A stretch of 64,000 nt of DNA from positions 519,501 to 583,500 of the forward strand of contig NZ_JAOQNH010000002.1 of the NCBI RefSeq assembly GCF_025961205.1, written 5' to 3'. The notes beneath the pieces are model-generated. The model did no database searches. It had not been told where the DNA came from and was given only the letters and a program-made list of their open reading frames with translations. The first letter of the stretch is position 1. The number at the start of each line of letters is the position of its first letter. The position numbers were made by a program, and so were the translations under genes. Positions 1 through 64,000 of this stretch are shown piece after piece. The stretch comes from Azospirillum fermentarium (GTDB lineage: Bacteria; Pseudomonadota; Alphaproteobacteria; Azospirillales; Azospirillaceae).

Positions 1-1
1 G

Positions 2-1378
2 AGAAACCAGCGCCTGCGCGTGCATTATCTGCTGGAACCGGGCTGGAAGGCCGATGCCGCCATTCAGGGGCTTGGGCGCACCAACCGGACCAATCAGGCG
101 CAGCCGCCGCTGTTCCGACCCATCGCCACGGATGTCAAAGCCGAGAAGCGCTTCCTTTCAACCATCGCCCGCCGCCTCGACACGCTGGGCGCGATCACAC
201 GCGGCCAGCGCCAGACCGGCGGCCAGGGGCTGTTCCGTCCCGAGGATAATCTGGAATCCGCCTATGCTCGCGATGCGTTGCGCCAGCTCTATCTGCTGAT
301 CGTGCGCGGCAAGGTCGAGGGTTGCTCGCTCGAACGGTTTGAATCCGCCACCGGGCTGAAGCTGATGGACAGCAATGGTGTGAAGGACGAACTTCCGCCG
401 ATCACCACCTTCCTCAACCGCCTGCTGGCGCTGACCATCGAGTTGCAGGGCATCCTGTTCTCGGCCTTCGAGCAGCTTCTGCAGGCGCGGATCGACGGTG
501 CGATTGCATCCGGCACCTATGATATGGGGCTGGAGACGCTGAAGGCCGAAAGCTTCATCGTCACCGACCGGCAGGTGATCCACACCCATCCGGGCACCGG
601 CGCAGAAACGCGGCTCCTGACGCTCACAGAGCGCAAACGCAATCAGCCGGTCACGCTCGATGCAGCCCTGGCGGAACTGGATGATCCCCGCGCAAGATTG
701 CTCATCAACGAGCGATCGGGACGTGCCGCCGTTCAGATCCCGACCACCAGCGTCATGCTGGATGATGGCGAGATCGAACGGCGCGTACGGCTGATCCGGC
801 CCATGGAGGCGATGAACATTCCGGTTCGGGCGATGAGTGAGACCCATTGGCTTGAGGCCGATCGTTCCGCCTTCACCGTGGCCTGGAAGGCGGAACTGGC
901 CGAGGTGCCGGAGTTCACCGACAGCATCCTGCATATGGTGACAGGGCTGCTTCTGCCAATCTGGAAACGCCTGCCGCAGGACTCCTCCCGCGTCTATCGG
1001 CTCCAGACCGACGAGGGCGAACGCATCATCGGTCGCCGGGTATCGCCGGCATGGGCTGCCAATGCCTCGACCAGTGGCGTCACCAGCAACCTGACACCGG
1101 ATGCCGCCTATGCCGCGCTGATCGAAGGTCGCACGATCCTTGATCTCGCCGAAGGGCTGCAACTGCGCCGCGTCCGGGTCATGGGCGCCAGCCGGATCGA
1201 ACTGACCGGCTTTACTGACGCAATGCGCGACCGGCTGCGGGCCTATGGCCTCTTCAGCGAGATCATCTCGTGGAAACTGCGCTTCTTCGTGCCGGTCGGC
1301 GCGATGGGACCGGAGATCATCGGCAAACTGCTTGACCGCTTCCCGGTCCTGCGCATCGGTGAGAGGGAGGCCGCATAA
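2..1378 (+). CDS. Strawberry-notch-like helicase/methylase, C-terminal part (5' end outside window)
   Basis: The frame is already open at the left edge, so only the last ~459 residues are present. The motif GRTNRTNQAQPP near the start of the visible part is the arginine-finger (motif VI) region of SF2 helicases of the Strawberry-notch type, and the following stretch is the conserved Sbno C-terminal helicase domain. In this class of element the full protein is very large and usually also carries an N-terminal DNA methyltransferase domain; that is family knowledge, not visible here. It probably acts on element DNA during or after transfer, perhaps as a methylating anti-restriction factor. Its stop overlaps the start of the toprim gene by one base (TAATG), indicating co-translation. 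Confidence 0.85.
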   Translation, partial: RNQRLRVHYLLEPGWKADAAIQGLGRTNRTNQAQPPLFRPIATDVKAEKRFLSTIARRLDTLGAITRGQRQTGGQGLFRPEDNLESAYARDALRQLYLLIVRGKVEGCSLERFESATGLKLMDSNGVKDELPPITTFLNRLLALTIELQGILFSAFEQLLQARIDGAIASGTYDMGLETLKAESFIVTDRQVIHTHPGTGAETRLLTLTERKRNQPVTLDAALAELDDPRARLLINERSGRAAVQIPTTSVMLDDGEIERRVRLIRPMEAMNIPVRAMSETHWLEADRSAFTVAWKAELAEVPEFTDSILHMVTGLLLPIWKRLPQDSSRVYRLQTDEGERIIGRRVSPAWAANASTSGVTSNLTPDAAYAALIEGRTILDLAEGLQLRRVRVMGASRIELTGFTDAMRDRLRAYGLFSEIISWKLRFFVPVGAMGPEIIGKLLDRFPVLRIGEREAA

Positions 1379-2415
1379 TGGCGCGTCTCAACGCTTCCGA
1401 ACTGGCGCAGCGTCTCGGCCGACAGGCCGAGGCGGTGTGCCGCCACTATCTGTCGAATGGGCGCAAACAGGGCAATTACTGGCAGGTTGGCGATGTCCGA
1501 AACACGGCAGGCCGGTCCATGTTCGTCCGGCTGCACGACAGCGTGAAAGGCATTGCCGGTAAATGGCAGGACTCGGCCACGGGTGAATATGGCGATCTGC
1601 TGGACGTGATCCAGGACTCGCTCGGTCTGATCGACTTCGCGGACGTTGCCGAAGAAGCCCGGCGCTTCCTCAGCCTGCCGCATCCTGAACCGCAGCCACC
1701 ATTCCGTCCGTCCCGAACGCCAGCACCATCCGGATCATCCGAGGCCGCACGTCGCCTCTGGCGCATGACGCAGCCGCTGATCGGCAGTACCGCAGAAGCG
1801 TATTTACGCGGACGCGGCATTACGGATTTACGCCAGACCGCAAATCTGCGCTTTCATCCCAACTGTTACTGGCGGCCCGAGGACGATGGCCCGACCGAAG
1901 CTTGGCCCGCGATGATCGCCGCCGTCACCGACCTCGATGGCAGGATTACCGGCGCACACCGCACATGGCTGGCACCGGACGGTTCCGGCAAGGCACCCGT
2001 CGATCCGCCGAGGAAGGCAATGGGCGACCTGCTCGGACATGCAGTGCGTTTCGGTGATGTGCAGAATGTCATGGCGGCGGGGGAAGGTATCGAAACCATC
2101 CTGTCGCTGCGTCAGGCTCTGCCCACCATGCCGATGGTTTCCGCGCTCTCGGCCGGACACCTCGCGGCCATCCTGTTCCCGCCTCACCTGCGCAGGCTCT
2201 ATATCGTCCGCGACAACGATCCGGCAGGTGACAGCGCCCGTGATAGCCTGGTGGACCGGGCGCACGAGGCCGGGATCGAGGCCATCACGCTCTCGCCCAT
2301 GATGGGGGACTTCAACGAAGATCTCGCAACTCACGGGCTGGATGCCGTTCGGGCAGAGATCCGGGTGCAAATCGCTCCCGAGGACGTCAGCCGCTTCATG
2401 GCTTCAATCGCATAG
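1378..2415 (+). CDS. toprim domain protein (primase-like)
   Basis: This 345-residue protein has an N-terminal region with conserved Tyr/Trp and Gly residues (around GNYWQVGD) typical of the DUF7146-type region of plasmid primases. A C-terminal toprim fold follows: the glutamate motif is in AAGEGIETILS (about residues 230-240) and the DxD-type acid cluster is in IVRDNDPAGD (about 276-285). There is no zinc finger of the CHC2 type. It is translationally coupled to the upstream helicase/methylase. A likely role is priming complementary-strand synthesis of transferred DNA or replication of the excised circle; this is inferred from domain and context. Confidence 0.85.
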   Translation: MARLNASELAQRLGRQAEAVCRHYLSNGRKQGNYWQVGDVRNTAGRSMFVRLHDSVKGIAGKWQDSATGEYGDLLDVIQDSLGLIDFADVAEEARRFLSLPHPEPQPPFRPSRTPAPSGSSEAARRLWRMTQPLIGSTAEAYLRGRGITDLRQTANLRFHPNCYWRPEDDGPTEAWPAMIAAVTDLDGRITGAHRTWLAPDGSGKAPVDPPRKAMGDLLGHAVRFGDVQNVMAAGEGIETILSLRQALPTMPMVSALSAGHLAAILFPPHLRRLYIVRDNDPAGDSARDSLVDRAHEAGIEAITLSPMMGDFNEDLATHGLDAVRAEIRVQIAPEDVSRFMASIA

Positions 2416-2568
2416 CCGGCACGGGGCCGTGATCGGGCCGTTCCGATGCTGTCATGCGCACAGGCTGCATCCTGTCATCAGCAGAGGACCGCGCCTTGGC
2501 CTTCCGAGAGGGCGATCGGCCCACAAACGCTCCGGTCAGGCAATGGCGGCGCCCGACTGATTTCCGTC

Positions 2569-2587
2569 GGCGGGCAAGCCCGCCTTT
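2569..2587 (+). terminator. hairpin with short T run, probable terminator
   Basis: A perfect 7-bp stem (ggcgggc/gcccgcc) with a 2-base loop is followed by TTT. It lies 150 bp after the toprim gene and before the DUF2493 gene, in a 307-bp stretch (2416-2722) where I see no convincing gene. The T run is short, so activity is uncertain. Confidence 0.4.
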
Positions 2588-2722
2588 ACAGCGCGAAACA
2601 AATCAGCCGGGCTTTGCCATCAAGGCCCTCGCCAGAGGCTCGCGCTGCCAGACCGGAGCGCCCGTGGGCTTGTCTCGCCATGAAGGCCGCGACGGTCGCG
2701 GTCCAACTGACGGAAGCATCCC

Positions 2723-3649
2723 ATGTACGCGCACGACGATTTCGAACCCGATCACAGCACGTCCCCGACCGGCCACGCCATCGAAGAACTTGAACTCTAC
2801 GGCTACCGTCCCTCCGAAGACGAGGCCGATCCCCGGATCACACCCGAAGATCACGTCATCCAGGGCGCAGTCTCCGACATCTTCGACGCCCTGATTTCCA
2901 CCATGGCCGACACCAGCCTCGATTTCGACCTCGACGAGATCCTGTGGTCCACCGTCAACACCTTCCACCGCGCTGTCGAGCGGATCGAGACCAAACTCGA
3001 CGATAACGAGCAGGCACAGAAGCGTCTTCAGCGTGAACAGGACGGCAGCGAGGTCAAATCCGTCCAGCTCGAAACCCTGATCGGCGCGGGCCAAAGCCTG
3101 ATCGAGCGCCGCGACAGCATGGAAACCTTCCGCGATACCGCCGCCGACATCTATCTGCGCACCACCGGCACGCCCTGGTCGCAACGCTCCGGCTCACGGG
3201 TCAACCATCGCCAGATGACCTCGGCCATGATCGACAGCCGCGACTTCATCGCCGCAAAACGCCGGGCCGACAATGAGGTGCTGCTGCCCGCCGGACCAAA
3301 GATCGCCTTCTCGGGCGGTGACACCACCGATCACCGGACGATCTGGGCCAAGCTCGATCAGGTCCACGCCAAGCACCCGGACATGGTCCTGATGCACGGC
3401 GGATCGCCCAAGGGCGCGGAACGCATCGCGGCCACCTGGGCCAATAACCGCAAGGTCGCACAGGTCGCCTTCAAGCCCGACTGGACGAAACATGCCAAGG
3501 CAGCACCGTTCAAGCGCAACGATCAGATGCTCGCCACGATGCCGATCGGGGTCATCATCTTCCCCGGCACGGGTATTCAGGACAACCTGGCCGACAAGGC
3601 CCGCAAGATGGGCATCCCGGTCTATCGCTTCGGGACCGGCAGCGCGTGA
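2723..3649 (+). CDS. DUF2493 domain protein
   Basis: 308 residues. The N-terminal ~190 residues are acidic and helical. The C-terminal ~110 residues match the DUF2493 (SLOG-like/YspA) nucleotide-binding fold: FSGGDTTDHR begins the Rossmann-like repeat, LMHGGSPKGAERIAATWA is the glycine-rich ligand loop, and a small beta-strand/helix end follows with IFPGTG. Proteins of this type are nearly invariant neighbours of the toprim and Strawberry-notch genes in alphaproteobacterial ICEs. Biochemical function is unknown; SLOG relatives bind nucleotide ligands. The start follows a GGAAG ribosome-binding site. Confidence 0.85.
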   Translation: MYAHDDFEPDHSTSPTGHAIEELELYGYRPSEDEADPRITPEDHVIQGAVSDIFDALISTMADTSLDFDLDEILWSTVNTFHRAVERIETKLDDNEQAQKRLQREQDGSEVKSVQLETLIGAGQSLIERRDSMETFRDTAADIYLRTTGTPWSQRSGSRVNHRQMTSAMIDSRDFIAAKRRADNEVLLPAGPKIAFSGGDTTDHRTIWAKLDQVHAKHPDMVLMHGGSPKGAERIAATWANNRKVAQVAFKPDWTKHAKAAPFKRNDQMLATMPIGVIIFPGTGIQDNLADKARKMGIPVYRFGTGSA

Positions 3650-3800
3650 GCGCTGCCTTCCCACGTCATCATGAGCATGACGATAGCGCCCGCCGATCAT
3701 TCCATGTCGCCTGGACAGGCATATTTATGCTATATGTCGCAGCGCGCCGTGGTGGTGGTGGAAGGCGCAACCGTCCAACCTTTTGCACGGAGACACCACC

Positions 3801-4241
3801 ATGATCGTTCTCGGAATCCTCGTTTCCATCGCAGCCATCGGCACCATGTGCTGGCTGCTGTTCAATCTCGCCGTATTCGCCCTGCCGTTCTTTATCGGCC
3901 TGAATGCAGGCACCTGGTCCTATGGCACGGGGGCTGGCTGGCTCGGCAGCATCGCTGTCGGTCTTCTCACCGCTGGTCTGACACTGGCAGTCGGTCAGGG
4001 CCTGCTCATGCTGGTCCGCCCGATCTGGGCCCGTCTGCTGATTGCTCTGGCCTTCGTCGCTCCGGCGGGGATGGCCGGGTTTTATGCCACGCTTGGTATC
4101 GTCAAGCATATGATGCCGTCTGAAAAATGGCAGCTCATCTTCTCGGTGATCGGGGCCATTGCGGTGGGCGTAACAGCGTTCCTGCGCGTTGCGGGCATGG
4201 CGGCAGCCGGTCCAGCGGACGGGAACCTTGCACGCACCTGA
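3801..4241 (+). CDS. small multi-pass membrane protein, unknown function
   Basis: 146 residues starting at the ATG preceded by GGAG 8 bases upstream; a TTG 18 bases earlier has no such site. Four hydrophobic segments (about residues 1-45, 52-72, 78-105, 110-130) make this an integral inner-membrane protein with short loops. No enzyme motif is visible. It lies between DUF2493 and DUF736, a common site for a small membrane gene in these elements. A role in surface exclusion or transfer is possible, but nothing in the sequence shows it. Confidence 0.7.
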   Translation: MIVLGILVSIAAIGTMCWLLFNLAVFALPFFIGLNAGTWSYGTGAGWLGSIAVGLLTAGLTLAVGQGLLMLVRPIWARLLIALAFVAPAGMAGFYATLGIVKHMMPSEKWQLIFSVIGAIAVGVTAFLRVAGMAAAGPADGNLART

Positions 4242-4810
4242 ACCGCAATGATCAGTTGATGGCGACCAGAAGCGAGTGCGGATCATCTTCCATCTTCGTC
4301 AGGAAAATGGTGGCAGACAGCGACCAGGCATCGGATCAGCTTGAGGCACAGATGCGGCTGATAGGAGCGCAGAACGGGGAGCACCAGTGTTTGTGGTCTT
4401 TCCAGTACCCGGTTGGGGGCAATGCCGGTAGAACAGGCCGGAAAGAGAGATGCGCATGGCCTGAGACGCAGGGCGACCGGCAAGGCCGGTGTTGCCCGTC
4501 TGGTCATCGTGATGGGGCCTCAAGATTGCCACGTCTCCGTTCAGCCCCCGTGTCTCGACCGCTCCAAACGGCCTCTTCAATGGCCTGATCTGGCCGAAGA
4601 ACAGCGCGATGCGCTTCGACCGCTTTAGCGCAACAGCGTCGTCACAACTTTCTTCCCCTGACGGCAGAGCCGCCATTCCGCGCGGAACAAGAAAGTTTCT
4701 CCTGTGCTGTCCAGCCCCCAAAGGGGGTGCGCCAGCGTTCGTCTCCGGCCGGTCGATCGCCATAGAGGCCGCAATGGTGCGGGCTCGGAAACGGAAAACG
4801 GAGACTTAAA
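4242..4810. other. 569-bp intergenic stretch, no convincing gene
   Basis: Several overlapping frames are open on both strands, but none has a ribosome-binding site together with a recognisable protein. The stretch holds two small hairpins: accggc/gccggt near 4476-4490 and ccccc-aaa-ggggg near 4717-4729. The end (4790-4810) supplies the GGAG site for the DUF736 gene. It probably holds the promoter of that gene. Confidence 0.5.
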
Positions 4811-5137
4811 ATGGCAACCATCGGCACCTTCAAGAAGACCGGCTCGAACGACTTCACCGGCGAAATCGTCACCCTGAGCGTCAAGGCCAAAGGCGTGCGC
4901 ATCGTTCCCGACCTGCGCGCCACCGGCGAGAACGCCCCCAGCCACCGGGTTCTGGTCGGCCGCGCCGAAATCGGCGCCGCCTGGTCCAAGCGCTCCAACG
5001 AGGGCCGCGACTATCTGGGCCTCAAGCTGGATGATCCGAGCTTCAACGCCCCGATCTACGCCAACCTCTTCGATGACGAAGAAGGCGACACCTTCTCCCT
5101 CATCTGGTCCCGCCCCAACGGTCGCCGCGGCGACTGA
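4811..5137 (+). CDS. DUF736 family protein (copy 1)
   Basis: 108 residues, the usual family length. It shows the family pattern: an N-terminal IGTFKK start, a central PDHR/V-like segment (SHRVLVGRAEIGAAW) and a C-terminal L.LDDPSF.API.ANLF block. DUF736 proteins are small beta-rich proteins found almost only on alphaproteobacterial plasmids and ICEs, with unknown function. A second, divergent copy lies at 10566-10901. The start follows GGAG at a 7-base spacing and the gene ends 13 bp before a strong terminator, so it is probably monocistronic and well expressed. Confidence 0.9.
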   Translation: MATIGTFKKTGSNDFTGEIVTLSVKAKGVRIVPDLRATGENAPSHRVLVGRAEIGAAWSKRSNEGRDYLGLKLDDPSFNAPIYANLFDDEEGDTFSLIWSRPNGRRGD

Positions 5138-5147
5138 GGCGCGGAAC

Positions 5148-5180
5148 AAAGGCCCCGACCGGAAGGTCGGGGCCTTTCTC
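5148..5180 (+). terminator. strong intrinsic terminator, possibly bidirectional
   Basis: A perfect 10-bp GC stem (ggccccgacc at 5151-5160, ggtcggggcc at 5165-5174) with a 4-base loop is followed by TTTCTC. On the opposite strand the stem is followed by TTTG. It ends DUF736 transcription and may also serve the convergent minus-strand frame that stops at 5179. Confidence 0.8.
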
Positions 5181-5463
5181 ATACCCGCAGGAAAGCCGTC
5201 ACGCCCACCGCAACCGCTACACCCGGTTCTCCACCCGCACGCCGGGCATGCGGACGAATTCCTTTTACCACGATCAGCCACTCGCTGCGGGCGTGTGCGC
5301 CGATCTGCATGTCGTGCGGCCCGCAAGGCGTGCCCGCACGCTCCAACTCGGCGCGGACCTGCGCAAAATGGGCGGCCGCCTTGTTGCCCTGCGGGCCGCG
5401 CTCTCGTCTGCGCCGGAACCGCGTAATCGCGCGTTTCCGCCATTCGGCTTCGATCACTGACAC
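5179..5463 (-). CDS. hypothetical basic protein
   Basis: A 94-residue frame starting with GTG (a second GTG lies two codons in) without a clear ribosome-binding site. The N-terminal half is strongly basic (RRRRERG-type clusters) and helical. No family is recognised. It is convergent with DUF736 and its stop abuts a stem that can act on both strands, which is the main argument for a real gene. GC-rich DNA makes chance frames of this size common, so it is tentative. Confidence 0.35.
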   Translation of the reverse strand: MSVIEAEWRKRAITRFRRRRERGPQGNKAAAHFAQVRAELERAGTPCGPHDMQIGAHARSEWLIVVKGIRPHARRAGGEPGVAVAVGVTAFLRV

Positions 5464-5646
5464 GGGAATGTCGTCAGGGTATCTCCCATGTGATGCGCAA
5501 CAGTGCTAACGAGAGATTCTTTAATGGATTGATCGGGTTAGGCGATCCACTTATCGCGCTAGCCACGCTACCGCAAAACCAATCAATACCGCAGCCTTTT
5601 CAAGTCGGGCGTGGCCTTGTGCCGTCCGGCTTTGGGAGGACGCGCC

Positions 5647-5862
5647 ATGCAGAGCATAGATTGGCGTATTCCGGCGGCTTATAAACGCATTAAAGACCTT
5701 CCGCCCGCCGGTTTCGCCTGGGAATATCTTCGTCGCAACGAAGACTATCGCCGTGACGTCGAGAGACTCACGCAGAGGAGAGAACCCGCGGGAGAAGAGG
5801 TTAACGCCTTTGCTTCCCGCTGGGGGGTGCGATTTCGCACACGACCCCGACGCGCAGCCTGA
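5647..5862 (+). CDS. fseA: DUF6499-type transcription-regulator domain; first half of a frameshifted FseA-like activator
   Basis: 71 residues in the zero frame, starting at an ATG with a strong GGGAGG site 6 bases upstream. The W-R-P-AAY...GFAWEYLRRNEDYR pattern (residues 4-37) is the DUF6499 signature seen in Msi172 of Mesorhizobium ICEMlSymR7A. Near its end the conserved RWGVRF motif puts a UUU codon directly before C (5833-5836), as at the site where Msi172-Msi171 translation slips by +1 to make FseA. Without slippage the product ends eight codons later. With slippage it joins the DUF2285 frame to give about 264 residues. FseA activates the excisionase gene rdfS; here an RdfS-like gene lies 0.8 kb downstream. 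Confidence 0.75.
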   Translation: MQSIDWRIPAAYKRIKDLPPAGFAWEYLRRNEDYRRDVERLTQRREPAGEEVNAFASRWGVRFRTRPRRAA

Positions 5863-6442
5863 CGGCGCACCGCCTTTCTGGTCGCCGCATTTCAATCCGC
5901 AGGCCATTATTCTGTCTCCGGTCGAGCAGAACGATCCGGATGGCGGGCGGCTTGTCGCTCTCGCACATCTCGATGGCCTGATCCTGCGCCGCGCACCGGA
6001 TGGCTGGCACGCAATCTGGCGTGTCGGTGGGATGGAGCATCAATTCTGGCTGCCACAGGGCGCAATCGATGCAGCAGCTTTCTATGCTGCAATCCTGCCC
6101 ATGGACGAGTTCATGGAATTACGCGCCCACGCGGCCCGCCGCCTCTGGAGGTGCCTGACAGGCCGCTCTCCGGGGCCGGATATTCGCGCCATGCCAGCGC
6201 AGCTTCGGCAATGGCACCTTCTGTCGCTGCGGGCGCTGGACGCACGGCTGCACGGCGAAAGCTATCGCGCCGTTGCCGAAGTCCTGCTCGGCTTCCGTGG
6301 CGACAAGGAAGATTTCGAGACTGATCCGCGCAAGAACAAGGCACGTCGTCTTGTTGCCCACGGCATCAGGATGATGCGCGGAGGCTATCGGCTGCTTTTG
6401 CATTATCCGGTCAAGCCGATTCCACGATCAAAAGGCGACTGA
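5753..6442 (+). CDS. fseA: DUF2285 domain protein; second half of the frameshifted FseA-like activator
   Basis: This +1 frame is open from a GTG at 5753, but no start in it has a ribosome-binding site. Family-like sequence begins only after the slip point, at 5837 (AHDPDAQP...), which suggests it is made as an extension of the DUF6499 frame. The C-terminal ~80 residues (LRALDARLHGESYRAVAEVL to HGIRMM) are the DUF2285 domain, a helix-turn-helix-like fold with a conserved D..GESYR.IA..L core and basic end. In the Mesorhizobium system the fused protein switches on rdfS and is itself bound by QseM. The gene ends 7 bp from the convergent qseM-like gene. Confidence 0.75.
   Translation: MTSRDSRRGENPREKRLTPLLPAGGCDFAHDPDAQPDGAPPFWSPHFNPQAIILSPVEQNDPDGGRLVALAHLDGLILRRAPDGWHAIWRVGGMEHQFWLPQGAIDAAAFYAAILPMDEFMELRAHAARRLWRCLTGRSPGPDIRAMPAQLRQWHLLSLRALDARLHGESYRAVAEVLLGFRGDKEDFETDPRKNKARRLVAHGIRMMRGGYRLLLHYPVKPIPRSKGD
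5833..5836 (+). other. candidate +1 programmed ribosomal frameshift site (UUU-C)
   Basis: Zero-frame codon 63 is ttt (5833-5835) and the next base is c. A tRNA-Phe can re-pair on ttc one base downstream and continue in the DUF2285 frame. The join gives RWGVRF-AHDPD, which is continuous with the usual fused-family consensus. The slip mechanism (tRNA-Phe from UUU to UUC in a conserved motif of the first gene) is established for msi172-msi171; that it works here is inferred. Confidence 0.7.
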
Positions 6443-6449
6443 GGCAATC

Positions 6450-6746
6450 TCACCGATTCCTGTTTGCCGCAGCCTGTTCCAGTATTTGCCTGTAACCTTC
6501 CCGCGACAGCCATTGAGCGCGTTCCAGATGGCTCTGCCAGCATCGCCGGGTGCGCATCTCATCTGATGCCGGATCGCGGTGCAGAACAATTCGCGCCACT
6601 TCCTTCCAGTCGGCTTCCTCGGACTTGGCGTCCAGAAGGCGCAGATAGGTCACAAAGTGCTGCTCGTCATAGGCGGTGATGACATGGCCGGATGGAGCCA
6701 GATCATCCACATGGGGGTCAAGTTCGACGGGCGCTTTCACGGTCAT
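6450..6746 (-). CDS. qseM: QseM-like antiactivator (small DUF2285 protein)
   Basis: 98 residues with an AAGGGG ribosome-binding site just upstream. The block LDPHVDDLAPSG, then TAYDEQHFVTYLRLLDA, then EEADWKEVARIVLHRDP is the stand-alone DUF2285 form, the same family as QseM of ICEMlSymR7A. QseM there binds and blocks both the quorum-sensing activator TraR and FseA, keeping the element integrated in most cells. Here the gene lies tail-to-tail with the FseA-like pair and head-to-head with the RdfS-like gene. The neighbourhood therefore holds antiactivator, target and output together. No TraR/TraI genes and no divergent QseC-type repressor are seen nearby. Confidence 0.65.
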   Translation of the reverse strand: MTVKAPVELDPHVDDLAPSGHVITAYDEQHFVTYLRLLDAKSEEADWKEVARIVLHRDPASDEMRTRRCWQSHLERAQWLSREGYRQILEQAAANRNR

Positions 6747-7207
6747 TCCCCTTCTTTCAGAAGAGTTTCTGCGGTTCGCCCCCGCAATAAAACTCTCTGA
6801 CTCCTGGTGATCGGGGAGTTAGTAACCGTGTTGAACGGCCCCATGGCCTTTAGCTGGAAAGCCTGTTGCATACGCCACAGGCTCCCCGACCATAGGGTCA
6901 AGGAGTGTGGTGCCGTCACGGCCGACACCAACCGTCAACAGGGGTTACTAAGCCCCGGAGCAGTGCGTCTGCCCCATCTGCATCCATAGCCGAACTGCGC
7001 GCGGATGTCTTGAGCGAATCCGCATCGGGCTCACTGAGTTGCTGAAATCTCACGTCTTTTCGCGCTGACATAGCCCCTTTCGGGGGTGCCGTCTGCGTAT
7101 GTACGCAAATGCGGCACGCTACACGCCGCCGATCACTTCCCATGGTTCGCCATAGCGCGCCGCCGTCTCCGGCAGCCGCATCAACCTGACGAACCGGAGG
7201 TGATCTC
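6747..7207. promoter_or_regulatory. divergent control region between qseM-like and rdfS-like genes
   Basis: 461 bp with no convincing gene. It holds a long imperfect inverted repeat: gttagtaacc at 6818-6827 and ggttactaag at 6943-6952, each flanked outside by a cgggg block and inside by a gttga/tcaac block. A hairpin agcctgt/acaggct lies at 6860-6883, and a cccc-tttc-gggg hairpin near 7075-7085. The rdfS-like gene has a near-perfect GGAGGTGA ribosome-binding site at the end of this region. It presumably contains both promoters and the FseA or repressor operators. Confidence 0.5.
7094..7107. promoter_or_regulatory. dyad tgcgta-tg-tacgca, candidate operator
   Basis: Two perfect 6-bp arms with a 2-bp centre lie 100 bp before the rdfS-like start. 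Size and symmetry suit a dimeric regulator. It is not the classical 18-bp tra box. Confidence 0.35.
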
Positions 7208-7480
7208 ATGGCCGAGCGCCGAAACGCGGACCTGCCACCGCGCATGCTGCGTACTCAGGAAGCTGCACGTTTCCTTGGCATTTCTCTTCGCACGCTGGAA
7301 AAACACCGGACCTACGGGACCGGTCCGACCTATCGCAAAATCGGTGGCCGGGTTCTCTACACGGTCGAGGATCTTCAGGCCTGGGCCGACATCGGCGCAC
7401 GCAAATCCACCAGTGACAAGGACGTCGGCACGGTCTTTCCGGCTCGCCCCCTGACGCCTGAAGAGCGGAGCAAGCTCTGA
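7208..7480 (+). CDS. rdfS: RdfS/AlpA-like helix-turn-helix protein (candidate excisionase)
   Basis: 90 residues. Residues 12-60 form a MerR/AlpA-type winged helix: LRTQEAARFLGISLRTLEKHR is the helix-turn-helix, followed by the wing YRKIGGRVLYTVEDLQAWAD. Proteins of this fold and size act as recombination directionality factors. In ICEMlSymR7A RdfS has the same place at the head of the replication/relaxase operon and is needed for excision with IntS. Here the gene directly precedes repA (stop TGA, then ATG of repA). A simple transcription-regulator role is the alternative. Confidence 0.65.
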   Translation: MAERRNADLPPRMLRTQEAARFLGISLRTLEKHRTYGTGPTYRKIGGRVLYTVEDLQAWADIGARKSTSDKDVGTVFPARPLTPEERSKL

Positions 7481-8572
7481 ATGCGGCGCGTCGATCACCC
7501 TGACGCCCTGCGACGAGAAGGCGGTAGCGAGCGCAGCCACCTCGATCCCTTCGTGGTCGCAACCGGCGATGCCAGTCCGCGCGACCAGCGCGATCTGATG
7601 GAGCGGCCTTTCTTCTCGCTGGCGAAGACGCCGCGCACGAAGCCCATCCTCTACAAGACCGCCGATGTCGAGGTGCAGGTGTTCGGGATGCCCGAACATG
7701 GCATGGCGACGATCTGGGATGCCGATGTGCTGATCTGGGCTGCAAGCCAAATCGTTGCCGCCGAAAACAACGGCATCAAGACATCCCGCTTCTTCCGCTT
7801 CACGCCCTATCATCTGCTGCGCGCCATCGGCCGCGACACCGGAAACCGCCAATATCTGCTGCTGAAGGCAGCGCTTGCCCGGCTGCAATCCACGGTCGTC
7901 GCCACGACGATCCGTAACGGCAAGCATTGGCGCCGCCGCCAGTTCTCCTGGATCAACGAATGGGAAGAGATGACCACGCGCGACGGTCGCGTTGAGGGCA
8001 TGGAGTTTGTCCTGCCCGAGTGGTTCTACAACAGTGTCCTTGACCGTTCGCTGGTCCTGACCATCGACCCGGATTATTTCCGGCTGACCGGTGGTATCGA
8101 GCGCTGGCTCTACCGTGTTGCCCGCAAACACGCCGGACATCAGCCGCATGGCTGGCTGTTCGAGGTTGCGCACCTTTACCAGAAATCCGGCAGCATGGCC
8201 CGACCATCGGACTTTGCACTGGACTTGCGCCGCATTGCTGCCCGCCAGCCGCTGCCCGGCTACCAGCTTAAGATCCTGCGCGAGGATCGCCGCGAACTGC
8301 TGCGAATCCGCCCTGAAAATCTATCCACAGTGCCTGTGGATAACATTGTGGATGCCGTCGGTACATCAGGCGCAAAGGGTATCGGTACATCAGGCGCAGC
8401 ACTATCGGCACATCAGGCGCACGAGCCCCAGTTAAGCCTCTGGAACGAAAAGAAGAATCCGACTGCTAACTTAGAATCTAACATAGAATCTAACTTTTCT
8501 TCTTTGACGCGCGCGCATGAAAGGCACGGTGCCAGTGCCACTTCCCGCCGACCTGGGCGGGGTACGCCATGA
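7481..8572 (+). CDS. repA: replication initiator protein A (RepA/RPA family)
   Basis: 363 residues, with the RPA-family block DLMERPFFSLAK...YKTADVEVQVFGMPEHGMATIWDAD followed by two winged-helix-like segments up to about residue 280. Family members initiate theta replication of alphaproteobacterial plasmids and of the excised circles of ICEs. The last 80 codons are low in protein conservation and carry DNA repeats (see 8318-8505). The start directly follows the rdfS-like stop; an internal ATG at 7598, just before ERPFFSL, is an alternative. The end overlaps parA by four bases (ATGA). Confidence 0.9.
   Translation: MRRVDHPDALRREGGSERSHLDPFVVATGDASPRDQRDLMERPFFSLAKTPRTKPILYKTADVEVQVFGMPEHGMATIWDADVLIWAASQIVAAENNGIKTSRFFRFTPYHLLRAIGRDTGNRQYLLLKAALARLQSTVVATTIRNGKHWRRRQFSWINEWEEMTTRDGRVEGMEFVLPEWFYNSVLDRSLVLTIDPDYFRLTGGIERWLYRVARKHAGHQPHGWLFEVAHLYQKSGSMARPSDFALDLRRIAARQPLPGYQLKILREDRRELLRIRPENLSTVPVDNIVDAVGTSGAKGIGTSGAALSAHQAHEPQLSLWNEKKNPTANLESNIESNFSSLTRAHERHGASATSRRPGRGTP
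8318..8505 (+). other. candidate origin of vegetative replication (oriV) inside repA
   Basis: Three signals lie in order. First, DnaA boxes: a perfect TTATCCACA on the minus strand (8335-8343) facing a CTATCCACA (8321-8329). Second, three 17-bp iterons, tcggtacatcaggcgca, at 8358-8374, 8382-8398 and 8405-8421, the third with one change. Third, AT-rich 12-bp repeats ctaac(t/a)tagaat starting at 8466, 8478 and 8490, suited to strand opening. The iterons fall in different reading frames (steps of 24 and 23 bp), so selection acts on DNA, not on protein. Confidence 0.7.
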
Positions 8573-9222
8573 TCGTCGCGCTCCTCAATCAGAAAGGCGG
8601 CGTGGGCAAGACCACGCTGGCGCTGCATCTTGCCGGAGCCTGGGCTGCGCAAGGCAAGCGGGTCATCCTGATCGACGCCGACCCGCAAGGCTCCGCACTG
8701 GACTGGTCAGAGCGGCGCAGCCATGAAGGGCTGCCAAGGCTGTTCACCGTCATCGGCCTTGCCCGCGATACCCTGCATAGGGAAGCGCCGGAACTGGCGC
8801 GTGACGCCGATCATATCGTCATTGATGGTCCGCCCCGTGTCGCTGGTCTGATGCGCTCAGCACTGCTTGCAGCCGACCTGGTGCTGATCCCGGTGCAGCC
8901 ATCCCCCTTTGACGGCTGGGCCTCGGCCGAGATGCTGGCGCTTCTGAACGAAGCGCGCATCTATCGACCGGAGCTGTCCGCCCGCTTTCTGCTGAACCGA
9001 TGCGGTGCGCGCACGATCATCACCCGCGAAACGGCCGAGACACTGGCTGACCATGATCCGCCCTTGCTGGCCACGACGGTTGGCCAGCGTGTCGCCTTCG
9101 CCGAAGCCGCACAGACCGGACGACTGGTCTCCGAGACTGATGGCGGCGAACGGGCCGCACAGGAGGTCACAGCGCTGGCGGCCGAAATCGATGGCCTCGG
9201 TATCGGGAGGATCGTGCCATGA
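8569..9222 (+). CDS. parA: ParA-family partition ATPase
   Basis: 217 residues with the deviant Walker A motif QKGGVGKTT at residues 8-16, the A' motif LIDADPQGSALDW at 35-47 and a Walker B-like VIDGPP near 85. The short form without an N-terminal helix-turn-helix belongs to the type Ib/MipZ-like group used by small plasmids. It should position or stabilise the excised circle together with the small RHH protein encoded next. Starts and stops overlap by ATGA on both sides, showing coupled translation. Confidence 0.92.
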   Translation: MIVALLNQKGGVGKTTLALHLAGAWAAQGKRVILIDADPQGSALDWSERRSHEGLPRLFTVIGLARDTLHREAPELARDADHIVIDGPPRVAGLMRSALLAADLVLIPVQPSPFDGWASAEMLALLNEARIYRPELSARFLLNRCGARTIITRETAETLADHDPPLLATTVGQRVAFAEAAQTGRLVSETDGGERAAQEVTALAAEIDGLGIGRIVP

Positions 9223-9473
9223 CACGTCCGCCTGTCAAATCCGGCTTCGCATCACGTCCGGGCAATCCCGATAGCTGGGTCAGAGCCGCCGATGCGCCGC
9301 CAACCGGCAAGACGGCGACGGAGGCGTTTACCGCCCGCCTGACCATCGACATCACGCCCGAACTGCGCGGGCGCATCAAGGTTGCCGCTTTCCGGCGTGG
9401 CGTCACCGTCGCCGTGATGCTGCGCGAGCTGCTGGTCCGCGAGTTTCCACCCATCGAAGGAGATCAGCCATGA
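9219..9473 (+). CDS. small ribbon-helix-helix-like partition partner
   Basis: 84 residues. The N-terminus is flexible and the C-terminal half (FTARLTIDITPELRGRIKVAAFRRGVTVAVMLRELL) has the beta-strand plus two-helix pattern of ParG/CopG proteins. Such proteins bind centromere repeats and stimulate the ParA ATPase. Position directly after parA with a four-base overlap supports the role. It is often annotated as ParB although it is not of the classical ParB family. Confidence 0.75.
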   Translation: MTRPPVKSGFASRPGNPDSWVRAADAPPTGKTATEAFTARLTIDITPELRGRIKVAAFRRGVTVAVMLRELLVREFPPIEGDQP

Positions 9474-9988
9474 CCGGCAAAACCGTGCGCGCTGCGCATG
9501 AACATCCGCAGGCGGACGGGCCTGCACCGTTCACCACATTGGTCGAACTGACCTTCCAGAAGAATAAGGTCGAGCGGTGGATACGCTTCGGCCGCAAGAG
9601 CTTTGAGCAGATCATCGACCGCCGCCGCAGTCTGATCGGTTTTGCGCCCGAAAGCATCTTCGCACTCAATCGCTGGGCTTCCAACGATTACGGCACCATC
9701 GTCTCGCGGCTCGACATCCTGCGCGCTGTCGGGCGTGGCGAACCGTACCAGACCGTGCCCTTCGTTCGTCCTGGCGGCGAGATCCTGCTGCGTATCGATG
9801 GCTGGCGACAAGTCCAGCGGGTGTTGGCCCTGATCGATGCCGTGGACGCGCTAGGCGTCGATCCGGCCGATGTTGCGCCGGAGCATTGGCGGCACGTCCA
9901 CAACCGTTTGAGTGCTGGTCAGGAACCCAATCCCTACACCCCGGAGCGCCATGCCGCATGGGTCAGCCGCCGGAGGATCGCACCATGA
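9470..9988 (+). CDS. DUF2840 domain protein
   Basis: 172 residues matching the DUF2840 pattern (TLVELTFQKNKVERWIRFGR, then FAPESIFALNRWASNDYGT). The family is found only next to parA and traF in alphaproteobacterial ICEs and plasmids; function is unknown. No catalytic or membrane motif is visible. ATGA overlaps join it to the RHH gene and to traF, so it is made from the same transcript. Confidence 0.88.
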   Translation: MTGKTVRAAHEHPQADGPAPFTTLVELTFQKNKVERWIRFGRKSFEQIIDRRRSLIGFAPESIFALNRWASNDYGTIVSRLDILRAVGRGEPYQTVPFVRPGGEILLRIDGWRQVQRVLALIDAVDALGVDPADVAPEHWRHVHNRLSAGQEPNPYTPERHAAWVSRRRIAP

Positions 9989-10530
9989 GCCGTCGTCATA
10001 TCCTTGCCGTGTCCATGCTGGCCGTCGGCACGCTTGTCGTCACGGCGGTTGCCGATCTGCCAACCCGGCTGATCTGGAATGCGACTGCCAGCGCGCCCAT
10101 CGGCTTCTACACAGTTGCTCCCGCCGATGCGCTCGAAGTGCCCGAACTGGTCGCCATCATGCCGTCTGAGCCGCTGGAGCGGTTCATGGTCGATCGCGGC
10201 TATATCGGACGCGGCGTGCCGCTGCTGAAGCGTGTCCTCGGCCTGCCGGGACAGCGCGTTTGCCGCAACGGTGCGACCATTACCGTCGATCATGTCGAGA
10301 TGGGGGACGCGCTGGAGCGCGACCGCATGGGCCGCGATCTGCCGGTCTGGCAGGGCTGCCGCATTATCGGCGACGGTGAACTCTTCCTCATGAATTGGGA
10401 CATCCGGGACAGCCTCGATGGCCGTTACTTCGGACCTGTTCCCGCCAGTTCCGTCATCGGCCGGGCGCTGCCGCTCTGGACCGATGGGGAAGGTGATGGC
10501 CGCTACGAATGGCGGGCGGCCACGCATTGA
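9985..10530 (+). CDS. traF: S26-family signal peptidase TraF (pilin maturation)
   Basis: 181 residues. One N-terminal membrane segment (about residues 5-24) is followed by SAPIGFY with the catalytic serine, and by LLKRVLGLPGQ with the general-base lysine. The box with NWDIRDSLDGRYFGP resembles the C-terminal conserved motif of signal peptidases. In RP4, TraF cleaves and cyclises the TrbC pilin, and a TrbC-like gene is present at 24063. The start is the ATG overlapping the DUF2840 stop; an in-frame upstream extension is not needed. Confidence 0.9.
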   Translation: MSRRHILAVSMLAVGTLVVTAVADLPTRLIWNATASAPIGFYTVAPADALEVPELVAIMPSEPLERFMVDRGYIGRGVPLLKRVLGLPGQRVCRNGATITVDHVEMGDALERDRMGRDLPVWQGCRIIGDGELFLMNWDIRDSLDGRYFGPVPASSVIGRALPLWTDGEGDGRYEWRAATH

Positions 10531-10565
10531 ACCCACGCCGAAACCTCGACGACAGGAGATTTTTC

Positions 10566-10901
10566 ATGCCACAGATCGGATTGTTCACGCGCGATGAAAC
10601 GGGCTTTTCCGGGCGCGTTCACACGCTCACGCTCTTCCGTGAGCTTACCATCATGCCAGCCGAGCATTCGGACGCCGAAAACGCGCCGGACTACCGTGTC
10701 CATCACGGAGCTGATGACGGCCCCGAGGTCGGCGCTGCATGGAAACGCACCGGCGAAAAGGCTGGCGAATATCTCTCGGTGCTGCTCGACGATCCCGCCT
10801 TGCCGCAGCCGATCCGCGCCAACCTGTTCCGCGACGACGATGCAGGCTCGTCATGGTCGCTGCACTGGAGCCGCCCGCGGCCCCGCGAAGATCGGGACTG
10901 A
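10566..10901 (+). CDS. DUF736 family protein (copy 2)
   Basis: 111 residues, distantly similar to the copy at 4811: both start with an IG.F segment, share a GAAW core and end with an ANLF.D....W.L.WSRP block. The start is the ATG with AGGAG 8 bases upstream. It lies between traF and the lytic transglycosylase in the relaxase operon. Two diverged copies in one element suggest different roles or paired function; neither is known. Confidence 0.88.
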   Translation: MPQIGLFTRDETGFSGRVHTLTLFRELTIMPAEHSDAENAPDYRVHHGADDGPEVGAAWKRTGEKAGEYLSVLLDDPALPQPIRANLFRDDDAGSSWSLHWSRPRPREDRD

Positions 10902-10905
10902 GATC

Positions 10906-11616
10906 ATGCGATCCCGCGCCCTTCTTCTCTTCACGGCCCTTCTGTCGGCTGGCAGCGGATTGACGCCAGCGCTTGCGCAGGTCACGCAGCAACCCGCGCC
11001 TGTCACTGCGCATCCCCATGCTGCTTTCATTGCCGAGGCGTCACAGCGTTTCGGCATTCCAGAGCACTGGATTCGGGCCGTGCTGCGTGTGGAAAGCGCG
11101 GGCGATGTGCGCGCCATCTCATCGGCGGGTGCAATGGGACTGATGCAGGTCATGCCCGATACCTGGGTGGGCCTGCGCAGCCGCCATGGCCTCGGACGCG
11201 ATCCTTACGATCCGCGCGACAACATCCTCGCAGGTACGGCGTATCTGCGCGAGATGTGGGACCGGTATGGCAATGTCGCGGCCATGCTTGCCGCCTACAA
11301 TGCCGGTCCCGGTCGCTATGATGAGCATCTGGCGACAGGTCGCACTTTGCCCGCAGAAACACGCGCCTATGTCGCCACGCTCGCACCTGTTCTTGGGCTT
11401 GCGACTGCGCCTGATGTGCCGACGATCGCGCCGCCGCCACCGCCAGATTGGCGCGAAGCTCCGCTTTTCGTGGCGCAATCCAGCGGCAATTCGGTTGCAG
11501 CCAATCAGCCGTCGAACGACGTCCGCGCAACCGTTCCTATGCGCGTTTCCGTCGATCAGGAGCCGCAGGACGGCGGCATATTCGTGGCCCGTGCGAGCAA
11601 TGGAGATGCGCCATGA
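10906..11616 (+). CDS. VirB1-like lytic transglycosylase
   Basis: 236 residues with a signal peptide (hydrophobic core about residues 5-20, cleavage likely after ALA). The SLT domain follows: the catalytic glutamate in AVLRVESAGD, the GAMGLMQVMP motif, and AAYNAGPGRYDE. The C-terminal ~80 residues are proline-rich and unstructured. It should locally cut peptidoglycan so the transfer channel can span the envelope. The gene starts four bases after the DUF736 stop and overlaps the next frame by ATGA. Confidence 0.92.
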   Translation: MRSRALLLFTALLSAGSGLTPALAQVTQQPAPVTAHPHAAFIAEASQRFGIPEHWIRAVLRVESAGDVRAISSAGAMGLMQVMPDTWVGLRSRHGLGRDPYDPRDNILAGTAYLREMWDRYGNVAAMLAAYNAGPGRYDEHLATGRTLPAETRAYVATLAPVLGLATAPDVPTIAPPPPPDWREAPLFVAQSSGNSVAANQPSNDVRATVPMRVSVDQEPQDGGIFVARASNGDAP

Positions 11617-11933
11617 CCATGACGTCTCCACGCGCTTTCGGTCCGCTTCCGGTGTGCAGTCAGGCAAGGGGTCGCCTGGCTGCATTCCCGGCAGGAAGGG
11701 CAAAAAGGGCAGGGAAGGCGGAGGGCAAGATAAAGGAAACCGGCACCCTGTCGGGCCGGTTTCTGGGCAAACCCTTGTCTGCACACTGTTTTGGGGCGCG
11801 GCGCACGGCACCCTGCTTTTGGGTCTCGCGTGCCGCGATATGGCGCAAAGCCTTGGCTTTGCTGGATTTTGACCGGCACTATAGCCGAATATCTGCCGTT
11901 TGCGTGCTTAAACGGCATGGGATGCGCTCATGA
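11613..11933 (+). CDS. hypothetical basic protein overlapping a candidate oriT
   Basis: 106 residues, rich in Arg, Ala, Gly and Cys, no family recognised. The start overlaps the transglycosylase stop (ATGA, GGAG site upstream) and the stop overlaps the relaxase start (ATGA), so translational coupling is well supported. Three perfect inverted repeats lie in its second half. It may serve mainly as a translated spacer that lets ribosomes reach the relaxase through oriT, or encode a small accessory DNA-binding protein. Confidence 0.5.
   Translation: MTMTSPRAFGPLPVCSQARGRLAAFPAGRAKRAGKAEGKIKETGTLSGRFLGKPLSAHCFGARRTAPCFWVSRAAIWRKALALLDFDRHYSRISAVCVLKRHGMRS
11736..11917 (+). other. candidate oriT of the ICE (three inverted repeats before the relaxase)
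   Basis: Inverted repeats are gaaaccgg/ccggtttc (11736-11743, 11756-11763), gcaaagcc/ggctttgc with a 2-base loop (11845-11862) and tgccgttt/aaacggca (11894-11901, 11910-11917). They lie immediately upstream of the relaxase gene, a usual oriT position. I could not recognise a nic consensus, so the call rests on structure and position. Confidence 0.4.
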
Positions 11934-14002
11934 GTGCCGAGGACGAGAACCGCTTTCGCCCCAGGTCAGGTCGGATCAAATCCGACGCGCCGAAGGTGGG
12001 CAAGGCGAAGAGCTTTCTGACGCAGGCGAAGAAGCTGGCGCGTCAGCATAGCAACGGCCCCGGCAGATCATCATCATTCGCATCACGGACGTCCTCGTCG
12101 CCTTCATCTGGTTCGGCCGGAAAGAGCGGGAAGGCATCGCGGACTGGCAAAGGTCCGGGCGTCAAGCGTGGCCGCGGCGCGGCCTTTGTCCGCGCACGCG
12201 CCCTGTCGGGCGGCTGGCGGCACAGTGCGGCCGGCGTGCGCCGCGTCGTCGTCAAAACCCGGTACGTTCAGAACGCGGGGAAGAATGGCAAAGGGGCTGC
12301 TCATCTGCGCTATATCCAGCGCGATGGAACCTCGCGTGATGGCGAACGTGGCCAGCTCTATTCCGCCACCGACGATCGCGCTGATGGAGATGCGTTCCTT
12401 GACCGAGGCAAGGATGATCGCCACCAGTTCCGCTTTATCGTTTCGCCCGAAGATGCCGCCGATCTTACCGATCTCACCGAGCACACCCGCGATCTGATGA
12501 GCCGCATCGAGGCTGACCTTGGCACGAAACTCGACTGGGTGGCGGTCAATCACCACAATACCGGCCACCCCCATGTCCATGTCATCGTTCGGGGCAAGGA
12601 CGATCTAGGCGAGAACCTGGTCATCAATGGCGATTATCTCGCCAATGGCATTCGTGAGCGGGCGAGCGAACTGACCACGCTGGAACTGGGCCCAGTGACC
12701 GAGATCGAGCAGAGCCGCAAGCTGTCTGCCGAAATCGATCAGGACCGCTTTACGCGCATCGACAGCACCATGACCGAGGAGGCCGACGAACGGTTCCTTG
12801 ATCTGCGCCATGAACCGGCCGATGCACGCCGCCAGTTCAACCGCACGCTTCGCCTGCGCCGTCTCGCCAAACTGGAAAAGATGGGGCTCGCCACCGAACA
12901 CGCGCCGGGCGTCTGGGAGCTCGGCGCGAAGATGGAACCGGCGCTGCGTGAACTTGGTGAACGCGGCGACATCATCCGCAACATGCACAAGGCGCTGAAG
13001 GCCGATGGGCAGGACCGTGATCCAATGACCTTCCAGCTTCACGATGCAGCACCCGCGGCGCCCATCACCGGACGCGTCGTGGACAAATATCTCACCGACG
13101 AGATGGGCGAGAACCTGACGCTCGTGGTGGACGGCATCGACGGGCGAACACACCATCTTCCCGGCATTGATCCGGCCCGCGTCGAAGATGCCCGGATCGG
13201 CAGCATCGTCGAAGTTGGCCCCGCCGATACGGCGCAGCGGCCGTCCGATCACACCATCGCTGCGATCTCGGAGAATGGTATTTACCGACCGAGCCGCCAC
13301 CTCGAACAGGCGAAGTTCGAGGGACGTGTACCGGGCGGGGATTACGAGGGCTATGTAGATGCCCATGTCCGGCGACTGGAGGCGCTGCGCCGCGCCGGGA
13401 TCGCTGAGCGGATCGACGCTGACCAGTGGCGCATCCCCGATGACTTCGAGAGTCGCGCCACCGCCTATGATGCCGGTCGCAACCGGCAGGCCAGCATTCG
13501 TGTCGTCTCTACCTTCGATCTGGAAAAGCAGATCGGCGCTGATGGTGCGACCTGGCTGGACCGGCGACTGGTTACGCCGGACGCTTCGGATATTACCCCG
13601 GCCGGGTTCGGTCAGCAGGTGCGCGAGGCTATGGACCAGCGGCGAGAGCATCATATTGCACAGGGCGATGCCACACGGCAGCAGAATGGACGCATCCTCT
13701 ATCGGCGCAACCTGCTCGCCAATCTGCGCGAACGGGAAGTGGCCCGCGTCGGTGCGGAAATGGCCGGGAGCAAGGGCTTGCCGTTTCGTGCGGCTACCGA
13801 TGGCGAGACCGTCAGCGGCAAGTTCACCGGGACCGCACATATATCGAGCGGCAAGTTCGCCATTATCGAAAAGAGTCACGAGTTCACTCTCGTCCCATGG
13901 CGGCCAGTAATCGACCGCCAGATCGGCCGCGAGGTTGCGGGCATCGTGCAGGGCGGATCGGTTTCGTGGCAGCTTGGGAGGCAGCGGGCATTGGGGTTGT
14001 AG
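11930..14002 (+). CDS. rlxS: VirD2/RlxS-type relaxase with DUF3363 domain
   Basis: 690 residues. A basic low-complexity N-terminus (about 1-85) precedes the relaxase fold. The first core segment is VVKTRYVQNAG...HLRYIQRDG, and the metal-binding triad region is NHHNTGHPHVHVIVRG near residues 205-220. The C-terminal half is the DUF3363 region found in this relaxase group. It should nick oriT, stay bound to the 5' end and lead the strand through the TraG/Trb channel. The start overlaps the small upstream frame by ATGA. RlxS of ICEMlSymR7A is the best described relative. Confidence 0.9.
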   Translation: MSAEDENRFRPRSGRIKSDAPKVGKAKSFLTQAKKLARQHSNGPGRSSSFASRTSSSPSSGSAGKSGKASRTGKGPGVKRGRGAAFVRARALSGGWRHSAAGVRRVVVKTRYVQNAGKNGKGAAHLRYIQRDGTSRDGERGQLYSATDDRADGDAFLDRGKDDRHQFRFIVSPEDAADLTDLTEHTRDLMSRIEADLGTKLDWVAVNHHNTGHPHVHVIVRGKDDLGENLVINGDYLANGIRERASELTTLELGPVTEIEQSRKLSAEIDQDRFTRIDSTMTEEADERFLDLRHEPADARRQFNRTLRLRRLAKLEKMGLATEHAPGVWELGAKMEPALRELGERGDIIRNMHKALKADGQDRDPMTFQLHDAAPAAPITGRVVDKYLTDEMGENLTLVVDGIDGRTHHLPGIDPARVEDARIGSIVEVGPADTAQRPSDHTIAAISENGIYRPSRHLEQAKFEGRVPGGDYEGYVDAHVRRLEALRRAGIAERIDADQWRIPDDFESRATAYDAGRNRQASIRVVSTFDLEKQIGADGATWLDRRLVTPDASDITPAGFGQQVREAMDQRREHHIAQGDATRQQNGRILYRRNLLANLREREVARVGAEMAGSKGLPFRAATDGETVSGKFTGTAHISSGKFAIIEKSHEFTLVPWRPVIDRQIGREVAGIVQGGSVSWQLGRQRALGL

Positions 14003-14290
14003 TCACTGCTAGCCGGGCGCCATCATCGCGAAGACCAGCAGCAACCGGCCCGATCTTAACATGCTCAACTACGCCATTCGCTGAAGGGAATGTCGTGCAG
14101 GAAGATAAGGTGATTTTCTGAGCAGGAGTAGCCGTTGGGGTATTCACCGCGACGGCGTGGAGAGCCCTTATACTTAAAACCCGTCACGAAAATCCCGTCT
14201 CCCCTCTCGCTACTTTTGCTGCGGAACACTCAGTCCGAAAGGCGCCATTTGCATCATTCAGGGCGACGTAGCGCACAAAACTAATTGGGC

Positions 14291-14319
14291 TTGAAACCTT
14301 ACAAACATGTTTGTATAGT
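14291..14319 (+). promoter_or_regulatory. promoter with embedded TetR-type operator
   Basis: TTGAAA (14291-14296) and TATAGT (14314-14319) are separated by exactly 17 bp. The spacer carries a perfect 16-bp palindrome, tacaaacatgtttgta (14300-14315), overlapping the -10 box. It lies 30 bp before the MFS exporter and upstream of the tetR-family gene, so autorepression is likely. The preceding 14003-14290 contains no gene that I can support. Confidence 0.7.
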
Positions 14320-14348
14320 TATGGCCATTCAAACAGGATGGCTAACCC

Positions 14349-15857
14349 ATGACCGCCTCGCATTCGAACAGGTGGGTGCTGCTTGTGACCGTCGCCGCCG
14401 GTCTGCTGCTGATCACCCTCGATAACTCGGTTCTCTATACGGCGCTGCCGACGCTGACACGCGAACTCGGCGCTTCGCAGACGCAGGGGCTGTGGATAAT
14501 CAATGCCTATCCGTTGGTGATGGCAGGCCTGCTGCTGGGCACCGGCACGCTCGGCGACCGCATCGGCCATCGGCAGATGTTCCTGATCGGCCTGGTGCTG
14601 TTTGGCATCGCTTCGTTGGTCGCGGCCTTCTCGCCGTCGGCCAACATCCTGATTGCGGCCCGGGCGTTTCTTGCCGTCGGCGCGGCGGCGATGATGCCGG
14701 CGACGCTGGCCTTGATCCGGGTGACCTTCCTCGATGAGCGCGAGCGCAACATCGCCATTGCGATCTGGGGATCGCTGTCGGTCGTTGGCAGTGCGCTCGG
14801 CCCGATCGTCGGCGGCTTCCTGCTGGAGCATTTCTGGTGGGGATCGGTCTTCCTGATCAACGTGCCGGTGGTCATCGTTGCGTTCCTCTCGACACTGGTC
14901 GTCGCGCCGAAGGGTGAGACCGACCATAGCAAGCCATGGGATCTGGTCTCCTCGCTGCAAGCGCTCGTGGCGTTGTCGGCGCTGGTGATCGCGATCAAGG
15001 AATCGGCGCATGTCGGTCAATCCTGGCTGGTGCCGGCCGGGGCGTTTGTCGTCGCCGTGGTGGCGAGCATCCTCTTCGTGCGCCGCCAGTCGCGCCTGAC
15101 CTTCCCGCTGCTCGACTTCTCGATCTTCCGCAACGCCGCCTTCTCGTCGGGCGTGATGGCGGCGGCCTTCGCCATGTTCGCGATCGGCGGCATTGAGCTC
15201 GTCACCACGCAGCGCTTCCAGCTCGTTGCCGGCTTCTCGCCGCTCGAGGCAGGGCTGCTGGTTTCGGCGGCTGCGCTCGGCTCGCTGCCGACCGCGATGC
15301 TTGGCGGTGCGTTTCTGCACAAGATCGGCCTGCGCATTCTGATCGCGGGTGGTCTTGCCGCCGCATCGCTGGCTGTCGTGCTGGCGACCTGGGGCGTCAC
15401 CCATGGCCTTGGCTGGCTGATCGCCGGCATGGTGTTGAGCGGGGCCGGCGTGGGCGCGGCCATGTCGGTGGCTTCGACCGCCATTGTCGGGAATGCGCCT
15501 GTGCATCGGGCGGGCATGGCCTCGTCGGTCGAGGAGGTGTCCTACGAGTTCGGCAGCCTGCTGGCCGTGGCCTTCCTCGGCAGCCTGCTGTCGGCGATCT
15601 ACACGGCTTCGGTCATGCTTCCGGCGGGAGCGCCAGAGGCGATGCGCGACAGCATGGGCGGCGCGCTCGCGCTGGCAGCGCAAGCCGGAGCCGATGGTCA
15701 GGCGATCATCGATGCGGCGAGCCAGGCCTTCGATCGCGGCTATCTGACCGTGATGTATGTGGTCGCGGCGGTGCTGGCAGTGGGTGCGGTCATCACCGCA
15801 GTGCTGCTGCGCAACTATGGTCCGGGTTCGCAATCCTCGATCTATTCCTCGCACTGA
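14349..15857 (+). CDS. 14-TM MFS multidrug exporter (DHA2, QacA/SmvA-like)
   Basis: 502 residues with 14 hydrophobic segments. Motif D1-like LDNSVLYTALPTL is at residues 22-34, motif A GDRIGHRQMF near 75 and motif C-like GSALGPIVGGFLLE near 150. This is the proton-drug antiporter architecture of QacA and SmvA, which export quaternary ammonium compounds, dyes and other cations. Its own operator-promoter and a TetR-family gene 13 bp downstream form a standard inducible efflux unit. The substrate is not predictable from sequence. Confidence 0.9.
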   Translation: MTASHSNRWVLLVTVAAGLLLITLDNSVLYTALPTLTRELGASQTQGLWIINAYPLVMAGLLLGTGTLGDRIGHRQMFLIGLVLFGIASLVAAFSPSANILIAARAFLAVGAAAMMPATLALIRVTFLDERERNIAIAIWGSLSVVGSALGPIVGGFLLEHFWWGSVFLINVPVVIVAFLSTLVVAPKGETDHSKPWDLVSSLQALVALSALVIAIKESAHVGQSWLVPAGAFVVAVVASILFVRRQSRLTFPLLDFSIFRNAAFSSGVMAAAFAMFAIGGIELVTTQRFQLVAGFSPLEAGLLVSAAALGSLPTAMLGGAFLHKIGLRILIAGGLAAASLAVVLATWGVTHGLGWLIAGMVLSGAGVGAAMSVASTAIVGNAPVHRAGMASSVEEVSYEFGSLLAVAFLGSLLSAIYTASVMLPAGAPEAMRDSMGGALALAAQAGADGQAIIDAASQAFDRGYLTVMYVVAAVLAVGAVITAVLLRNYGPGSQSSIYSSH

Positions 15858-15870
15858 GAGGAATGATCCG

Positions 15871-16428
15871 ATGCGAACGAGCAAGCGCACGCAGATCCTC
15901 GATGCGGTCGTCGCCATCATCCAGCGTGATGGCGTCAACGCCGTCACCTTCGATGCTGTTGCGGAAGAGGCGAAGCTGACGCGGGGCGGGCTGATCTACC
16001 ACTTCCCGTCGCGGGAAGAGCTGATCTTTTCGACCCACAAGCATCTGGCCGAAGGCTGGGAAAAGGCGATGGCGAAGGCGGCGGGCAAGAAAGCCGCCGC
16101 CGCAACGCCGGCGCAGCGATACGCGGCCTATGTGCAGACCTGCGCGCAGGCCGCCGATCGGGCGGAACTCCTGCTGATGCTTGAAAGCGCGGGCGAGGCC
16201 CGGCTCGGCGAACTCTGGCAGGATGTGATCGACCGCTGGGCGCCGCCTGTTCCCGAGACCGAAGACGAAGCTGCGCTGTCGCGGTTCATCGCGCGTCTGG
16301 CGGCCGACGGTCTGTGGGCGCATGAGGCGCTGTCATCGCGGCCGCTTCCCAAAAAACTCAAGGACCGCATCTGCCGCCGCCTCGTGGCGATGGCCGAGCA
16401 GGAGTCGAATCCCGTCAAAGGAGAGTGA
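15871..16428 (+). CDS. TetR-family repressor of the efflux operon
   Basis: 185 residues. Residues 5-50 form the TetR helix-turn-helix (ILDAVVAIIQRDGVNAVTFDAVAEEAKLTRGGLIYHFPSREEL). The C-terminal ligand-binding half resembles the TetR_C group found with SmvA-like exporters. It follows the exporter by 13 bp with a GAGAGGA ribosome-binding site. It most likely binds the palindrome at 14300-14315 and is released by exporter substrates. Confidence 0.9.
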   Translation: MRTSKRTQILDAVVAIIQRDGVNAVTFDAVAEEAKLTRGGLIYHFPSREELIFSTHKHLAEGWEKAMAKAAGKKAAAATPAQRYAAYVQTCAQAADRAELLLMLESAGEARLGELWQDVIDRWAPPVPETEDEAALSRFIARLAADGLWAHEALSSRPLPKKLKDRICRRLVAMAEQESNPVKGE

Positions 16429-16432
16429 TGCA

Positions 16433-17497
16433 ATGACCGACCGCACCCACAAACCGCTTACGGCAGTCGTCTTCGGGCTGGGCGTCACCGGACGCAAGAT
16501 CGTCGAAATCCTTCTGGACCGGGAGGTCCGGATCGTCGCGGCGGTCGATGCCTTCCAGTTCCACGGTCTGGACGTCGGCGCCGTGCTTGGCTGGCCCGAT
16601 ATCGGTGTGAGCGTCATACCCGACGCTGAAGCGGCGTTTGCTGGCGGGGCGGCGGATATCGCGATCGTCTCCACCCAGAACGGCATCAGGGACATCTACC
16701 CGACGGTGAAGCTGTGCCTTGAGAACGATACCGACGTCATCACCATCGCCGGGGATGCCTACTTTCCGTGGGTCGACCAGGCGTCGAGCGAGGCGCGCGC
16801 CTTGCACGACCTCGCCGTGGCGCGGGGCAAAACGATATTGGGGACCGGCGTCCAGGATGTGTTCTGGGACAATATGCCGGTGCTGCTGTCCGGTGCGGCC
16901 GAGAGCATCACAGGCATTCATGGCCGAAGCGTCGCGCTCGTGGACAGTTATGGCGACTGGATCGCCGAGGGCCTGTGCATCGGCAAAGCGCCGGAAGAAC
17001 TCGATCGGGGCTTCGCATCGCCCTTCGCCGGGGTCTTCATCGGGCCTCTGCACGACATGGCCGACAGGTTCGGTCTGACCGTCATCGACGCCGTCACGAC
17101 TGTGGAGCCTGTCATCGCGCGCAAGGCCTTCCGGTCGGAAGAAGCCGGGATCGAGGTCAGTGCGGGGCATCTTTCGGGTCTCGATACCTGCCTGCGCCTC
17201 AACACCGTGGAAGGCGTGACGCTTTCGGCCCGTTTCATCAGCAAGCTGCGCGAAGACGGCGATTCAAATCACGCGACATGGGACATCGAGGGTAGCCCGG
17301 GCCTGAGCGTCTTCATGCAGGACCGGCACGATATCGTCACCACCAGCGCGACCGTGGTGAACCGCATCCCCGATGTCATCAACGCCGCACCGGGCTTCAC
17401 CACTGTGTCAGCGCTTCCCGCGCCGGTGTTCCGGTTCCGGCCTCTCGGGGCCTATGCGCGCGAAGGTGGGCCGTCAGATGCGGCAATCTCTGAATAG
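16433..17497 (+). CDS. NAD(P)H-dependent amine dehydrogenase/dihydrodipicolinate-reductase-like oxidoreductase
   Basis: 354 residues. An N-terminal Rossmann fold begins with VVFGLGVTGRKIV (nucleotide-binding Gly-rich loop, residues 11-23). The DAPDH-type middle follows, with a GTGVQDVFWDNMP segment. The family includes 2,4-diaminopentanoate dehydrogenase; many members are of unknown substrate. It is the third gene of the tetR/exporter transcript (4 bp after tetR), suggesting that the exported compound or a related amine is also chemically modified. That link is inferred. Confidence 0.75.
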   Translation: MTDRTHKPLTAVVFGLGVTGRKIVEILLDREVRIVAAVDAFQFHGLDVGAVLGWPDIGVSVIPDAEAAFAGGAADIAIVSTQNGIRDIYPTVKLCLENDTDVITIAGDAYFPWVDQASSEARALHDLAVARGKTILGTGVQDVFWDNMPVLLSGAAESITGIHGRSVALVDSYGDWIAEGLCIGKAPEELDRGFASPFAGVFIGPLHDMADRFGLTVIDAVTTVEPVIARKAFRSEEAGIEVSAGHLSGLDTCLRLNTVEGVTLSARFISKLREDGDSNHATWDIEGSPGLSVFMQDRHDIVTTSATVVNRIPDVINAAPGFTTVSALPAPVFRFRPLGAYAREGGPSDAAISE

Positions 17498-17526
17498 GAC
17501 GAGGCGAGGCCTCAAGGACAAGGAAG

Positions 17527-17745
17527 ATGGAACGAAGCAAGCGACCGGACGAGAAGCAGCGCAAGCAGGAAGGCATACCGCTGGCCTTGAATTGGGCTGG
17601 CTGTGGCTTGGTTCTGCTGGCTTTCGCCCAACTGTTCAAATGGCGAACCAGTGGCTTCGACGGCTTCTATCCGGTCTTTGTCGCCTTCGGCTGCCTGATG
17701 ATTGCGATCGGCGCGGTCATCTGGTGGCGCAGCAGGAAACGATGA
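17527..17745 (+). CDS. small two-TM membrane protein
   Basis: 72 residues with a charged N-terminus and two hydrophobic helices (about residues 20-37 and 45-66) ending in WWRSRKR. No family is recognised. It lies 29 bp after the amine-dehydrogenase-like gene and 43 bp before the CDF transporter, in the same orientation. It could be a small subunit or regulator of either transporter, or unrelated. Confidence 0.6.
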   Translation: MERSKRPDEKQRKQEGIPLALNWAGCGLVLLAFAQLFKWRTSGFDGFYPVFVAFGCLMIAIGAVIWWRSRKR

Positions 17746-17788
17746 ACAGCCCTCAACGGACGAGGACGCCAACAATATCGGGGTAGGA

Positions 17789-18700
17789 ATGACGGATAGT
17801 GAACTTGAACTGAAGGTGCTTCGGCTCCCGATCATCACAGGCGTAATCGTGTCAGCGCTGGCGTTGATCGCAGCGCCGCTGACCGGCTCACAGGCGATCC
17901 TGCTCGATGGATTCTTCGGGCTGATCTATCTCGTCACAGGGGTTTTTACCTATAGCGTCGGACGGCTCGTGCATCAGGGCGCGAGCCGGCGGTTCCCGTT
18001 CGGCTATGCGCCGCTCGAACCCCTGGTCAACCTGATCAAGAGCCTGCTGATCGCCGGCGTCTCCATGTTGTCGGTCTGGTATGCGGCCTCGAACCTCTTT
18101 GCCGGCGGCACGGACATCGAGTTCGGCGGCGCGGTCCTGTTCGCGTTTCTCTCGGCCTCGATCACCATCGGCATGGCGGCCTATGTCTGGATCCGTTATC
18201 GCCACGTCGACAGCCCATTGGTCCAGGGCGACCTGGCCGCGCGCATGATCGACGCCTTGACCGCCCTCGGCGCGTTGCTGGCGTTCCTGGTCGCCTATGG
18301 GCTTCACGCGAATGGCTATCAGGCCGCGGCCCGCTACGTCGACCCGGTGCTGACGCTGGCGCTGGTCGTTCTGACGGTCGGCATTCCGTATTCGCTCGGC
18401 AAGGGCGCCCTGTCGGAACTCATCTATGTTTCGCCGCCGGCGGCCGAGGTCGAGCCGCTGGAGGGCAAGGTTCGCGCCGTTCTTGCCGATCTGCCGCTGA
18501 CTGCCCTGGACATCCGCACGGTCCGGATCGGCCGAACCTGGGAGATCATGGCGCAGGCGCAACTCAGACCCGATATCGATCTGGATGCCCACGCGGCGGA
18601 CGATTACCGGGAGAAGCTGGCCGGGCAGTTCGCGCATGAGCGGCAGGCGGTCCGGGCGGTTCTCATCTTCACCTATCTGCCGACAGAGCCGCTAACCTGA
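17789..18700 (+). CDS. cation diffusion facilitator family transporter
   Basis: 303 residues from the ATG preceded by GGGGTAGGA. Six membrane segments are followed by a cytoplasmic C-terminal domain (from about residue 215). ILLDGFFGLIYL in TM2 carries the metal-coordinating aspartate region, and the HQGASRRFPFGYAPLEPLVNL loop matches the CDF pattern. CDF proteins export divalent metals (Zn, Co, Fe, Mn) in exchange for protons. The exact metal is not predictable here. Confidence 0.82.
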   Translation: MTDSELELKVLRLPIITGVIVSALALIAAPLTGSQAILLDGFFGLIYLVTGVFTYSVGRLVHQGASRRFPFGYAPLEPLVNLIKSLLIAGVSMLSVWYAASNLFAGGTDIEFGGAVLFAFLSASITIGMAAYVWIRYRHVDSPLVQGDLAARMIDALTALGALLAFLVAYGLHANGYQAAARYVDPVLTLALVVLTVGIPYSLGKGALSELIYVSPPAAEVEPLEGKVRAVLADLPLTALDIRTVRIGRTWEIMAQAQLRPDIDLDAHAADDYREKLAGQFAHERQAVRAVLIFTYLPTEPLT

Positions 18701-18755
18701 GGGAGACGGCAATGGCCCCAACGACCCAATTTAAGAACAGGATTTCGAGACAAAC

Positions 18756-19052
18756 ATGCGACTTCAACTATTCCGCGGCATTGCCGTCATCGAAGGTATC
18801 ACCACGCTCATCTTGTTCCTAATCGCAATGCCGCTCAAATATCTCGCCGGGAACGAAGCGATCATGCCGCTTGCCGGCTGGGGGCATGGCTATGCTTTCC
18901 TTGCCTATATGCTCTTCCTCGTGCCGGGCATGTGGGGAAAGGGCTTCACCGCGTGGGAGTGGACGCGAACTTTCCTCGCATCGCTGATCCCGTTCGGTAC
19001 CTTCCTCAATGACCCCATGCTGAAGCGCAAAGCGCTCTCGGCACATGCGTGA
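18756..19052 (+). CDS. DUF3817 family membrane protein
   Basis: 98 residues, the usual length for the family. The FRGIAVIEGITTLILFLIAMPLKYLAG start and the conserved GWGHGYAFLAYMLFL segment identify it. Three membrane helices are predicted. Function is unknown; members often lie next to transporter genes. It follows the CDF gene by 55 bp. Confidence 0.8.
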   Translation: MRLQLFRGIAVIEGITTLILFLIAMPLKYLAGNEAIMPLAGWGHGYAFLAYMLFLVPGMWGKGFTAWEWTRTFLASLIPFGTFLNDPMLKRKALSAHA

Positions 19053-19058
19053 TCGCTG

Positions 19059-19349
19059 ATGGGGTTTCCCGCCCATCATACTACCGGCACTGATGCCGCT
19101 GCGCCAGCCATCGGTCCGGGGCTGGTCGCGCGGGTGATGCGAGCAGTTCCAGCCGGACCGCTGGTCAACGCCGTCCATGTCTCGGTCATCAATATCGGTC
19201 GCGCATTCGGCGCTTGGGCAGGAGGTCTCGGGATTCAAGCCGGATATGGGCTTATCTCTCCTCTCTGGATCGGTCTCGTTCTGGCTATAGCGGGCATTCT
19301 CAGTCTCGCGCCACCCGCAGCGAGGCAGTTTGAAACAGTAAAGAGGTAG
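19059..19349 (+). pseudogene. C-terminal remnant of an MFS exporter (AraJ/sugar-efflux-like)
   Basis: 96 codons. Residues 35-90 (NAVHVSVINIGRAFGAWAGG then a final helix IGLVLAIAGILSLAPPAAR) match the last two to three helices of DHA1 MFS exporters, which are normally about 390 residues. The first ten helices are missing, and the sequence before residue 30 does not resemble the family. It is a truncated leftover between the DUF3817 and LysR genes, marking an old deletion or recombination junction in the cargo. Confidence 0.7.
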
Positions 19350-19351
19350 GA

Positions 19352-20320
19352 ATGCGGAGGCGTCAGCAACGATATCGGCCACCGGATGCCCCGCTGACGC
19401 TTTCCAGCGTACGCATACCGATGGTAGCCCTCGTCCAAGCCCTCGCTGTCGCGGAATATCTCAGCTTCCATCGTGCGGCGCAGGCGCTCGGGACCAGTCA
19501 ATCGAGTGTGAGCGCGCGGATCAAGGCGCTGGAGGCTGAACTCGGCGTCATCCTCTTCGACCGCAACACGCGCGGCGTCCGCCTGACCGAAGCCGGACGC
19601 CGCTTCGTCGATCAGGTCGATGACGCCATGGGCATCTTGGACCGGGCAATCAAGACCGCCGGGATGCCGGCACGTGGCGAGGAAGGCGAGCTTCACATCG
19701 GACTCCATGCCCTGACGCAAGGCTGTTTCCTAGACCAGCTGCTAGGGCGGTTCCGCAGCGAGCATCCGTGCGTCCGCCTGCGCATCACCGAAGGAACGGC
19801 GCGAGACGCGCAACTCATGATCCGCGAAGGCCGGCTCGATACCGCCTTTATGGCCTGCACTCACGAAATCCCCGACCTGCATTCCCGTGTAGTCTGGCGA
19901 GACTACCTCATGGCGGCGCTGCCAGTCGGTCATCACTTAGCGACACAAGCCGATGTCGAATGGCGACAGCTTTCGGCGGAAATCTTCCTTGTCCGTTATG
20001 GTGGCACCGGCCCGCAGGTCCATGATCTGATCGTGACGCGCGCAGCCGGGAAGTGGCCGGTGCCGACAATACTCCGCTTCGATGTCGGTCGCAGCGCGCT
20101 GCTCTCCATGGTCGCTGCCGGAAACGGTATTTCGCTCTTCGTCGCGGACGGTGCGACATCCAGCATGGCGAATGTTGCTTTCCTGCCGATCCGCGATGAG
20201 CCCGAAACTATCCCGTTTTCGGCCGTTTGGTCGCCCCGAAACCGAAACCCTACACTTTTGAGCCTGCTCACCCTAGCAACGGAAATGGGCCGCTTACGCC
20301 CGAAATCTGATTCGCGATAG
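19352..20320 (+). CDS. LysR-family transcriptional regulator
   Basis: 322 residues. The winged helix covers about residues 25-85 (ALAVAEYLSFHRAAQALGTSQSSVSARIKALEAELG), followed by the periplasmic-binding-protein-like effector domain. The ~22-residue extension before the usual LysR start is unusual, but the ATG has a good AGGTAGGA site. LysR proteins usually control a divergent gene; here both neighbours are co-oriented and the MFS remnant upstream may be its former target. It is the last cargo gene before traG. Confidence 0.88.
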   Translation: MRRRQQRYRPPDAPLTLSSVRIPMVALVQALAVAEYLSFHRAAQALGTSQSSVSARIKALEAELGVILFDRNTRGVRLTEAGRRFVDQVDDAMGILDRAIKTAGMPARGEEGELHIGLHALTQGCFLDQLLGRFRSEHPCVRLRITEGTARDAQLMIREGRLDTAFMACTHEIPDLHSRVVWRDYLMAALPVGHHLATQADVEWRQLSAEIFLVRYGGTGPQVHDLIVTRAAGKWPVPTILRFDVGRSALLSMVAAGNGISLFVADGATSSMANVAFLPIRDEPETIPFSAVWSPRNRNPTLLSLLTLATEMGRLRPKSDSR

Positions 20321-20474
20321 CCCACTGTTAACGGTGCCGGAATAGTGCCGCCGTCACCCATCCGATTTGCCGCCGATTGTATTCTGCAGGCCGACGGCCA
20401 CACCTTTGCTATTGCACCACGCGAAAACGACCATTCTCTGATCGGCTCCGTCTCTCTTGCCGATTGGAGCCTGT

Positions 20475-22463
20475 ATGCGTGGAGGCCGAATACTCTGGGG
20501 CCAGATCATTGTCGTGCTCACCATCGTCGTGGTGATGGTCTGGGCTGCAACGCAATGGGTGGCTTTCCGGCTCGGCTTCCAGCCCCAGCTCGGCAACCCT
20601 TGGTTCGATATTGCCGGATGGCCATTCTATTATCCACCTGCCTTCTTCTGGTGGTGGTTTTCCTATGACGCCTATGCGCCCGGCATCTTTACCGAAGGCG
20701 CGTTCATCGCCACGGCAGGCGCGGTTCTTGCCATAGCTGCCGCTTTCCTCATGTCGATCATCCGGGCACGGGAAGCCCGCAATGTCGCCACCTATGGTTC
20801 GGCGCGATGGGCCGAGGACAAGGAAATCCATGCTGCCGGCCTGCTTGGTCCAGATGGCGTCGTGCTGGGGCAGCACCGCAAGGATTATCTGCGTCATGAC
20901 GGCCCCGAGCATGTGCTGTGTTTTGCGCCAACCCGATCAGGCAAGGGCGTGGGCCTAGTCGTGCCGACGCTGCTGACCTGGCCAGGCAGTTGCATCGTCC
21001 ATGATATCAAGGGCGAGAACTGGAACCTGACAGCGGGCTTCCGGTCAAGGCATGGTCGTGTCCTGCTGTTCGATCCGACCAATGTGCAGTCGGCAGCTTA
21101 CAATCCGCTTCTGGAAGTAAGGCAGGGTGAATGGGAAGTCCGCGATGTCCAGAACATCGCGGACATCCTGGTTGATCCCGAAGGTTCGCTCGACAAGCGC
21201 AACCATTGGGAAAAAACCAGCCACAGCCTGCTCGTCGGCGCGATCCTGCATGTTCTCTATGCCGAGAAGGAAAAGACACTGGCGGGCGTCGCCAATTTCC
21301 TGTCCGATCCTCGCCGTCCCGTCGAGGCGACCTTACGCGCGATGATGGACACGCCGCATCTGGGCGAAGCCGGTGTGCATCCCGTCATTGCCTCGTCTGC
21401 GCGGGAGCTTTTGAACAAATCAGAGAACGAACGGTCTGGGGTGCTGTCCACTGCTATGTCGTTTCTCGGTCTTTACCGAGACCCGGTTGTGGCCCGCGTG
21501 ACTCAACGCTGCGACTGGCGCATCGCCGATCTGGTCGGTGAGAAGGAACCGGTCAGCCTCTATCTCGTCGTGCCACCCTCGGACATCAACCGCACCAAGC
21601 CGCTGATCCGCCTCATCCTCAATCAGGTCGGGCGGCGGCTTACCGAGGAACTGGAAACCTCCGGCAAGCGGCATCGCCTCCTGTTGATGCTCGATGAGTT
21701 TCCGGCACTGGGGCGGCTGGATTTCTTTGAATCGGCGTTGGCCTTTATGGCCGGCTACGGCCTGAAAGCGTTCCTGATCGCCCAATCGCTCAACCAGATC
21801 GAGCGCGCCTATGGGCAAAACAACGCCATTCTCGATAATTGCCATGTGCGCGTGGCCTTTGCGGCCAACGATGAACGCACCGCCAAACGGATCAGTGATG
21901 CGCTCGGCACGGCTACGGAAATGCGCGATTCCACCAACTATGCCGGCCATCGCCTCGCGCCATGGCTGGGGCATCTCATGGTGTCGCGGCAGGAAACGGC
22001 GCGGCCATTGCTGACGCCCGGCGAAATCATGCAGCTTCCGCCCACCGACGAGATCGTCATGGTGGCGGGGGTGCCGCCGATCCGTGCTGCCAAGGCACGC
22101 TACTATGCTGATGCGCGGTTTCAGGAGAGGGTGATGTCACCGCCCGATCTGCGCAAGCAGCTGGTGAAAATCACCACATCGGCGCCAGATGACTGGACGA
22201 GCCGCATTGTCGCGGCTGCGAGCGGCAATGGACCCGCCTCAGATACATCCGATGACGATCCGGCCAATGCCGGTATCCGTCGTGAACCGGAACTGCCGGA
22301 GCATGAGGAAATCATCCCGCCACCTCCGCCACCATCGCAGGAGTTCGATTTTCTTGATGATGAGCCAGATGTCGATGCCGCCAAGGCCCGTGCCATGCGC
22401 CAACGGATGCGCATGGTCGCGCGGCAGGCGTCGCTTGACCCAAATGACGGCATCGAGCTGTGA
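20475..22463 (+). CDS. traG: TraG/VirD4-type coupling protein of the ICE
   Basis: 662 residues. Membrane helices lie at about 8-30, 45-60 and 70-92. Walker A is in APTRSGKGVGLVVPTLL (about residue 155), Walker B-like LLLMLDEFPALGRL near 412, and the all-alpha domain lies between. The C-terminus is acidic and proline-rich. It links the relaxosome to the Trb channel and drives DNA export. I chose the ATG that leads into GGRILWGQ, the usual start context of this group. The 154 bp before it (20321-20474) show no gene. Confidence 0.92.
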   Translation: MRGGRILWGQIIVVLTIVVVMVWAATQWVAFRLGFQPQLGNPWFDIAGWPFYYPPAFFWWWFSYDAYAPGIFTEGAFIATAGAVLAIAAAFLMSIIRAREARNVATYGSARWAEDKEIHAAGLLGPDGVVLGQHRKDYLRHDGPEHVLCFAPTRSGKGVGLVVPTLLTWPGSCIVHDIKGENWNLTAGFRSRHGRVLLFDPTNVQSAAYNPLLEVRQGEWEVRDVQNIADILVDPEGSLDKRNHWEKTSHSLLVGAILHVLYAEKEKTLAGVANFLSDPRRPVEATLRAMMDTPHLGEAGVHPVIASSARELLNKSENERSGVLSTAMSFLGLYRDPVVARVTQRCDWRIADLVGEKEPVSLYLVVPPSDINRTKPLIRLILNQVGRRLTEELETSGKRHRLLLMLDEFPALGRLDFFESALAFMAGYGLKAFLIAQSLNQIERAYGQNNAILDNCHVRVAFAANDERTAKRISDALGTATEMRDSTNYAGHRLAPWLGHLMVSRQETARPLLTPGEIMQLPPTDEIVMVAGVPPIRAAKARYYADARFQERVMSPPDLRKQLVKITTSAPDDWTSRIVAAASGNGPASDTSDDDPANAGIRREPELPEHEEIIPPPPPPSQEFDFLDDEPDVDAAKARAMRQRMRMVARQASLDPNDGIEL

Positions 22464-22477
22464 GAACGGAGACAGGC

Positions 22478-22939
22478 ATGACGACGCGCACCCGCATGAA
22501 TGTCTATTTCGATCCCGCTCTGCTGAAACAGGTGGAAGCGCTGGCCTTGCGCCGAAATGTCTCGAAATCCGCCGTGATCGAGGCTGCTGTGGCATCCTTC
22601 ATGTCAGGCGATACGACTGAACGGCTGGAAGCCGCCATGTCGCGCCGCCTGGACAAGCTTGGCCGTCAGTTCGACATGCTGGACGAGGATATTGCCGTGC
22701 TGGGCGAAACCCTCTCGCTATTTGTACAATTCTGGCTGACCCTCACGCCGCCGCTGCCAGACAGTGCAAAACAATCTGCGCGCATCAAAGGAAACGAGCG
22801 TTTCGAGGGATTCATGCAGTCCCTTGGTAAGCGCCTCGCCAACGGTGACAGGTTTCTCAAAGAAATATCGCACGACATGGCTGCGCTACACGACACCTCG
22901 CCGGGGGGTAAAACCGAAGGTGACGGCGATGGGATCTAG
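22478..22939 (+). CDS. CopG/RHH-family protein of the tra operon
   Basis: 153 residues. An N-terminal ribbon-helix-helix (RTRMNVYFDPALLKQVEALALRRNVSKSAVIEAAV) is followed by a helical tail with a membrane-like stretch (LSLFVQFWLTLTPPLP). The gene between traG and trbB is conserved in this ICE type. It may repress the trb operon or act as a relaxosome accessory factor. GGAG precedes the start. Confidence 0.85.
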   Translation: MTTRTRMNVYFDPALLKQVEALALRRNVSKSAVIEAAVASFMSGDTTERLEAAMSRRLDKLGRQFDMLDEDIAVLGETLSLFVQFWLTLTPPLPDSAKQSARIKGNERFEGFMQSLGKRLANGDRFLKEISHDMAALHDTSPGGKTEGDGDGI

Positions 22940-23033
22940 GATTGCAACCCGTCCTATTCACCGCCAGGCTCCGCCGATGGCCGCACGCGCGTAAACATCT
23001 GTTGAAACAGCCCAAAATCAGGTTCTTTTAATC

Positions 23034-23081
23034 GACCCCGATCCGGGGTCCGTCTTTTGCGCGCCCCGTCATGAACGGGGC
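23034..23081 (+). terminator. two tandem hairpins before trbB
   Basis: Perfect stems are gaccccg/cggggtc (23034-23050, followed by cgtctttt) and gccccgt/acggggc (23063-23081). The first may be a weak terminator or attenuator between copG and trb. The second ends 4 bases before the trbB start and could affect its translation. Confidence 0.4.
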
Positions 23082-23085
23082 CGCC

Positions 23086-24066
23086 ATGACTGCATCACAT
23101 CAAAAACCGGAAACGATTGCCCGTGGCGCGCGGATGCTGCGCACTGCGCTTGGGGCATCCATCGCCCGGTTTCTGGAAGATCCCGGTGTGGTCGAGGTGA
23201 TGCTGAACCCGGATGGTCGTATCTGGGTGGATCGGCTTTCCGAAGGGTTGGCCGATACGGGGGAGAGGCTGTCCGCTGCCGATGGCGAGCGGATTGTGCG
23301 TCTCGTCGCCCATCATGTTGGCGCGGAGGTTCACGCCCGCGCACCCCGCGTCTCAGCAGAGCTGCCCGAAACCGGCGAACGGTTCGAGGGTCTATTGCCG
23401 CCCGTTGTCGCGGCACCCGCCTTTGCCATCCGCAAACCCGCCGTCGCGGTGTTCACGCTCGACGATTATGTGGCTGCCGGGATCATGACCGGTCTTCAGG
23501 CCGAAGTGCTGCGCCTGAACGTCGCCACGCGCGCCAACATCCTCGTCGCAGGCGGCACCTCCACCGGCAAAACCACGTTGACCAATGCGCTGCTGGCCGA
23601 GGTGGCGAAGACCTCGGATCGCGTCGTCATCATTGAAGACACGCGCGAGCTGCAATGCGCCGCGCCCAATCTCGTGGCCATGCGGACCAAGGATGGCGTG
23701 GCGACGCTCTCCGATCTGGTCCGTTCATCCCTGCGCCTTCGCCCTGATCGCATTCCGGTCGGTGAGGTCCGCGGTTCCGAAGCCCTCGATCTGCTCAAAG
23801 CCTGGGGCACAGGTCATCCCGGAGGCATCGGCACCATCCATGCCGGTTCTGGCATCGGTGCGCTGCGCCGCCTCGAACAGCTCATTCAGGAAGCCGTCGT
23901 CACGGTTCCGCGCGCGCTGATCGCCGAGACCATCGACCTTGTTGCTGTCCTTGCCGGGCGCGGATCGTCGCGACGGCTGGTCGAACTCGCCCGCGTCGAT
24001 GGGCTGGGACCGGACGGCGATTACGCCATCACCCCTGCAACCACCTCAAAAGGAGACCCTTCATGA
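23086..24066 (+). CDS. trbB: TrbB, VirB11-type traffic ATPase
   Basis: 326 residues. Walker A is [14 protein letters not shown] (about residues 152-165), followed by an Asp box and the Walker B region with a conserved [16 protein letters not shown]. Hexameric VirB11-type ATPases power pilus assembly and substrate transfer at the inner membrane. The ATG at 23086 fits the usual family N-terminus ([19 protein letters not shown]). The stop overlaps trbC by ATGA. Confidence 0.95.
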
Positions 24067-24395
24067 TCCGCACGATTTCGCGCGGCTGCCGCATCATGGC
24101 AACCGCCGCCGCCGCTGTTTCCATCAGCCTGATGCTGGCGCCCGCCGCACACGCCTCCGGCTCCTCCATGCCGTGGGAGGCGCCGCTTCAGAGCATCCTT
24201 CAGTCGATCGAAGGGCCGGTCGCCAAGATCATTGCGGTAATCGTCATCATCGCCACCGGCCTGGCGCTGGCCTTCGGCGATACCTCGGGCGGTTTCCGCC
24301 GCCTGATCCAGATCGTCTTCGGCCTCAGCATAGCCTTCGCCGCCAGCTCCTTCTTCCTGTCGTTCTTCTCGTTCGGCGGCGGGGCGCTCATCTGA
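24063..24395 (+). CDS. trbC: TrbC, conjugative pilin precursor
   Basis: 110 residues with a long signal peptide ending in AHA (about residue 31) and two hydrophobic helices typical of VirB2/TrbC pilins. In P-type systems the pilin is trimmed and cyclised by TraF, which is encoded at 9985. Overlaps trbB by four bases and trbD by one. Confidence 0.92.
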   Translation: MIRTISRGCRIMATAAAAVSISLMLAPAAHASGSSMPWEAPLQSILQSIEGPVAKIIAVIVIIATGLALAFGDTSGGFRRLIQIVFGLSIAFAASSFFLSFFSFGGGALI

Positions 24396-24676
24396 TGGCG
24401 GGCGGCCTCGAACAGCTCTGCGCGGTGCCGGGATTTTCGATCCCGGTCCATCGGGCGCTGACCGAGCATATCCTGCTCGGCGGCGCACCGCGCTCCATCG
24501 CCATTGTCAACGGCACGCTGGCCGGGGCCGTCGGCCTCGGCCTTCGTCTCTGGCTGGTTGGCATCGCCATCTGGGCGGTTGGTCATTTCCTCGCGGTATG
24601 GGCAGCAAAACGCGACCCGCTCTTCGTCGAGGTCGGGCGCAGGCATCTGCGCATCCCCGGTCATCTGTCGGTGTGA
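24395..24676 (+). CDS. trbD: TrbD, VirB3-like membrane protein
   Basis: 93 residues. The start GGLEQLCAVPGFSIPVHRALTE and one long hairpin of hydrophobic residues (about 35-70) match TrbD. It helps anchor the TrbE ATPase at the inner membrane. TGATG overlap with trbC. Confidence 0.92.
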   Translation: MAGGLEQLCAVPGFSIPVHRALTEHILLGGAPRSIAIVNGTLAGAVGLGLRLWLVGIAIWAVGHFLAVWAAKRDPLFVEVGRRHLRIPGHLSV

Positions 24677-24686
24677 GGGCGCGCGC

Positions 24687-27137
24687 ATGATGAACCTCAC
24701 CGAATATCGCCGCACCTCCGCTCGCCTTTCCGACTATCTGCCATGGGCAGCGCTGGTTGGCCCAGGCATTGTGCTGAACAAGGATGGCAGCTTCCAGAGG
24801 ACCGCGAAGTTTCGCGGGCCGGATCTGGATTCTGCTGTCGCTGCCGAACTGGTTGCGGTCGCCGGTCGCATCAACAACGCCGTGCGCCGTCTGGGTTCGG
24901 GCTGGTCGATCTTCGTCGAGGCACAACGCTCCGAGGCCGCGACCTATCCCGACAGCAAGTTTCCAGATGCGGCCTCCGCACTGGTCGATGCGGAGCGCAA
25001 GGCCGGGTTCGAGGAAGCGGGCACACATTTCGTGTCCGGTTATTTCCTGACTTTCCTCTGGCTGCCGCCTGCAGAAGACGCCGCCCGTGCCGAAACCTGG
25101 CTCTATGAAGGTCGCGAACAATCTGGTGTCAATCCGCATGAGCTGCTGCGCGGCTTCATCGACCGCACCGACCGCGTGCTGTCGCTGCTCGACGGCTTCA
25201 TGCCGGAATGCCGCTGGCTGGATGATACCGGTACGCTGACCTATCTCCATTCCTCCATCTCCACCAACCGTCATCGCGTCCGCGTGCCCGAAGTGCCCAT
25301 GCACCTCGATGCGCTGCTGGCCGATCAGGCCCTGACCGGCGGACTGGAGCCGCGCCTTGGTGACGCGCATCTGCGCATCCTGACCATCATCGGCTTTCCT
25401 ACCGCGACTACGCCTGGCCTGCTCGACGAGATGAACCGGCTCGCGTTCCCGTATCGCTGGTCAACCCGCGCCATTCTGATGGACAAGACGGATGCAACGA
25501 AGCTCCTCACCAAAATCCGCCGCCAGTGGTTTGCCAAGCGCAAATCCATCGCCGCGATCCTCAAGGAGGTGATGACCAACGAACAATCGGCGCTGGTGGA
25601 TACCGATGCGTCCAACAAGGCGCTCGATGCCGACATGGCCTTGCAGGAACTCGGCGCTGACGTTGCCGGGATGGCCTATGTCACAGCGACCGTCACCGTC
25701 TGGGACATTGATCCGCGGATTGCCGACGAGAAGCTGCGTCTGATCGAGAAGATCATTCAGGGCCGCGATTTCACGGCCATGCCCGAAACCGTCAATGCCG
25801 TCGATGCCTGGCTCGGCTCGATCCCCGGACATGCCTACGCCAATGTCCGTCAGCCACCGATCTCGACGCTCAACCTTGCCCACATGATCCCGCTATCGGC
25901 CGTGTGGGCGGGGCCGGAACGGAACGAACACCTCGGAGCGCCCCCCTTGCTGTATGGCAAGACCGAAGGTTCGACGCCGTTCCGGCTTTCCCTTCATGTC
26001 GGCGACGTGGGCCATACCCTCGTCGTCGGCCCGACCGGCGCGGGCAAGTCCGTGCTGCTGGCGCTGATGGCGCTGCAATTCCGCCGCTATGAACGCAGCC
26101 AGATCTTCGCCTTCGATTTCGGGGGATCGATCCGCGCATCCGCGCTGGCCATGGGCGGCGACTGGCATGACCTCGGCGGCGGGTTGACCGAGGGATCGGA
26201 GGTGTCCGTCTCCCTGCAACCGCTAGCGCGAATTGGTGATGCTTATGAGCGGTCATGGGCCGCTGACTGGATCGCTGCGATCCTGATGCGTGAGGGCATG
26301 ACCATCACGCCGGAGGTGAAGGAGCATATCTGGACGGCGCTGACCTCGCTGGCATCTGCACCCGTCGGCGAGCGCACCATCACCGGCCTTGCTGTCCTGC
26401 TGCAATCGAATGACCTGAAGCAGGCGTTGCGACCATATTGCATCGGTGGTGCCTATGGCCGGTTGCTCGATGCCGAGGCCGAACACCTCGGCCACGCCGA
26501 TGTGCAAGCCTTCGAGATCGAGGGACTGGTCGGCACAGGAGCTGCGCCGGCTGTGCTGGCCTATCTGTTTCATCGGATCGGCGACCGGCTCGATGGTCGG
26601 CCAACCCTGCTTATCATCGACGAAGGTTGGCTGGCGCTGGATGATGAGGGGTTCGCCAACCAGCTCCGCGAATGGCTGAAGACGCTCAGGAAGAAGAACG
26701 CTTCCGTTATCTTCGCCACGCAGTCGCTCTCGGACATTGACGGGAGCAACATCGCGCCCGCCATCATCGAAAGCTGCCCGACACGGCTGCTTCTGCCGAA
26801 TGAACGGGCCATCGAGCCGCAGATCACTGCGATCTATCGGCGGTTCGGCCTCAATGACCGGCAGATCGAGATCCTCGCGCGGGCGACACCCAAGCGGGAC
26901 TATTACTGCCAGTCGCGCCGCGGCAACCGCCTGTTCGAGCTGGGCCTGTCCGAAGTCGGCCTCGCGCTCTGCGCCGCATCATCCAAAACCGATCAGACCC
27001 GCATTGCAGATCTCGTCGCCGAGCATGGGCAGGAGGGCTTCCTCGCCGCCTGGCTGCGCGATCGCGGCGTCGAATGGGCGGCGGAGCTGATCCCCGATCT
27101 CACCAATCTCATCCCCCAGACCGAAAAGGAGTCCTGA
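24687..27137 (+). CDS. trbE: TrbE, VirB4-type ATPase
   Basis: 816 residues. Walker A is VVGPTGAGKSVLLALMA near residue 449, Walker B is LLIIDEGWLAL near 650, and a later FATQSLSDI motif follows. VirB4 ATPases energise pilus assembly and substrate transfer. The start is a double ATG (24687 and 24690) 10 bp after trbD. Confidence 0.95.
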   Translation: MMNLTEYRRTSARLSDYLPWAALVGPGIVLNKDGSFQRTAKFRGPDLDSAVAAELVAVAGRINNAVRRLGSGWSIFVEAQRSEAATYPDSKFPDAASALVDAERKAGFEEAGTHFVSGYFLTFLWLPPAEDAARAETWLYEGREQSGVNPHELLRGFIDRTDRVLSLLDGFMPECRWLDDTGTLTYLHSSISTNRHRVRVPEVPMHLDALLADQALTGGLEPRLGDAHLRILTIIGFPTATTPGLLDEMNRLAFPYRWSTRAILMDKTDATKLLTKIRRQWFAKRKSIAAILKEVMTNEQSALVDTDASNKALDADMALQELGADVAGMAYVTATVTVWDIDPRIADEKLRLIEKIIQGRDFTAMPETVNAVDAWLGSIPGHAYANVRQPPISTLNLAHMIPLSAVWAGPERNEHLGAPPLLYGKTEGSTPFRLSLHVGDVGHTLVVGPTGAGKSVLLALMALQFRRYERSQIFAFDFGGSIRASALAMGGDWHDLGGGLTEGSEVSVSLQPLARIGDAYERSWAADWIAAILMREGMTITPEVKEHIWTALTSLASAPVGERTITGLAVLLQSNDLKQALRPYCIGGAYGRLLDAEAEHLGHADVQAFEIEGLVGTGAAPAVLAYLFHRIGDRLDGRPTLLIIDEGWLALDDEGFANQLREWLKTLRKKNASVIFATQSLSDIDGSNIAPAIIESCPTRLLLPNERAIEPQITAIYRRFGLNDRQIEILARATPKRDYYCQSRRGNRLFELGLSEVGLALCAASSKTDQTRIADLVAEHGQEGFLAAWLRDRGVEWAAELIPDLTNLIPQTEKES

Positions 27138-27139
27138 CC

Positions 27140-27922
27140 ATGACGATCCGTTTTTCCCGTTCCCGGGCCATGCTCATGGCGGCAACACTGCTCGCCGCGC
27201 CGCTTGCATTCTCGCCCATGCTGACCAGTCCGGCCCACGCACAGTTCGGTTTCGGCCGCATCGTCTATGACCCGACCAACTATGCGCAAAACCTGCTCAC
27301 GGCCGCGCGCACGCTGGAGCAGATCAACCACCAGATCACCTCGCTTCAGAACGAAGCGCAGATGCTCATCAATCAGGCGCGTAACCTGACCAGCCTGCCA
27401 TATTCCTCGCTCCAGACCTTGCAGCAGAGCGTCCAGCGCACCCAGCAGCTTCTGGCCCAGGCGCAGAACATCGCCTTCGACGTGCAGAACGTCGATCAGA
27501 TGTTCCAACAGAAATACGGCAATGTCTCGCTCTCTGCCACCGACACCCAGCTTGTCGAAGATGCCCGTTCGCGCTGGCAGAACACAGTTGGCGGTTTGCA
27601 GGATGCCATGCGCGTGCAGGCCGGCGTGGTCGGCAATATCGACACCAACCGCGCCGAAATGTCGGCCTTGATCGGCCAAAGCCAGAATGCCACCGGCGCC
27701 TTGCAGGCAACGCAGGCGGGCAATCAGCTTCTTGCTCTCCAGTCGCAGCAACTTTCCGACCTGATCGCGCTGATGTCGGCCAATGGCCGGTCCGAGGCGC
27801 TGATCGAGGCCGAGCGTGCCACCGCCGCCGAACAGGGCCGCGTGCAGCGCGAGCGCTTCCTGACACCGGGATCGGGCTACCAGCCCGGCAATGCCCGGAT
27901 GTTCGGCAACGGCAACAACTGA
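27140..27922 (+). CDS. trbJ: TrbJ, VirB5-like protein
   Basis: 260 residues with a signal peptide (cleavage near AHA-QFGFG). A long alpha-helical, Gln-rich body carries the TrbJ pattern VYDPTNYAQNLLTAARTLEQINHQI. It is probably a minor pilus-tip or periplasmic component. It starts 2 bp after the trbE stop. Confidence 0.92.
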   Translation: MTIRFSRSRAMLMAATLLAAPLAFSPMLTSPAHAQFGFGRIVYDPTNYAQNLLTAARTLEQINHQITSLQNEAQMLINQARNLTSLPYSSLQTLQQSVQRTQQLLAQAQNIAFDVQNVDQMFQQKYGNVSLSATDTQLVEDARSRWQNTVGGLQDAMRVQAGVVGNIDTNRAEMSALIGQSQNATGALQATQAGNQLLALQSQQLSDLIALMSANGRSEALIEAERATAAEQGRVQRERFLTPGSGYQPGNARMFGNGNN

Positions 27923-27942
27923 CCGGACAGGAGGAGCGCGAC

Positions 27943-28230
27943 ATGGACGGCAAGATGCTGGCACGGCTGGGCGCGATCATATTCGTGGCTATCGCCATCA
28001 CCGCCACGGTGATCGAAATGACCCGCGAGGATGAACCGGCGCAGAACCGTCCGGCTCCATCGCTTCAGCCCTCTGCCGATCCGCTGCGCCAGAGCCTGCG
28101 CCGTTGCCAGCAGTTAGGCGAGGCCGCCGTGAACGATCCCGGCTGCCTCGCCACCTGGGCCGAGAACCGTGACCGGTTCCTCGGCCGGACGCCGGTGCCC
28201 GCCGCCCCGCATCAGAACGGGGGAGAGTGA
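27943..28230 (+). CDS. TrbK-like entry exclusion protein
   Basis: 95 residues: an N-terminal membrane helix (about 6-24) and a C-terminal region with conserved C..LG..A..DPGCLATWAENR...F. This matches the alternative TrbK group located between trbJ and trbL. Such proteins probably block entry of a second copy of the element. It is not the lipoprotein form of RP4 TrbK. Confidence 0.82.
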   Translation: MDGKMLARLGAIIFVAIAITATVIEMTREDEPAQNRPAPSLQPSADPLRQSLRRCQQLGEAAVNDPGCLATWAENRDRFLGRTPVPAAPHQNGGE

Positions 28231-28233
28231 ACC

Positions 28234-29601
28234 ATGGGCGGCACCGGCGTCATCGACAATTTCCTGGGAGTCTTCACCAGCTACATCGACAGTGGCTTCG
28301 GTCTGCTTGGAGGTGAAGTCGCCTTCATCGCCACCACGCTGATCGTCATCGACGTGACGCTGGCGGCATTATTCTGGTCCTGGGGTGCAGATGACGACAT
28401 CATCGCCCGGCTGGTCAAGAAAACGCTGTTCGTGGGCGTCTTCGCCTATCTGATCGGCAACTGGAACAATCTCGCGCAGATCATCTTCGACAGCTTTGCG
28501 GGTCTGGGCCTCAAGGGGTCGGGCACCGGCTTTTCCGCCGCCGATCTGCTGCGGCCCGGCAAGGTGGCGCAGACCGGCCTTGATGCCGGTCGCCCGCTGC
28601 TCGAATCCATCTCCGACATGATGGGCTACTGGTCGTTCTTCGAGAACTTCATCCAGATCGCCTGCCTGATGTTCGCCTGGGTGCTGGTGCTGCTCGCCTT
28701 CTTCATTCTCGCCGTGCAGCTCTTCGTCACGCTGATCGAGTTCAAGCTGACCACGCTGGCCGGTTTTGTGCTGATCCCCTTCGGCCTGTTCGGCAAGACC
28801 GCCTTCATGGCCGAGCGCGTTCTCGGCAATGTCGTGTCCTCCGGCATCAAGGTGCTGGTTCTGGCCGTCATCATCGGTATCGGCTCGACGCTGTTTTCAC
28901 AGTTCACGGCAGGCTTCGGCGGCGTGACGCCGACCATCGACGATGCCATGGCAATCGTGCTGGCGGCCCTTTCCCTTCTCGGCCTCGGCATATTCGGTCC
29001 CGGCATCGCTTCCGGTCTCGTTTCCGGCGGCCCGCAGCTTGGCGCAGGTGCCGCCGTTGGAACCGGCCTTGCCGCAGGCGGCATGATGCTTGCCGGGGGT
29101 GCCGCCGCAGGGATGGCCGCGAAGGGAGGAGCCGCTGCGCTCTCTGGTGGAGCGGCTGCCGTTCGGGGTGGTGCCGCCGCCGCAGGTGCGGTGAGCGCCG
29201 CCTACAGTGTCGGTTCACTTGGCCAGTCCGGCGCTGCCGGTGTCGCCTCCGGTCTGGGCGGTGTTGCCCGTGCGGCAGGCTCCGCCGCCGCATCGCCCCT
29301 GAAGCGCGCGGCTTCCAAAGCCTCCGAAAGCATCAAGTCCAGCTTTTCTGATGGAGCGCGCGCCGGTTTCGGCGTCAGTGGCGGCTCTTCCACGGCTGGA
29401 ACAGTCGGAGGTGCGGGCGAGGCAGCAAGCGCGGCGGCGTCACCCGCCGCACAGGCTGGCGGCTCTCCGGCATGGGCAAGGCAGATGCAGCGCAAACAGA
29501 CACTCAGCCACGGCACGTCGATGGCCGCCCATGCCGTGCGCTCCGGCGACAGCCATGGCGGCGGCTCCTCCATCAATCTTTCTGAAAGTGACCGCTCATG
29601 A
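28234..29601 (+). CDS. trbL: TrbL, VirB6-like channel protein
   Basis: 455 residues with five to six membrane helices in residues 25-290 and a long Gly/Ala/Ser-rich C-terminal tail (about 290-455). TrbL is the polytopic inner-membrane core of P-type systems. The tail is low complexity and probably lies in cytoplasm or periplasm. The stop overlaps trbF (ATGA). Confidence 0.92.
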   Translation: MGGTGVIDNFLGVFTSYIDSGFGLLGGEVAFIATTLIVIDVTLAALFWSWGADDDIIARLVKKTLFVGVFAYLIGNWNNLAQIIFDSFAGLGLKGSGTGFSAADLLRPGKVAQTGLDAGRPLLESISDMMGYWSFFENFIQIACLMFAWVLVLLAFFILAVQLFVTLIEFKLTTLAGFVLIPFGLFGKTAFMAERVLGNVVSSGIKVLVLAVIIGIGSTLFSQFTAGFGGVTPTIDDAMAIVLAALSLLGLGIFGPGIASGLVSGGPQLGAGAAVGTGLAAGGMMLAGGAAAGMAAKGGAAALSGGAAAVRGGAAAAGAVSAAYSVGSLGQSGAAGVASGLGGVARAAGSAAASPLKRAASKASESIKSSFSDGARAGFGVSGGSSTAGTVGGAGEAASAAASPAAQAGGSPAWARQMQRKQTLSHGTSMAAHAVRSGDSHGGGSSINLSESDRS

Positions 29602-30287
29602 ACATCTTCAAACGTCCATCTGCCCATTACGGCAAATCGCCCGAACCCGAGACGCCCTATCAGAAAGCTGCCCAGGCATGGGACGAACGTATCGGTTCGG
29701 CCCGCGTGCAGGCAAAGAACTGGCGCATCATGGCCTTCGGCTCGCTGATCCTCTCGGCTGGTTTCGCCGCCGCCCTTGTCTGGCAATCGGCGCGCGGGAC
29801 GGTCGTGCCCTGGGTGGTGCAAGTCGATAATCTCGGCCAGTCGCAGGCCGTTGCGCCCGCCGTGGCTGACTATCGCCCGACCGATCCGCAGATTGCCTTC
29901 CATCTTGGCCGCTTCATCGAGCAGACGCGCTCGATCCCGTCTGACGCCATCATCGTGCGGCAGAACTGGCTGCGTGCCTATGAGTTCACCACGGATCGGG
30001 GTGCGGCAACTCTCAATGATTATGCCCGTGCCAATGACCCTTTCACCAAGGTCGGCAGGCAGCAAATTGCGGTCGAGGTGTCGTCGGTGATCCGCGCCTC
30101 GAATGACAGCTTCCGTGTCGCCTGGACGGAGCGCCATTACGAAAACGGCCAGCTCTCCACCACCGAACGCTGGACGGCGATCCTGACCATCGTGATCCAG
30201 ACGCCGCGCGATGCTGAACGTCTGCGTGCCAATCCGCTCGGCATCTACGTCAATGCGATTTCATGGTCGCGGGAGATGAGCCAATGA
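29598..30287 (+). CDS. trbF: TrbF, VirB8-like protein
   Basis: 229 residues: a cytoplasmic N-terminus, one membrane helix (about 38-58) and a periplasmic VirB8 domain with YRPTDPQIAFHLGRFIEQTRSIP and NWLRAYEFTT motifs. It links channel parts in the periplasm. Coupled to trbL and trbG by ATGA overlaps. Confidence 0.93.
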   Translation: MNIFKRPSAHYGKSPEPETPYQKAAQAWDERIGSARVQAKNWRIMAFGSLILSAGFAAALVWQSARGTVVPWVVQVDNLGQSQAVAPAVADYRPTDPQIAFHLGRFIEQTRSIPSDAIIVRQNWLRAYEFTTDRGAATLNDYARANDPFTKVGRQQIAVEVSSVIRASNDSFRVAWTERHYENGQLSTTERWTAILTIVIQTPRDAERLRANPLGIYVNAISWSREMSQ

Positions 30288-31297
30288 CCCGCAATATGGT
30301 CCGTGATTCCGGCTTGCCGGTTTTCCGTAAACCCGCTTTGGCGGCTTTGTTGCTGTCAGCGACCATGCTGGCCGGTTGCGCCACCAACCGCACCCCGCAG
30401 TTCAGCTATGATGCCGATGTACCCGCGTTGCCCGTGGTGCCGGCAGCCGTTACCGATGACCGCCCCCGGCCTTTGCACACGCCGCCGGCATGGACTGTGG
30501 CGCGCGGCGGGACCGTTGCAGCGACACCGACTGGCCGCGTCGAGAACGCCAATGCCGCCGCCCGTGTCGAACCACGGCGTGAGGGCTACTACAACGCCAT
30601 CCAGATCTACCCCTGGTCGGAAGGGGCGCTGTTTCAGGTCTATGCCGCACCGGGGCAGATCACGACAATCGCGCTTGAACCCGGCGAAAGCCTGACCGGC
30701 GCGGGACCGATTGCAGCAGGCGACACCGCCCGATGGATCATTGGCGATACAGAAAGTGGATCGGGTACAAGCCGCCGCGTCCATATCCTCGTCAAACCGA
30801 CCCGTGAGGATATTTCCACCAATCTTGTCATCAGCACGGATCGCCGCGTCTATCTCATTGAGCTTCGCGCCCGCGCGGCGCTCTATATGCCCGCTGTGGC
30901 CTGGGCCTATCCCGCGCTACCTGCCGGTCAGCGCGTGACCGTTCCGGCAGCCCCCATCATCCCTGTCGAGACGGCCCGCAACTATCGCTACGGACTGACT
31001 GGAGACACGCCACCGTGGCGCCCCATCTCCGTCTTCGACGACGGCCGCCGTGTCTATGTCGTCTTCCCGCGCGGCATTGTGCAGGGCGAGATGCCGCCGA
31101 TCTTCGTCATAGGCTCCGAGGGCGAAACGCAGATCGTCAACAGCCGCATTCACCAGAACATCCTGATCGTGGATCGCCTGTTCGGTGCTGCCGAACTGCG
31201 CCTTGGCAGCGGTGATCGCCAGCAAACCGTCAGGATCGTCCGCGTTGAACAAAGGCAGGCAGCCCAGCCCGCAAAAACCGGGGAGAATCCGTCATGA
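30284..31297 (+). CDS. trbG: TrbG, VirB9-like outer-membrane core lipoprotein
   Basis: 337 residues with a lipobox-like LAGC (about residue 33) and the VirB9 domain from residue 100 on. The C-terminal RYGLTGD...VFDDGRRVYVVFPRG segment is diagnostic. With TrbI it forms the outer-membrane core complex. Overlaps trbI by ATGA. Confidence 0.93.
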   Translation: MTRNMVRDSGLPVFRKPALAALLLSATMLAGCATNRTPQFSYDADVPALPVVPAAVTDDRPRPLHTPPAWTVARGGTVAATPTGRVENANAAARVEPRREGYYNAIQIYPWSEGALFQVYAAPGQITTIALEPGESLTGAGPIAAGDTARWIIGDTESGSGTSRRVHILVKPTREDISTNLVISTDRRVYLIELRARAALYMPAVAWAYPALPAGQRVTVPAAPIIPVETARNYRYGLTGDTPPWRPISVFDDGRRVYVVFPRGIVQGEMPPIFVIGSEGETQIVNSRIHQNILIVDRLFGAAELRLGSGDRQQTVRIVRVEQRQAAQPAKTGENPS

Positions 31298-32427
31298 GCG
31301 ACGAGACCACCACCAACGCGCCTCCTATGCGCCTGCGCGCCGAGCCGCCGCGCGTCACCCGCCTGTCACGCAAGATGCTGGCTGGCGTTGGAGCTGTCGC
31401 GCTCCTCGGCATTGGCGGCGCACTGATCTATGCGCTCCAGACCCGCGACATGGGTGGAAATGGCGAGGAACTCTATTCCACCGAGAACCGCCCCACAGCC
31501 GACGGGCTGGCTGGTCTGCCGCGCGATTATACCGGCCCCGTCCTGGGTCCAGCTTTGCCGGGCGACCTCGGCGGCCCGATCCTCGACGCCCAGAACAGGG
31601 GGCAGCCCGTTACGCCGCCGGTTATGGCAGCACCAGCCCGAGACCCCGCCGAGGAACGTCGTCTTGCCGAAGAGGAAGCTGCACGTCTTAGCACCGTGTT
31701 CTTCCAGTCGGGGCAGCGATCAGCGACGACACTTGGCTCCAATATGCCGGGCCTTGCGGGTCTTGACCTTGGCGATCAGCCCGCCACGCAGGACCGCCAT
31801 ACGGCATTTCTGAATGGTCCGGTGGATCGCCAGACCGTTGCCATGGATCGGATCATGGTGCCAGTGTCGCCCTATATCCTTCAGGCAGGGGCCGTGATCC
31901 CGGCTGCAATGATTACCGGCATCCGTTCGGATCTGCCTGGCCAGATCACCGCGCAGGTCACGGAAAATGTCTATGATAGCCCGACCGGCGCGCTGCTCCT
32001 GATCCCGCAGGGAACGCGCATCATCGGCCAGTATGACGCCGGTGTGCAGTTCGGCCAGCGCCGTGTGCTGCTGGTCTGGAACCGCCTGATCCTGCCCAAT
32101 GGCCGCTCGATCGTGCTGGAGCGCCAGCCCGGCGCGGACGCTTCCGGCTATGCCGGTCTGGAGGATGGCGTCGATTACCACTGGTGGGATCTGATGAAAG
32201 CAGCGGGCCTGTCCACGCTGCTCGGCATTGGCACGGAACTGGCGACCGACGACGAAGACCGTCTGATCCGCGCCATCCGCGACGGCGCACAGGACACCAT
32301 CAATCAGGCCGGGCAGCAAATCGTCCAGCGTCAGTTGCAGGTCGCGCCGACCTTGACCGTCCGACCGGGCTATCCCGTCAGGGTCATCGTCACCCGCGAC
32401 CTGGTACTCGAACCCTATAGGAACTGA
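31294..32427 (+). CDS. trbI: TrbI, VirB10-like core protein
   Basis: 377 residues: an N-terminal membrane helix (about 28-48), a proline-rich linker, and the VirB10 beta-barrel domain with PYILQAGAVIPAAMITGIRSDLPGQ and LLIPQGTRIIGQYD motifs. It spans both membranes in the core complex. Followed 2 bp later by the DUF2274 gene. Confidence 0.95.
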   Translation: MSDETTTNAPPMRLRAEPPRVTRLSRKMLAGVGAVALLGIGGALIYALQTRDMGGNGEELYSTENRPTADGLAGLPRDYTGPVLGPALPGDLGGPILDAQNRGQPVTPPVMAAPARDPAEERRLAEEEAARLSTVFFQSGQRSATTLGSNMPGLAGLDLGDQPATQDRHTAFLNGPVDRQTVAMDRIMVPVSPYILQAGAVIPAAMITGIRSDLPGQITAQVTENVYDSPTGALLLIPQGTRIIGQYDAGVQFGQRRVLLVWNRLILPNGRSIVLERQPGADASGYAGLEDGVDYHWWDLMKAAGLSTLLGIGTELATDDEDRLIRAIRDGAQDTINQAGQQIVQRQLQVAPTLTVRPGYPVRVIVTRDLVLEPYRN

Positions 32428-32429
32428 CC

Positions 32430-32651
32430 ATGACAAAGCTGAAACTCGGCCCAGTCGTTGAAGACAAACCCGTCAAAGTGACGGTTGAACTGCCGGGCAC
32501 GCTCCACCGTGATCTGATCGCCTATGCAGAGGTGCTGGCCCGCGAAAGTGGCCAGCCCGCTGCTGATCCCGTCCGGCTTATCGTGCCGATGCTGGAGCGT
32601 TTCATTGCCACGGACCGTGGCTTCGCGAAGGCTCGAAGGGGCAGAGGATAA
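32430..32651 (+). CDS. DUF2274 family protein
   Basis: 73 residues matching the family (KLGP..EDKPVKVTVELPGTLHRDLIAYAEVLARE). The strand-helix-helix pattern resembles ribbon-helix-helix DNA-binding proteins, so it may regulate the trb operon. It is a constant last gene of this operon type. Confidence 0.85.
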   Translation: MTKLKLGPVVEDKPVKVTVELPGTLHRDLIAYAEVLARESGQPAADPVRLIVPMLERFIATDRGFAKARRGRG

Positions 32652-32678
32652 GAAGATACGATAACGGCGACATTGAAC

Positions 32679-32709
32679 GGTAACGTCATCAATGTTAGTG
32701 TGCGTTACC
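32679..32709. promoter_or_regulatory. inverted repeat ggtaacg/cgttacc before the four-gene cargo operon
   Basis: Perfect 7-bp arms (32679-32685 and 32703-32709) with a 17-bp gap end exactly at the start codon of the winged-helix gene. Binding there would block its transcription or translation, which suggests autorepression. Confidence 0.45.
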
Positions 32710-33717
32710 ATGTTAGGAAAAGATCTCGATATAAGTGATTCGCAGTTTCTGGAAGCGCTGGAGCGCTATCTGGAAGAACTGCTTCATGCTCGCATCGTTG
32801 TTCGTGCATTCGAGGGTACGCGCAGCTTGCCGTCGTTTGTCGGGCGAGCTTACAGGCTTTATGAAACATATATTCTCGGGCACCACTGCATCATCGCTGC
32901 CAAGCTCGGAGATACAGGTACACCGGCAGATATCGCTAAGCACATCGACATCATCCGCAATGTCACCGACGCCACGGTGGTTTTCGCGACCATGAGCATT
33001 ACCGCGCACAACAGGGCGCGGCTAATCGGTCAAGGTGTCCCCTTCATAGTTCCTGGCAACCAGCTTTACATCCCGGATTTGGCGATCGACCTACGCGAAC
33101 ATTTTCGTGCCCCACGCCGCCGGCAAGTGGCAGGACTATCGCCCGCTGCTCAAACGGTTCTTTTCCATCACATTCTGCATCTCGACAGGAATTTGGCAAC
33201 GCCGTCCGCCTTAGCCGAACGGCTGCATTATTCGGCAATGTCAATCGGCCGAGCGTTCGATGACCTGGTGGCCGCCCGTCTCGCTGAAACCGTCAGACAT
33301 GGGAAAGAGAGGCACATTAGCTTCAAGGCGGAAGGGCGACGCCTCCTGGAGGAAGCGACACCACATCTCCGCAGTCCGGTTCGTTCCATGAAATTCGTGC
33401 GTGGGAGCGCCTTCAGCGCACACCTGAAGTTGGCAGGGGAAACGGCGCTATCCCACCTCACGGAGCTGGCTAGCCCCCGTATCGACACTTTCGCCGTCGC
33501 CGCCAGCGACTGGAAAGCGATTTCGCAGGCGGCTGACCTTGTTGAAACTGACCGCGAAGAAGCCGACTGCATCATCGAGACGTGGTCCTACGATCCAGCC
33601 GCCTTGTCCGACACAAACACCGTGGACGTCCTGTCCTTGTACGCACAATTCCGGGATCATCGCGACGAGCGTGTCGCCATGGCTGCGGATCGACTTTTGG
33701 AGAAACTACCTTGGTAG
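32710..33717 (+). CDS. winged-helix protein, probable regulator/antitoxin of a four-gene system
   Basis: 335 residues. A central MarR-like winged helix lies at about 145-220 (SPAAQTVLFHHIL...ALAERLHYSAMSIGRAFDDLVAARLAE, then a wing with GKERHISF). The N-terminal 140 residues are of unknown fold with an IVPGNQLYIPDL strand pair. It precedes and overlaps an AbiEii-like nucleotidyltransferase, the arrangement of type IV toxin-antitoxin pairs in which the first gene is a winged-helix antitoxin and autorepressor. AbiEi proper carries its helix-turn-helix at the N-terminus, so this is not a standard AbiEi. An ATG 18 bases upstream is an alternative start. Confidence 0.7.
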   Translation: MLGKDLDISDSQFLEALERYLEELLHARIVVRAFEGTRSLPSFVGRAYRLYETYILGHHCIIAAKLGDTGTPADIAKHIDIIRNVTDATVVFATMSITAHNRARLIGQGVPFIVPGNQLYIPDLAIDLREHFRAPRRRQVAGLSPAAQTVLFHHILHLDRNLATPSALAERLHYSAMSIGRAFDDLVAARLAETVRHGKERHISFKAEGRRLLEEATPHLRSPVRSMKFVRGSAFSAHLKLAGETALSHLTELASPRIDTFAVAASDWKAISQAADLVETDREEADCIIETWSYDPAALSDTNTVDVLSLYAQFRDHRDERVAMAADRLLEKLPW

Positions 33718-34475
33718 CTGGCATTGATAAATTTCAGAAGTACTTCGCTGGCCATGAGGACCACTACGCCATCATCGGCGGGGCGGCCTGTGACCTCCTG
33801 TTCGATGAAGCCGGTCTCGATTTCAGGGCTACCAAGGATATCGACATGGTGCTCTGCGTTGAGGTGGTCGATGCCGCTTTCGGCACAGCCTTCAAAGCGT
33901 TTCTGGATGCGGGTGGCTACCAGGCACGCGAGCGCAGCACCGGCGACAAGGAATTCTACCGCTTCCACAAACCGTCGGATCAGAGCTTCCCCTTCATGAT
34001 TGAGCTGTTTTCCCGCAGGCCGGGCACCCTCAACCTTCCGGAAAATGCGGAACTCACCCCCATCCCGGTTGAGGAAGACATCGTCAGCCTCTCGGCCATT
34101 CTGCTCGACGACGGATATTATGAAGCGTTGCAGTCCGCGAAGCGGAAGATCGAGGGCGTAACCGTCATCGATGAAACACTTCTCATCCCATTCAAGGCGC
34201 GGGCATTTCTCGATCTGTCCGCACGGGCCGAAGCCGGGGACAGGATCGACAGCAAAAACATCAAGAAGCACCGCAATGATGTACTTCGTCTGACCCAGCT
34301 TCTGCCTGGCGATGCCTCGATCACCTTGCCCGATCAAATTCGCGACGACATGCGACGCTTCCTTGATCTGGCAGCGGCGGACGACACTCTTGATCCAAAA
34401 GCGCTCAACGTGCCGTTTACCCGCGACGAGGCGATTGCCCTTCTCAGGTCTGTTTACAAGTTGGTCGATGCATGA
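33711..34475 (+). CDS. nucleotidyltransferase-fold protein (AbiEii-like)
   Basis: 254 residues from a TTG with GGAG 8 bases upstream, overlapping the previous stop by seven bases. The minimal nucleotidyltransferase signature is present: YAIIGGAACDLL (residues 19-30) with the GG motif, followed by ATKDIDMVL (40-48) with the metal-binding Asp pair. The C-terminal half is helical, as in AbiEii/AbiGii toxins, which modify tRNA or proteins by adding nucleotides. The target here is unknown. It could be a toxin, or a modifying enzyme that tags the nuclease or ATPase of the same operon. Confidence 0.7.
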   Translation: MVAGIDKFQKYFAGHEDHYAIIGGAACDLLFDEAGLDFRATKDIDMVLCVEVVDAAFGTAFKAFLDAGGYQARERSTGDKEFYRFHKPSDQSFPFMIELFSRRPGTLNLPENAELTPIPVEEDIVSLSAILLDDGYYEALQSAKRKIEGVTVIDETLLIPFKARAFLDLSARAEAGDRIDSKNIKKHRNDVLRLTQLLPGDASITLPDQIRDDMRRFLDLAAADDTLDPKALNVPFTRDEAIALLRSVYKLVDA

Positions 34476-35596
34476 GTCGAACCTTCATCTACAGCTTTAC
34501 TCCGCCATCGCTGGACCCAGCCCCCGGGGCGACCATCACATTGGACGTCTCCGAGATCGAGGATGCCGGCATTCGCGAGGTGCTTCAAACGCCGGGCGCC
34601 GCTTACGGCGCATGGTCGATTCTCGATGCGCTGCTATCGCCTACCGGCATAGGCACGCCTTTCATCTTCAAGCAGCCGCTCGGGCAAGCTCGTGAAGTGA
34701 AGGTCGCGTTATCGGGTCTGTTCGGCAGATTCGTCGCCCGCGCCTATCTTGAACGCTACTTTGACCTCTCCATCTTTGCCCATCTCGGTAATCGTGTCGT
34801 CGATCTTGATCGACGCAAACGCGCCAAGATCGAGCGCCTCGCGCGAGGCGACCTACCCGACTGGATCGCGTGCAAATCCGATCTGACTTCGCTCACGATC
34901 GCAGAGGCCAAGGGCTGCCACGACCCAAGCGGAACAGCGAGGGCGCTTTCCCGCGCCTGGACACAAGCCGGACGGATCGACCTCACGGTCAAAGGCCGCA
35001 AGGTTACGGTGAAGAGGATCGCTATCGCCACGCGCTGGGGCGTGGCGAGTCCCAGCCCGGCCGACGCATATCTTTCCGTTCACGATCCGGTCGACATGGG
35101 CGAGGCCATCGACCCGCAAGACAAGGACGCCCCTTTCGTAGGCCTGCTTCGCTTGCATGTCGCCAGCATGATCGAACACCTCGGCCATGCAGAACTCGCC
35201 CAAGCGCTGCGTGATCTGACACGGCAGGCCCTCCCGCGTGCCTTGCAAAACACTTCGGCCCGAGCCCGCGCCACCTTGGACAATGCGGTGATTAGCGAAG
35301 TCGAGAAGGACGGCGATATCGGCGGCCTGGTTGGCGGGATCGTCACACGCGCGGGTCCGATCACCGATGCAAGCGCCAGCGCCGTCGATCAGGAGGCGTT
35401 GGCCCGGCTTAACCTTCGTCCGGTTTTCGTCGGCATCGATCGGGATCTGGTCCGCGCGGCAATCGATGGCGAAGCGGACACCATTCGCGGTCGTTTGGCC
35501 GCGAAGGCCAGTCCTGATGACTTTGCGCGCCGCGACGGCGCAGGCGGCTGGATCATTCCGCTTGGCGCGGAAAAACGCATTGTCGGCGGCGCATGA
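34472..35596 (+). CDS. PD-(D/E)XK nuclease-like protein
   Basis: 374 residues, no named family recognised. Residues 129-147 read LPD...IAEAKG, i.e. PD, a 14-residue gap, then E-A-K in a beta-strand, which is the catalytic pattern of restriction-like nucleases. An upstream helix with YLERYF may supply the extra glutamate. The C-terminal ~200 residues are of unknown fold. It overlaps the nucleotidyltransferase gene by ATGA and precedes the ATPase gene by 65 bp. A DNA-cutting effector is the obvious guess; activity is not shown by sequence alone. Confidence 0.65.
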   Translation: MSRTFIYSFTPPSLDPAPGATITLDVSEIEDAGIREVLQTPGAAYGAWSILDALLSPTGIGTPFIFKQPLGQAREVKVALSGLFGRFVARAYLERYFDLSIFAHLGNRVVDLDRRKRAKIERLARGDLPDWIACKSDLTSLTIAEAKGCHDPSGTARALSRAWTQAGRIDLTVKGRKVTVKRIAIATRWGVASPSPADAYLSVHDPVDMGEAIDPQDKDAPFVGLLRLHVASMIEHLGHAELAQALRDLTRQALPRALQNTSARARATLDNAVISEVEKDGDIGGLVGGIVTRAGPITDASASAVDQEALARLNLRPVFVGIDRDLVRAAIDGEADTIRGRLAAKASPDDFARRDGAGGWIIPLGAEKRIVGGA

Positions 35597-35661
35597 CGGG
35601 GTGGCGACAATAGAACATCAGATGGCAGACCGCTGAAGACGGAGCCATGGGGGACCGAACG

Positions 35662-38286
35662 ATGGATCAACAGAAGACTGACCTCTCGAACGAGGCTGCG
35701 GCGCTTGCAGACATACTGAAATGGTCAGTCGACCTGCCCGGCTGGCAGCGCGACGCCTTGCGTCGGCTGTGCGGCCAGACAAAGCTAGAACCTGCCGATG
35801 TCACGGCGCTCGTTGCGGTCTGCAAGGGCGGCACTCCCGCAGCTCCGCTGGATGCCACCCACATCCGTGACCCTGCCGCAAGCCATGCGGTCGTCAACCT
35901 CGGATCCTTGCATGGATTGTCGAATGTGAACGCGCTCGCGCCAGGCGAGCGGCTGTCCTTCGGCAAGACCGGCCTCACCGTGATCTATGGTGACAACGGT
36001 GCTGGCAAATCAGGATATGCCCGCGTCCTCAAGCAGCTTTGCCGGGCACGCTCACCGAAGGGTGATGCCATCCTTCCAAATATCTATGCCGGTGCAGGCG
36101 GCGTACCGACTGCCAGCATCGACTTTTTCATCGGCGGCCAGAAGCGAAACGCGACGTGGAATCAGGGCGGAGCAGTCGATCCTATGCTGTCCGCCGTCAG
36201 CGTCTTCGACTCCCGGACCGCCAATGTCCATGTCGAGAACACCAACGATCTCGCCTATACGCCCCTTCCTCTCCGCATTCTCGCCGGTCTCGCGCAGGCG
36301 TGCCAGGATGTGAAAGCCGAACTTTCGGCCGAAATCCATAAGCTGCAACAGCAAACGCCCGCCGTCCTCTCAAAACCCGAATGCAAGCCGGATACGGCGG
36401 TCGGCAAGATGATCGCCGGCTTGTCCGGAAAGACCAAACCCGACGCAATTGAGAAACTGGCTGGCCTGAACGCGCAGGAAGACGCGCGGCTTCAAACCCT
36501 CATTACCGATCTCGCTGGCGATCCAGCCCGGACCGTCCGTCAACTCCAGACTCAGGAAACCCGCATCAATGCAGTGATCGAACAGATCGGCAAGTTGACC
36601 ACCGCCGCCTCTGAGCAGAACCGGACCGCGCTCCGTGAGGCTCATGGGCGTCTTGCAACTGCGCGAGCGGCGGCATTGGCTGCATCCGACGATCTTTTCG
36701 CCGCGGAACCTCTGCCGGACATTGGCTCGGATATCTGGAGAGCCCTCTGGGAAGCTGCTCGAACCTATTCACGCGAAGCGGCCTATCCAGAAAAGCCTTT
36801 CCCCGTGACAGGCCCGGATGCCCATTGCGTCCTGTGCCAACAGCCGCTCGGCGAGGAAGCCGTCAAACGACTGAGCAGCTTCGAAGCCTTCGTCCAAGAC
36901 GAAAGCAAGCGCCGTGAAGAGGAAGCTGGCGTGGCTTATGACGATTTGCTGGAGGAGCTATCGTCGCAAAGTTTCCCCATGAAGGATCTGCCTTCATTCC
37001 TCGCGCTGATCCGCGACGATATCGGCCACGACGAGTTGGCTAAGATCCTTCGCCGCCAGATCGTCCAACTGTCCTGGCGGCTACGGGCGGTACTTCGAAC
37101 CCACGCAAGCGAGGTTTTGCACACATTGCCGCCGGACGCGATCTCTGCGCCAGAGGAATTGCGTGATGTGCTGGTCGGGATTGCGACGCGGATCGAAGGC
37201 CTGGAATCGGAGGTAGGCTCTCCCCAACGTGCCTCCCTTATCATCGAGCGAGACGGCCTGGCCGACCGGAAATGGCTCGGCGTCGTGCAAGCCGACGTCC
37301 TTGCCCAAATTGAACGCTGCAAATCCATCGAGGCCCTGGAAAAGGCCAGTAAGGAAACGACCACAAACAAGATCACGACGCAGAGCGCCCGTATCGCGCA
37401 GGCTCTTGTCACCAATCGCCTGCGTGGCCGCTTCGCGATTGAAGTCGACAAGCTCGGCGTTGCCGGCCTCGCCATCGAGCTTCAACAGGCGAAGACCTCA
37501 GCGGGGGTGCCCTTCTTTCAGGTGCGTCTCATCAACAAGCCGAGCGAACCCGTCGGCAAGGTTTTGAGCGAAGGTGAGCATCGATGTGTAGCGCTCGCCG
37601 CTTTCCTCGCCGAGCTGTCGACCATCGACGCGCAGTCGGCGATCGTTTTCGACGATCCCGTGTCCTCTCTTGACCACCTGCACCGTGATAGGGTCGCCGC
37701 ACGCTTGGCCGAAGCGGGCGAAACACGGCAGGTGATTGTGTTCACACACGACATGGCCTTCTTGCTTCTACTTGAGGAGGCCTGCCGGGCAACCAAGGAC
37801 CGTGAAGCAACGCCGATCGCCTACCGGCTCATCAGTCGTGGCGCCGACAATTCCGGCTTCTGTCATCAAGACCCGCCAGCCAGCGTCATGCCGCTCGATA
37901 AAGTGATAGACGGAATGAAGGCACACCTTACGAATGTGAAAATCCACCACGAGCGCGGTGATCAGGCGAAATGGTTGCGGGAGGTGACATCCTTCCAAGA
38001 CCAGCTTCGCACCTGTTGGGAACGGGCGGTAGAAGAGGTGGTCGGACCGGTGATCCGTCGCCTGTCACGCAAAGTCGATACGACCGGCTTGATCAAGCTT
38101 ACCATCCTCACCGATACCGATTGCGCCACGATGCGTGAGGCCTTCGGCCGTTGCTCCGCGCTCCTTCATAGTCAGCCCGGCGAAATCAATCCCCGCCTGC
38201 CCTCAGCGGCGATGATCGAAAGCGAAATCAGCGCGCTAGCGAACTGGATCACTGACATTCGTACCCGCCAGGAGAGGGCCGCATGA
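35662..38286 (+). CDS. zinc-hook ABC-type ATPase (AAA_13, RloC/PrrC-like)
   Basis: 874 residues from the ATG with GGGGGA 7 bases upstream; an ATG at 35647 is an alternative. Walker A is GDNGAGKS at 110-117, a CVLC zinc hook sits in a coiled-coil middle at 389-392, the ABC signature is LSEGE near 635-639, Walker B is IVFDDPVSSLD near 661-671, and an H-loop FTHD follows. The C-terminal domain carries R-x3-E (R783, E787) and H836 in a context like the anticodon-nuclease end of RloC and PrrC. RloC senses DNA damage through its Rad50-like part and cuts tRNA. Here it is in an operon with a nuclease-like and a nucleotidyltransferase-like gene, which is not the known RloC setting. Confidence 0.75.
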   Translation: MDQQKTDLSNEAAALADILKWSVDLPGWQRDALRRLCGQTKLEPADVTALVAVCKGGTPAAPLDATHIRDPAASHAVVNLGSLHGLSNVNALAPGERLSFGKTGLTVIYGDNGAGKSGYARVLKQLCRARSPKGDAILPNIYAGAGGVPTASIDFFIGGQKRNATWNQGGAVDPMLSAVSVFDSRTANVHVENTNDLAYTPLPLRILAGLAQACQDVKAELSAEIHKLQQQTPAVLSKPECKPDTAVGKMIAGLSGKTKPDAIEKLAGLNAQEDARLQTLITDLAGDPARTVRQLQTQETRINAVIEQIGKLTTAASEQNRTALREAHGRLATARAAALAASDDLFAAEPLPDIGSDIWRALWEAARTYSREAAYPEKPFPVTGPDAHCVLCQQPLGEEAVKRLSSFEAFVQDESKRREEEAGVAYDDLLEELSSQSFPMKDLPSFLALIRDDIGHDELAKILRRQIVQLSWRLRAVLRTHASEVLHTLPPDAISAPEELRDVLVGIATRIEGLESEVGSPQRASLIIERDGLADRKWLGVVQADVLAQIERCKSIEALEKASKETTTNKITTQSARIAQALVTNRLRGRFAIEVDKLGVAGLAIELQQAKTSAGVPFFQVRLINKPSEPVGKVLSEGEHRCVALAAFLAELSTIDAQSAIVFDDPVSSLDHLHRDRVAARLAEAGETRQVIVFTHDMAFLLLLEEACRATKDREATPIAYRLISRGADNSGFCHQDPPASVMPLDKVIDGMKAHLTNVKIHHERGDQAKWLREVTSFQDQLRTCWERAVEEVVGPVIRRLSRKVDTTGLIKLTILTDTDCATMREAFGRCSALLHSQPGEINPRLPSAAMIESEISALANWITDIRTRQERAA

Positions 38287-38367
38287 TGTCCATCAAACCG
38301 CTATTTCTAATGAATGTCGGTATCGGTAGTTGCGTGTCCCCGCAACCACTTCTTTCTAGGAAAATCA

Positions 38368-38399
38368 ACGGGTTAAGCCAACGGCTTGACCCGTTTTTT
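38368..38399 (+). terminator. intrinsic terminator after the cargo operon
   Basis: 12-bp stem acgggttaagcc/ggcttgacccgt with one G-T pair, 3-base loop, then TTTTTT. It separates the ATPase gene from the integrase. A smaller hairpin gttgcg/cgcaac lies just before (38329-38346). Confidence 0.85.
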
Positions 38400-38453
38400 A
38401 TTGCCTGTCAGCCTTACACAGTCGTTACACACTTTTCGCGACTGGAGGCCGCC

Positions 38454-39764
38454 ATGGTCAGCCACTCAATAAGAGGAGAAAAGGTTCAGGTCTACCGGCG
38501 CGAAAACAGCCGGTTTTGGCAGTGCTCGACCTTTCTCAATGGGAAAAACTATCGGAAAAGCACCAAGGAGGAGAGCCTTGCCAAGGCCAAGGAGGTGGCC
38601 GAGGACTGGTATCTCGAATTGCGCGGCAAAGCTCGGCTTGGTCTCATCAAGACAGAGAAAACCTTCCGGGAGGCATCCGCTCAATTCCTCCGGGAATACG
38701 AGGTCATAACCGAGGGCCAACGCAGCAAGAAGTGGGCGGAGGGCCATGCCATCCGCGTGCGCCTTCATCTCGATCCCTTCTTCGGCGATATGGGCCTGTC
38801 CGAGATCACGGCGGGCACGGTGCAGGAATATCGCATGCACCGGATCGTGACCGCCAAGGCTGGAAAGCCTGGGAAGAATGGGGAACCTGCCAAGCCCGGC
38901 AAAGCCCCGTCGCGCAGCACGCTCCATGATGAGGTCGTGACTCTCCGCCAAGTCTTGAAAACCGCCATCCGTCATAAATGGCTGGATCATCTCCCCGACC
39001 TTTCCCCGCCATACAAGACGCAAGGCAAGATTACGCACCGGCCATGGTTCAGCCCGGAGGAATATAAGCAGCTTTACGAGGCTGCACGGGCCTATGCGAA
39101 GGAGCCGTTCCACGAACACTATAAGTGGAACGCCGAGCAGGTCTACGATTTCATCCTGTTCATGGCGAATACGGGCCTGCGCCCGGACGAGGCTTTCAAT
39201 CTTCAGCACCGCGACGTGGCGATTGTGGAAGACGATGCGACCGGCGAGGAAATCCTTGAGATCGAGGTGCGCGGCAAGCGCGGCGTCGGCCACTGCAAGA
39301 GCATGCCCGGCGCGGTGCGGGTCTACCGCCGTCTGCTGGCGCGGCCCAAGCCGGTGCGGGGAGAATCGCGCCGGGAAGGGCAGCGCCGCCGGAAGGAAGG
39401 GGGCGAGGCCCCGCCGCCGCCGGTGCCGGCGTTGCCGAAGCCGACCGACCTCCTGTTTCCCGGCAACCATATCAGGCTCTTCAACAATCTTCTCGACCGG
39501 ACGAGCCTCAAATTCGACCGTGACGGCAAGCCGCGTACGGCCTACAGCCTCCGTCACACCTATATCTGCATGCGCCTCATGGAAGGGGCGGATATCTACC
39601 AAGTTGCGAAAAACTGCCGCACCAGCGTTGAAATGATCGAAAAACACTATGCGATCCATTTGAAGAACACGCTCGATGCCTCGGCGATCAATGTTCTCAA
39701 GACTAAGATGAAACTCAAACGGAAGAAGAAACCTGAAAGAAATGGTGACGATCCGGAGCCGTGA
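38454..39764 (+). CDS. int: tyrosine recombinase integrase
   Basis: 436 residues from the ATG with GGAGG 6 bases upstream; a longer in-frame opening starts inside the previous gene and is not used. An N-terminal arm-binding/SAM-like region (about 60-190) precedes the catalytic domain: Arg I in TGLRPDEAFNL, the R-H-T box YSLRHTY, and the nucleophile Tyr in IEKHYAIH. A Pro/Arg-rich insert lies before the last motifs. It should catalyse integration and, with the RdfS-like protein, excision. Which att site it uses is not visible in this window. Confidence 0.92.
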   Translation: MVSHSIRGEKVQVYRRENSRFWQCSTFLNGKNYRKSTKEESLAKAKEVAEDWYLELRGKARLGLIKTEKTFREASAQFLREYEVITEGQRSKKWAEGHAIRVRLHLDPFFGDMGLSEITAGTVQEYRMHRIVTAKAGKPGKNGEPAKPGKAPSRSTLHDEVVTLRQVLKTAIRHKWLDHLPDLSPPYKTQGKITHRPWFSPEEYKQLYEAARAYAKEPFHEHYKWNAEQVYDFILFMANTGLRPDEAFNLQHRDVAIVEDDATGEEILEIEVRGKRGVGHCKSMPGAVRVYRRLLARPKPVRGESRREGQRRRKEGGEAPPPPVPALPKPTDLLFPGNHIRLFNNLLDRTSLKFDRDGKPRTAYSLRHTYICMRLMEGADIYQVAKNCRTSVEMIEKHYAIHLKNTLDASAINVLKTKMKLKRKKKPERNGDDPEP

Positions 39765-39843
39765 TCGGATGTCTTCCGAACCGCCCGGCGGTTCGGGGCG
39801 CGCCCCTTGCGGGCAGCGCCTTGGGGGCTTGGCCCCCTTTCTC

Positions 39844-39861
39844 CGGCCTTGGGCCGTTTTT
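39844..39861 (+). terminator. terminator downstream of the integrase
   Basis: Stem cggcc/ggccg with a 3-base loop followed by TTTTT. Confidence 0.65.
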
Positions 39862-39945
39862 GTGTCGGTGATCTGCGTTATACCCCCGCCAAGAGTGGAG
39901 AGAGTCCGCGCATGCCTTGTCGAGCATGCGCGGCGGCGGGGGAGC

Positions 39946-40053
39946 CTACCGGCGCTGACGGCGCGGTGTCGCCCGGTAGCAGACCCGGAGCGTGAAGCTC
40001 GGGATGATGTGCAGCAGCCAGTGCAGTTCGAGGATAATCGTCAGTATCCGCAT
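39946..40053 (-). CDS. possible 35-residue membrane peptide
   Basis: The ATG has a GGAGAG site 4 bases upstream. Residues 2-22 are hydrophobic (RILTIILELHWLLHIIPSF) and the C-terminus is strongly basic (RRQRR), as in small membrane peptides. No family is recognised and chance cannot be excluded. Confidence 0.25.
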   Translation of the reverse strand: MRILTIILELHWLLHIIPSFTLRVCYRATPRRQRR

Positions 40054-40361
40054 GTTTCTCTCCATGTTTCCGACCGCGCCCGTCGCGGCCTTCATGCGGG
40101 GGGTCTTTGCGACGGCGGTAGGCGGCTGCACCCTGTAGGGCCGGAACGGAGAGGAGGAGCGCGACAGCGCTTGCGGCCATGAGCCGATGGACGGCGCGAT
40201 ACAGGAACGCCAGAAGGACGCGAGGGGCGTGGGGCGGATGGAGATCGGAAATATGTCAGGCTGACGGGACAAAATCGAACTACGGTGCTGTCAGATAAAT
40301 ATCCGATCAAATATGGTGAAGGGAGCTTCCCGATAACTCGATAGTCCTAATTCAAACAAGA

Positions 40362-41084
40362 TCATGCCCTGTCAATTTCATGCCGCGCCGCCGACCATGA
40401 TGGGGCGTATTCGAGAGCGGCAGCAGAGAATTCCTGACGCAATGCCGGGTGCAGGCTGCTATGATTCTGCTCATAGTCAACCTTGTTCGAAGTTATAAAA
40501 ACTTTATTGCGACGAAAACCGCTAGCCGTAAGCTCTGCCGCAATCCGCAGATAAGTCTCAGTTATGAGGCAATCCTTTACAGACTGCTTGCCGCGCGTTG
40601 CTGGCGGAGCCGCCATTTGGACACGGCGGACAGCCTTCACATATTCGCCATCGCTGTCTTCGACCATCAGACCCGTGCGCATGATTCTATCGGCAACATT
40701 TCTTCCGTGGCCAGGAAAGCCAAAAGCTGTAAGATCGATTGTCGCCGGAATATCTGTCGCTGTCGGAAAGGCGCGCATCCGAGTGAGAATGCCGCCGATC
40801 TTCTCGGTGAGTTTCTGAAGTTCTTTTGCAGCCTCCTCTTCGACCTTATCTACATGCTCAGTAAATTCATCGCTCGTTTGCTGATTGACGATCAATACAA
40901 GTTGTTGCGGCTGCGCTTCGGCGCGGACGAGCAAGGTATGCGCCGCGTCGATGTCGTGATGCCGGATGCTGTCCCGAATCGGGGAGCGCAGGAGATCCAA
41001 GACGGCGCATGTGTCGAGAAACAGCACCGGCGCGTCGGCGGCCAAGATACGCGCCACAGCGTCGTGGCAGAAAACGGGCGGCAT
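40362..41084 (-). CDS. PIN-domain ribonuclease-like protein
   Basis: 240 residues. VLFLDTCAVLDLLR (residues 20-33) carries the first catalytic aspartate of the PIN fold, SVKDCLITETYLRIA near 170-184 the later acidic residues, and FITSNKVDY near 201 the final strand with Asp. PIN proteins cut RNA and are common toxins; this one is longer than VapC (~130 residues) and has a helical insert. It overlaps the gene before it by one base (TGATG). The pair may be a toxin-antitoxin-like or defence unit. Confidence 0.7.
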   Translation of the reverse strand: MPPVFCHDAVARILAADAPVLFLDTCAVLDLLRSPIRDSIRHHDIDAAHTLLVRAEAQPQQLVLIVNQQTSDEFTEHVDKVEEEAAKELQKLTEKIGGILTRMRAFPTATDIPATIDLTAFGFPGHGRNVADRIMRTGLMVEDSDGEYVKAVRRVQMAAPPATRGKQSVKDCLITETYLRIAAELTASGFRRNKVFITSNKVDYEQNHSSLHPALRQEFSAAALEYAPSWSAARHEIDRA

Positions 41085-41722
41085 CAGGTCTGGTCGTATT
41101 CGTTGAGAATGTCGCGCGCGAATTGGTATTCGCTACCGAGCTTCGCTGCGCGGTCTGCGGGCCATTCGAGTTCTTCGACCAGCCATCTCGCCAGGGAGTC
41201 AGCATCGAGCGACGAACCTTCCCTGTGGGCCTGAGCGATGAAAGCTGCCCAGCGCTTGAAGTCCAGCGGATGCGACGAGCCGGTGGACATGTTGGCAAGG
41301 GCCGAGAACTTCCTGAGAAGTTCGGCAGCCTCGGGCGAAACCCAATCGGTTATCACTGCTCTTCCAGAAGTGACATTCAGAGAAAATGCGCTGTCTACGG
41401 ATATGAAAGGCCGCAATATATCGGAAAATTGGTCCAGTATATTATTGTATTGATCGAAGCTCAATTCGCCGGATTGGCGTGGAACGATGTTCGGAATGGA
41501 CAGTTTTCCCGACTCCTTCAATACGAAGACCCCGCTGGGAGGCAAACCATCCTGATCCAGGGCGAAGGCAAATCCCGTGGCATCTTCACCAAAACCCGCA
41601 AGCCGCTTCTCAGCGTCAAGGTCTCGTCGCCATCCTGCCGGTAGATTCTTCGATATAACATCGATCAGAGCTATCAGCTTATCGTCGGGGCCAAATACCT
41701 CTAGGTCTTTAAATTTCTTCAT
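41084..41722 (-). CDS. hypothetical protein paired with the PIN gene
   Basis: 212 residues starting with MKKFKDLEVFGP, with AGGG upstream. No family recognised and no membrane segment. The C-terminal ~60 residues (LDADSLARWLVEELEWPADRAAKLGSEYQFARDILNEY) form a compact helical end. Translational coupling to the PIN gene suggests a partner or inhibitor role. Base composition is slightly AT-richer than the flanking tra genes. Confidence 0.6.
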   Translation of the reverse strand: MKKFKDLEVFGPDDKLIALIDVISKNLPAGWRRDLDAEKRLAGFGEDATGFAFALDQDGLPPSGVFVLKESGKLSIPNIVPRQSGELSFDQYNNILDQFSDILRPFISVDSAFSLNVTSGRAVITDWVSPEAAELLRKFSALANMSTGSSHPLDFKRWAAFIAQAHREGSSLDADSLARWLVEELEWPADRAAKLGSEYQFARDILNEYDQT

Positions 41723-41792
41723 ATTAGCCCTGCCTTAAATATTAATAGTGACCATATCCTTGGCTCTTTGCCCCCTACAAAGCGCGGTACCG

Positions 41793-43844
41793 CTAGCCAT
41801 GTGCCACAATATCATACACCGGCGCGAGCCTGACAACATCGCGTCTTGGCACCCTTGCCCTTGTCAGGACGGCAAGGGCGGTGTCGGGTTCGACGACGAG
41901 TTCGCCGAACTCCGCCGCTTCGATCAGCGGGGCGACGGCGAGCTTGGAGGCGGGGCTGTCCTGTTCGCCTGCCATGCTCTTCTTGAACAGGTGGAAGGGG
42001 TTGATGCTGCGGATGAGATCGCGGATGCGTCCGCCTTCGCCGAGTTCGAGCGTCGCGGCGGCGAGCGGCTGGTGACGGGCGGCGGCGAGGCGGCCCGATC
42101 CCTGCTGCGCCCATGCGGCGCTGCGCACTGTCGGGACGCCGGGGATGCTGTCGAGGGTCGGGCGGAAGCTCGCGCCGATGCGGGCCGTGACCATTTCGGC
42201 TGTTTTCGGCGAGCGGTTTTGCAGGGCGACGACCGAGCCGAAGAGGGTGAGGTATTTGGCGGCTTCCTGTTCGCCGAGCTGGGCCTGAATGCCTTCGACC
42301 GTCTGTGTCGCGGCGACGACGGCGAGTTCGAGGCTGCGGGCGATGCCGAGGATCGAGGCGTCTTCGCCGGTCGCGATTTCCTGCGCTTCGTCCATCACCA
42401 GCACGACAGGGGTTTCGCCGTCGCGCATGCCGAGATCGGCGCGGTCGCGGATGGCCGCGAAGAGGCGCGCCTTCAGCAGCGCCATCGCGGTGCGCCCGGC
42501 CTGCCCGTAGCGGTGCGCGGGGGCGAGGATGCCGATGCGCCCGCCTTTGAGGGCGGCGGCGATGTCGGCATCGCTCGCGCCTGCCGGGGTTTGCGCCCAG
42601 CGGAGCAGATCGGGATGGCCGGTGATCGTCGTGTACCATGCGCGCAGCGTCGCGACGATGCCGGAGCGGGTCTTGTCCTCAATGTTCGGCCATTCCTCGC
42701 GGAAGAAGGTCACCGCTTCATCCTGTTCCGGGTTGGCGGGATCGGTCTTGCCGATCAGCTCGGCGCTCGGGCCGCTGCGGGCGATGGACCAGATGCCCGC
42801 GAGGCTGTAGCTCGCGCCGCCTTCGACTTTCGCCAGCACGGCGGCGAAGCGCAGCAGCGCGGCGGCGCTGTCGTCGAAGAACTTGTCCTTGGCGTCGCGG
42901 CTGGCGAGGATGTCGCGGATGGTGGCGGCGATTTCAGAAGGGCGGAGACCTTCGATGAGCGAGATCGTGGAGCTTGCGGGATCGATGATCGTCATGCCGT
43001 GCACGAAGGCCGCGACTTCGCCCGGCAGCGAGCCCTTGCCGTCCATGACGATGAGGCCGATACCGTCCAGCGCGCCGAGCTGCTGGCAGAGCGGGCGCAG
43101 CACGCCCGCCGTCTTGCCCGAGCCGGTGCCGCCGGTGACGAGCAGATGTTGCATGAGGTCTTTGAGCGAGAGCGCCATCGGCAGCCCGGCGCTCGGGGCG
43201 AGCGCATCGCCGCGCGCGGCCATCAGGCCGAGGGCGGTGCCGAGATGCAGCGTCGGCGTCTGGTCGCGGATGGATTCCGCGATTTGCGCCGTGCGGGCGG
43301 CTTCGGTGCGGGCGGCCCATTTCGACGCGCCACCCACGGCCCAGGCGGCGGCTTCGGCGCTGTGCGCGGCGGCGAGATCGAGCAGCCTGGCGCGGATCGT
43401 CGCCGGGTTCGGCGCGAGCTTCAGCCGCAGCAGGGCGTGGATCAGCAGCGCCGCGAGCGTGACGAGGCCGAAGGGCGTCAGCGCCAGCGGTGCGAGGCCC
43501 GCCGACACCGCGACCCAGAAGCAGGCACGGGCGCGGGTGACGGCATCGGTCGCGCGCAAGTCCGTTTCGGCAATCTCGGCGGCGACGGGGCGGCCATCGG
43601 CGAGCAGCCAGCCATGCCGCCACGGGTCGGCGAGATCGGGCGGCGTCCCGGCGGGCACGTCGCGCAGGCAGACGCGCTTGACCAGCGCTTCCGCCGCCAT
43701 GCGGGCGTCGGTTTGCGCCGCCGGGCGAAGCTGCCAGCGCACGGCATAGCGTGCGCCGAAGAGGCTCGCCGGAGTCGCGAGCAGGCAGAGAACGAGGCCG
43801 GTGCCGAGGCCGGTTTCGCCGCCTGCCAGATAGAGCGTACGCAT
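41793..43844 (-). pseudogene. coupling-protein-like ATPase, 3' part (split by IS66)
   Basis: This is the main body of a TraD/TraG-like inner-membrane ATPase. Walker A is LLVTGGTGSGKTAGVLRP, Walker B VVLVMDEAQEIATGED, then an AATQTVEG sensor motif. The first 73 codons lie beyond the IS66 element at 46436-46655. Removing the element and one 8-bp duplication restores a 751-residue open frame. An ATG supplied by the IS terminal repeat (43842-43844) is in frame with the remainder, so a shortened protein lacking the first membrane helix could be made. Confidence 0.8.
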
Positions 43845-43933
43845 CCGGTAAGCGCCGCCTTGGCAAAGTAGGGTCCGACGTCTGAGTTTTGCGTGGCGCG
43901 TCATCGCGCGGACGCAAACGAGTGGCAAACGTC

Positions 43934-44344
43934 ATGGCTTACCAGCGGGTCGAGGTTCTGACGGGGACGGAGCGGCGGCGGAACTACACGCCGGCGGAGA
44001 AGGTCCGGATGGTCGAGGAGGCGTTCCGCCCCGGCGTGGTGGTGACGGAGGTGGCCCGCCGGCTGGGCGTGCACGAAAGCCTGCTGTATCGCTGGCGGGG
44101 GCTGATGAAGGCCACGGGGATCGCCGTGGGCGAACCGCCCAGCTTCACTGCGGTGACCATCACGCCGGAGCCGACCGTCACGGAACTGCCGGTCGTGGAG
44201 CCCCGTGCGCCATTGCCGCCTCCGGCGACGTCGGCCACGAGCCCGGCGATCCTCGAGGTCATCCTGCCCAGCGGGGCACGCCTGCGTCTGGAAGGGCCGG
44301 TCAACCCGGCCCTGGCGGCGGCCGTCATCGGTGCCCTGGCATGA
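43934..44344 (+). CDS. tnpA: IS66 TnpA (helix-turn-helix accessory protein)
   Basis: 136 residues. The N-terminal helix-turn-helix (YTPAEKVRMVEEAFRPGVVVTEVARRLGVHESLLYRWR) is the IS3/IS66 Orf1 type. It overlaps tnpB by ATGA and is required with it for transposition. Confidence 0.9.
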   Translation: MAYQRVEVLTGTERRRNYTPAEKVRMVEEAFRPGVVVTEVARRLGVHESLLYRWRGLMKATGIAVGEPPSFTAVTITPEPTVTELPVVEPRAPLPPPATSATSPAILEVILPSGARLRLEGPVNPALAAAVIGALA

Positions 44345-44688
44345 TCCCGGTGCCGAGCGGGGTGCGGGTGTGGCTGGCCAGCGGGCACACCGACATGCGC
44401 AAGGGCTGGGCGAGCCTGGCGTTGCTGGTGCAGGAACGCTTCGCCCAAGACCCGCACAGCGGCCATCTCTTCATCTTCCGCGGGCGCCGCGGCGATCTGG
44501 TGAAGATCATCTGGTATGACGGCCAGGGCAGTTGCCTGTTCATGAAGAGGCTGGAGCGGGGCCGTTTCATCTGGCCCACGCCGGCGGACGGCGCGGTGTC
44601 GATCTCGGTTGGGCAGATGGGCTATCTGCTCGAAGGCATCGACTGGCGCAACCCGCAGAAGACTTGGCGTCCCGAGACCGCAGGGTGA
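44341..44688 (+). CDS. tnpB: IS66 TnpB accessory protein
   Basis: 115 residues with the family signature VRVWLASGHTDMRKGWASLALLVQ and GRRGDLVKIIWYDGQG. Its exact role is unknown but it is essential in IS66 transposition. 79 bp separate it from tnpC. Confidence 0.93.
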   Translation: MIPVPSGVRVWLASGHTDMRKGWASLALLVQERFAQDPHSGHLFIFRGRRGDLVKIIWYDGQGSCLFMKRLERGRFIWPTPADGAVSISVGQMGYLLEGIDWRNPQKTWRPETAG

Positions 44689-44767
44689 CTGCGACACGGT
44701 GAATCGACGGGCCGGTTCAGGGGAGATTGCGACGGCTCGAAGGCGTGATCCCAGGTAAACTGGCGCC

Positions 44768-46411
44768 ATGACCGCCGCCCCGCCCCCTGCCGCCGTGGCC
44801 GACGACATCGCCAGCTTGCGCGCCGCCTTGGCGCAGGCCGAGGCGCGGGCGGACGCGGCGGAAGCCGAAGCGGCGCGGGCCAGGGCGATGGCTTCGAACA
44901 CCGAGGCGCTGATCGCCAGCCTGAAGCTGGAAATCGAGAAGCTCCGGCGCGAGCTCTACGGCACGCGCTCCGAGCGCAAGGCACGCCTGCTGGACCAGTT
45001 GGAGTTCCAGCTTGAAGAGCTGGAAGCGACGGCCAGTGAGGACGAGTTGGCAGCCGAGCAGGCCGCTGCCCGAACCACCGGGGTGACGGCCTTCACCCGC
45101 AAGCGGCCCTCGCGCCAGCCCTTTCCCGGCCACCTGCCGCGCGAGCGCGTCGTTGTGCCGGCCCCCGCGACCTGCCCGTGCTGCGGCTCGGACAAGCTGT
45201 GCAAGCTGGGCGAAACGATTACCGAGACGCTGGAGGTGATCCCGCGCCAGTGGAAGGTGATCCAGACGGTGCGCGAGCGGTTCTCCTGCCGGGCCTGCGA
45301 GACGATCAGCCAGCCGCCGGCACCGTTCCACACCACCCCGCGGGGCTGGGCCGGCCCCAACCTGCTGGCCACCATCCTGTTCGAGAAGTTCGGCCAGCAT
45401 CAGCCGCTGAACCGGCAGGCCGAACGCTTCGCGCGGGAGGGCGTGCCGCTCAGCCTGTCCACCCTGGCCGACCAGGTGGGCACCGCCGCCGCGGTGCTGA
45501 AGCCGCTGCACGACCTGATCGCGGCGCATGTGATGGCGGCTGAGCGGTTGCATGGGGACGACACCCCGGTGCCCGTGCTGGCCAAGGGCAAGACCGATAC
45601 CGGGCGCCTGTGGGTGTATGTGCGCGATGACCGGCCGTTCGCCGGCCAAGCCCCACCGGTGGCGCTGTTCCACTATTCCCGCGACCGCAAAGGCGAACAT
45701 CCCGAACGGCACCTGGCCGGCTTCAAAGGCTGGCTGCAGGCCGATGCGTTCGCCGGCTACAACCGGCTGTACGAACCCGAGCGACAGCCGGGGCCGATCA
45801 GCGACGTGCTGTGCTGGGCGCATGCCCGGCGCGGCTTCTTCAAGCTGGCCGACATCGCTACGAACACCAGGCGCGGCAAGGATGCCCCGCCGATCTCGCC
45901 GCTGGCGCTGGAGGCCGTGACGCGCATCGACGCCCTCTTCGATCTCGAGCGTGCCTTGAACGGCAAGCCGGCGGCCGAGCGGCTGGCGGCACGCCAGGAG
46001 CATGGCGTCACCCTGGTAGCCGCGCTGGAGGGCTGGATGCGGACGGAGCGGGCCCGGCTCTCCCGCCATGCCCCCGTGGCCAAGGCGATGGACTACATGC
46101 TGACGCGCTGGGACGGCTTCACCCGCTTCCTCGGCGATGGCCGGCTGTGCCTGACGAGCAACGCCGCCGAACGCGGCCTGCGCGGGATCGCCCTCGGGAG
46201 GAAGGCGTGGCTGTTCTGCGGCTCCGATCGCGGCGGCCAGCGGGCGGCGATCATGTATGGCCTGATCACCACCGCCAAGCTGAACAACGTTGACCCGCAG
46301 GCCTGGCTCGCCGACGTGCTGGCGCGCATCAACGACATGCCACAAAACCGCCTGCACGAACTCCTGCCCTGGGAGTGGAAGGCGATGCGCGAGCAGGCAA
46401 AAGCTGCCTGA
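44768..46411 (+). CDS. tnpC: IS66 transposase TnpC
   Basis: 547 residues. An N-terminal coiled coil (Ala/Glu/Arg-rich, 15-80) is followed by a zinc-finger region with CPCCGSDKL and CRACETI, and a DDE-type catalytic domain beginning at LHGDDTPVPVLAKGKT with the conserved Asp pair. LTSNAAERGLRGIALGRKAWLF carries the final glutamate. Full length and open, so potentially active. Confidence 0.93.
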   Translation: MTAAPPPAAVADDIASLRAALAQAEARADAAEAEAARARAMASNTEALIASLKLEIEKLRRELYGTRSERKARLLDQLEFQLEELEATASEDELAAEQAAARTTGVTAFTRKRPSRQPFPGHLPRERVVVPAPATCPCCGSDKLCKLGETITETLEVIPRQWKVIQTVRERFSCRACETISQPPAPFHTTPRGWAGPNLLATILFEKFGQHQPLNRQAERFAREGVPLSLSTLADQVGTAAAVLKPLHDLIAAHVMAAERLHGDDTPVPVLAKGKTDTGRLWVYVRDDRPFAGQAPPVALFHYSRDRKGEHPERHLAGFKGWLQADAFAGYNRLYEPERQPGPISDVLCWAHARRGFFKLADIATNTRRGKDAPPISPLALEAVTRIDALFDLERALNGKPAAERLAARQEHGVTLVAALEGWMRTERARLSRHAPVAKAMDYMLTRWDGFTRFLGDGRLCLTSNAAERGLRGIALGRKAWLFCGSDRGGQRAAIMYGLITTAKLNNVDPQAWLADVLARINDMPQNRLHELLPWEWKAMREQAKAA

Positions 46412-46435
46412 CCGCGGTACTCAGCGGATGCTTAC

Positions 46436-46655
46436 GATAGAGCAGCAGCGCGAGCAGGCCCGCAGCACCAAGCGCCAGCCATTCGAGCAGCCACAGGCGG
46501 ACACTGAGGAGAAAGGCAAGGTGCCGGTGGTAGATCTGGCGGGCGAAGGCGAGATCGTCGTCGGGCTGATCCAGCGGCGGCCAGAAGGCGAGCGCGTCGA
46601 GACCTTCAACACCTTGCCAGAGATAGGTTGCGTAGGGCTGGCGGAATGCGTGCAT
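46436..46655 (-). pseudogene. coupling-protein-like ATPase, 5' part (split by IS66)
   Basis: The first 73 codons, starting MHAFRQPYATYLWQGVEG with a membrane helix at about residues 50-72, up to the IS66 junction. Beyond it the frame runs into the IS end. Start and previous stop overlap (TGATG), so this was the next gene of the minus-strand operon. Confidence 0.75.
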
Positions 46656-46882
46656 CACCACCCCCGGAAATAGCTGCCGGTCGGCGAGTCGAACCGGGCG
46701 AGGACGATGCGGGTTCTGGTGACGGCGAGCGCGATCAGCAGCGCGACGATGAGCGCAGTGATGACAAGGCCCGGCCCGAGCGATGCGCCGCCGCCGGGCG
46801 GGCGCTGCCAGCGGACGGGCCGCTGCACTTCTTTGATGGCATTGAGCGCACTGTCACTCGCGCCCGAAGAGTTGGACGACAT
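46655..46882 (-). CDS. small single-TM protein
   Basis: 75 residues starting after a GGAGG site: a Ser-rich N-terminus and one membrane helix (about 42-60) ending with basic residues. Coupled to the coupling-protein gene by TGATG. Likely a small inner-membrane partner in transfer; no family recognised. Confidence 0.6.
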   Translation of the reverse strand: MSSNSSGASDSALNAIKEVQRPVRWQRPPGGGASLGPGLVITALIVALLIALAVTRTRIVLARFDSPTGSYFRGW

Positions 46883-46972
46883 CCCGCCACCTCCCTGCAT
46901 CATGCAGAGGAGGAGGTTAGCACATCCTGCTTTATACCGGGAACGCTCCCTTCAGCAGTCCGGATAGATTTG

Positions 46973-47401
46973 TCAAGGCTTGGGCGGCGATTTTCCAAGC
47001 TCAGGCGCGGATGCAGCGGGCTGCGGATCGGGCAAGACCGCCGGCTGGAGAGGCTGTTTGGCTGAATCGACCGGCGGCGACGGTGCAACCTCTTTGCTCG
47101 AAGGTGCCGTTGCTGAAGACGCCCCTGACGGCGAAGCGCCTGCCTTGCCGCCTGTGGCGCAAGGTCCGATATATAGAAAGCAGAGAGTGTTGTTTACGGC
47201 ATTCGCGTTATTGGCAATCGTCGATATGTTGGCCAGAACGCCCAGAAAGGCAACGACACCAATAGCAACTTTGGGCCACAGCCCGAGTTTTGTCTTGCAT
47301 ACGATCAATTGATTATCAAAGTAAAGCTCATGCCCTTTTAACGTGAACCTCTCCAGATCTTTTTCTGTGATCCGGTGATGCCCAGTCAGGAGCTTTTCCA
47401 T
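46973..47401 (-). CDS. hypothetical membrane protein with Pro/Ala/Ser-rich tail
   Basis: 142 residues. The first 35 residues look like a short folded domain (LTGHHRITEKDLERFTLKGHELYF), a membrane helix follows (44-63), then a proline/alanine/serine-rich tail that probably extends into the periplasm. It lies 14 bp after the coiled-coil gene. No family recognised. Confidence 0.6.
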   Translation of the reverse strand: MEKLLTGHHRITEKDLERFTLKGHELYFDNQLIVCKTKLGLWPKVAIGVVAFLGVLANISTIANNANAVNNTLCFLYIGPCATGGKAGASPSGASSATAPSSKEVAPSPPVDSAKQPLQPAVLPDPQPAASAPELGKSPPKP

Positions 47402-47415
47402 GATGTCTTCCCGTC

Positions 47416-48012
47416 TTAAGGAGAAGGAGTCCCTTGCGAACCTCTCATCCGATCAAGAAGTTCTTTTACATCCCTCTTGATGTCGCCGATATCTTTTGTA
47501 TCTGATTTGATGGAAGCGAGCTGGGCGTCAATCCTGTCAAATTCCGGAGAGACGACTTCCTGCAAGGTACGGCGCGTGTCCTGACGACGGCGCTCTTCAA
47601 TGCTCATTTCTTTGTTAATCTCTTCGATATTTTTCATGATGATATCAATCTCATTTCTATGGTTTATGGTCTTGGCGTTGACATCGCCGACATCGGCATC
47701 CTTGCCAACAAATCTCACTTTGTCAATATTCCAGTACCCGCAATACACAATGACGGCGCGCTTCACTGCATACTCTATCGCGTTGTGCTTTTGCTCATCG
47801 GTGATGGCGTTAAATTTTTCAATTTCCTTGATGCGATCTTCAAGCTGCAAGCTCGGCAATGCCCCGGCGGCATCCACGATATAGAGAGCTTCTATATTTT
47901 CTTCTTCGACGCCGAGAACGCGCCTTCGCAATTCGCTCAGCCGCCACGACGCTGCCTGTGCAAGCTGTTCGACAGGAGCGCCCGTCGCAATCAACTTCAA
48001 AATGATGCCCAT
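47416..48012 (-). CDS. hypothetical coiled-coil protein
   Basis: 198 residues. The N-terminal third carries SWRLSELRRRVLGVEEENIEALYIVD. The C-terminal half (110-190) is a charged coiled coil rich in Ile/Glu/Lys/Asp. Base composition is AT-richer than the flanks. The GAAGG site supports the start. No family recognised. It is the first gene of a small operon that ran into the coupling-protein gene. Confidence 0.6.
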   Translation of the reverse strand: MGIILKLIATGAPVEQLAQAASWRLSELRRRVLGVEEENIEALYIVDAAGALPSLQLEDRIKEIEKFNAITDEQKHNAIEYAVKRAVIVYCGYWNIDKVRFVGKDADVGDVNAKTINHRNEIDIIMKNIEEINKEMSIEERRRQDTRRTLQEVVSPEFDRIDAQLASIKSDTKDIGDIKRDVKELLDRMRGSQGTPSP

Positions 48013-48094
48013 TTGCGTACCTTCGGCATGCAGATTGTGTCGGAAAGACTAGCACACCCCTCTTGCCGCTTCCTGCGCATTTGTCTCGCGCCTT

Positions 48095-49261
48095 TCATTC
48101 CGCTCGCTCGTTCGCCGCCGCATTGGCGGCGCAGGCGGCGAGCGAGCGGGTCAGGACGGCGATCAGCTCTTGCTGGCTGCTGGTCTGGGTTTTGGCGAAC
48201 ACATGCTCAAGCTGGCGTTTGACGGTGTTGATGCTGAGCCCGGCATGCCGCGCATAGTCGGCGCGGTTCATGCCGTTGAGCAGCGACTCGGCAAGTTTCG
48301 CTTCCGCCCGCGTGAGACCGAAGGCGCAGGCGAGCGCGTCGGCGGCGGGGAGCGGCGACAGCACCGGGTCGCTGATGAAAAGGCAGATGCGCGCTGCCGC
48401 GAACAGCCGCCCGGCGGTCGCGTCGCTTGCGGTCGCATCTGTCGGGGCCGCCGGGGCGATGTGCAGCAGGAGATCGGGCAGGCCCGAGGGGCGTTTCGCG
48501 CGGACCAGCAGGGGCGATGCGGCGGCGTTGCCGTTGGCGGCGTCGGCAATCTGGCGGTCGAGCGCCTTGCGGGCGGCGCGGTCGTCGAGCAGCAGCCGCT
48601 TGCCCTGAAGCCGGAGGCCGTCGCCGATGCCAGCGATGCGCCGCGCCTGCCGGTTGGCGAAGGTCGCCGTCCCATCGCTGGCGAGCAGCACGAGAGCCGC
48701 ATCGAGCCGGTCGAGCGCGCCTTCGAGCCCGGCCTGATCCGACAGCAGCGCCGAGACGCGCATCGTCGCCGCCATCGCCCGTTGCAGATGCGGCAGCAGG
48801 GCTTGCAGCAGGCGCTTTTGCGCCGCGCCGTAGAGTTCGGCGCGGTTCGGGCGCAAAAGCTGGACGCTGCCGATCCGCTGCGCGCCGGTTGCGAACGGCA
48901 CCGACAGCAGCGGGCCGAAGTCGTAGCGCGGCAAGTATTCCTGATAGAGGCCGTCGCGCTGCCGGACTTCGGCGGGCAACTGTTCGTGGTCCGCCACGAC
49001 CTGCCCGGCATTCGGCGCGCCGTAGCGCCAGCGCGGATCGCGGTCGTACCAGTTGGCATCGTAATCGGCCTGCGCCTCCTTCGGCACGCCCTGCTGGACG
49101 AGATAGCGGCGGACAGGAGCACTACCGGAGAAATCCGAGTCGAGGATATGGCCGCCCGTCGCGCCCACGGCGCGGCGCAGCTCGCGCAGCACGACAGCCC
49201 AGCCGTCCGGCTGCCATGGCGCGTCATAGATGATGCCGAGCAGTCGTTCATAGTCGGACAC
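48095..49261 (-). CDS. LuxR-family transcriptional regulator
   Basis: 388 residues from a GTG preceded by a GGGGG site. The C-terminal LuxR helix-turn-helix is FGLTRAEAKLAESLLNGMNRADYARHAGLSINTVKRQLEHVFAKTQ (last 70 residues). The N-terminal 200 residues resemble a PAS/GAF-like sensor rather than the acyl-homoserine-lactone domain of TraR/LuxR. It may control the co-oriented membrane/coupling-protein genes downstream. Confidence 0.82.
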   Translation of the reverse strand: MSDYERLLGIIYDAPWQPDGWAVVLRELRRAVGATGGHILDSDFSGSAPVRRYLVQQGVPKEAQADYDANWYDRDPRWRYGAPNAGQVVADHEQLPAEVRQRDGLYQEYLPRYDFGPLLSVPFATGAQRIGSVQLLRPNRAELYGAAQKRLLQALLPHLQRAMAATMRVSALLSDQAGLEGALDRLDAALVLLASDGTATFANRQARRIAGIGDGLRLQGKRLLLDDRAARKALDRQIADAANGNAAASPLLVRAKRPSGLPDLLLHIAPAAPTDATASDATAGRLFAAARICLFISDPVLSPLPAADALACAFGLTRAEAKLAESLLNGMNRADYARHAGLSINTVKRQLEHVFAKTQTSSQQELIAVLTRSLAACAANAAANERAE

Positions 49262-49429
49262 GGCCAAGCCCCCGCTCAACCCGCGTGAAGTGTGACTCAA
49301 TCCGATGCAGCGGTGCAGCGAAATCACCCACCTGGGCGATGCGGCGGAAATTCCGCGCGGGGATGATCGCAAGGTCGGGCCTGCGCTTCGGGGCGCACCG
49401 GCATGGGAGGTCCGGCAGAGCAGGCAGCA

Positions 49430-49696
49430 TCAATGCGAACGGAGCGCTTCCTTCACGGTATCGGCGGCGCTCTCCGCGATGCGCGCGAAGACCGGCCCGG
49501 CATCGATGCCGAGCGCGGCGGCGATGACCAGAAATTCCAGCAGATCGACGCGGCGCTGGCCGGTCTCATAGGCCGAGACGAAAGATTGCGGCTTGCCGAG
49601 ACGGCGGGCGAGTTCCGCTTGCGTCACGCCCGCTTCCTTCCGCGCGGCCTCAAGGCAGGCGCCGACAAGCTTATGGTCCTTCGGCCCGATCCACAC
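49430..49696 (-). CDS. XRE-family helix-turn-helix regulator
   Basis: 88 residues from a GTG with GGGGAG upstream. The Cro/C1 fold is clear: ARKEAGVTQAELARRLGKPQSFVSAYETGQRRVDLLEFLVIAAALG (20-65). It faces the exported-protein genes across a 161-bp gap that contains repeated tccgatat motifs, which are likely its operators. Confidence 0.85.
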   Translation of the reverse strand: MWIGPKDHKLVGACLEAARKEAGVTQAELARRLGKPQSFVSAYETGQRRVDLLEFLVIAAALGIDAGPVFARIAESAADTVKEALRSH

Positions 49697-49743
49697 ACCG
49701 CTCCCCTTCTCCGGCAGGCGAGCGGTTCGGTTAAATCAGAAAA

Positions 49744-49766
49744 TCCGATATCGAAAATTCCGATAT
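49744..49766. promoter_or_regulatory. repeated tccgatat motifs, candidate XRE operator
   Basis: Two direct copies of tccgatat (49744-49751 and 49759-49766), 15 bp apart. The first is part of the 8-bp palindrome cgatatcg. They sit between divergent xre (minus) and membrane-protein (plus) genes. Confidence 0.4.
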
Positions 49767-49857
49767 TCCGGAGTAGGATGCTGGCGGGTGCGGCCCAAGG
49801 CCGCCGCATCCCTGTTGTTGCGCCGCCTCCCTTCTCTCGCGCCTGAGGAGAAACAGC

Positions 49858-50499
49858 ATGAGCCGGGCGTCTTACAGAAAAGAGCGTCAGGGTACGGATT
49901 GGACCTTCGAGACGCGGCCCGCATCCCCGCCCTTCCCGTGGGGCAGCGCCGCTCTCTGCTTTGTCGGCGGATTCGCGCTGTTCGTCATCCTCGCCGGAAT
50001 GGTCTCGCGCGGCGGATCGGAAGTCCTGCCTTTCGTCGCCCTGTTCGCCTTCGCCATTCCCTTCGTCATGTGGAAAGGGCCGAAGGCGGCGCGCTATCGC
50101 CGCCCGGCCAGCTTTGTCGTCACGCCGACAGCGATCCGGGTTGCGCAGAATGTCGGGGATGCCGAACTCAAGCGCGCCGGGATTCACCGCCTCATCCTGC
50201 GCAATCACGTCTCGGATGGCGAGCTGGCCTATTCGCCTGCATCCACCTCCACCGTGTGCGTTGGCAGCGGCTTTGCCGGGATGACCGCCGTCGCAAGTGC
50301 GGTGGTCGCGACGGCGCTGTCCGACACCGGGCGGCAGGCGGCGGCGCACCACATGAAGCGGCTCGCCAAAGTCTCATGGCGGCTCGACGCTGAATCGGGC
50401 GGACGCGCCTGGACGCTCGCGGGCGGGCTCGACGAAAGCACCGCCTACGGACTCATGACCGAGGTCGGCGGCCTGATCGGCATGCGCGACGCGGCGTAA
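49858..50499 (+). CDS. membrane protein, unknown function
   Basis: 213 residues: two hydrophobic helices at about 28-48 and 56-72, then a soluble domain. That domain has strands (SFVVTPTAIRVAQ, HRLILRNH) and a Gly/Ala-rich stretch (GMTAVASAVVATAL). First gene of a plus-strand group of four cell-envelope genes. No family recognised. Confidence 0.65.
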   Translation: MSRASYRKERQGTDWTFETRPASPPFPWGSAALCFVGGFALFVILAGMVSRGGSEVLPFVALFAFAIPFVMWKGPKAARYRRPASFVVTPTAIRVAQNVGDAELKRAGIHRLILRNHVSDGELAYSPASTSTVCVGSGFAGMTAVASAVVATALSDTGRQAAAHHMKRLAKVSWRLDAESGGRAWTLAGGLDESTAYGLMTEVGGLIGMRDAA

Positions 50500-50531
50500 C
50501 AGAATCGCAAAACACCTTCAGGGAGGTTCCC

Positions 50532-51401
50532 ATGTTTCCGGGCCGGTCCATTGCTGCGGCGGCGCTCGTCTGTCTCGCCATTCCGGCATCCAGCGCGAAG
50601 GCGCAGCAGGCCGACAAGGCCGGGCAGACGGATGTCATCGGGCTTCAGCTCGGCATGAGCCGGGCCGATATCGAGAAGACGTTGCGCGCTCATAATCCCG
50701 AATTCAAGTTCAAGGAACAGGCGCAGGATATCGTGCTGCCGAACGGGCGGCCCGCGCTCGACGCGGCGACCGGGGAGCCCCGGAAATTCCTGACCTACCT
50801 TATCGCGGAGTTTCATGCGGGCGGCGACAATCCCTATTGGAAGCCGATCCGGGAGTTGGTCATCACCGCCTTCGCGGGCGAACCCGGAAAGGAGGTCGCC
50901 GGTTCGATCAGCCGCGCCGTCGCCTTCGAGCCGGGGCAGGAGCCGCCGACCGCCACCGTCGCCGACGGGCTGAAGGCCAAGTACGGCGCGAAGCCGACCG
51001 GCTATCTGGATGCGAAGACGGCGCATGAGTATTCATGGTACTTCGACACTAGGGGCCGCTATCAGGAGGGGAACGGCAAATCCTCATCCATCGAGCCCGT
51101 CATCGGCGGCTGCACCATCTATCGCGTCTATAACAATTTCGCCATCGATGCCAAGGTCGGCGTCCGCATCGCGCCCGCTACCAACGACCGCGAGAATTGC
51201 GGACAACTGGTCAGCGCGAAGATCGTCGCGCGGGACGACAACCCTGGGATTGCCGCCGGGCTCGGCGTCTTCCTCTCCAACGAAAAATACTTCCATGAAG
51301 GCTTGATCGCGCGGAAGGCATATATCGCGGCCTTGCAGGCGGGTGCACAGGCCAAGGACGCCGAAGCCGCCAAGCAACGCGGCCAGGGCGTCAAGTTCTG
51401 A
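50532..51401 (+). CDS. exported protein, unknown function
   Basis: 289 residues with a signal peptide (core 8-20, cleavage near SSAKA-QQ). A conserved IGLQLGMSRADIEKTLRAHNPEF start resembles a module found in small envelope proteins. Two cysteines (in GGCTIYR and RENCGQ) could form a disulfide in the periplasm. GGGAGG precedes the start; 20 bp to the next gene. Confidence 0.65.
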   Translation: MFPGRSIAAAALVCLAIPASSAKAQQADKAGQTDVIGLQLGMSRADIEKTLRAHNPEFKFKEQAQDIVLPNGRPALDAATGEPRKFLTYLIAEFHAGGDNPYWKPIRELVITAFAGEPGKEVAGSISRAVAFEPGQEPPTATVADGLKAKYGAKPTGYLDAKTAHEYSWYFDTRGRYQEGNGKSSSIEPVIGGCTIYRVYNNFAIDAKVGVRIAPATNDRENCGQLVSAKIVARDDNPGIAAGLGVFLSNEKYFHEGLIARKAYIAALQAGAQAKDAEAAKQRGQGVKF

Positions 51402-51421
51402 CGGCAGGCGGAGGGTGAACC

Positions 51422-51934
51422 ATGTCCCGGAAACTTGCCGCCCTGTTGCCGTTCGCCGCCGCGTTGCTGCTGACGGGCTGTCTCGCGACGCCCTACGGCG
51501 AACTCGGTCCGTGGGGCGGCGGCGTGACTTCGACCCGGCTCGACGAGCGGCGGGTGTCAGTCTTCGCCAAGGGCAACAGCCGCACGGAGCTGGTCACGCT
51601 GCGCAACTACATCATCCGGCGCGCGGCGGAAGACACGATCAAGGCCGGTTACACAGCGTTCGAAATTCTGAATGCCGAGGGCGAGATCAGGACCGGCTAT
51701 TACGTGTCGAGCGGGAGTTCATCCTATTCCTGCGGAAAGCGCGGCTGCGCGAGCTACTACACGCCCGCGCAGACGGTCGCCGTGCAGAACCCCGTCATGC
51801 AGGCGGATGTCTACATGTCCGACGAGAAGAAGCCCCGCAATCCCGCCAACGCCTTCTTCATCGCCGCCGATGTGCTGAAATTCATGGCGGCCCCGCAGCC
51901 TGCATCTTCGCCGCCCGAAACGGCGGCCAAGTGA
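51422..51934 (+). CDS. CC0125/CC1285-type lipoprotein
   Basis: 170 residues with a lipobox LLTGC (about residue 19). TPYGELGPWGGG followed by TSTRLDERRVSVFAKGN and AEDTIKAGYTAFEI is the pattern of the CC0125/CC1285 lipoprotein family of Alphaproteobacteria; function unknown. It carries a Cys pair (SCGKRGC). Third gene of the envelope cluster. Confidence 0.7.
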   Translation: MSRKLAALLPFAAALLLTGCLATPYGELGPWGGGVTSTRLDERRVSVFAKGNSRTELVTLRNYIIRRAAEDTIKAGYTAFEILNAEGEIRTGYYVSSGSSSYSCGKRGCASYYTPAQTVAVQNPVMQADVYMSDEKKPRNPANAFFIAADVLKFMAAPQPASSPPETAAK

Positions 51935-51954
51935 CATCCGGAAGGGAGCCGGTC

Positions 51955-52752
51955 ATGGGGAGCATGAATTTCCGGAAGCTGGTGGTGCTGGGCATTGCGG
52001 CGGCGCTGTCGTCCGGGCTTGCGGGCTGCAATCATCAGGCGGGCAGTGCAGGTCTTCCCGGCCTGATCGGCGCGGCGCTCGGGCAGGATCACGGCAAGGC
52101 GACGCTTGTCGGCGTCTGGCGGCAATATGCGAACGGGCGGGAACTCGGAACCGCCCGCCTCGACAGATTCGAGGACGGCACTTACGCGATGACCAATCTG
52201 TACCAGCCGCCGAACGCGATCCATTCGCGCGGCCTCAGCGACGTCTATTTCGACGGGCGGCGATGGACGTTCAAATCCGACTGGGGCAACGTCGTCGCCA
52301 GCTTCGAGCTGGAGCTTGGTCCGGACGGCGCATTCCATGGCTGGTCATACCGGGACGGACGCCGCTACGAGCGGCAGCGCTATGTCAGGATTCAGGGTGG
52401 TGCGGCGGCGATCCCGGTGAAGAGCGAAGCCGCGCCGCAAGCGTCCGGGAGCGGCACGCAGGGCGAATCCCTCTGGAAGCTGGCCGAGCGGGAATATCCG
52501 CCTTCGGCCTACAAGCGCCGTCCGCCGCTGCGCAGCTTTCCGGATTGGGCGGTCGCCGCCTTTGTGAGCCGCAATGCCGATGACGAAGGGGTTTACCGGG
52601 TGCATCTGAAGAAGAGCGGCGGAGGCTGGTCGGTCGCCTGCAAGGAGGACTGGACGGACGTGCAGCCCTACAGCGCCTATGCGCAGCGATGCCCCGGCAT
52701 CGACAAGGCGACCTATAAAGCGCTTCTCGGGAAGTTTGCCGTCATGGACTGA
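51955..52752 (+). CDS. lipoprotein, unknown function
   Basis: 265 residues with a lipobox LAGC (about 24). The middle (75-150) holds WRQYANG...YDFEDGTY-like beta segments reminiscent of lipocalin-type barrels; the C-terminal third has two cysteines (VACKEDW and RCPGID). An ATG nine bases later is an alternative start. Last of four co-oriented envelope genes. Confidence 0.62.
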   Translation: MGSMNFRKLVVLGIAAALSSGLAGCNHQAGSAGLPGLIGAALGQDHGKATLVGVWRQYANGRELGTARLDRFEDGTYAMTNLYQPPNAIHSRGLSDVYFDGRRWTFKSDWGNVVASFELELGPDGAFHGWSYRDGRRYERQRYVRIQGGAAAIPVKSEAAPQASGSGTQGESLWKLAEREYPPSAYKRRPPLRSFPDWAVAAFVSRNADDEGVYRVHLKKSGGGWSVACKEDWTDVQPYSAYAQRCPGIDKATYKALLGKFAVMD

Positions 52753-52808
52753 CCATCTTTTGTATGCCCTAAGCAGATATGCGGAACATGCGTCTCCGTA
52801 TATCGCGT

Positions 52809-53063
52809 TCAGCCGAAAGATGCGCCTTTGACGCGCCCATGAGCCTTCACTAAAATCACGTTCCGGTCCGGATCGAACTCGGTTTTCTTTGCTTTTTGGT
52901 CGGAAAGACTATTTTCAGGCGCGTCTAAGGGTTTTGCCGCAGGCAGGCATGAACGCGACGGGTAGAATATCATGGACAGGCTGCTTGCGATAAGGGTGCC
53001 AAGCACAATTCCCTTATAGAAAGACTTTTTGTCGAGCGGCGTATTTTCTTTATTTATGGCCAT
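52809..53063 (-). CDS. small single-TM protein
   Basis: 84 residues from the ATG with AAGGAG 6 bases upstream. A polar N-terminus is followed by a membrane helix (about 16-36) and a charged tail. AT-richer than neighbours. No family recognised. Confidence 0.55.
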   Translation of the reverse strand: MAINKENTPLDKKSFYKGIVLGTLIASSLSMIFYPSRSCLPAAKPLDAPENSLSDQKAKKTEFDPDRNVILVKAHGRVKGASFG

Positions 53064-53141
53064 TTGTTTCTCCTTATTTTGCACGGCAATCAAGTATGGG
53101 AACTAGGCTGTTTTGTCAATTCCTCGAAGATGGAGGGCGTG

Positions 53142-53663
53142 ATGAAGGCGGAATACGAGATTATTATAGAGCATGATGCGCCAATATCTTTGAGCGTTCT
53201 GTCTGATATACATCTGGAAATCAGCAGCGTCTTGGAAGGCATGGCTTTGGATTTTTTCAATGAGGAAATATTTCCGGGCATTGAACTGAGTGAGCGTGAG
53301 AAAGACGAGATTCTGGACCAGATCAAGGCGCAGAGTAACGACCTTGTTTGGATAAATTCCATAGAGCCAGGATCGACCAAAATTAAAGGGATGTTGATCG
53401 GTGTCGCTCTCTGGGCCGCCGCGAATATAGGTGGCGGCTTCATCGTGGATGCCATTAAGGGAACGGAGACCTATAAAACCGCTGTACAAGAAGCCGCCAA
53501 GCATACAGATAATTTTCTCAATAAATTCAAAAACGGCATAAACAGAAGGCGTGAGTATGAGCGTGACGAAAACAAGCCAATTCTCATAGCTGAAGTAGAA
53601 GGCCAGAAGGTTACGATACGTGTCATTCCTGCGGCGCGCCAAATGAATATGCCGCCCGGATAA
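53142..53663 (+). CDS. hypothetical AT-rich gene product
   Basis: 173 residues from the ATG with GGAGGG 4 bases upstream. An acidic N-terminal half (EISSVLEG..., LSEREKDEILDQIKAQ), a hydrophobic hairpin (IKGMLIGVALWAAANIGGGFIVDAI, about 86-110) and a basic C-terminal segment follow. The hairpin is like that of pore-forming or membrane-inserting small proteins, but no family match is recognised. Codon use is unlike the tra genes, suggesting separate acquisition. Confidence 0.55.
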   Translation: MKAEYEIIIEHDAPISLSVLSDIHLEISSVLEGMALDFFNEEIFPGIELSEREKDEILDQIKAQSNDLVWINSIEPGSTKIKGMLIGVALWAAANIGGGFIVDAIKGTETYKTAVQEAAKHTDNFLNKFKNGINRRREYERDENKPILIAEVEGQKVTIRVIPAARQMNMPPG

Positions 53664-53680
53664 TCAATCACGGCGGCGGG

Positions 53681-54142
53681 TCATGGTTTCGGGTGCTTGT
53701 CTGTAATCATCGACCGGCGAGGGGGTAATATCCGCGCTGGTCGCGGTGCTGCACTGTTGCCCGGCGCTTTATTGCCAGTCGTAGCCACCAGAAGGCGCGA
53801 GCCGGGTGTCGGCAGCGTGACCGGCGTTCGGGCCGTGTCGGCGAGATCGCGCAGGCTTTGCCGGAGCAGATCATCGAAGCGCGGATCGGCGAAAGCAGCA
53901 TTGAGGCATCCGGCAATGCTGAAGGGCACGTTCCATGCCGCCAGCCCGAGACGGGCATAGCGCGCCAGTTCACGCTTTCCGGTGTCGTGCTCCACGAGCG
54001 CCGCGAACAGCGGCAGCCAGACATCGCGTTCCGGCAGCTTCGGCTTGCCGGAGCGGGCCTTGAAGCCGTTGGCGGCGGCCCAGCCATAGGCGGCGTAGAT
54101 CAGGATCGTCTCGACGGGCGGCGGGAGCAGTTCCGGCATCAT
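53681..54142 (-). CDS. hypothetical protein coupled to the traG-like gene
   Basis: 153 residues. A helical first 100 residues (ETILIYAAYGWAAANGFKARSGKPKLPERDVWLPLFAALVEHD) are followed by a Pro/Arg-rich tail. The start overlaps the coupling-protein stop by ATGA, so both are made together. Possibly a cytoplasmic accessory of transfer. No family recognised. Confidence 0.6.
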   Translation of the reverse strand: MMPELLPPPVETILIYAAYGWAAANGFKARSGKPKLPERDVWLPLFAALVEHDTGKRELARYARLGLAAWNVPFSIAGCLNAAFADPRFDDLLRQSLRDLADTARTPVTLPTPGSRLLVATTGNKAPGNSAAPRPARILPPRRSMITDKHPKP

Positions 54143-55794
54143 CGGTGCGCTTCCTTCATCGCGGCGCTGGTCCGGATCGACGGCGCGGCCATGGCGGCGA
54201 AAGCCTTGTCGCGCAGGTAGCTCACCTTGCGCGCTCGCATCGGCGGGAGTCCGGCGATGAACAGCAGCTCGTCGGCGGGCGGCAGATTGCGGATTTCCGC
54301 CGGGTAGAGCAGCGGGCGGGCAATGGTGCTGTAGCTCTCCCCGCCCTTCATGGTCCTGTCCGCTTTGCGCTGGTCGCTGCGCACCGTCGCGCCGCGCGTC
54401 CCGAGCAGGCGGGAGAGGGTGTCGGCGGTGAGCGGATCGTTGACGCCGAACGCCTGAACGGCACCGGCATTGGCGATGAAGCTCTGCCAGCGTTCGCCAT
54501 ACAGCGCGCGGAGCTGCGACAGGTCTTGGATGACCGGCCAGAGCTGGACGCCGTAGCCCGCCATCAGGCCGATGGCCGTCTCGATCATCGGCAGCCGCCC
54601 GAGCGCGGCGAACTCGTCGAGGATGAAGAGGACCGGATTGTCAGGTCGCTGCGGCGTGTCGGCGAGCGTCGCCAGCGTCAGGCTCACCAGCAGGCGCAAC
54701 CACCTTGCATGCGTTGCGATCCGGGGTGAGGGCAGCACCAGGTAGACGGTGGTCGGCCTGTGCTTCAGATCGGCGGGGTGGAAGCTGGAACCTGCCAGCA
54801 CCGCGCCCATGCGCGGGCTGTCGAGGAAATGCGTGTGTGCCTGTGCGCTCGAAATCACCGAGGCGCGTTCCCGGTCGGGCTTCTGCCGCAGCCGGTTGGC
54901 CGCACGAGCGACGAGGCCGCCCGCCGCCTCGCTGGTCGTCATGAAGCCGAGCAGGATTGCGAAGTCCGCCGCATCCAGCGTCAGCAGGGCGCGGAGACGG
55001 GCGAGGTTGTGCAGCTCCGGCGGCTCGCTCGTGACGATGTAGAGGATGAGGCCCGCGATCAGCGCCTTTGCTTCCGTCTCCCAATAGGGATCGAGGCCGG
55101 AGGCCCCGCCCTGCGGCACCAGCGCCTCGGCGATCAGCGTCGCATCTTCGGCAAGATCGGGACTGGTCCCGTCGAGCAGATCGAAGGGATTGAAGGCGGC
55201 GGTGGGCTGGCCGGTGATTCCCCACGGGTCGAGGATATGCACGTCCTGTCCCATCGCCGCCCGCCGCGCTGCCGTCGCGCTTGCGTTCTCGCCTTTGGGG
55301 TCGATCACCAGCACCGAGCCGGGATAGGTGAGCAGGTTCGGGATGATTGCCGATACGCCTTTGCCCGCGCGGCTCGGGGCGACGGTCAGGAGATGCTTGT
55401 CGGTCTTGATGCGCAGCAGGCGCGGATAGAGCGGCGACGGCCAGCGCCCGAGGATCAGCCCGTCGCGCCCGAACGCACCGGCGCGGCGCAGATCGTGCAA
55501 GTTGGCCCAGCGGGCGGAGCCGTGCGCGGTGGCGGTTTCGTCGCGATGCGGCGCGAGGCAGGTCCAGAGTTCGGAGCCGATGGCCGCCGTCGCGGCGATG
55601 CCGAGCGCAGCGGAGGCTGGCGATAGTCCTTCCATCCATGACAGTGCATCGAGCATCGGCATAACCTGAAATCGGATGAACGATAGGAATAATATCATAA
55701 GTAGAACCGGAATTCCACTGGAAATAGATCGTTTCCAGTTTTTGCATTCGATGAAATGAGGACTGGGAAAGTTCTGATAATCGGGATGATGCAT
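54139..55794 (-). CDS. traG: TraG/VirD4-family coupling protein of module 2
   Basis: 551 residues: two N-terminal membrane helices (about 27-50 and 60-75), Walker A in TVAPSRAGKGVSAIIPNLL near 145, Walker B in VLFILDEFAALGRL near 400, and the AGLPPMRARK end. It is shorter than TraG of module 1 and clearly a different lineage. Start uncertain: no good ribosome-binding site precedes the first ATG, and the 5' end lies in AT-richer DNA; an ATG at 55662 before LDALSWMEG is an alternative. Confidence 0.85.
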   Translation of the reverse strand: MHHPDYQNFPSPHFIECKNWKRSISSGIPVLLMILFLSFIRFQVMPMLDALSWMEGLSPASAALGIAATAAIGSELWTCLAPHRDETATAHGSARWANLHDLRRAGAFGRDGLILGRWPSPLYPRLLRIKTDKHLLTVAPSRAGKGVSAIIPNLLTYPGSVLVIDPKGENASATAARRAAMGQDVHILDPWGITGQPTAAFNPFDLLDGTSPDLAEDATLIAEALVPQGGASGLDPYWETEAKALIAGLILYIVTSEPPELHNLARLRALLTLDAADFAILLGFMTTSEAAGGLVARAANRLRQKPDRERASVISSAQAHTHFLDSPRMGAVLAGSSFHPADLKHRPTTVYLVLPSPRIATHARWLRLLVSLTLATLADTPQRPDNPVLFILDEFAALGRLPMIETAIGLMAGYGVQLWPVIQDLSQLRALYGERWQSFIANAGAVQAFGVNDPLTADTLSRLLGTRGATVRSDQRKADRTMKGGESYSTIARPLLYPAEIRNLPPADELLFIAGLPPMRARKVSYLRDKAFAAMAAPSIRTSAAMKEAHR

Positions 55795-56090
55795 ACGGAA
55801 ATAAGAAAGCGGATATCGCCTATTCTTTATCGGTCTGTCTCAGAATGGAGATTGGCCGTAGCAGGGATGTAAAGGCAAGAGAACAGCAGAATCACTGGGA
55901 TTCGCATGATGTCGGCGCGGGTATGGATTATTCCCGTAGCATATGAGCAACACGCGAACGCCGGATGCCTGCGGTCAGGCAAGGTATCTTTGCCGCCTTT
56001 TCTGACGGCGCGTGATGCGGGAATTGGATAGCGCGACATCGGCGTGGTAGCATGATTGCCCGCATAACGCAGCAGTATCGAGGATGCCGG

Positions 56091-56765
56091 ATGTTCAATT
56101 CATTCTGCCCGGATGTCACGCCTGGACGAATAGAACCTTATATTCGAGCCTTCTGCAAAGATATCCGGGCAGAGTACGATCCCGTATATGTAAAAGTAGC
56201 CCCATTGGCGAATGCAGCCTTGAGGGACTGCTTTAATGTTGTGAAAAATCACTGCCATGGATATGGCGGAGAAATGGTCTTCGGGTGGAACATCTGGCTT
56301 TGGCCGAACGTCTGTCTTAAGGCGGAGCATCACGCGATATGGAGGAGTCCGGAGGACGGATTAATCGACCTGACCCCCAAAGAGAATTCTGCCGAAAATA
56401 TTCTATTTCTTCCCGATCCTGAAAGAGTATGCGATGTCACCGGCGAGAAACGGACCTACAATATTTGCAAGAGGCTGAAGGCCGACCCTGACATCGAAGC
56501 GATGCTGTCCGCCGAACGCGCGCTCTTCGACTATGAAGAAGCTTGCACCGTTCCGGGGACGCAGGAGATGAGAGTCAACCAGAACGAATATCAAGTCTAT
56601 CAGGTCAATAAGGCAATCGCGACGGCTAAAGTTGCTCTGAAATACTGCCGCGGCCCGAGCCCTTGCTGTTGCGGGAGCGGAGAAAAGTTTGCTCATTGCC
56701 ATCGACCGGATATGGAAGAACTAACAGGGCGCGGAAAAAGGCTATGCCCGGCTGGCCGGTCGTGA
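56091..56765 (+). CDS. SEC-C motif protein, 3' end replaced by IS5 insertion
   Basis: 224 residues as now encoded, starting at the ATG preceded by GAGGA. The C-terminus carries the zinc-binding SEC-C motif (PCCCGSGEKFAHCH) known from SecA and many small proteins. The first 150 residues are of unknown fold. The IS5 element enters after ELT-encoding codons. Joining across it gives an ending EELIRLTQKRS and an ancestral length of 219, so only the last eight residues are changed. The motif itself is intact and the protein may still work. Confidence 0.65.
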   Translation: MFNSFCPDVTPGRIEPYIRAFCKDIRAEYDPVYVKVAPLANAALRDCFNVVKNHCHGYGGEMVFGWNIWLWPNVCLKAEHHAIWRSPEDGLIDLTPKENSAENILFLPDPERVCDVTGEKRTYNICKRLKADPDIEAMLSAERALFDYEEACTVPGTQEMRVNQNEYQVYQVNKAIATAKVALKYCRGPSPCCCGSGEKFAHCHRPDMEELTGRGKRLCPAGRS

Positions 56766-58028
56766 TTCTCTCATTTCGTAGAGAATGAGGCCGGCGAGGG
56801 GGCGATGCGGGGTTCGGACGAACGCAGCGAGGGTCTGTTCAGCTACGTGAGCTGTGAGGCTCGGGTTCCGGCCAACCACCCGTTGCGGGCGATCCGGGCC
56901 ATCGTGGATGAAGCGCTGGAGGTGATGTCGCCAGCCTTCGAGGGTCTGTACTCGAAGATCGGGCGGCCGTCGATCGCACCGGAGAAGCTGCTGCGGGCGC
57001 TGCTGCTCCAGGCCTTCTACTCGGTGCGCTCGGAACGCCAGTTGATGGAGCAGCTTGATTACAACCTGCTGTTCCGCTGGTTCGTCGGGCTGTCGATGGA
57101 CGCCCCGGTGTGGGACGTGACGGTCTTCACCAAGAACCGTGAGCGTTTGCTGGCGGGGGATGTGGCGGCCACGTTCCTGGCCACCGTGCTGGATCAGCCG
57201 CGGGTCAAGGCGCTGCTGTCGGACGAGCACTTCTCGGTGGACGGCACGCTGATCGAGGCGTGGGCCAGCGTGAAGAGCTTCCGGCCCAAAGATGGCAGCG
57301 GTGAGCCGCCGGGGCCGGGCCGCAACGGCGAGCGCGACTTTCACGGTGAGAAACGGTCCAACGAAACGCATGCCTCCACAACCGATCCCGAGGCGCGTCT
57401 CTACCGCAAGGGCAACGGGCAGCCGGCGAAGCTGGCCTTCATGGGCCACGCGCTGATGGAGAACCGCCATGCTCTGGTGGTGGATGTCCGGCTGACGGCG
57501 GCTACGGGCTTGGCCGAACGCGAGGCGGCGGTGTCGATGGTCGAGGCCATCTCCGGCTGCCACCGCATCACGCTGGGCGCCGACAAGGCTTACGACACCA
57601 AGGATTTCGTGGCGAACATGCGCCGCCTGGGCGCCACCCCGCACGTTGCCCAGAACACCAGCAACCGCCGCTCAGCCATTGATGGCCGGACCACCCGTCA
57701 CCCCGGCTATGCCGTGTCCTTGCGCATCCGCAAGCGGATCGAGGAGGTCTTCGGCTGGATCAAGGGGGCGGGGCTGCGCAAGACCCGTCACCGCGGCACC
57801 GCCCGCGTCGGTTGGATGTTCACGCTGACTGCCGCCGCCTATAACCTGATCCGTCTGCCCAAGCTGCTGACAACGGCATAATCATCCCGGAGTCCGCCTG
57901 AATGGCGGCTCCAGGAGCCTGAGGGCGCGGAAAAAGGCGCCATCCAGACCAAAACAGGCCCCGAAAACACCATTTCCAAGCTTCAGCGGAGACAATGCCA
58001 CCGCATCGGTCCGTTTTTCCGCGCCCTG
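56725..58028 (+). mobile_element. IS5-family insertion sequence, complete
   Basis: 1304 bp. The terminal inverted repeat cagggcgcggaaaaa is identical at both ends, flanked by ctaa duplications (56721-56724 and 58029-58032), which fits the YTAR target preference of IS5 elements. One open transposase gene. A second copy of the left-end sequence in the same orientation lies inside the right end at 57922-57938. Confidence 0.92.
56805..57881 (+). CDS. IS5-family transposase
   Basis: 358 residues: an N-terminal DUF772-like domain (PLRAIRAIVDEALEVMSPAFEGLY...GRPSIAPEKLLRALLLQ), and a DDE catalytic domain with FSVDGTLIEAWAS (first Asp), TLGADKAYDTKDF (second Asp) and RIRKRIEEVFGWIKG (Glu). Full length, so probably active. 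A 223-bp stretch (57882-58104) after it holds only the right IS end and the ancestral end of the SEC-C gene. Confidence 0.93.
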   Translation: MRGSDERSEGLFSYVSCEARVPANHPLRAIRAIVDEALEVMSPAFEGLYSKIGRPSIAPEKLLRALLLQAFYSVRSERQLMEQLDYNLLFRWFVGLSMDAPVWDVTVFTKNRERLLAGDVAATFLATVLDQPRVKALLSDEHFSVDGTLIEAWASVKSFRPKDGSGEPPGPGRNGERDFHGEKRSNETHASTTDPEARLYRKGNGQPAKLAFMGHALMENRHALVVDVRLTAATGLAEREAAVSMVEAISGCHRITLGADKAYDTKDFVANMRRLGATPHVAQNTSNRRSAIDGRTTRHPGYAVSLRIRKRIEEVFGWIKGAGLRKTRHRGTARVGWMFTLTAAAYNLIRLPKLLTTA

Positions 58029-58104
58029 CTAATCCGCCTGACGCAAAAACGGAGTTAGAAAGACGGGAATTCTGTAATGCCGTTGTCTCTTTTGGCGCCT
58101 TCTG

Positions 58105-58617
58105 TCAATCGTTGCCATCCAGCGCCGGAAGAACGGCGGCAAGCGCGCCCTCGACATTGATGTCGTAATAGGCGGCGAGCAGGGCGACTTGTTGTCCGAC
58201 CGTTGCGCGGAACGCGCCGAGGGCGACAAAGAATCCCGGATTGCCGCCACGGCGGCGCTCGTCATGATCGAAAAAGCGGAACTCTTCGTTCCGGTCGTCA
58301 TGGAAGCGGCGTCCCGCCTCGCGTATCGCCCGGAGCGGTGCGACGGCGAAGACATCGGGCGCAAGCGCCTGAAGCGTTCGGGTGCACTCCGCCCGGATTT
58401 CATGGATCGAGCGTTCGACTTGGCTGACCTCCTCCAATTCCATCGCATTGTAAAGAACGCGCCGGTCTTCGAGGAACAGCAGGAAGCGCCGCATGATTTC
58501 CGCGTCGGACGGGCCGGGATCAGCCCATTGCACGCCGCCGAAGGGGATGCTGATGCCGGTGATGCGCCGCGCGGTCGCCGCCGTGACCTTCCCGCTTTTC
58601 TTGAACCAGTCGCGCAT
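58105..58617 (-). CDS. DUF6650-like protein
   Basis: 170 residues beginning with a basic helix, then ITGISIPFGGVQWADPGPSDAEIMRRFLLFLEDRRVLY, the pattern I associate with the uncharacterised DUF6650 family (often in defence or mobile contexts). The middle is helical with AVAPLRAIREAGRRFHDD. A GGGGGA site precedes the start. Function unknown. Confidence 0.6.
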   Translation of the reverse strand: MRDWFKKSGKVTAATARRITGISIPFGGVQWADPGPSDAEIMRRFLLFLEDRRVLYNAMELEEVSQVERSIHEIRAECTRTLQALAPDVFAVAPLRAIREAGRRFHDDRNEEFRFFDHDERRRGGNPGFFVALGAFRATVGQQVALLAAYYDINVEGALAAVLPALDGND

Positions 58618-58713
58618 GACGTTTCCCCCGGACTTGATAGCGCACCTTACCAGATATCCGATCAGAACTCATGTGCCCCGCCTTACAATCGGGTGAAGAG
58701 GGCGCGCCCCCGG

Positions 58714-59052
58714 CCCTGCGGCCAGGGTCAGGCTCTATGCGCCTTTGGCGCACCGGGCCGCCGGTGGCGTCCCGGCCCATGCGGGTGACGATCCTTCGCG
58801 CGCTCGCCGCAAACGGCGGCGAGCCGATGGCAGGCTGCGCCTGATTCCGTTCTTCAGAAAGTGGGGGCTTCGCCCCCGCCGGCGTCAAGGCTGAACCGGC
58901 GCTTTGCGCCGGCGGATGGCGGGGTTTCCCCGGCCTTCCTTCGCTGCGCGCCGTGCAGGCCGGGCGATCCCCCTCCCCGCCATCCGGCCCTGACGCCGGA
59001 CACCCCCGCTCCCCGGCGCGGTGCCTCGCTTCGGGTTGCATGTGCAACCCGA
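58714..59052. repeat. array of eight perfect hairpins upstream of ardC
   Basis: Hairpins at 58714-58727, 58738-58752, 58751-58766, 58803-58823, 58863-58877, 58896-58912, 58920-58932 and 59031-59052. Stems are 5-10 bp with 2-5 base loops, and the last stem is tcgggttgca/tgcaacccga. No gene is seen in 58618-59069. Such dense secondary structure is what single-stranded-DNA promoters or primosome sites in plasmid leading regions look like. Confidence 0.55.
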
Positions 59053-59069
59053 ATATGAGGAACAAGAAA

Positions 59070-59990
59070 ATGACCAGCACCAGCAGCAAGGCGGATATTT
59101 ACACCCGCATCACCGAGACCATCATCGCCGCCATCGAGGCAGGAGCAGGGGATTTCCGCATGCCGTGGCATGGTGCGGGCGACATGTCGCGGCCCATGAA
59201 TATCATCAGCGGCAAACCCTATCGCGGCATCAACACGCTTGCCCTTTGGGCCGCCGGGCAGGAGAAGGGCTTCGCCTCGCCGGTCTGGGGAACCTACAAG
59301 CAATGGCAGGACAAGGGCGCGCAGGTGCGCAAGGGCGAGAAATCCTCCCTTGTCGTGTTCTGGAAGATCAGCGAAGCCGCATCATCGGAGGAGCAGGACA
59401 ACGAAGGGGAGGAGCAGCAGGGGAAGGCCCGAATCCTGGCCCGCGCCTATTATGTCTTCAATGCCGCGCAGGTGGAGGGTTGGGAAGCGCCCGCGCTGCC
59501 GGTATTGCCGCCCGCCGAACGCATTGCCCACGCTGAAGCTTTCTTCGCCGGGCTGGGGGCGACGATCCGCGAGGGCGGGACACGCGCCTGCTACATCCCG
59601 AGCCGCGACGAAATCCACATTCCGCCCTTCGCCGCCTTCCGCGATGCGGTCGCCTATTACACGACGCTGGCCCATGAGGCGACACACTGGACGGCGCATC
59701 CGACACGCTGTGCCAGCGATCTCAAAGGGCGGTTCGGGTCGGAGAGTTACGCCGCCGAGGAGCTTGTCGCCGAGCTGGGGGCGGCTTACCTTTGCGCCGA
59801 TCTCGGGCTTGCTTCGGAGCCGCGCCCGGATCATGCGGCCTATATTGCTTCATGGCTGAAGGTCCTGCGCAACGACAGCCGCGCCATCTTCACCGCTGCG
59901 GCGCGGGCGCAGGCGGCGGCGGACTGGATGCATGGGCGTTTGGTGGTGAAGGAGGGAGGTACAGAGGAGGGGGAGAGGGCCGCCGCGTAG
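59070..59990 (+). CDS. ardC: ArdC-like anti-restriction protein
   Basis: 306 residues from the ATG with AGGA 8 bases upstream. The N-terminal ssDNA-binding domain (DUF1738: IYTRITETIIAAIEAGAGDFRMPWH...RPMNIISGKPYRGIN) is followed by a zincin-like metallopeptidase domain with HEATH (H202-H206) and a downstream EELVAELGAAYL glutamate. ArdC of plasmid pSA binds single-stranded DNA and protects incoming DNA against restriction during conjugation. Its place near the relaxase fits early expression in the recipient. Confidence 0.9.
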   Translation: MTSTSSKADIYTRITETIIAAIEAGAGDFRMPWHGAGDMSRPMNIISGKPYRGINTLALWAAGQEKGFASPVWGTYKQWQDKGAQVRKGEKSSLVVFWKISEAASSEEQDNEGEEQQGKARILARAYYVFNAAQVEGWEAPALPVLPPAERIAHAEAFFAGLGATIREGGTRACYIPSRDEIHIPPFAAFRDAVAYYTTLAHEATHWTAHPTRCASDLKGRFGSESYAAEELVAELGAAYLCADLGLASEPRPDHAAYIASWLKVLRNDSRAIFTAAARAQAAADWMHGRLVVKEGGTEEGERAAA

Positions 59991-60039
59991 GCGGCCCAGC
60001 GACAATGAGACATGAATGCTCACATGCGCAAAACTTGTC

Positions 60040-60252
60040 TTACATCGAAGGCGATCGATATGTCTTCTTTTTTCTGGCAAAAGAACTGCGAATTTTCTTG
60101 AAAAGATCACCAATTGATTCCCGAAGATTCATGGGAGGACCATCTGCTTCGGGAATAGATATCGGAATCATATTTCCATTTTGAGCCACGACATATTTTG
60201 CCCCGGTATTTTTATTTGTCTGAACATCATACCCATGCCATTTTTCTTTCAT
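60040..60252 (-). CDS. small hypothetical protein
   Basis: 70 residues from the ATG with GGGAGG upstream. It starts MKEKWHGYDVQTNKNTGAKYVVA, with a basic C-terminus (FKKIRSSFARKKK). AT-rich. No family recognised. It lies 30 bp after the GAF-like gene and may be in its operon. Confidence 0.55.
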   Translation of the reverse strand: MKEKWHGYDVQTNKNTGAKYVVAQNGNMIPISIPEADGPPMNLRESIGDLFKKIRSSFARKKKTYRSPSM

Positions 60253-60282
60253 CGCAACCTCCCGCCTTGCCATCCAGCATGA

Positions 60283-61128
60283 TTAGACCGACCTAAGGTG
60301 ATGGGCAAGAGCTTTTTGGAAAAAGGGGACGACTACAACAAAAAATTCAGACATAATCTTTCTGCTTTTATACAAGCGACCACTATTGTTTGCGTCTATA
60401 GATATAGCATATGTAATAATTTTCCCATTTTCAAATTCTGCGACTGCAGAGTATGCGCATATGTAATAATCTCTAGAATAGTCTAGAGATTCTTCGTATA
60501 CATTTCCAATGTTCTTTGGCGTTCTTCTAAAAATATAAAGATATTTCTTGTTTTGAATTGATCCCCAGCATGGAATTCCGGAAAGTTTAAACGATCTGCC
60601 CGCAACGCCTTGATCCGATCCAAACGATATATTTGAATTAAAGGCATGCCTTCCTGTTTTTCTCCCGAACGAAAATCTTAGAAAATCATCGCCGTCATTA
60701 ACAACCAACAAAGCGATACGCACGTCTTCCAGGCTAAAATTAACGCTTATAGCGTCTACGAGATAGTCCATTATTCTATCTCTCAATATATTGTCTGCAC
60801 TTCCCTTGCTCTTAATGTCTTCTGTTATGATAATCTTTGCTAGACCATTGAGGTCATCAACAAATTTTCTCGGGAGAACTGCAGAACGACAATGCAAATA
60901 TACGAAAAACGAAAAAATCGACACAAGCGCCCAGAATATAATTACGTAGAATCTCACATTCTCCGTAAGTTTTGATTTATCCTCTGTCAGATAAGCTTCG
61001 CTAAGATTATCTTTAACGAAGTCAATATCCATAACGCTAGAGACCAAAGACTGAGGAATCACCTGAACAACCACAGGCACTATAGTGACGGCAGTAAACA
61101 AAATTACTTTAATGATTCCTCTCCACAT
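60283..61128 (-). CDS. membrane-anchored GAF-like sensor protein
   Basis: 281 residues from the ATG with AGGA 6 bases upstream; an ATG at 61140 is less likely. Two membrane helices (about 5-25 and 62-82) flank a short periplasmic loop. The cytoplasmic part (about 110-265) has the strand-helix rhythm of a GAF domain (VRIALLVVNDGDDFLRFSFGRK, then SDQGVAGRSFKLSG). No output domain follows. The gene is strikingly AT-rich compared with the rest, so recently acquired. It may sense a cyclic nucleotide or other small ligand; ligand unknown. Confidence 0.6.
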   Translation of the reverse strand: MWRGIIKVILFTAVTIVPVVVQVIPQSLVSSVMDIDFVKDNLSEAYLTEDKSKLTENVRFYVIIFWALVSIFSFFVYLHCRSAVLPRKFVDDLNGLAKIIITEDIKSKGSADNILRDRIMDYLVDAISVNFSLEDVRIALLVVNDGDDFLRFSFGRKTGRHAFNSNISFGSDQGVAGRSFKLSGIPCWGSIQNKKYLYIFRRTPKNIGNVYEESLDYSRDYYICAYSAVAEFENGKIITYAISIDANNSGRLYKSRKIMSEFFVVVVPFFQKALAHHLRSV

Positions 61129-61147
61129 TTCAATCCTCATGAAGAAT

Positions 61148-61702
61148 CTATGCGCGGCAAGGAAAGAAATCTCGAATATCCCGCACCGTGCCGCCGATCT
61201 CAGCCATGGTGAAATGCAGCCAGCGGACATAGCTGGCGTAGATCGGATTCCCGTGGTCCGGCGGCCCGCCATATTGCATCTGAATGCGCCCCGGCTTGCA
61301 ATCTTCGGGGTCGCCAACAGCATGGTAGATGCGGCAGGCAAGCGGGCGGTGGCGATAGATACCGCAGCCGCGATCCTTGGCAAGAAACGGACAGGCATCT
61401 TTATGGCCGGTGGAAAGCCCCGCGCCCGGTCGATACGGAACACCCGTCATCATCTGGATGTATTCCGCTTCCAGCGTGGTGATTTGAACGTCTATTTTGC
61501 AGCAGTGCGCACAGCCCATCGAGCAGGTGGCAAAAGTCCGGACAAAGGGGGCGAAGCGGTCGAGATAGGCATATATCGCCGCGAGCTTCTCACCCAGCGT
61601 CCGGCTGGCGTCATTCAGATAGGGGACCAGCGCATTTGCCGCATCGACCAGTTCCGGTGGAATCGGCGGCAGCTTGGGAAGAACCGACTTCGAGGTTGCC
61701 AT
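61148..61702 (-). CDS. YkgJ-family cysteine-cluster protein
   Basis: 184 residues from the ATG with GGAGAAGAGG upstream. The cluster CSMGCAHCCKIDV with later DACPFLAKDRGCGIYRHRPLACR is the YkgJ/CxxCxxCC zinc- or iron-binding pattern. Exact function unknown. It ends 19 bp before the GAF-like gene and is co-oriented with it. Confidence 0.82.
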   Translation of the reverse strand: MATSKSVLPKLPPIPPELVDAANALVPYLNDASRTLGEKLAAIYAYLDRFAPFVRTFATCSMGCAHCCKIDVQITTLEAEYIQMMTGVPYRPGAGLSTGHKDACPFLAKDRGCGIYRHRPLACRIYHAVGDPEDCKPGRIQMQYGGPPDHGNPIYASYVRWLHFTMAEIGGTVRDIRDFFPCRA

Positions 61703-61796
61703 TGCCTCTTCTCCGGCGGCGCGCTGTAGCGTTCGGTTGGGCAGTCTACGCGCATCGCGGGTCCAAATGCCACATTCTCGATGCCCGCACGGGCAT

Positions 61797-62267
61797 TCAT
61801 GGCCCGGCGACCTGCTGAAGCTGGTCAATCTTCCCGCCTGCCGCCGTGACGGCGGCGGTGGCATCGGCGAGTATGACGCGCCCCTCCCACTGTTGCATCA
61901 GCTTGTTCCAGCGGAAGCCGAGCTTCCGCAGCGCCGCCGCCGTCTCGGCTGAAACCCGCTCCGGGAACTTTGCCACCGCAACAACGCGGGCGTCCTCTTC
62001 GGCCTGAAAGTGCCTCCCACCTTCGCGCTCCCAGCGGGTGACCTGATCCTTGTCCTGTGCCTCATCGGCAATCCGGAGAAAGCACGCATACAAGGCGGAC
62101 GGCGGCAGATGGTCGATCTTTGCCTTTACGATCAGCCCGCCAAGCTCTATGAGTTGCCGCGTCCGCTCCTTGCGTTGAGCCGCCTTCAGCCGCGACTCTT
62201 CCTGTTCGGCCTGCGCTTTCTTCCGCGCCGCCCGTTCCAGCTTTTCCGCGAGCGTGAGCCGTGCCAT
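61797..62267 (-). CDS. traD: TraD, Ti-type conjugation accessory protein
   Basis: 156 residues from the ATG with GGGAGGG upstream. The basic helical start (LAEKLERAARKKAQAEQEESRLKAAQRKERTRQLIELGGLIVKA) is the TraC/TraD pattern of Ti-type relaxosomes. The C-terminal ~60 residues are an added domain (RVSAETAAALRKLGFRWNKLMQQWEGRV) resembling DUF5710-like DNA-binding modules. Divergent from traA, as in Ti plasmids. Confidence 0.82.
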   Translation of the reverse strand: MARLTLAEKLERAARKKAQAEQEESRLKAAQRKERTRQLIELGGLIVKAKIDHLPPSALYACFLRIADEAQDKDQVTRWEREGGRHFQAEEDARVVAVAKFPERVSAETAAALRKLGFRWNKLMQQWEGRVILADATAAVTAAGGKIDQLQQVAGP

Positions 62268-62366
62268 CGCATCCCTCCCTTTTGGAGGTAGATGAGCACA
62301 GCGCGGTTGAAAATCCACCCCCTCCGCCCGCGCCGCAGGTTATGCAGCAAGCCTTCATACGCAATA

Positions 62367-62402
62367 TGCATCGTGCCGATGCAACCTTGCGAAGTGCACG
62401 GA
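62367..62402. other. candidate oriT of module 2 (MOBQ-like)
   Basis: A perfect hairpin tgcatcg-tgc-cgatgca (62367-62383) is followed by accttgcgaagtgcacgg, whose aagtgcac core resembles the nic region taagtgcgc of MOBQ/Ti-type origins. It lies in the 154-bp gap between divergent traD and traA, the standard oriT position. Confidence 0.55.
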
Positions 62403-62421
62403 GCCATCCCAATTTGGTGGT

Positions 62422-64000
62422 ATGGCAATCGAATTCGCGCGCATCCGCTACGTCAAGCGTAGCGAAGGCGGCAACGCCTGCCGCTCTGCGGCCTATAACG
62501 CGCGTTCCGACGTGCGGTGCCAGCGCACGGGCGAGCGCTTTTTCTTCGCTCACCGGGACGGCGTTCTTCACCATGAGATGCTGTTGCCGGAAGGGGCCGA
62601 CGCCCGCTTCGCCGATCCGGAAGTGCTGTGGAACGCGGCGCAGGCGGCGGAGAAACGGAAGGACGCGCAGGAGGCGCGTGAGCTTCTTCTCGCACTCCCC
62701 TGTAACCCTGAATTGGGATTGGACGACTGCCGCACGCTGGCGGCGGAATTCGCCGCCGCGCATTTCGTCAGCAAGGGCGTTGCGGTCCAGCTCGACATCC
62801 ACGCCCCGCACGAAGGCGATACCAACATCCATGCGCACCTGCTGATCACGACGCGCCGGATCGAGGGCGCGGCGCTGTCGTCGGCGAAGGCGCGTGACCT
62901 TGATCCCGAGGTGCGGCGGCTGAAGAACGGCAAGGCGGCGGTGACGGAGGCCGAGCGCTGGGGCGTGGCATGGCGCGAGGCGCAGAACCTCTATTTCGAG
63001 CGGATGGGGCTTGATATTCGAGTCGATGAGACCGGCATCGTGCCGCAACGGCATGAAGGGCCGGTGCGGTTGCGGACGGTGCCCAAGGCCGCCGAGGCGC
63101 GGGCTGTCCGCACGGCGGCGGACAATGCCCTTGCCGCCCGCGATCCGGCGGAGATCGTCGCCACGCTGACGCGGCGGCAGGCGACCTTCACGGAACTGGA
63201 TATTGAGCGCCTGATCAGGAAGCATGTCGCCGATGCCGGCGAGCGGCAGGCCATCCGCGCCGCCGTGCTGGCCCGGCCCGAGATCGTGCCGCTGCATGCC
63301 CGCTCTTCGGGCGAATTCGCCGGGCGCTACACGACGGTGCAGGTCCGCGCCGAGGAGCGGCAGGTTGCAGCCGACGCGGCTTCCATCGGCGTCGCGCGGG
63401 AAGCCGTCGCCGCGCGGCATGTGCGGGCGGCGGCAGAAGCCCGCACACTCGACGCCGAGCAGCGCGACGCCTTCCTGAAGGCGACGGGCACGGATGGGCT
63501 GGTCGTGATCGAGGGTCTTGCCGGGACGGGCAAGAGCTACAGCATCGACGCCATCCGCGATGCGCATGAGCGCGCGGGCTGGCGGGTGATCGGTCTCGCC
63601 CCGACCAACACCGTCGCCGACGATTTGCGCCGTTCGGGATTCAGGCACGGCAGCACGGTCCATCTTGAGCTTTACTATCAGGAGAACCCCGCCAAGCGCC
63701 GCGACCTGCCCGCATGGGACCGGCGCACGCTGGTGATTGTGGACGAAGCGGCGATGCTCGACACCCCGACCTATGCCCGCCTGATGCGCCGCGCCGCCGA
63801 GGCGCGGGCGAAGGTGGTGCTTGTCGGCGACGACCGCCAGCTCGCCAGCGTCGAGCGCGGCGGCATGTTCAGCGAGATCAAGGAGCGGCACGGCAGCGCC
63901 GTCATCCGCAGCGTGCGGCGGCAGGGCGAGGATTGGCAGCGGCAGGCGTCGCAGGACTTCGCCGAGGGCCGCGTCGCCGAGGGCTTGCGGGCCTATGCCG
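62422..64000 (+). CDS. traA: TraA, Ti-type relaxase/helicase (3' end outside window)
   Basis: The first 526 residues are visible and the frame is open at the right edge; the family is about 1000-1500 residues. The MobA/MobL relaxase domain starts MAIEFARIRYVKRSEGGNACRSAAY, with Tyr25 the probable nucleophile and the His cluster in LDIHAPHEGDTNIHAHLL (H127-H139). A RecD/TraI-type helicase domain follows: Walker A EGLAGTGKSYS near 366 and Walker B VIVDEAAMLD near 435. It nicks oriT and unwinds the strand for transfer. Confidence 0.93.
   Translation, partial: MAIEFARIRYVKRSEGGNACRSAAYNARSDVRCQRTGERFFFAHRDGVLHHEMLLPEGADARFADPEVLWNAAQAAEKRKDAQEARELLLALPCNPELGLDDCRTLAAEFAAAHFVSKGVAVQLDIHAPHEGDTNIHAHLLITTRRIEGAALSSAKARDLDPEVRRLKNGKAAVTEAERWGVAWREAQNLYFERMGLDIRVDETGIVPQRHEGPVRLRTVPKAAEARAVRTAADNALAARDPAEIVATLTRRQATFTELDIERLIRKHVADAGERQAIRAAVLARPEIVPLHARSSGEFAGRYTTVQVRAEERQVAADAASIGVAREAVAARHVRAAAEARTLDAEQRDAFLKATGTDGLVVIEGLAGTGKSYSIDAIRDAHERAGWRVIGLAPTNTVADDLRRSGFRHGSTVHLELYYQENPAKRRDLPAWDRRTLVIVDEAAMLDTPTYARLMRRAAEARAKVVLVGDDRQLASVERGGMFSEIKERHGSAVIRSVRRQGEDWQRQASQDFAEGRVAEGLRAYA

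Follow-up and report, generated by a model that had tools for sequence, protein, structure and literature searches.

A predicted +1-frameshifted fseA gene and a structured leader RNA of the adjacent qseM-like gene on a probable ICE of Azospirillum fermentarium

Two overlapping frames in the window (the whole 64,000-nucleotide stretch of Azospirillum fermentarium DNA analyzed) are best read as one gene, fseA, in which a +1 slip at UUU-C would yield a 264-residue activator encoded beside a QseM/rdfS circuit; a probability of roughly nine in ten is assigned to this reading. The frames, their domains, the invariant slip site, the neighbouring genes and the probable ends of the ICE are established here. 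The fseA locus comprises the following features, with the basis of each in brackets:

5634..5640, plus strand: Shine-Dalgarno sequence of fseA, GGGAGGA, 6 nt before the ATG (sequence)
5647..5862, plus strand: 5' frame of fseA, DUF6499 (PF20109), 71 codons (ORF and family match)
5821..5836, plus strand: frameshift site TGG GGG GTG CGA TTT C, at which tRNA-Phe would slip by +1, UUU to UUC (sequence and comparison)
5834..6442, plus strand: 3' frame of fseA (+1), beginning with the UUC codon read after the slip, DUF2285 (PF10074) (sequence and family match)

In the sequence and the ORF list the zero frame opens at ATG 5647 and closes after 71 codons at the stop 5860-5862. It matches DUF6499 in Pfam (E 7.8e-24, 84.2 bits, cut-off 23.8), as the +1 frame matches DUF2285 (E 3.5e-29, 102 bits, cut-off 26.4). 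The overlap reads TGG GGG GTG CGA TTT CGC, the slip-site codons being TGG at 5821, GGG at 5824, GTG at 5827, CGA at 5830 and TTT at 5833-5835, followed by C at 5836. Conceptual translation with one slip gives a joined product of 264 residues, ...SRWGVRF-AHDPD.... The first-pass annotation had proposed a 71-codon DUF6499 frame with a strong ribosome-binding site, overlapped at +1 by a DUF2285 frame with UUU-C inside RWGVRF, and an RWGVRF-AHDPD fusion of about 264 residues; coordinates and junction are right, and the predicted fusion has this length. A PDB sequence search with the joined protein returned nothing at 0.01, and a scan of a viral collection with the DUF2285 alignment gave no conserved stretch. 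Upstream of fseA lies a 94-codon frame (window 5179-5463, minus strand) which, by eye, seems to resemble a VapC-type PIN protein tail.

According to the model, ribosomes would translate DUF6499 as far as UGG-GGG-GUG-CGA-UUU-C, where the P-site tRNA-Phe would shift at low frequency from UUU to the overlapping UUC, and +1 reading through DUF2285 would complete the 264-residue FseA. Ribosomes that do not slip would release the 71-residue DUF6499 protein, ending 8 codons past the Phe, as the main product of the fseA mRNA. FseA would then bind an inverted repeat that precedes the rdfS-like gene, switching on the rdfS operon and ICE transfer; QseM would bind DUF6499, titrating and blocking FseA. The slipping of the window gene, its tRNA and its rate are presumed; low-frequency frameshifting, rdfS activation, the FseA box and QseM binding would apply to the window locus by analogy with the ICEMlSymR7A papers, and the QseM and FseA steps by homology.

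Conservation of the slip site was monitored in 100 loci. Eighty were located by the DUF6499 part alone, with a query ending before the motif to keep the codon unbiased; they represent the best 80 among the 429 loci confirmed, and the sample is therefore tilted to close relatives. A further 20 were drawn from 289 genomes of the class, 16 of which contributed, and include the window's copy (L008) and a second copy in the same genome (L023). The best DUF2285 match falls in the +1 frame in 96/100 loci, in frame 0 in three (L019, L021 and L046), and is missing in L020. L019 and L021 are single-frame homologues lacking the motif; L046 looks decayed, with the W replaced and a second frame break, and retains TTT-C. 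The WGxxF pattern is present in 94 of the 96 +1 loci. L018, which features WGLCTF and still has TTT-C, and L100, with a truncated DUF6499 and a DUF2285 match 1 kb off, were left out of codon counts.

The motif Phe codon is UUU in all 94 loci (the window's copy and one with identical DUF6499 included), while the UUU share elsewhere in the same genes is 27% by loci and 0.256 by clusters. By clusters UUU is found in 40/40 (p 2e-24 vs. in-gene usage, a value overstating independence because the clusters are related). The base that follows is C in 89 loci and U in five; being always C or U, it makes the slipped codon always Phe. The check suggested beforehand, that ttt-c be invariant across related elements, holds for UUU, and for the next base in most loci only. 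The signal is larger than UUU-C, since codons just upstream are also strongly enriched: in the 40 clusters, CGA accounts for 24/27 Arg codons before UUU (background 0.095), GGG for 27/40 Gly codons (background 0.135), and UUR (TTG or TTA) for 31/36 Leu codons (background 0.12). CGA and UUR before the slip are favoured as strongly as the SD-like GGG, positions 5824-5832 of the window serving as an example; as a guess, a weak E-site codon before the slip may aid slipping. In the +1 site of E. coli prfB an SD-like G run similarly lies just upstream of the slip codon; the fseA site differs in having no in-frame A-site stop and a longer spacing.

The upstream enrichment of GGG, UUR and CGA, together with the occurrence of CCC after UUU in 62/94 loci, would suit a +1 shift made at another codon or tRNA (following CGC or CCC), or one driven chiefly by the upstream UGGGGG and CGA. 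This is unlikely, as the codon after UUU varies (CCC, CGC, UCC, CCU, CAC, UGC) while UUU is constant. Ramsay, in 2015, is moreover said to have described the slip of tRNA-Phe in FseA as one from UUU to UUC.

Protein-level constraint changes frame at the slip site. Among 61 distinct segments, amino-acid identity upstream of the site is 0.48 in frame 0 vs. 0.31 in +1; downstream it is 0.61 in +1 vs. 0.55 in frame 0, a small gap, and frame 0 is stopped in 61/61 and +1 in 0/61. The zero frame terminates 8 codons past the Phe in 76/94 loci; in L016 and L025 it stays open for 213 codons beyond the slip codon, overlapping the +1 DUF2285 frame. Surplus bases at runs of U are frequent errors, and the shift might in principle stem from faulty sequencing or from a recent indel that inactivated the gene; the switch of the protein frame at the slip site, and the same +1 relation in 96/100 loci from many genera and assemblies, leave this a negligible chance.

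Alternatively, translation of the DUF2285 frame could begin at a start codon within it (GTG 5753 or an internal codon), with the two halves working as separate proteins. The window's +1 frame has 174 open nt ahead of the slip, with one GTG and one TTG among them, so that the earlier description of this frame as having no usable start was too strong for the window. The public annotation of a Ketogulonicigenium vulgare copy has two separate overlapping genes, and an Azorhizobium pair is described as two genes acting as a unit (PMC9601964, accessible part). No start of this kind is conserved: from the stop upstream to the slip site, the +1 frame lacks any ATG, GTG or TTG in 26/94 loci and 18/40 cluster representatives, and no ATG or GTG in 26/40. 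The other 22 representatives have a start codon of some sort, none common to all; in L017 the +1 frame opens just 3 nt ahead of the slip. Separate translation would also leave UUU in 94/94 unexplained, and is held to be improbable; a single frameshifted fseA is preferred.

The frameshifted fseA is of a kind already known. The accessible part of Jowsey 2023 (PMC10359603) reports 4,709 FseA homologues, of which about 61% carry the +1 site, hence frameshifting is not novel as a kind; it also describes a UGGGGG run adjoining the +1 site, an FseA box, and QseM binding to DUF6499. Compared with FseA (Msi172-Msi171) of ICEMlSymR7A as presented there, the window shares DUF6499 and DUF2285 with a +1 site, the adjacent UGGGGG, the rdfS-like gene, the qseM partner and trb genes. 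The first-pass annotation had drawn the same parallel, which appears to stand on comparison of domains, UUU-C site and ICE setting. The differences are that no LuxI was found in the window genome and no PF03472 on its ICE, that the element carries a large serine recombinase and not IntS, and that qseM lies between fseA and rdfS and has a structured leader. In the ICEAc of Azorhizobium caulinodans, according to the accessible part of PMC9601964, the FseA-like rihF1 pair is required for transfer and works without TraR; its authors state that rihF1b and rihF1a each start on their own and that no frameshift joins them, in which they would differ from fseA.

To the right of fseA the window contains the following features, identified by the matches or searches indicated:

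6450..6746, minus strand: qseM-like gene for an antiactivator with a single DUF2285 domain, convergent to fseA (PF10074, E 1.2e-6, 29.5 bits, cut-off 26.4)
7086..7117, unstranded: inverted repeat GTGCCGT-N18-GCGGCAC, candidate FseA box (alignment, pattern search)
7208..7480, plus strand: rdfS-like gene, HTH_17 (PF12728, E 2.7e-10)
7481..8572, plus strand: replication initiator protein A, repA (PF10134)
8569..9222, plus strand: ParA-like ATPase (family search)
9470..9988, plus strand: DUF2840 gene (PF11000)
9979..10530, plus strand: traF-like S26 peptidase (PF10502)
11930..14002, plus strand: relaxase with DUF3363 (PF11843)
20457..32427, plus strand: traG and trb-type conjugation genes (family search)

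The gene order is fseA, convergent qseM-like, divergent rdfS-like, repA, parA, DUF2840, traF and relaxase, with trb-type genes further right. Synteny of fseA-qseM-rdfS-repA extends to relatives: qseM is found in 73, rdfS in 65 and repA in 64 of 80 related loci, some of which are cut by contig ends. A QseM partner is encoded beside fseA, and its binding to FseA is predicted by analogy. An inverted repeat GTGCCG...CGGCAC is found upstream of rdfS in 59/66 loci, by a pattern devised after viewing the alignment and occurring 86 times in the 753,077 nt of loci L001-L099; it is absent in 7/66, including the second FseA copy of the same genome. The repeat at 7086-7117 has arms of 7 nt, 18 apart, and lies about 90 nt before the rdfS-like start codon. 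The published FseA box consists of two inverted hexamers 15-16 bp apart, 62-67 before the rdfS start (PMC10359603, accessible part); 7086-7117 is a candidate for such a box. The second FseA/QseM/rdfS set of the genome (L109, G000:C3:1012000-1028000) has the order qseM-fseA-rdfS and a TTT-C site, and gave no match to the leader RNA model described below. Cross-talk between the two elements is possible.

The only large serine recombinase match (PF07508) in the genome is at C2:493369-493698, which places it 26 kb beyond the left edge of the window. Perfect 31-bp direct repeats at C2:492525 and C2:590111 (L176 10025-10055; L108 6611-6641), about 97.6 kb apart, flank both the recombinase and the entire window. 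They resemble what we take to be the 3' half of tRNA-Met; no tRNA was called by ARAGORN in the window or in both flanks. Integrase, flanking repeats and conjugation genes make the 97.6-kb element a probable ICE, of which excision is predicted. The nearest tyrosine integrase match on C2 is about 527 kb away, and a reading without an ICE, based on the lack of such an enzyme nearby, was dropped once the serine recombinase and the 31-bp repeats were found. In the label of excision activator given earlier to FseA, the excision role is an extrapolation: the integrase found is a serine recombinase, where ICEMlSymR7A has IntS. The block has a near copy (94.3%), leader RNA included, on a conjugative plasmid of K. 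vulgare. Besides traG at 20457, a second coupling-protein gene (PF02534, E 9.2e-83) is located at window 54139-55794, minus strand, near an IS transposase, and is perhaps a trace of another conjugative element.

The first-pass annotation had noted an ICE without visible quorum-sensing genes, and the observation extends beyond the window: no LuxI-type synthase (PF00765) was found in the whole genome at E 0.01. The same model found matches in 10/17 relatives' genomes and in 0/14 control genomes. The single LuxR-type binding domain (PF03472) in the genome is at C2:1039780, outside the ICE, and none was found on the ICE. TraR/TraI drive, a trait of the ICEMlSymR7A circuit and not of the family definition, was not encountered in the searches of this genome. 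As no LuxI was found in the genome, an AHL signal made by the cell itself is an improbable input to the FseA switch; possible inputs are a signal from outside or an orphan LuxR. LuxI matches are missing in 7/17 relatives' genomes as well, so that FseA without a genomic AHL synthase is not unique to this genome. The window remains a well-neighboured example of the frameshift on an ICE, in a genome with no AHL synthase found.

More important than the frameshift is the region preceding qseM. Tentatively, and with the odds slightly against it, the qseM brake would be under its own ~155-nt, doubly pseudoknotted, riboswitch-like cis-regulatory leader, of a class known at most from its 3' part as sRNA-Xcc1, and this leader, not AHL quorum sensing, would feed the state of the cell into the FseA/QseM decision. 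Two features are involved:

6767..6976, minus strand: conserved structured leader region of qseM (alignment, consensus fold, covariation)
6803..6956, minus strand: leader RNA core, with a 5' hairpin, PK1 (6945-6950 with 6820-6825), a long-range P2, and PK2 (6882-6891 with 6809-6818) (covariance model, pairing tests)

In alignments the qseM-rdfS gap is deeply conserved. A block of about 210 nt has both anchors in 63/74 qseM-bearing sequences (window included); of the 11 others, five later matched the covariance model, two of them with full scores and three in part. The consensus fold of 29 sequences has 61 pairs, 15 of which show changes on both sides. Covariation is 0.224 vs. 0.128 in shuffles, which do not keep relatedness (0/500), and at most 0.062 when slid; further pair types are no commoner than in shuffles (42 vs. 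42.2; 329/500). Where pairs vary, G-U is retained on the sense strand of qseM (180 G-U vs. 9 A-C cells, a partly circular count). A leader on the plus strand was rejected, the consensus fold being weaker (-52.8 vs. -87.8; again partly circular, each structure having been predicted on its own strand). A reading as an attC-like site was set aside because of conserved unpaired motifs, gene-linked orientation, and ends which presumably do not fit the attC consensus.

Across the class, the loop of the 5' hairpin pairs with a distant 3' segment (PK1), and GGTCGGGGAG pairs with CTCCCCGATC (PK2). When arms from the same sequence were compared with re-paired ones (n=58, 28 being qseM leaders; 0/2000 permutations in each case), PK1 scored 6.81 vs. 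4.42 bp, P2 5.31 vs. 3.89, PK2 7.74 vs. 6.80, and P1, weakly, 3.84 vs. 3.60. In 23 RNAs from the phylum search PK1, P2 and PK2 each gave 0/5000, and P1 2/5000. The tests of PK1 and P2 lean towards the model because their arms were part of the covariance model; those of P1 and PK2 were not. Segments are reused in the nested consensus fold, the 5' GGGG pairing with the CCCC of the PK2 3' arm, and 6882-6891 with 6896-6905; nested fold and pseudoknots are thus alternatives, or two states of a switch. The modelled leader RNA is apparently doubly pseudoknotted.

A covariance model built from the leader core found one strong copy in the genome itself, the next best having E 1.3. Matches were found in 32/289 alphaproteobacterial genomes at E 0.01 and in 22/398 genomes of the phylum at E 0.001, six of them outside the class; a few genomes belong to both sets. 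Only four of the 32 leader-RNA genomes have a DUF6499 match, which is absent in 28. In 40/53 RNAs an SD-like sequence, an ATG and an ORF of at least 60 codons (or open at the locus end) begin 33-67 nt past the 3' end, vs. 7/53 at 125-175 nt and 0/53 on the antisense side, as a cis-acting leader would show. L147-L149, three of the 53, lie ahead of qseM relatives, and without them the count is 37/50. In the window the distance from the leader RNA 3' end to the qseM ATG is 57 nt.

The nearest Rfam family is sRNA-Xcc1 (RF02221), whose model matches the 3' part of the leader RNA on the same strand. The window scores 27.8 bits, below the gathering score of 53, six of eight relatives 29.5-39.1 bits, and L127, a distant relative, 56.2 bits, reaching the cut-off; the family was matched at E 0.1 in 5/20 loci. 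The Rfam model is 87 nt long; in contrast, the leader class spans about 155 nt, with the 5' hairpin and apparently two pseudoknots. In the accessible parts of the literature, sRNA-Xcc1 is placed upstream of symE in Xanthomonas integrons (PMC12444791), and gives a Northern band near 100 nt, the RNA having been mapped to 88 nt (PMC2996969), for which reason a separate short RNA is also conceivable. The full-length class was not found described in Rfam 15 or in a limited literature search of partly accessible sources, and looks new. The leader RNA would set the amount of QseM, and a signal lowering QseM would release FseA; in this way the leader may regulate qseM and supply the missing input. If so, an RNA on the brake would gate ICE transfer, and a family of 'trans-acting sRNA' that is poorly understood would turn out to be one part of a widespread cis-acting leader, raising a question of ligand that can be put to the test.

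When 20 frames downstream of the RNA were compared with Pfam, 11 gave matches: two XRE-type regulators, two outer-membrane barrels, HNH nuclease, SNase nuclease, DUF4268, PhyH, FkbM, TM2 and glycosyltransferase. XRE-type regulators recur downstream of the leader RNA in L120 and L140 (Pfam HTH_3) and, by eye, in L150, L151, L152 and L158. In L143, L161 and L172 the PK2 3' arm is followed by a U run, intrinsic-terminator-like by eye, at which these copies may end transcription.
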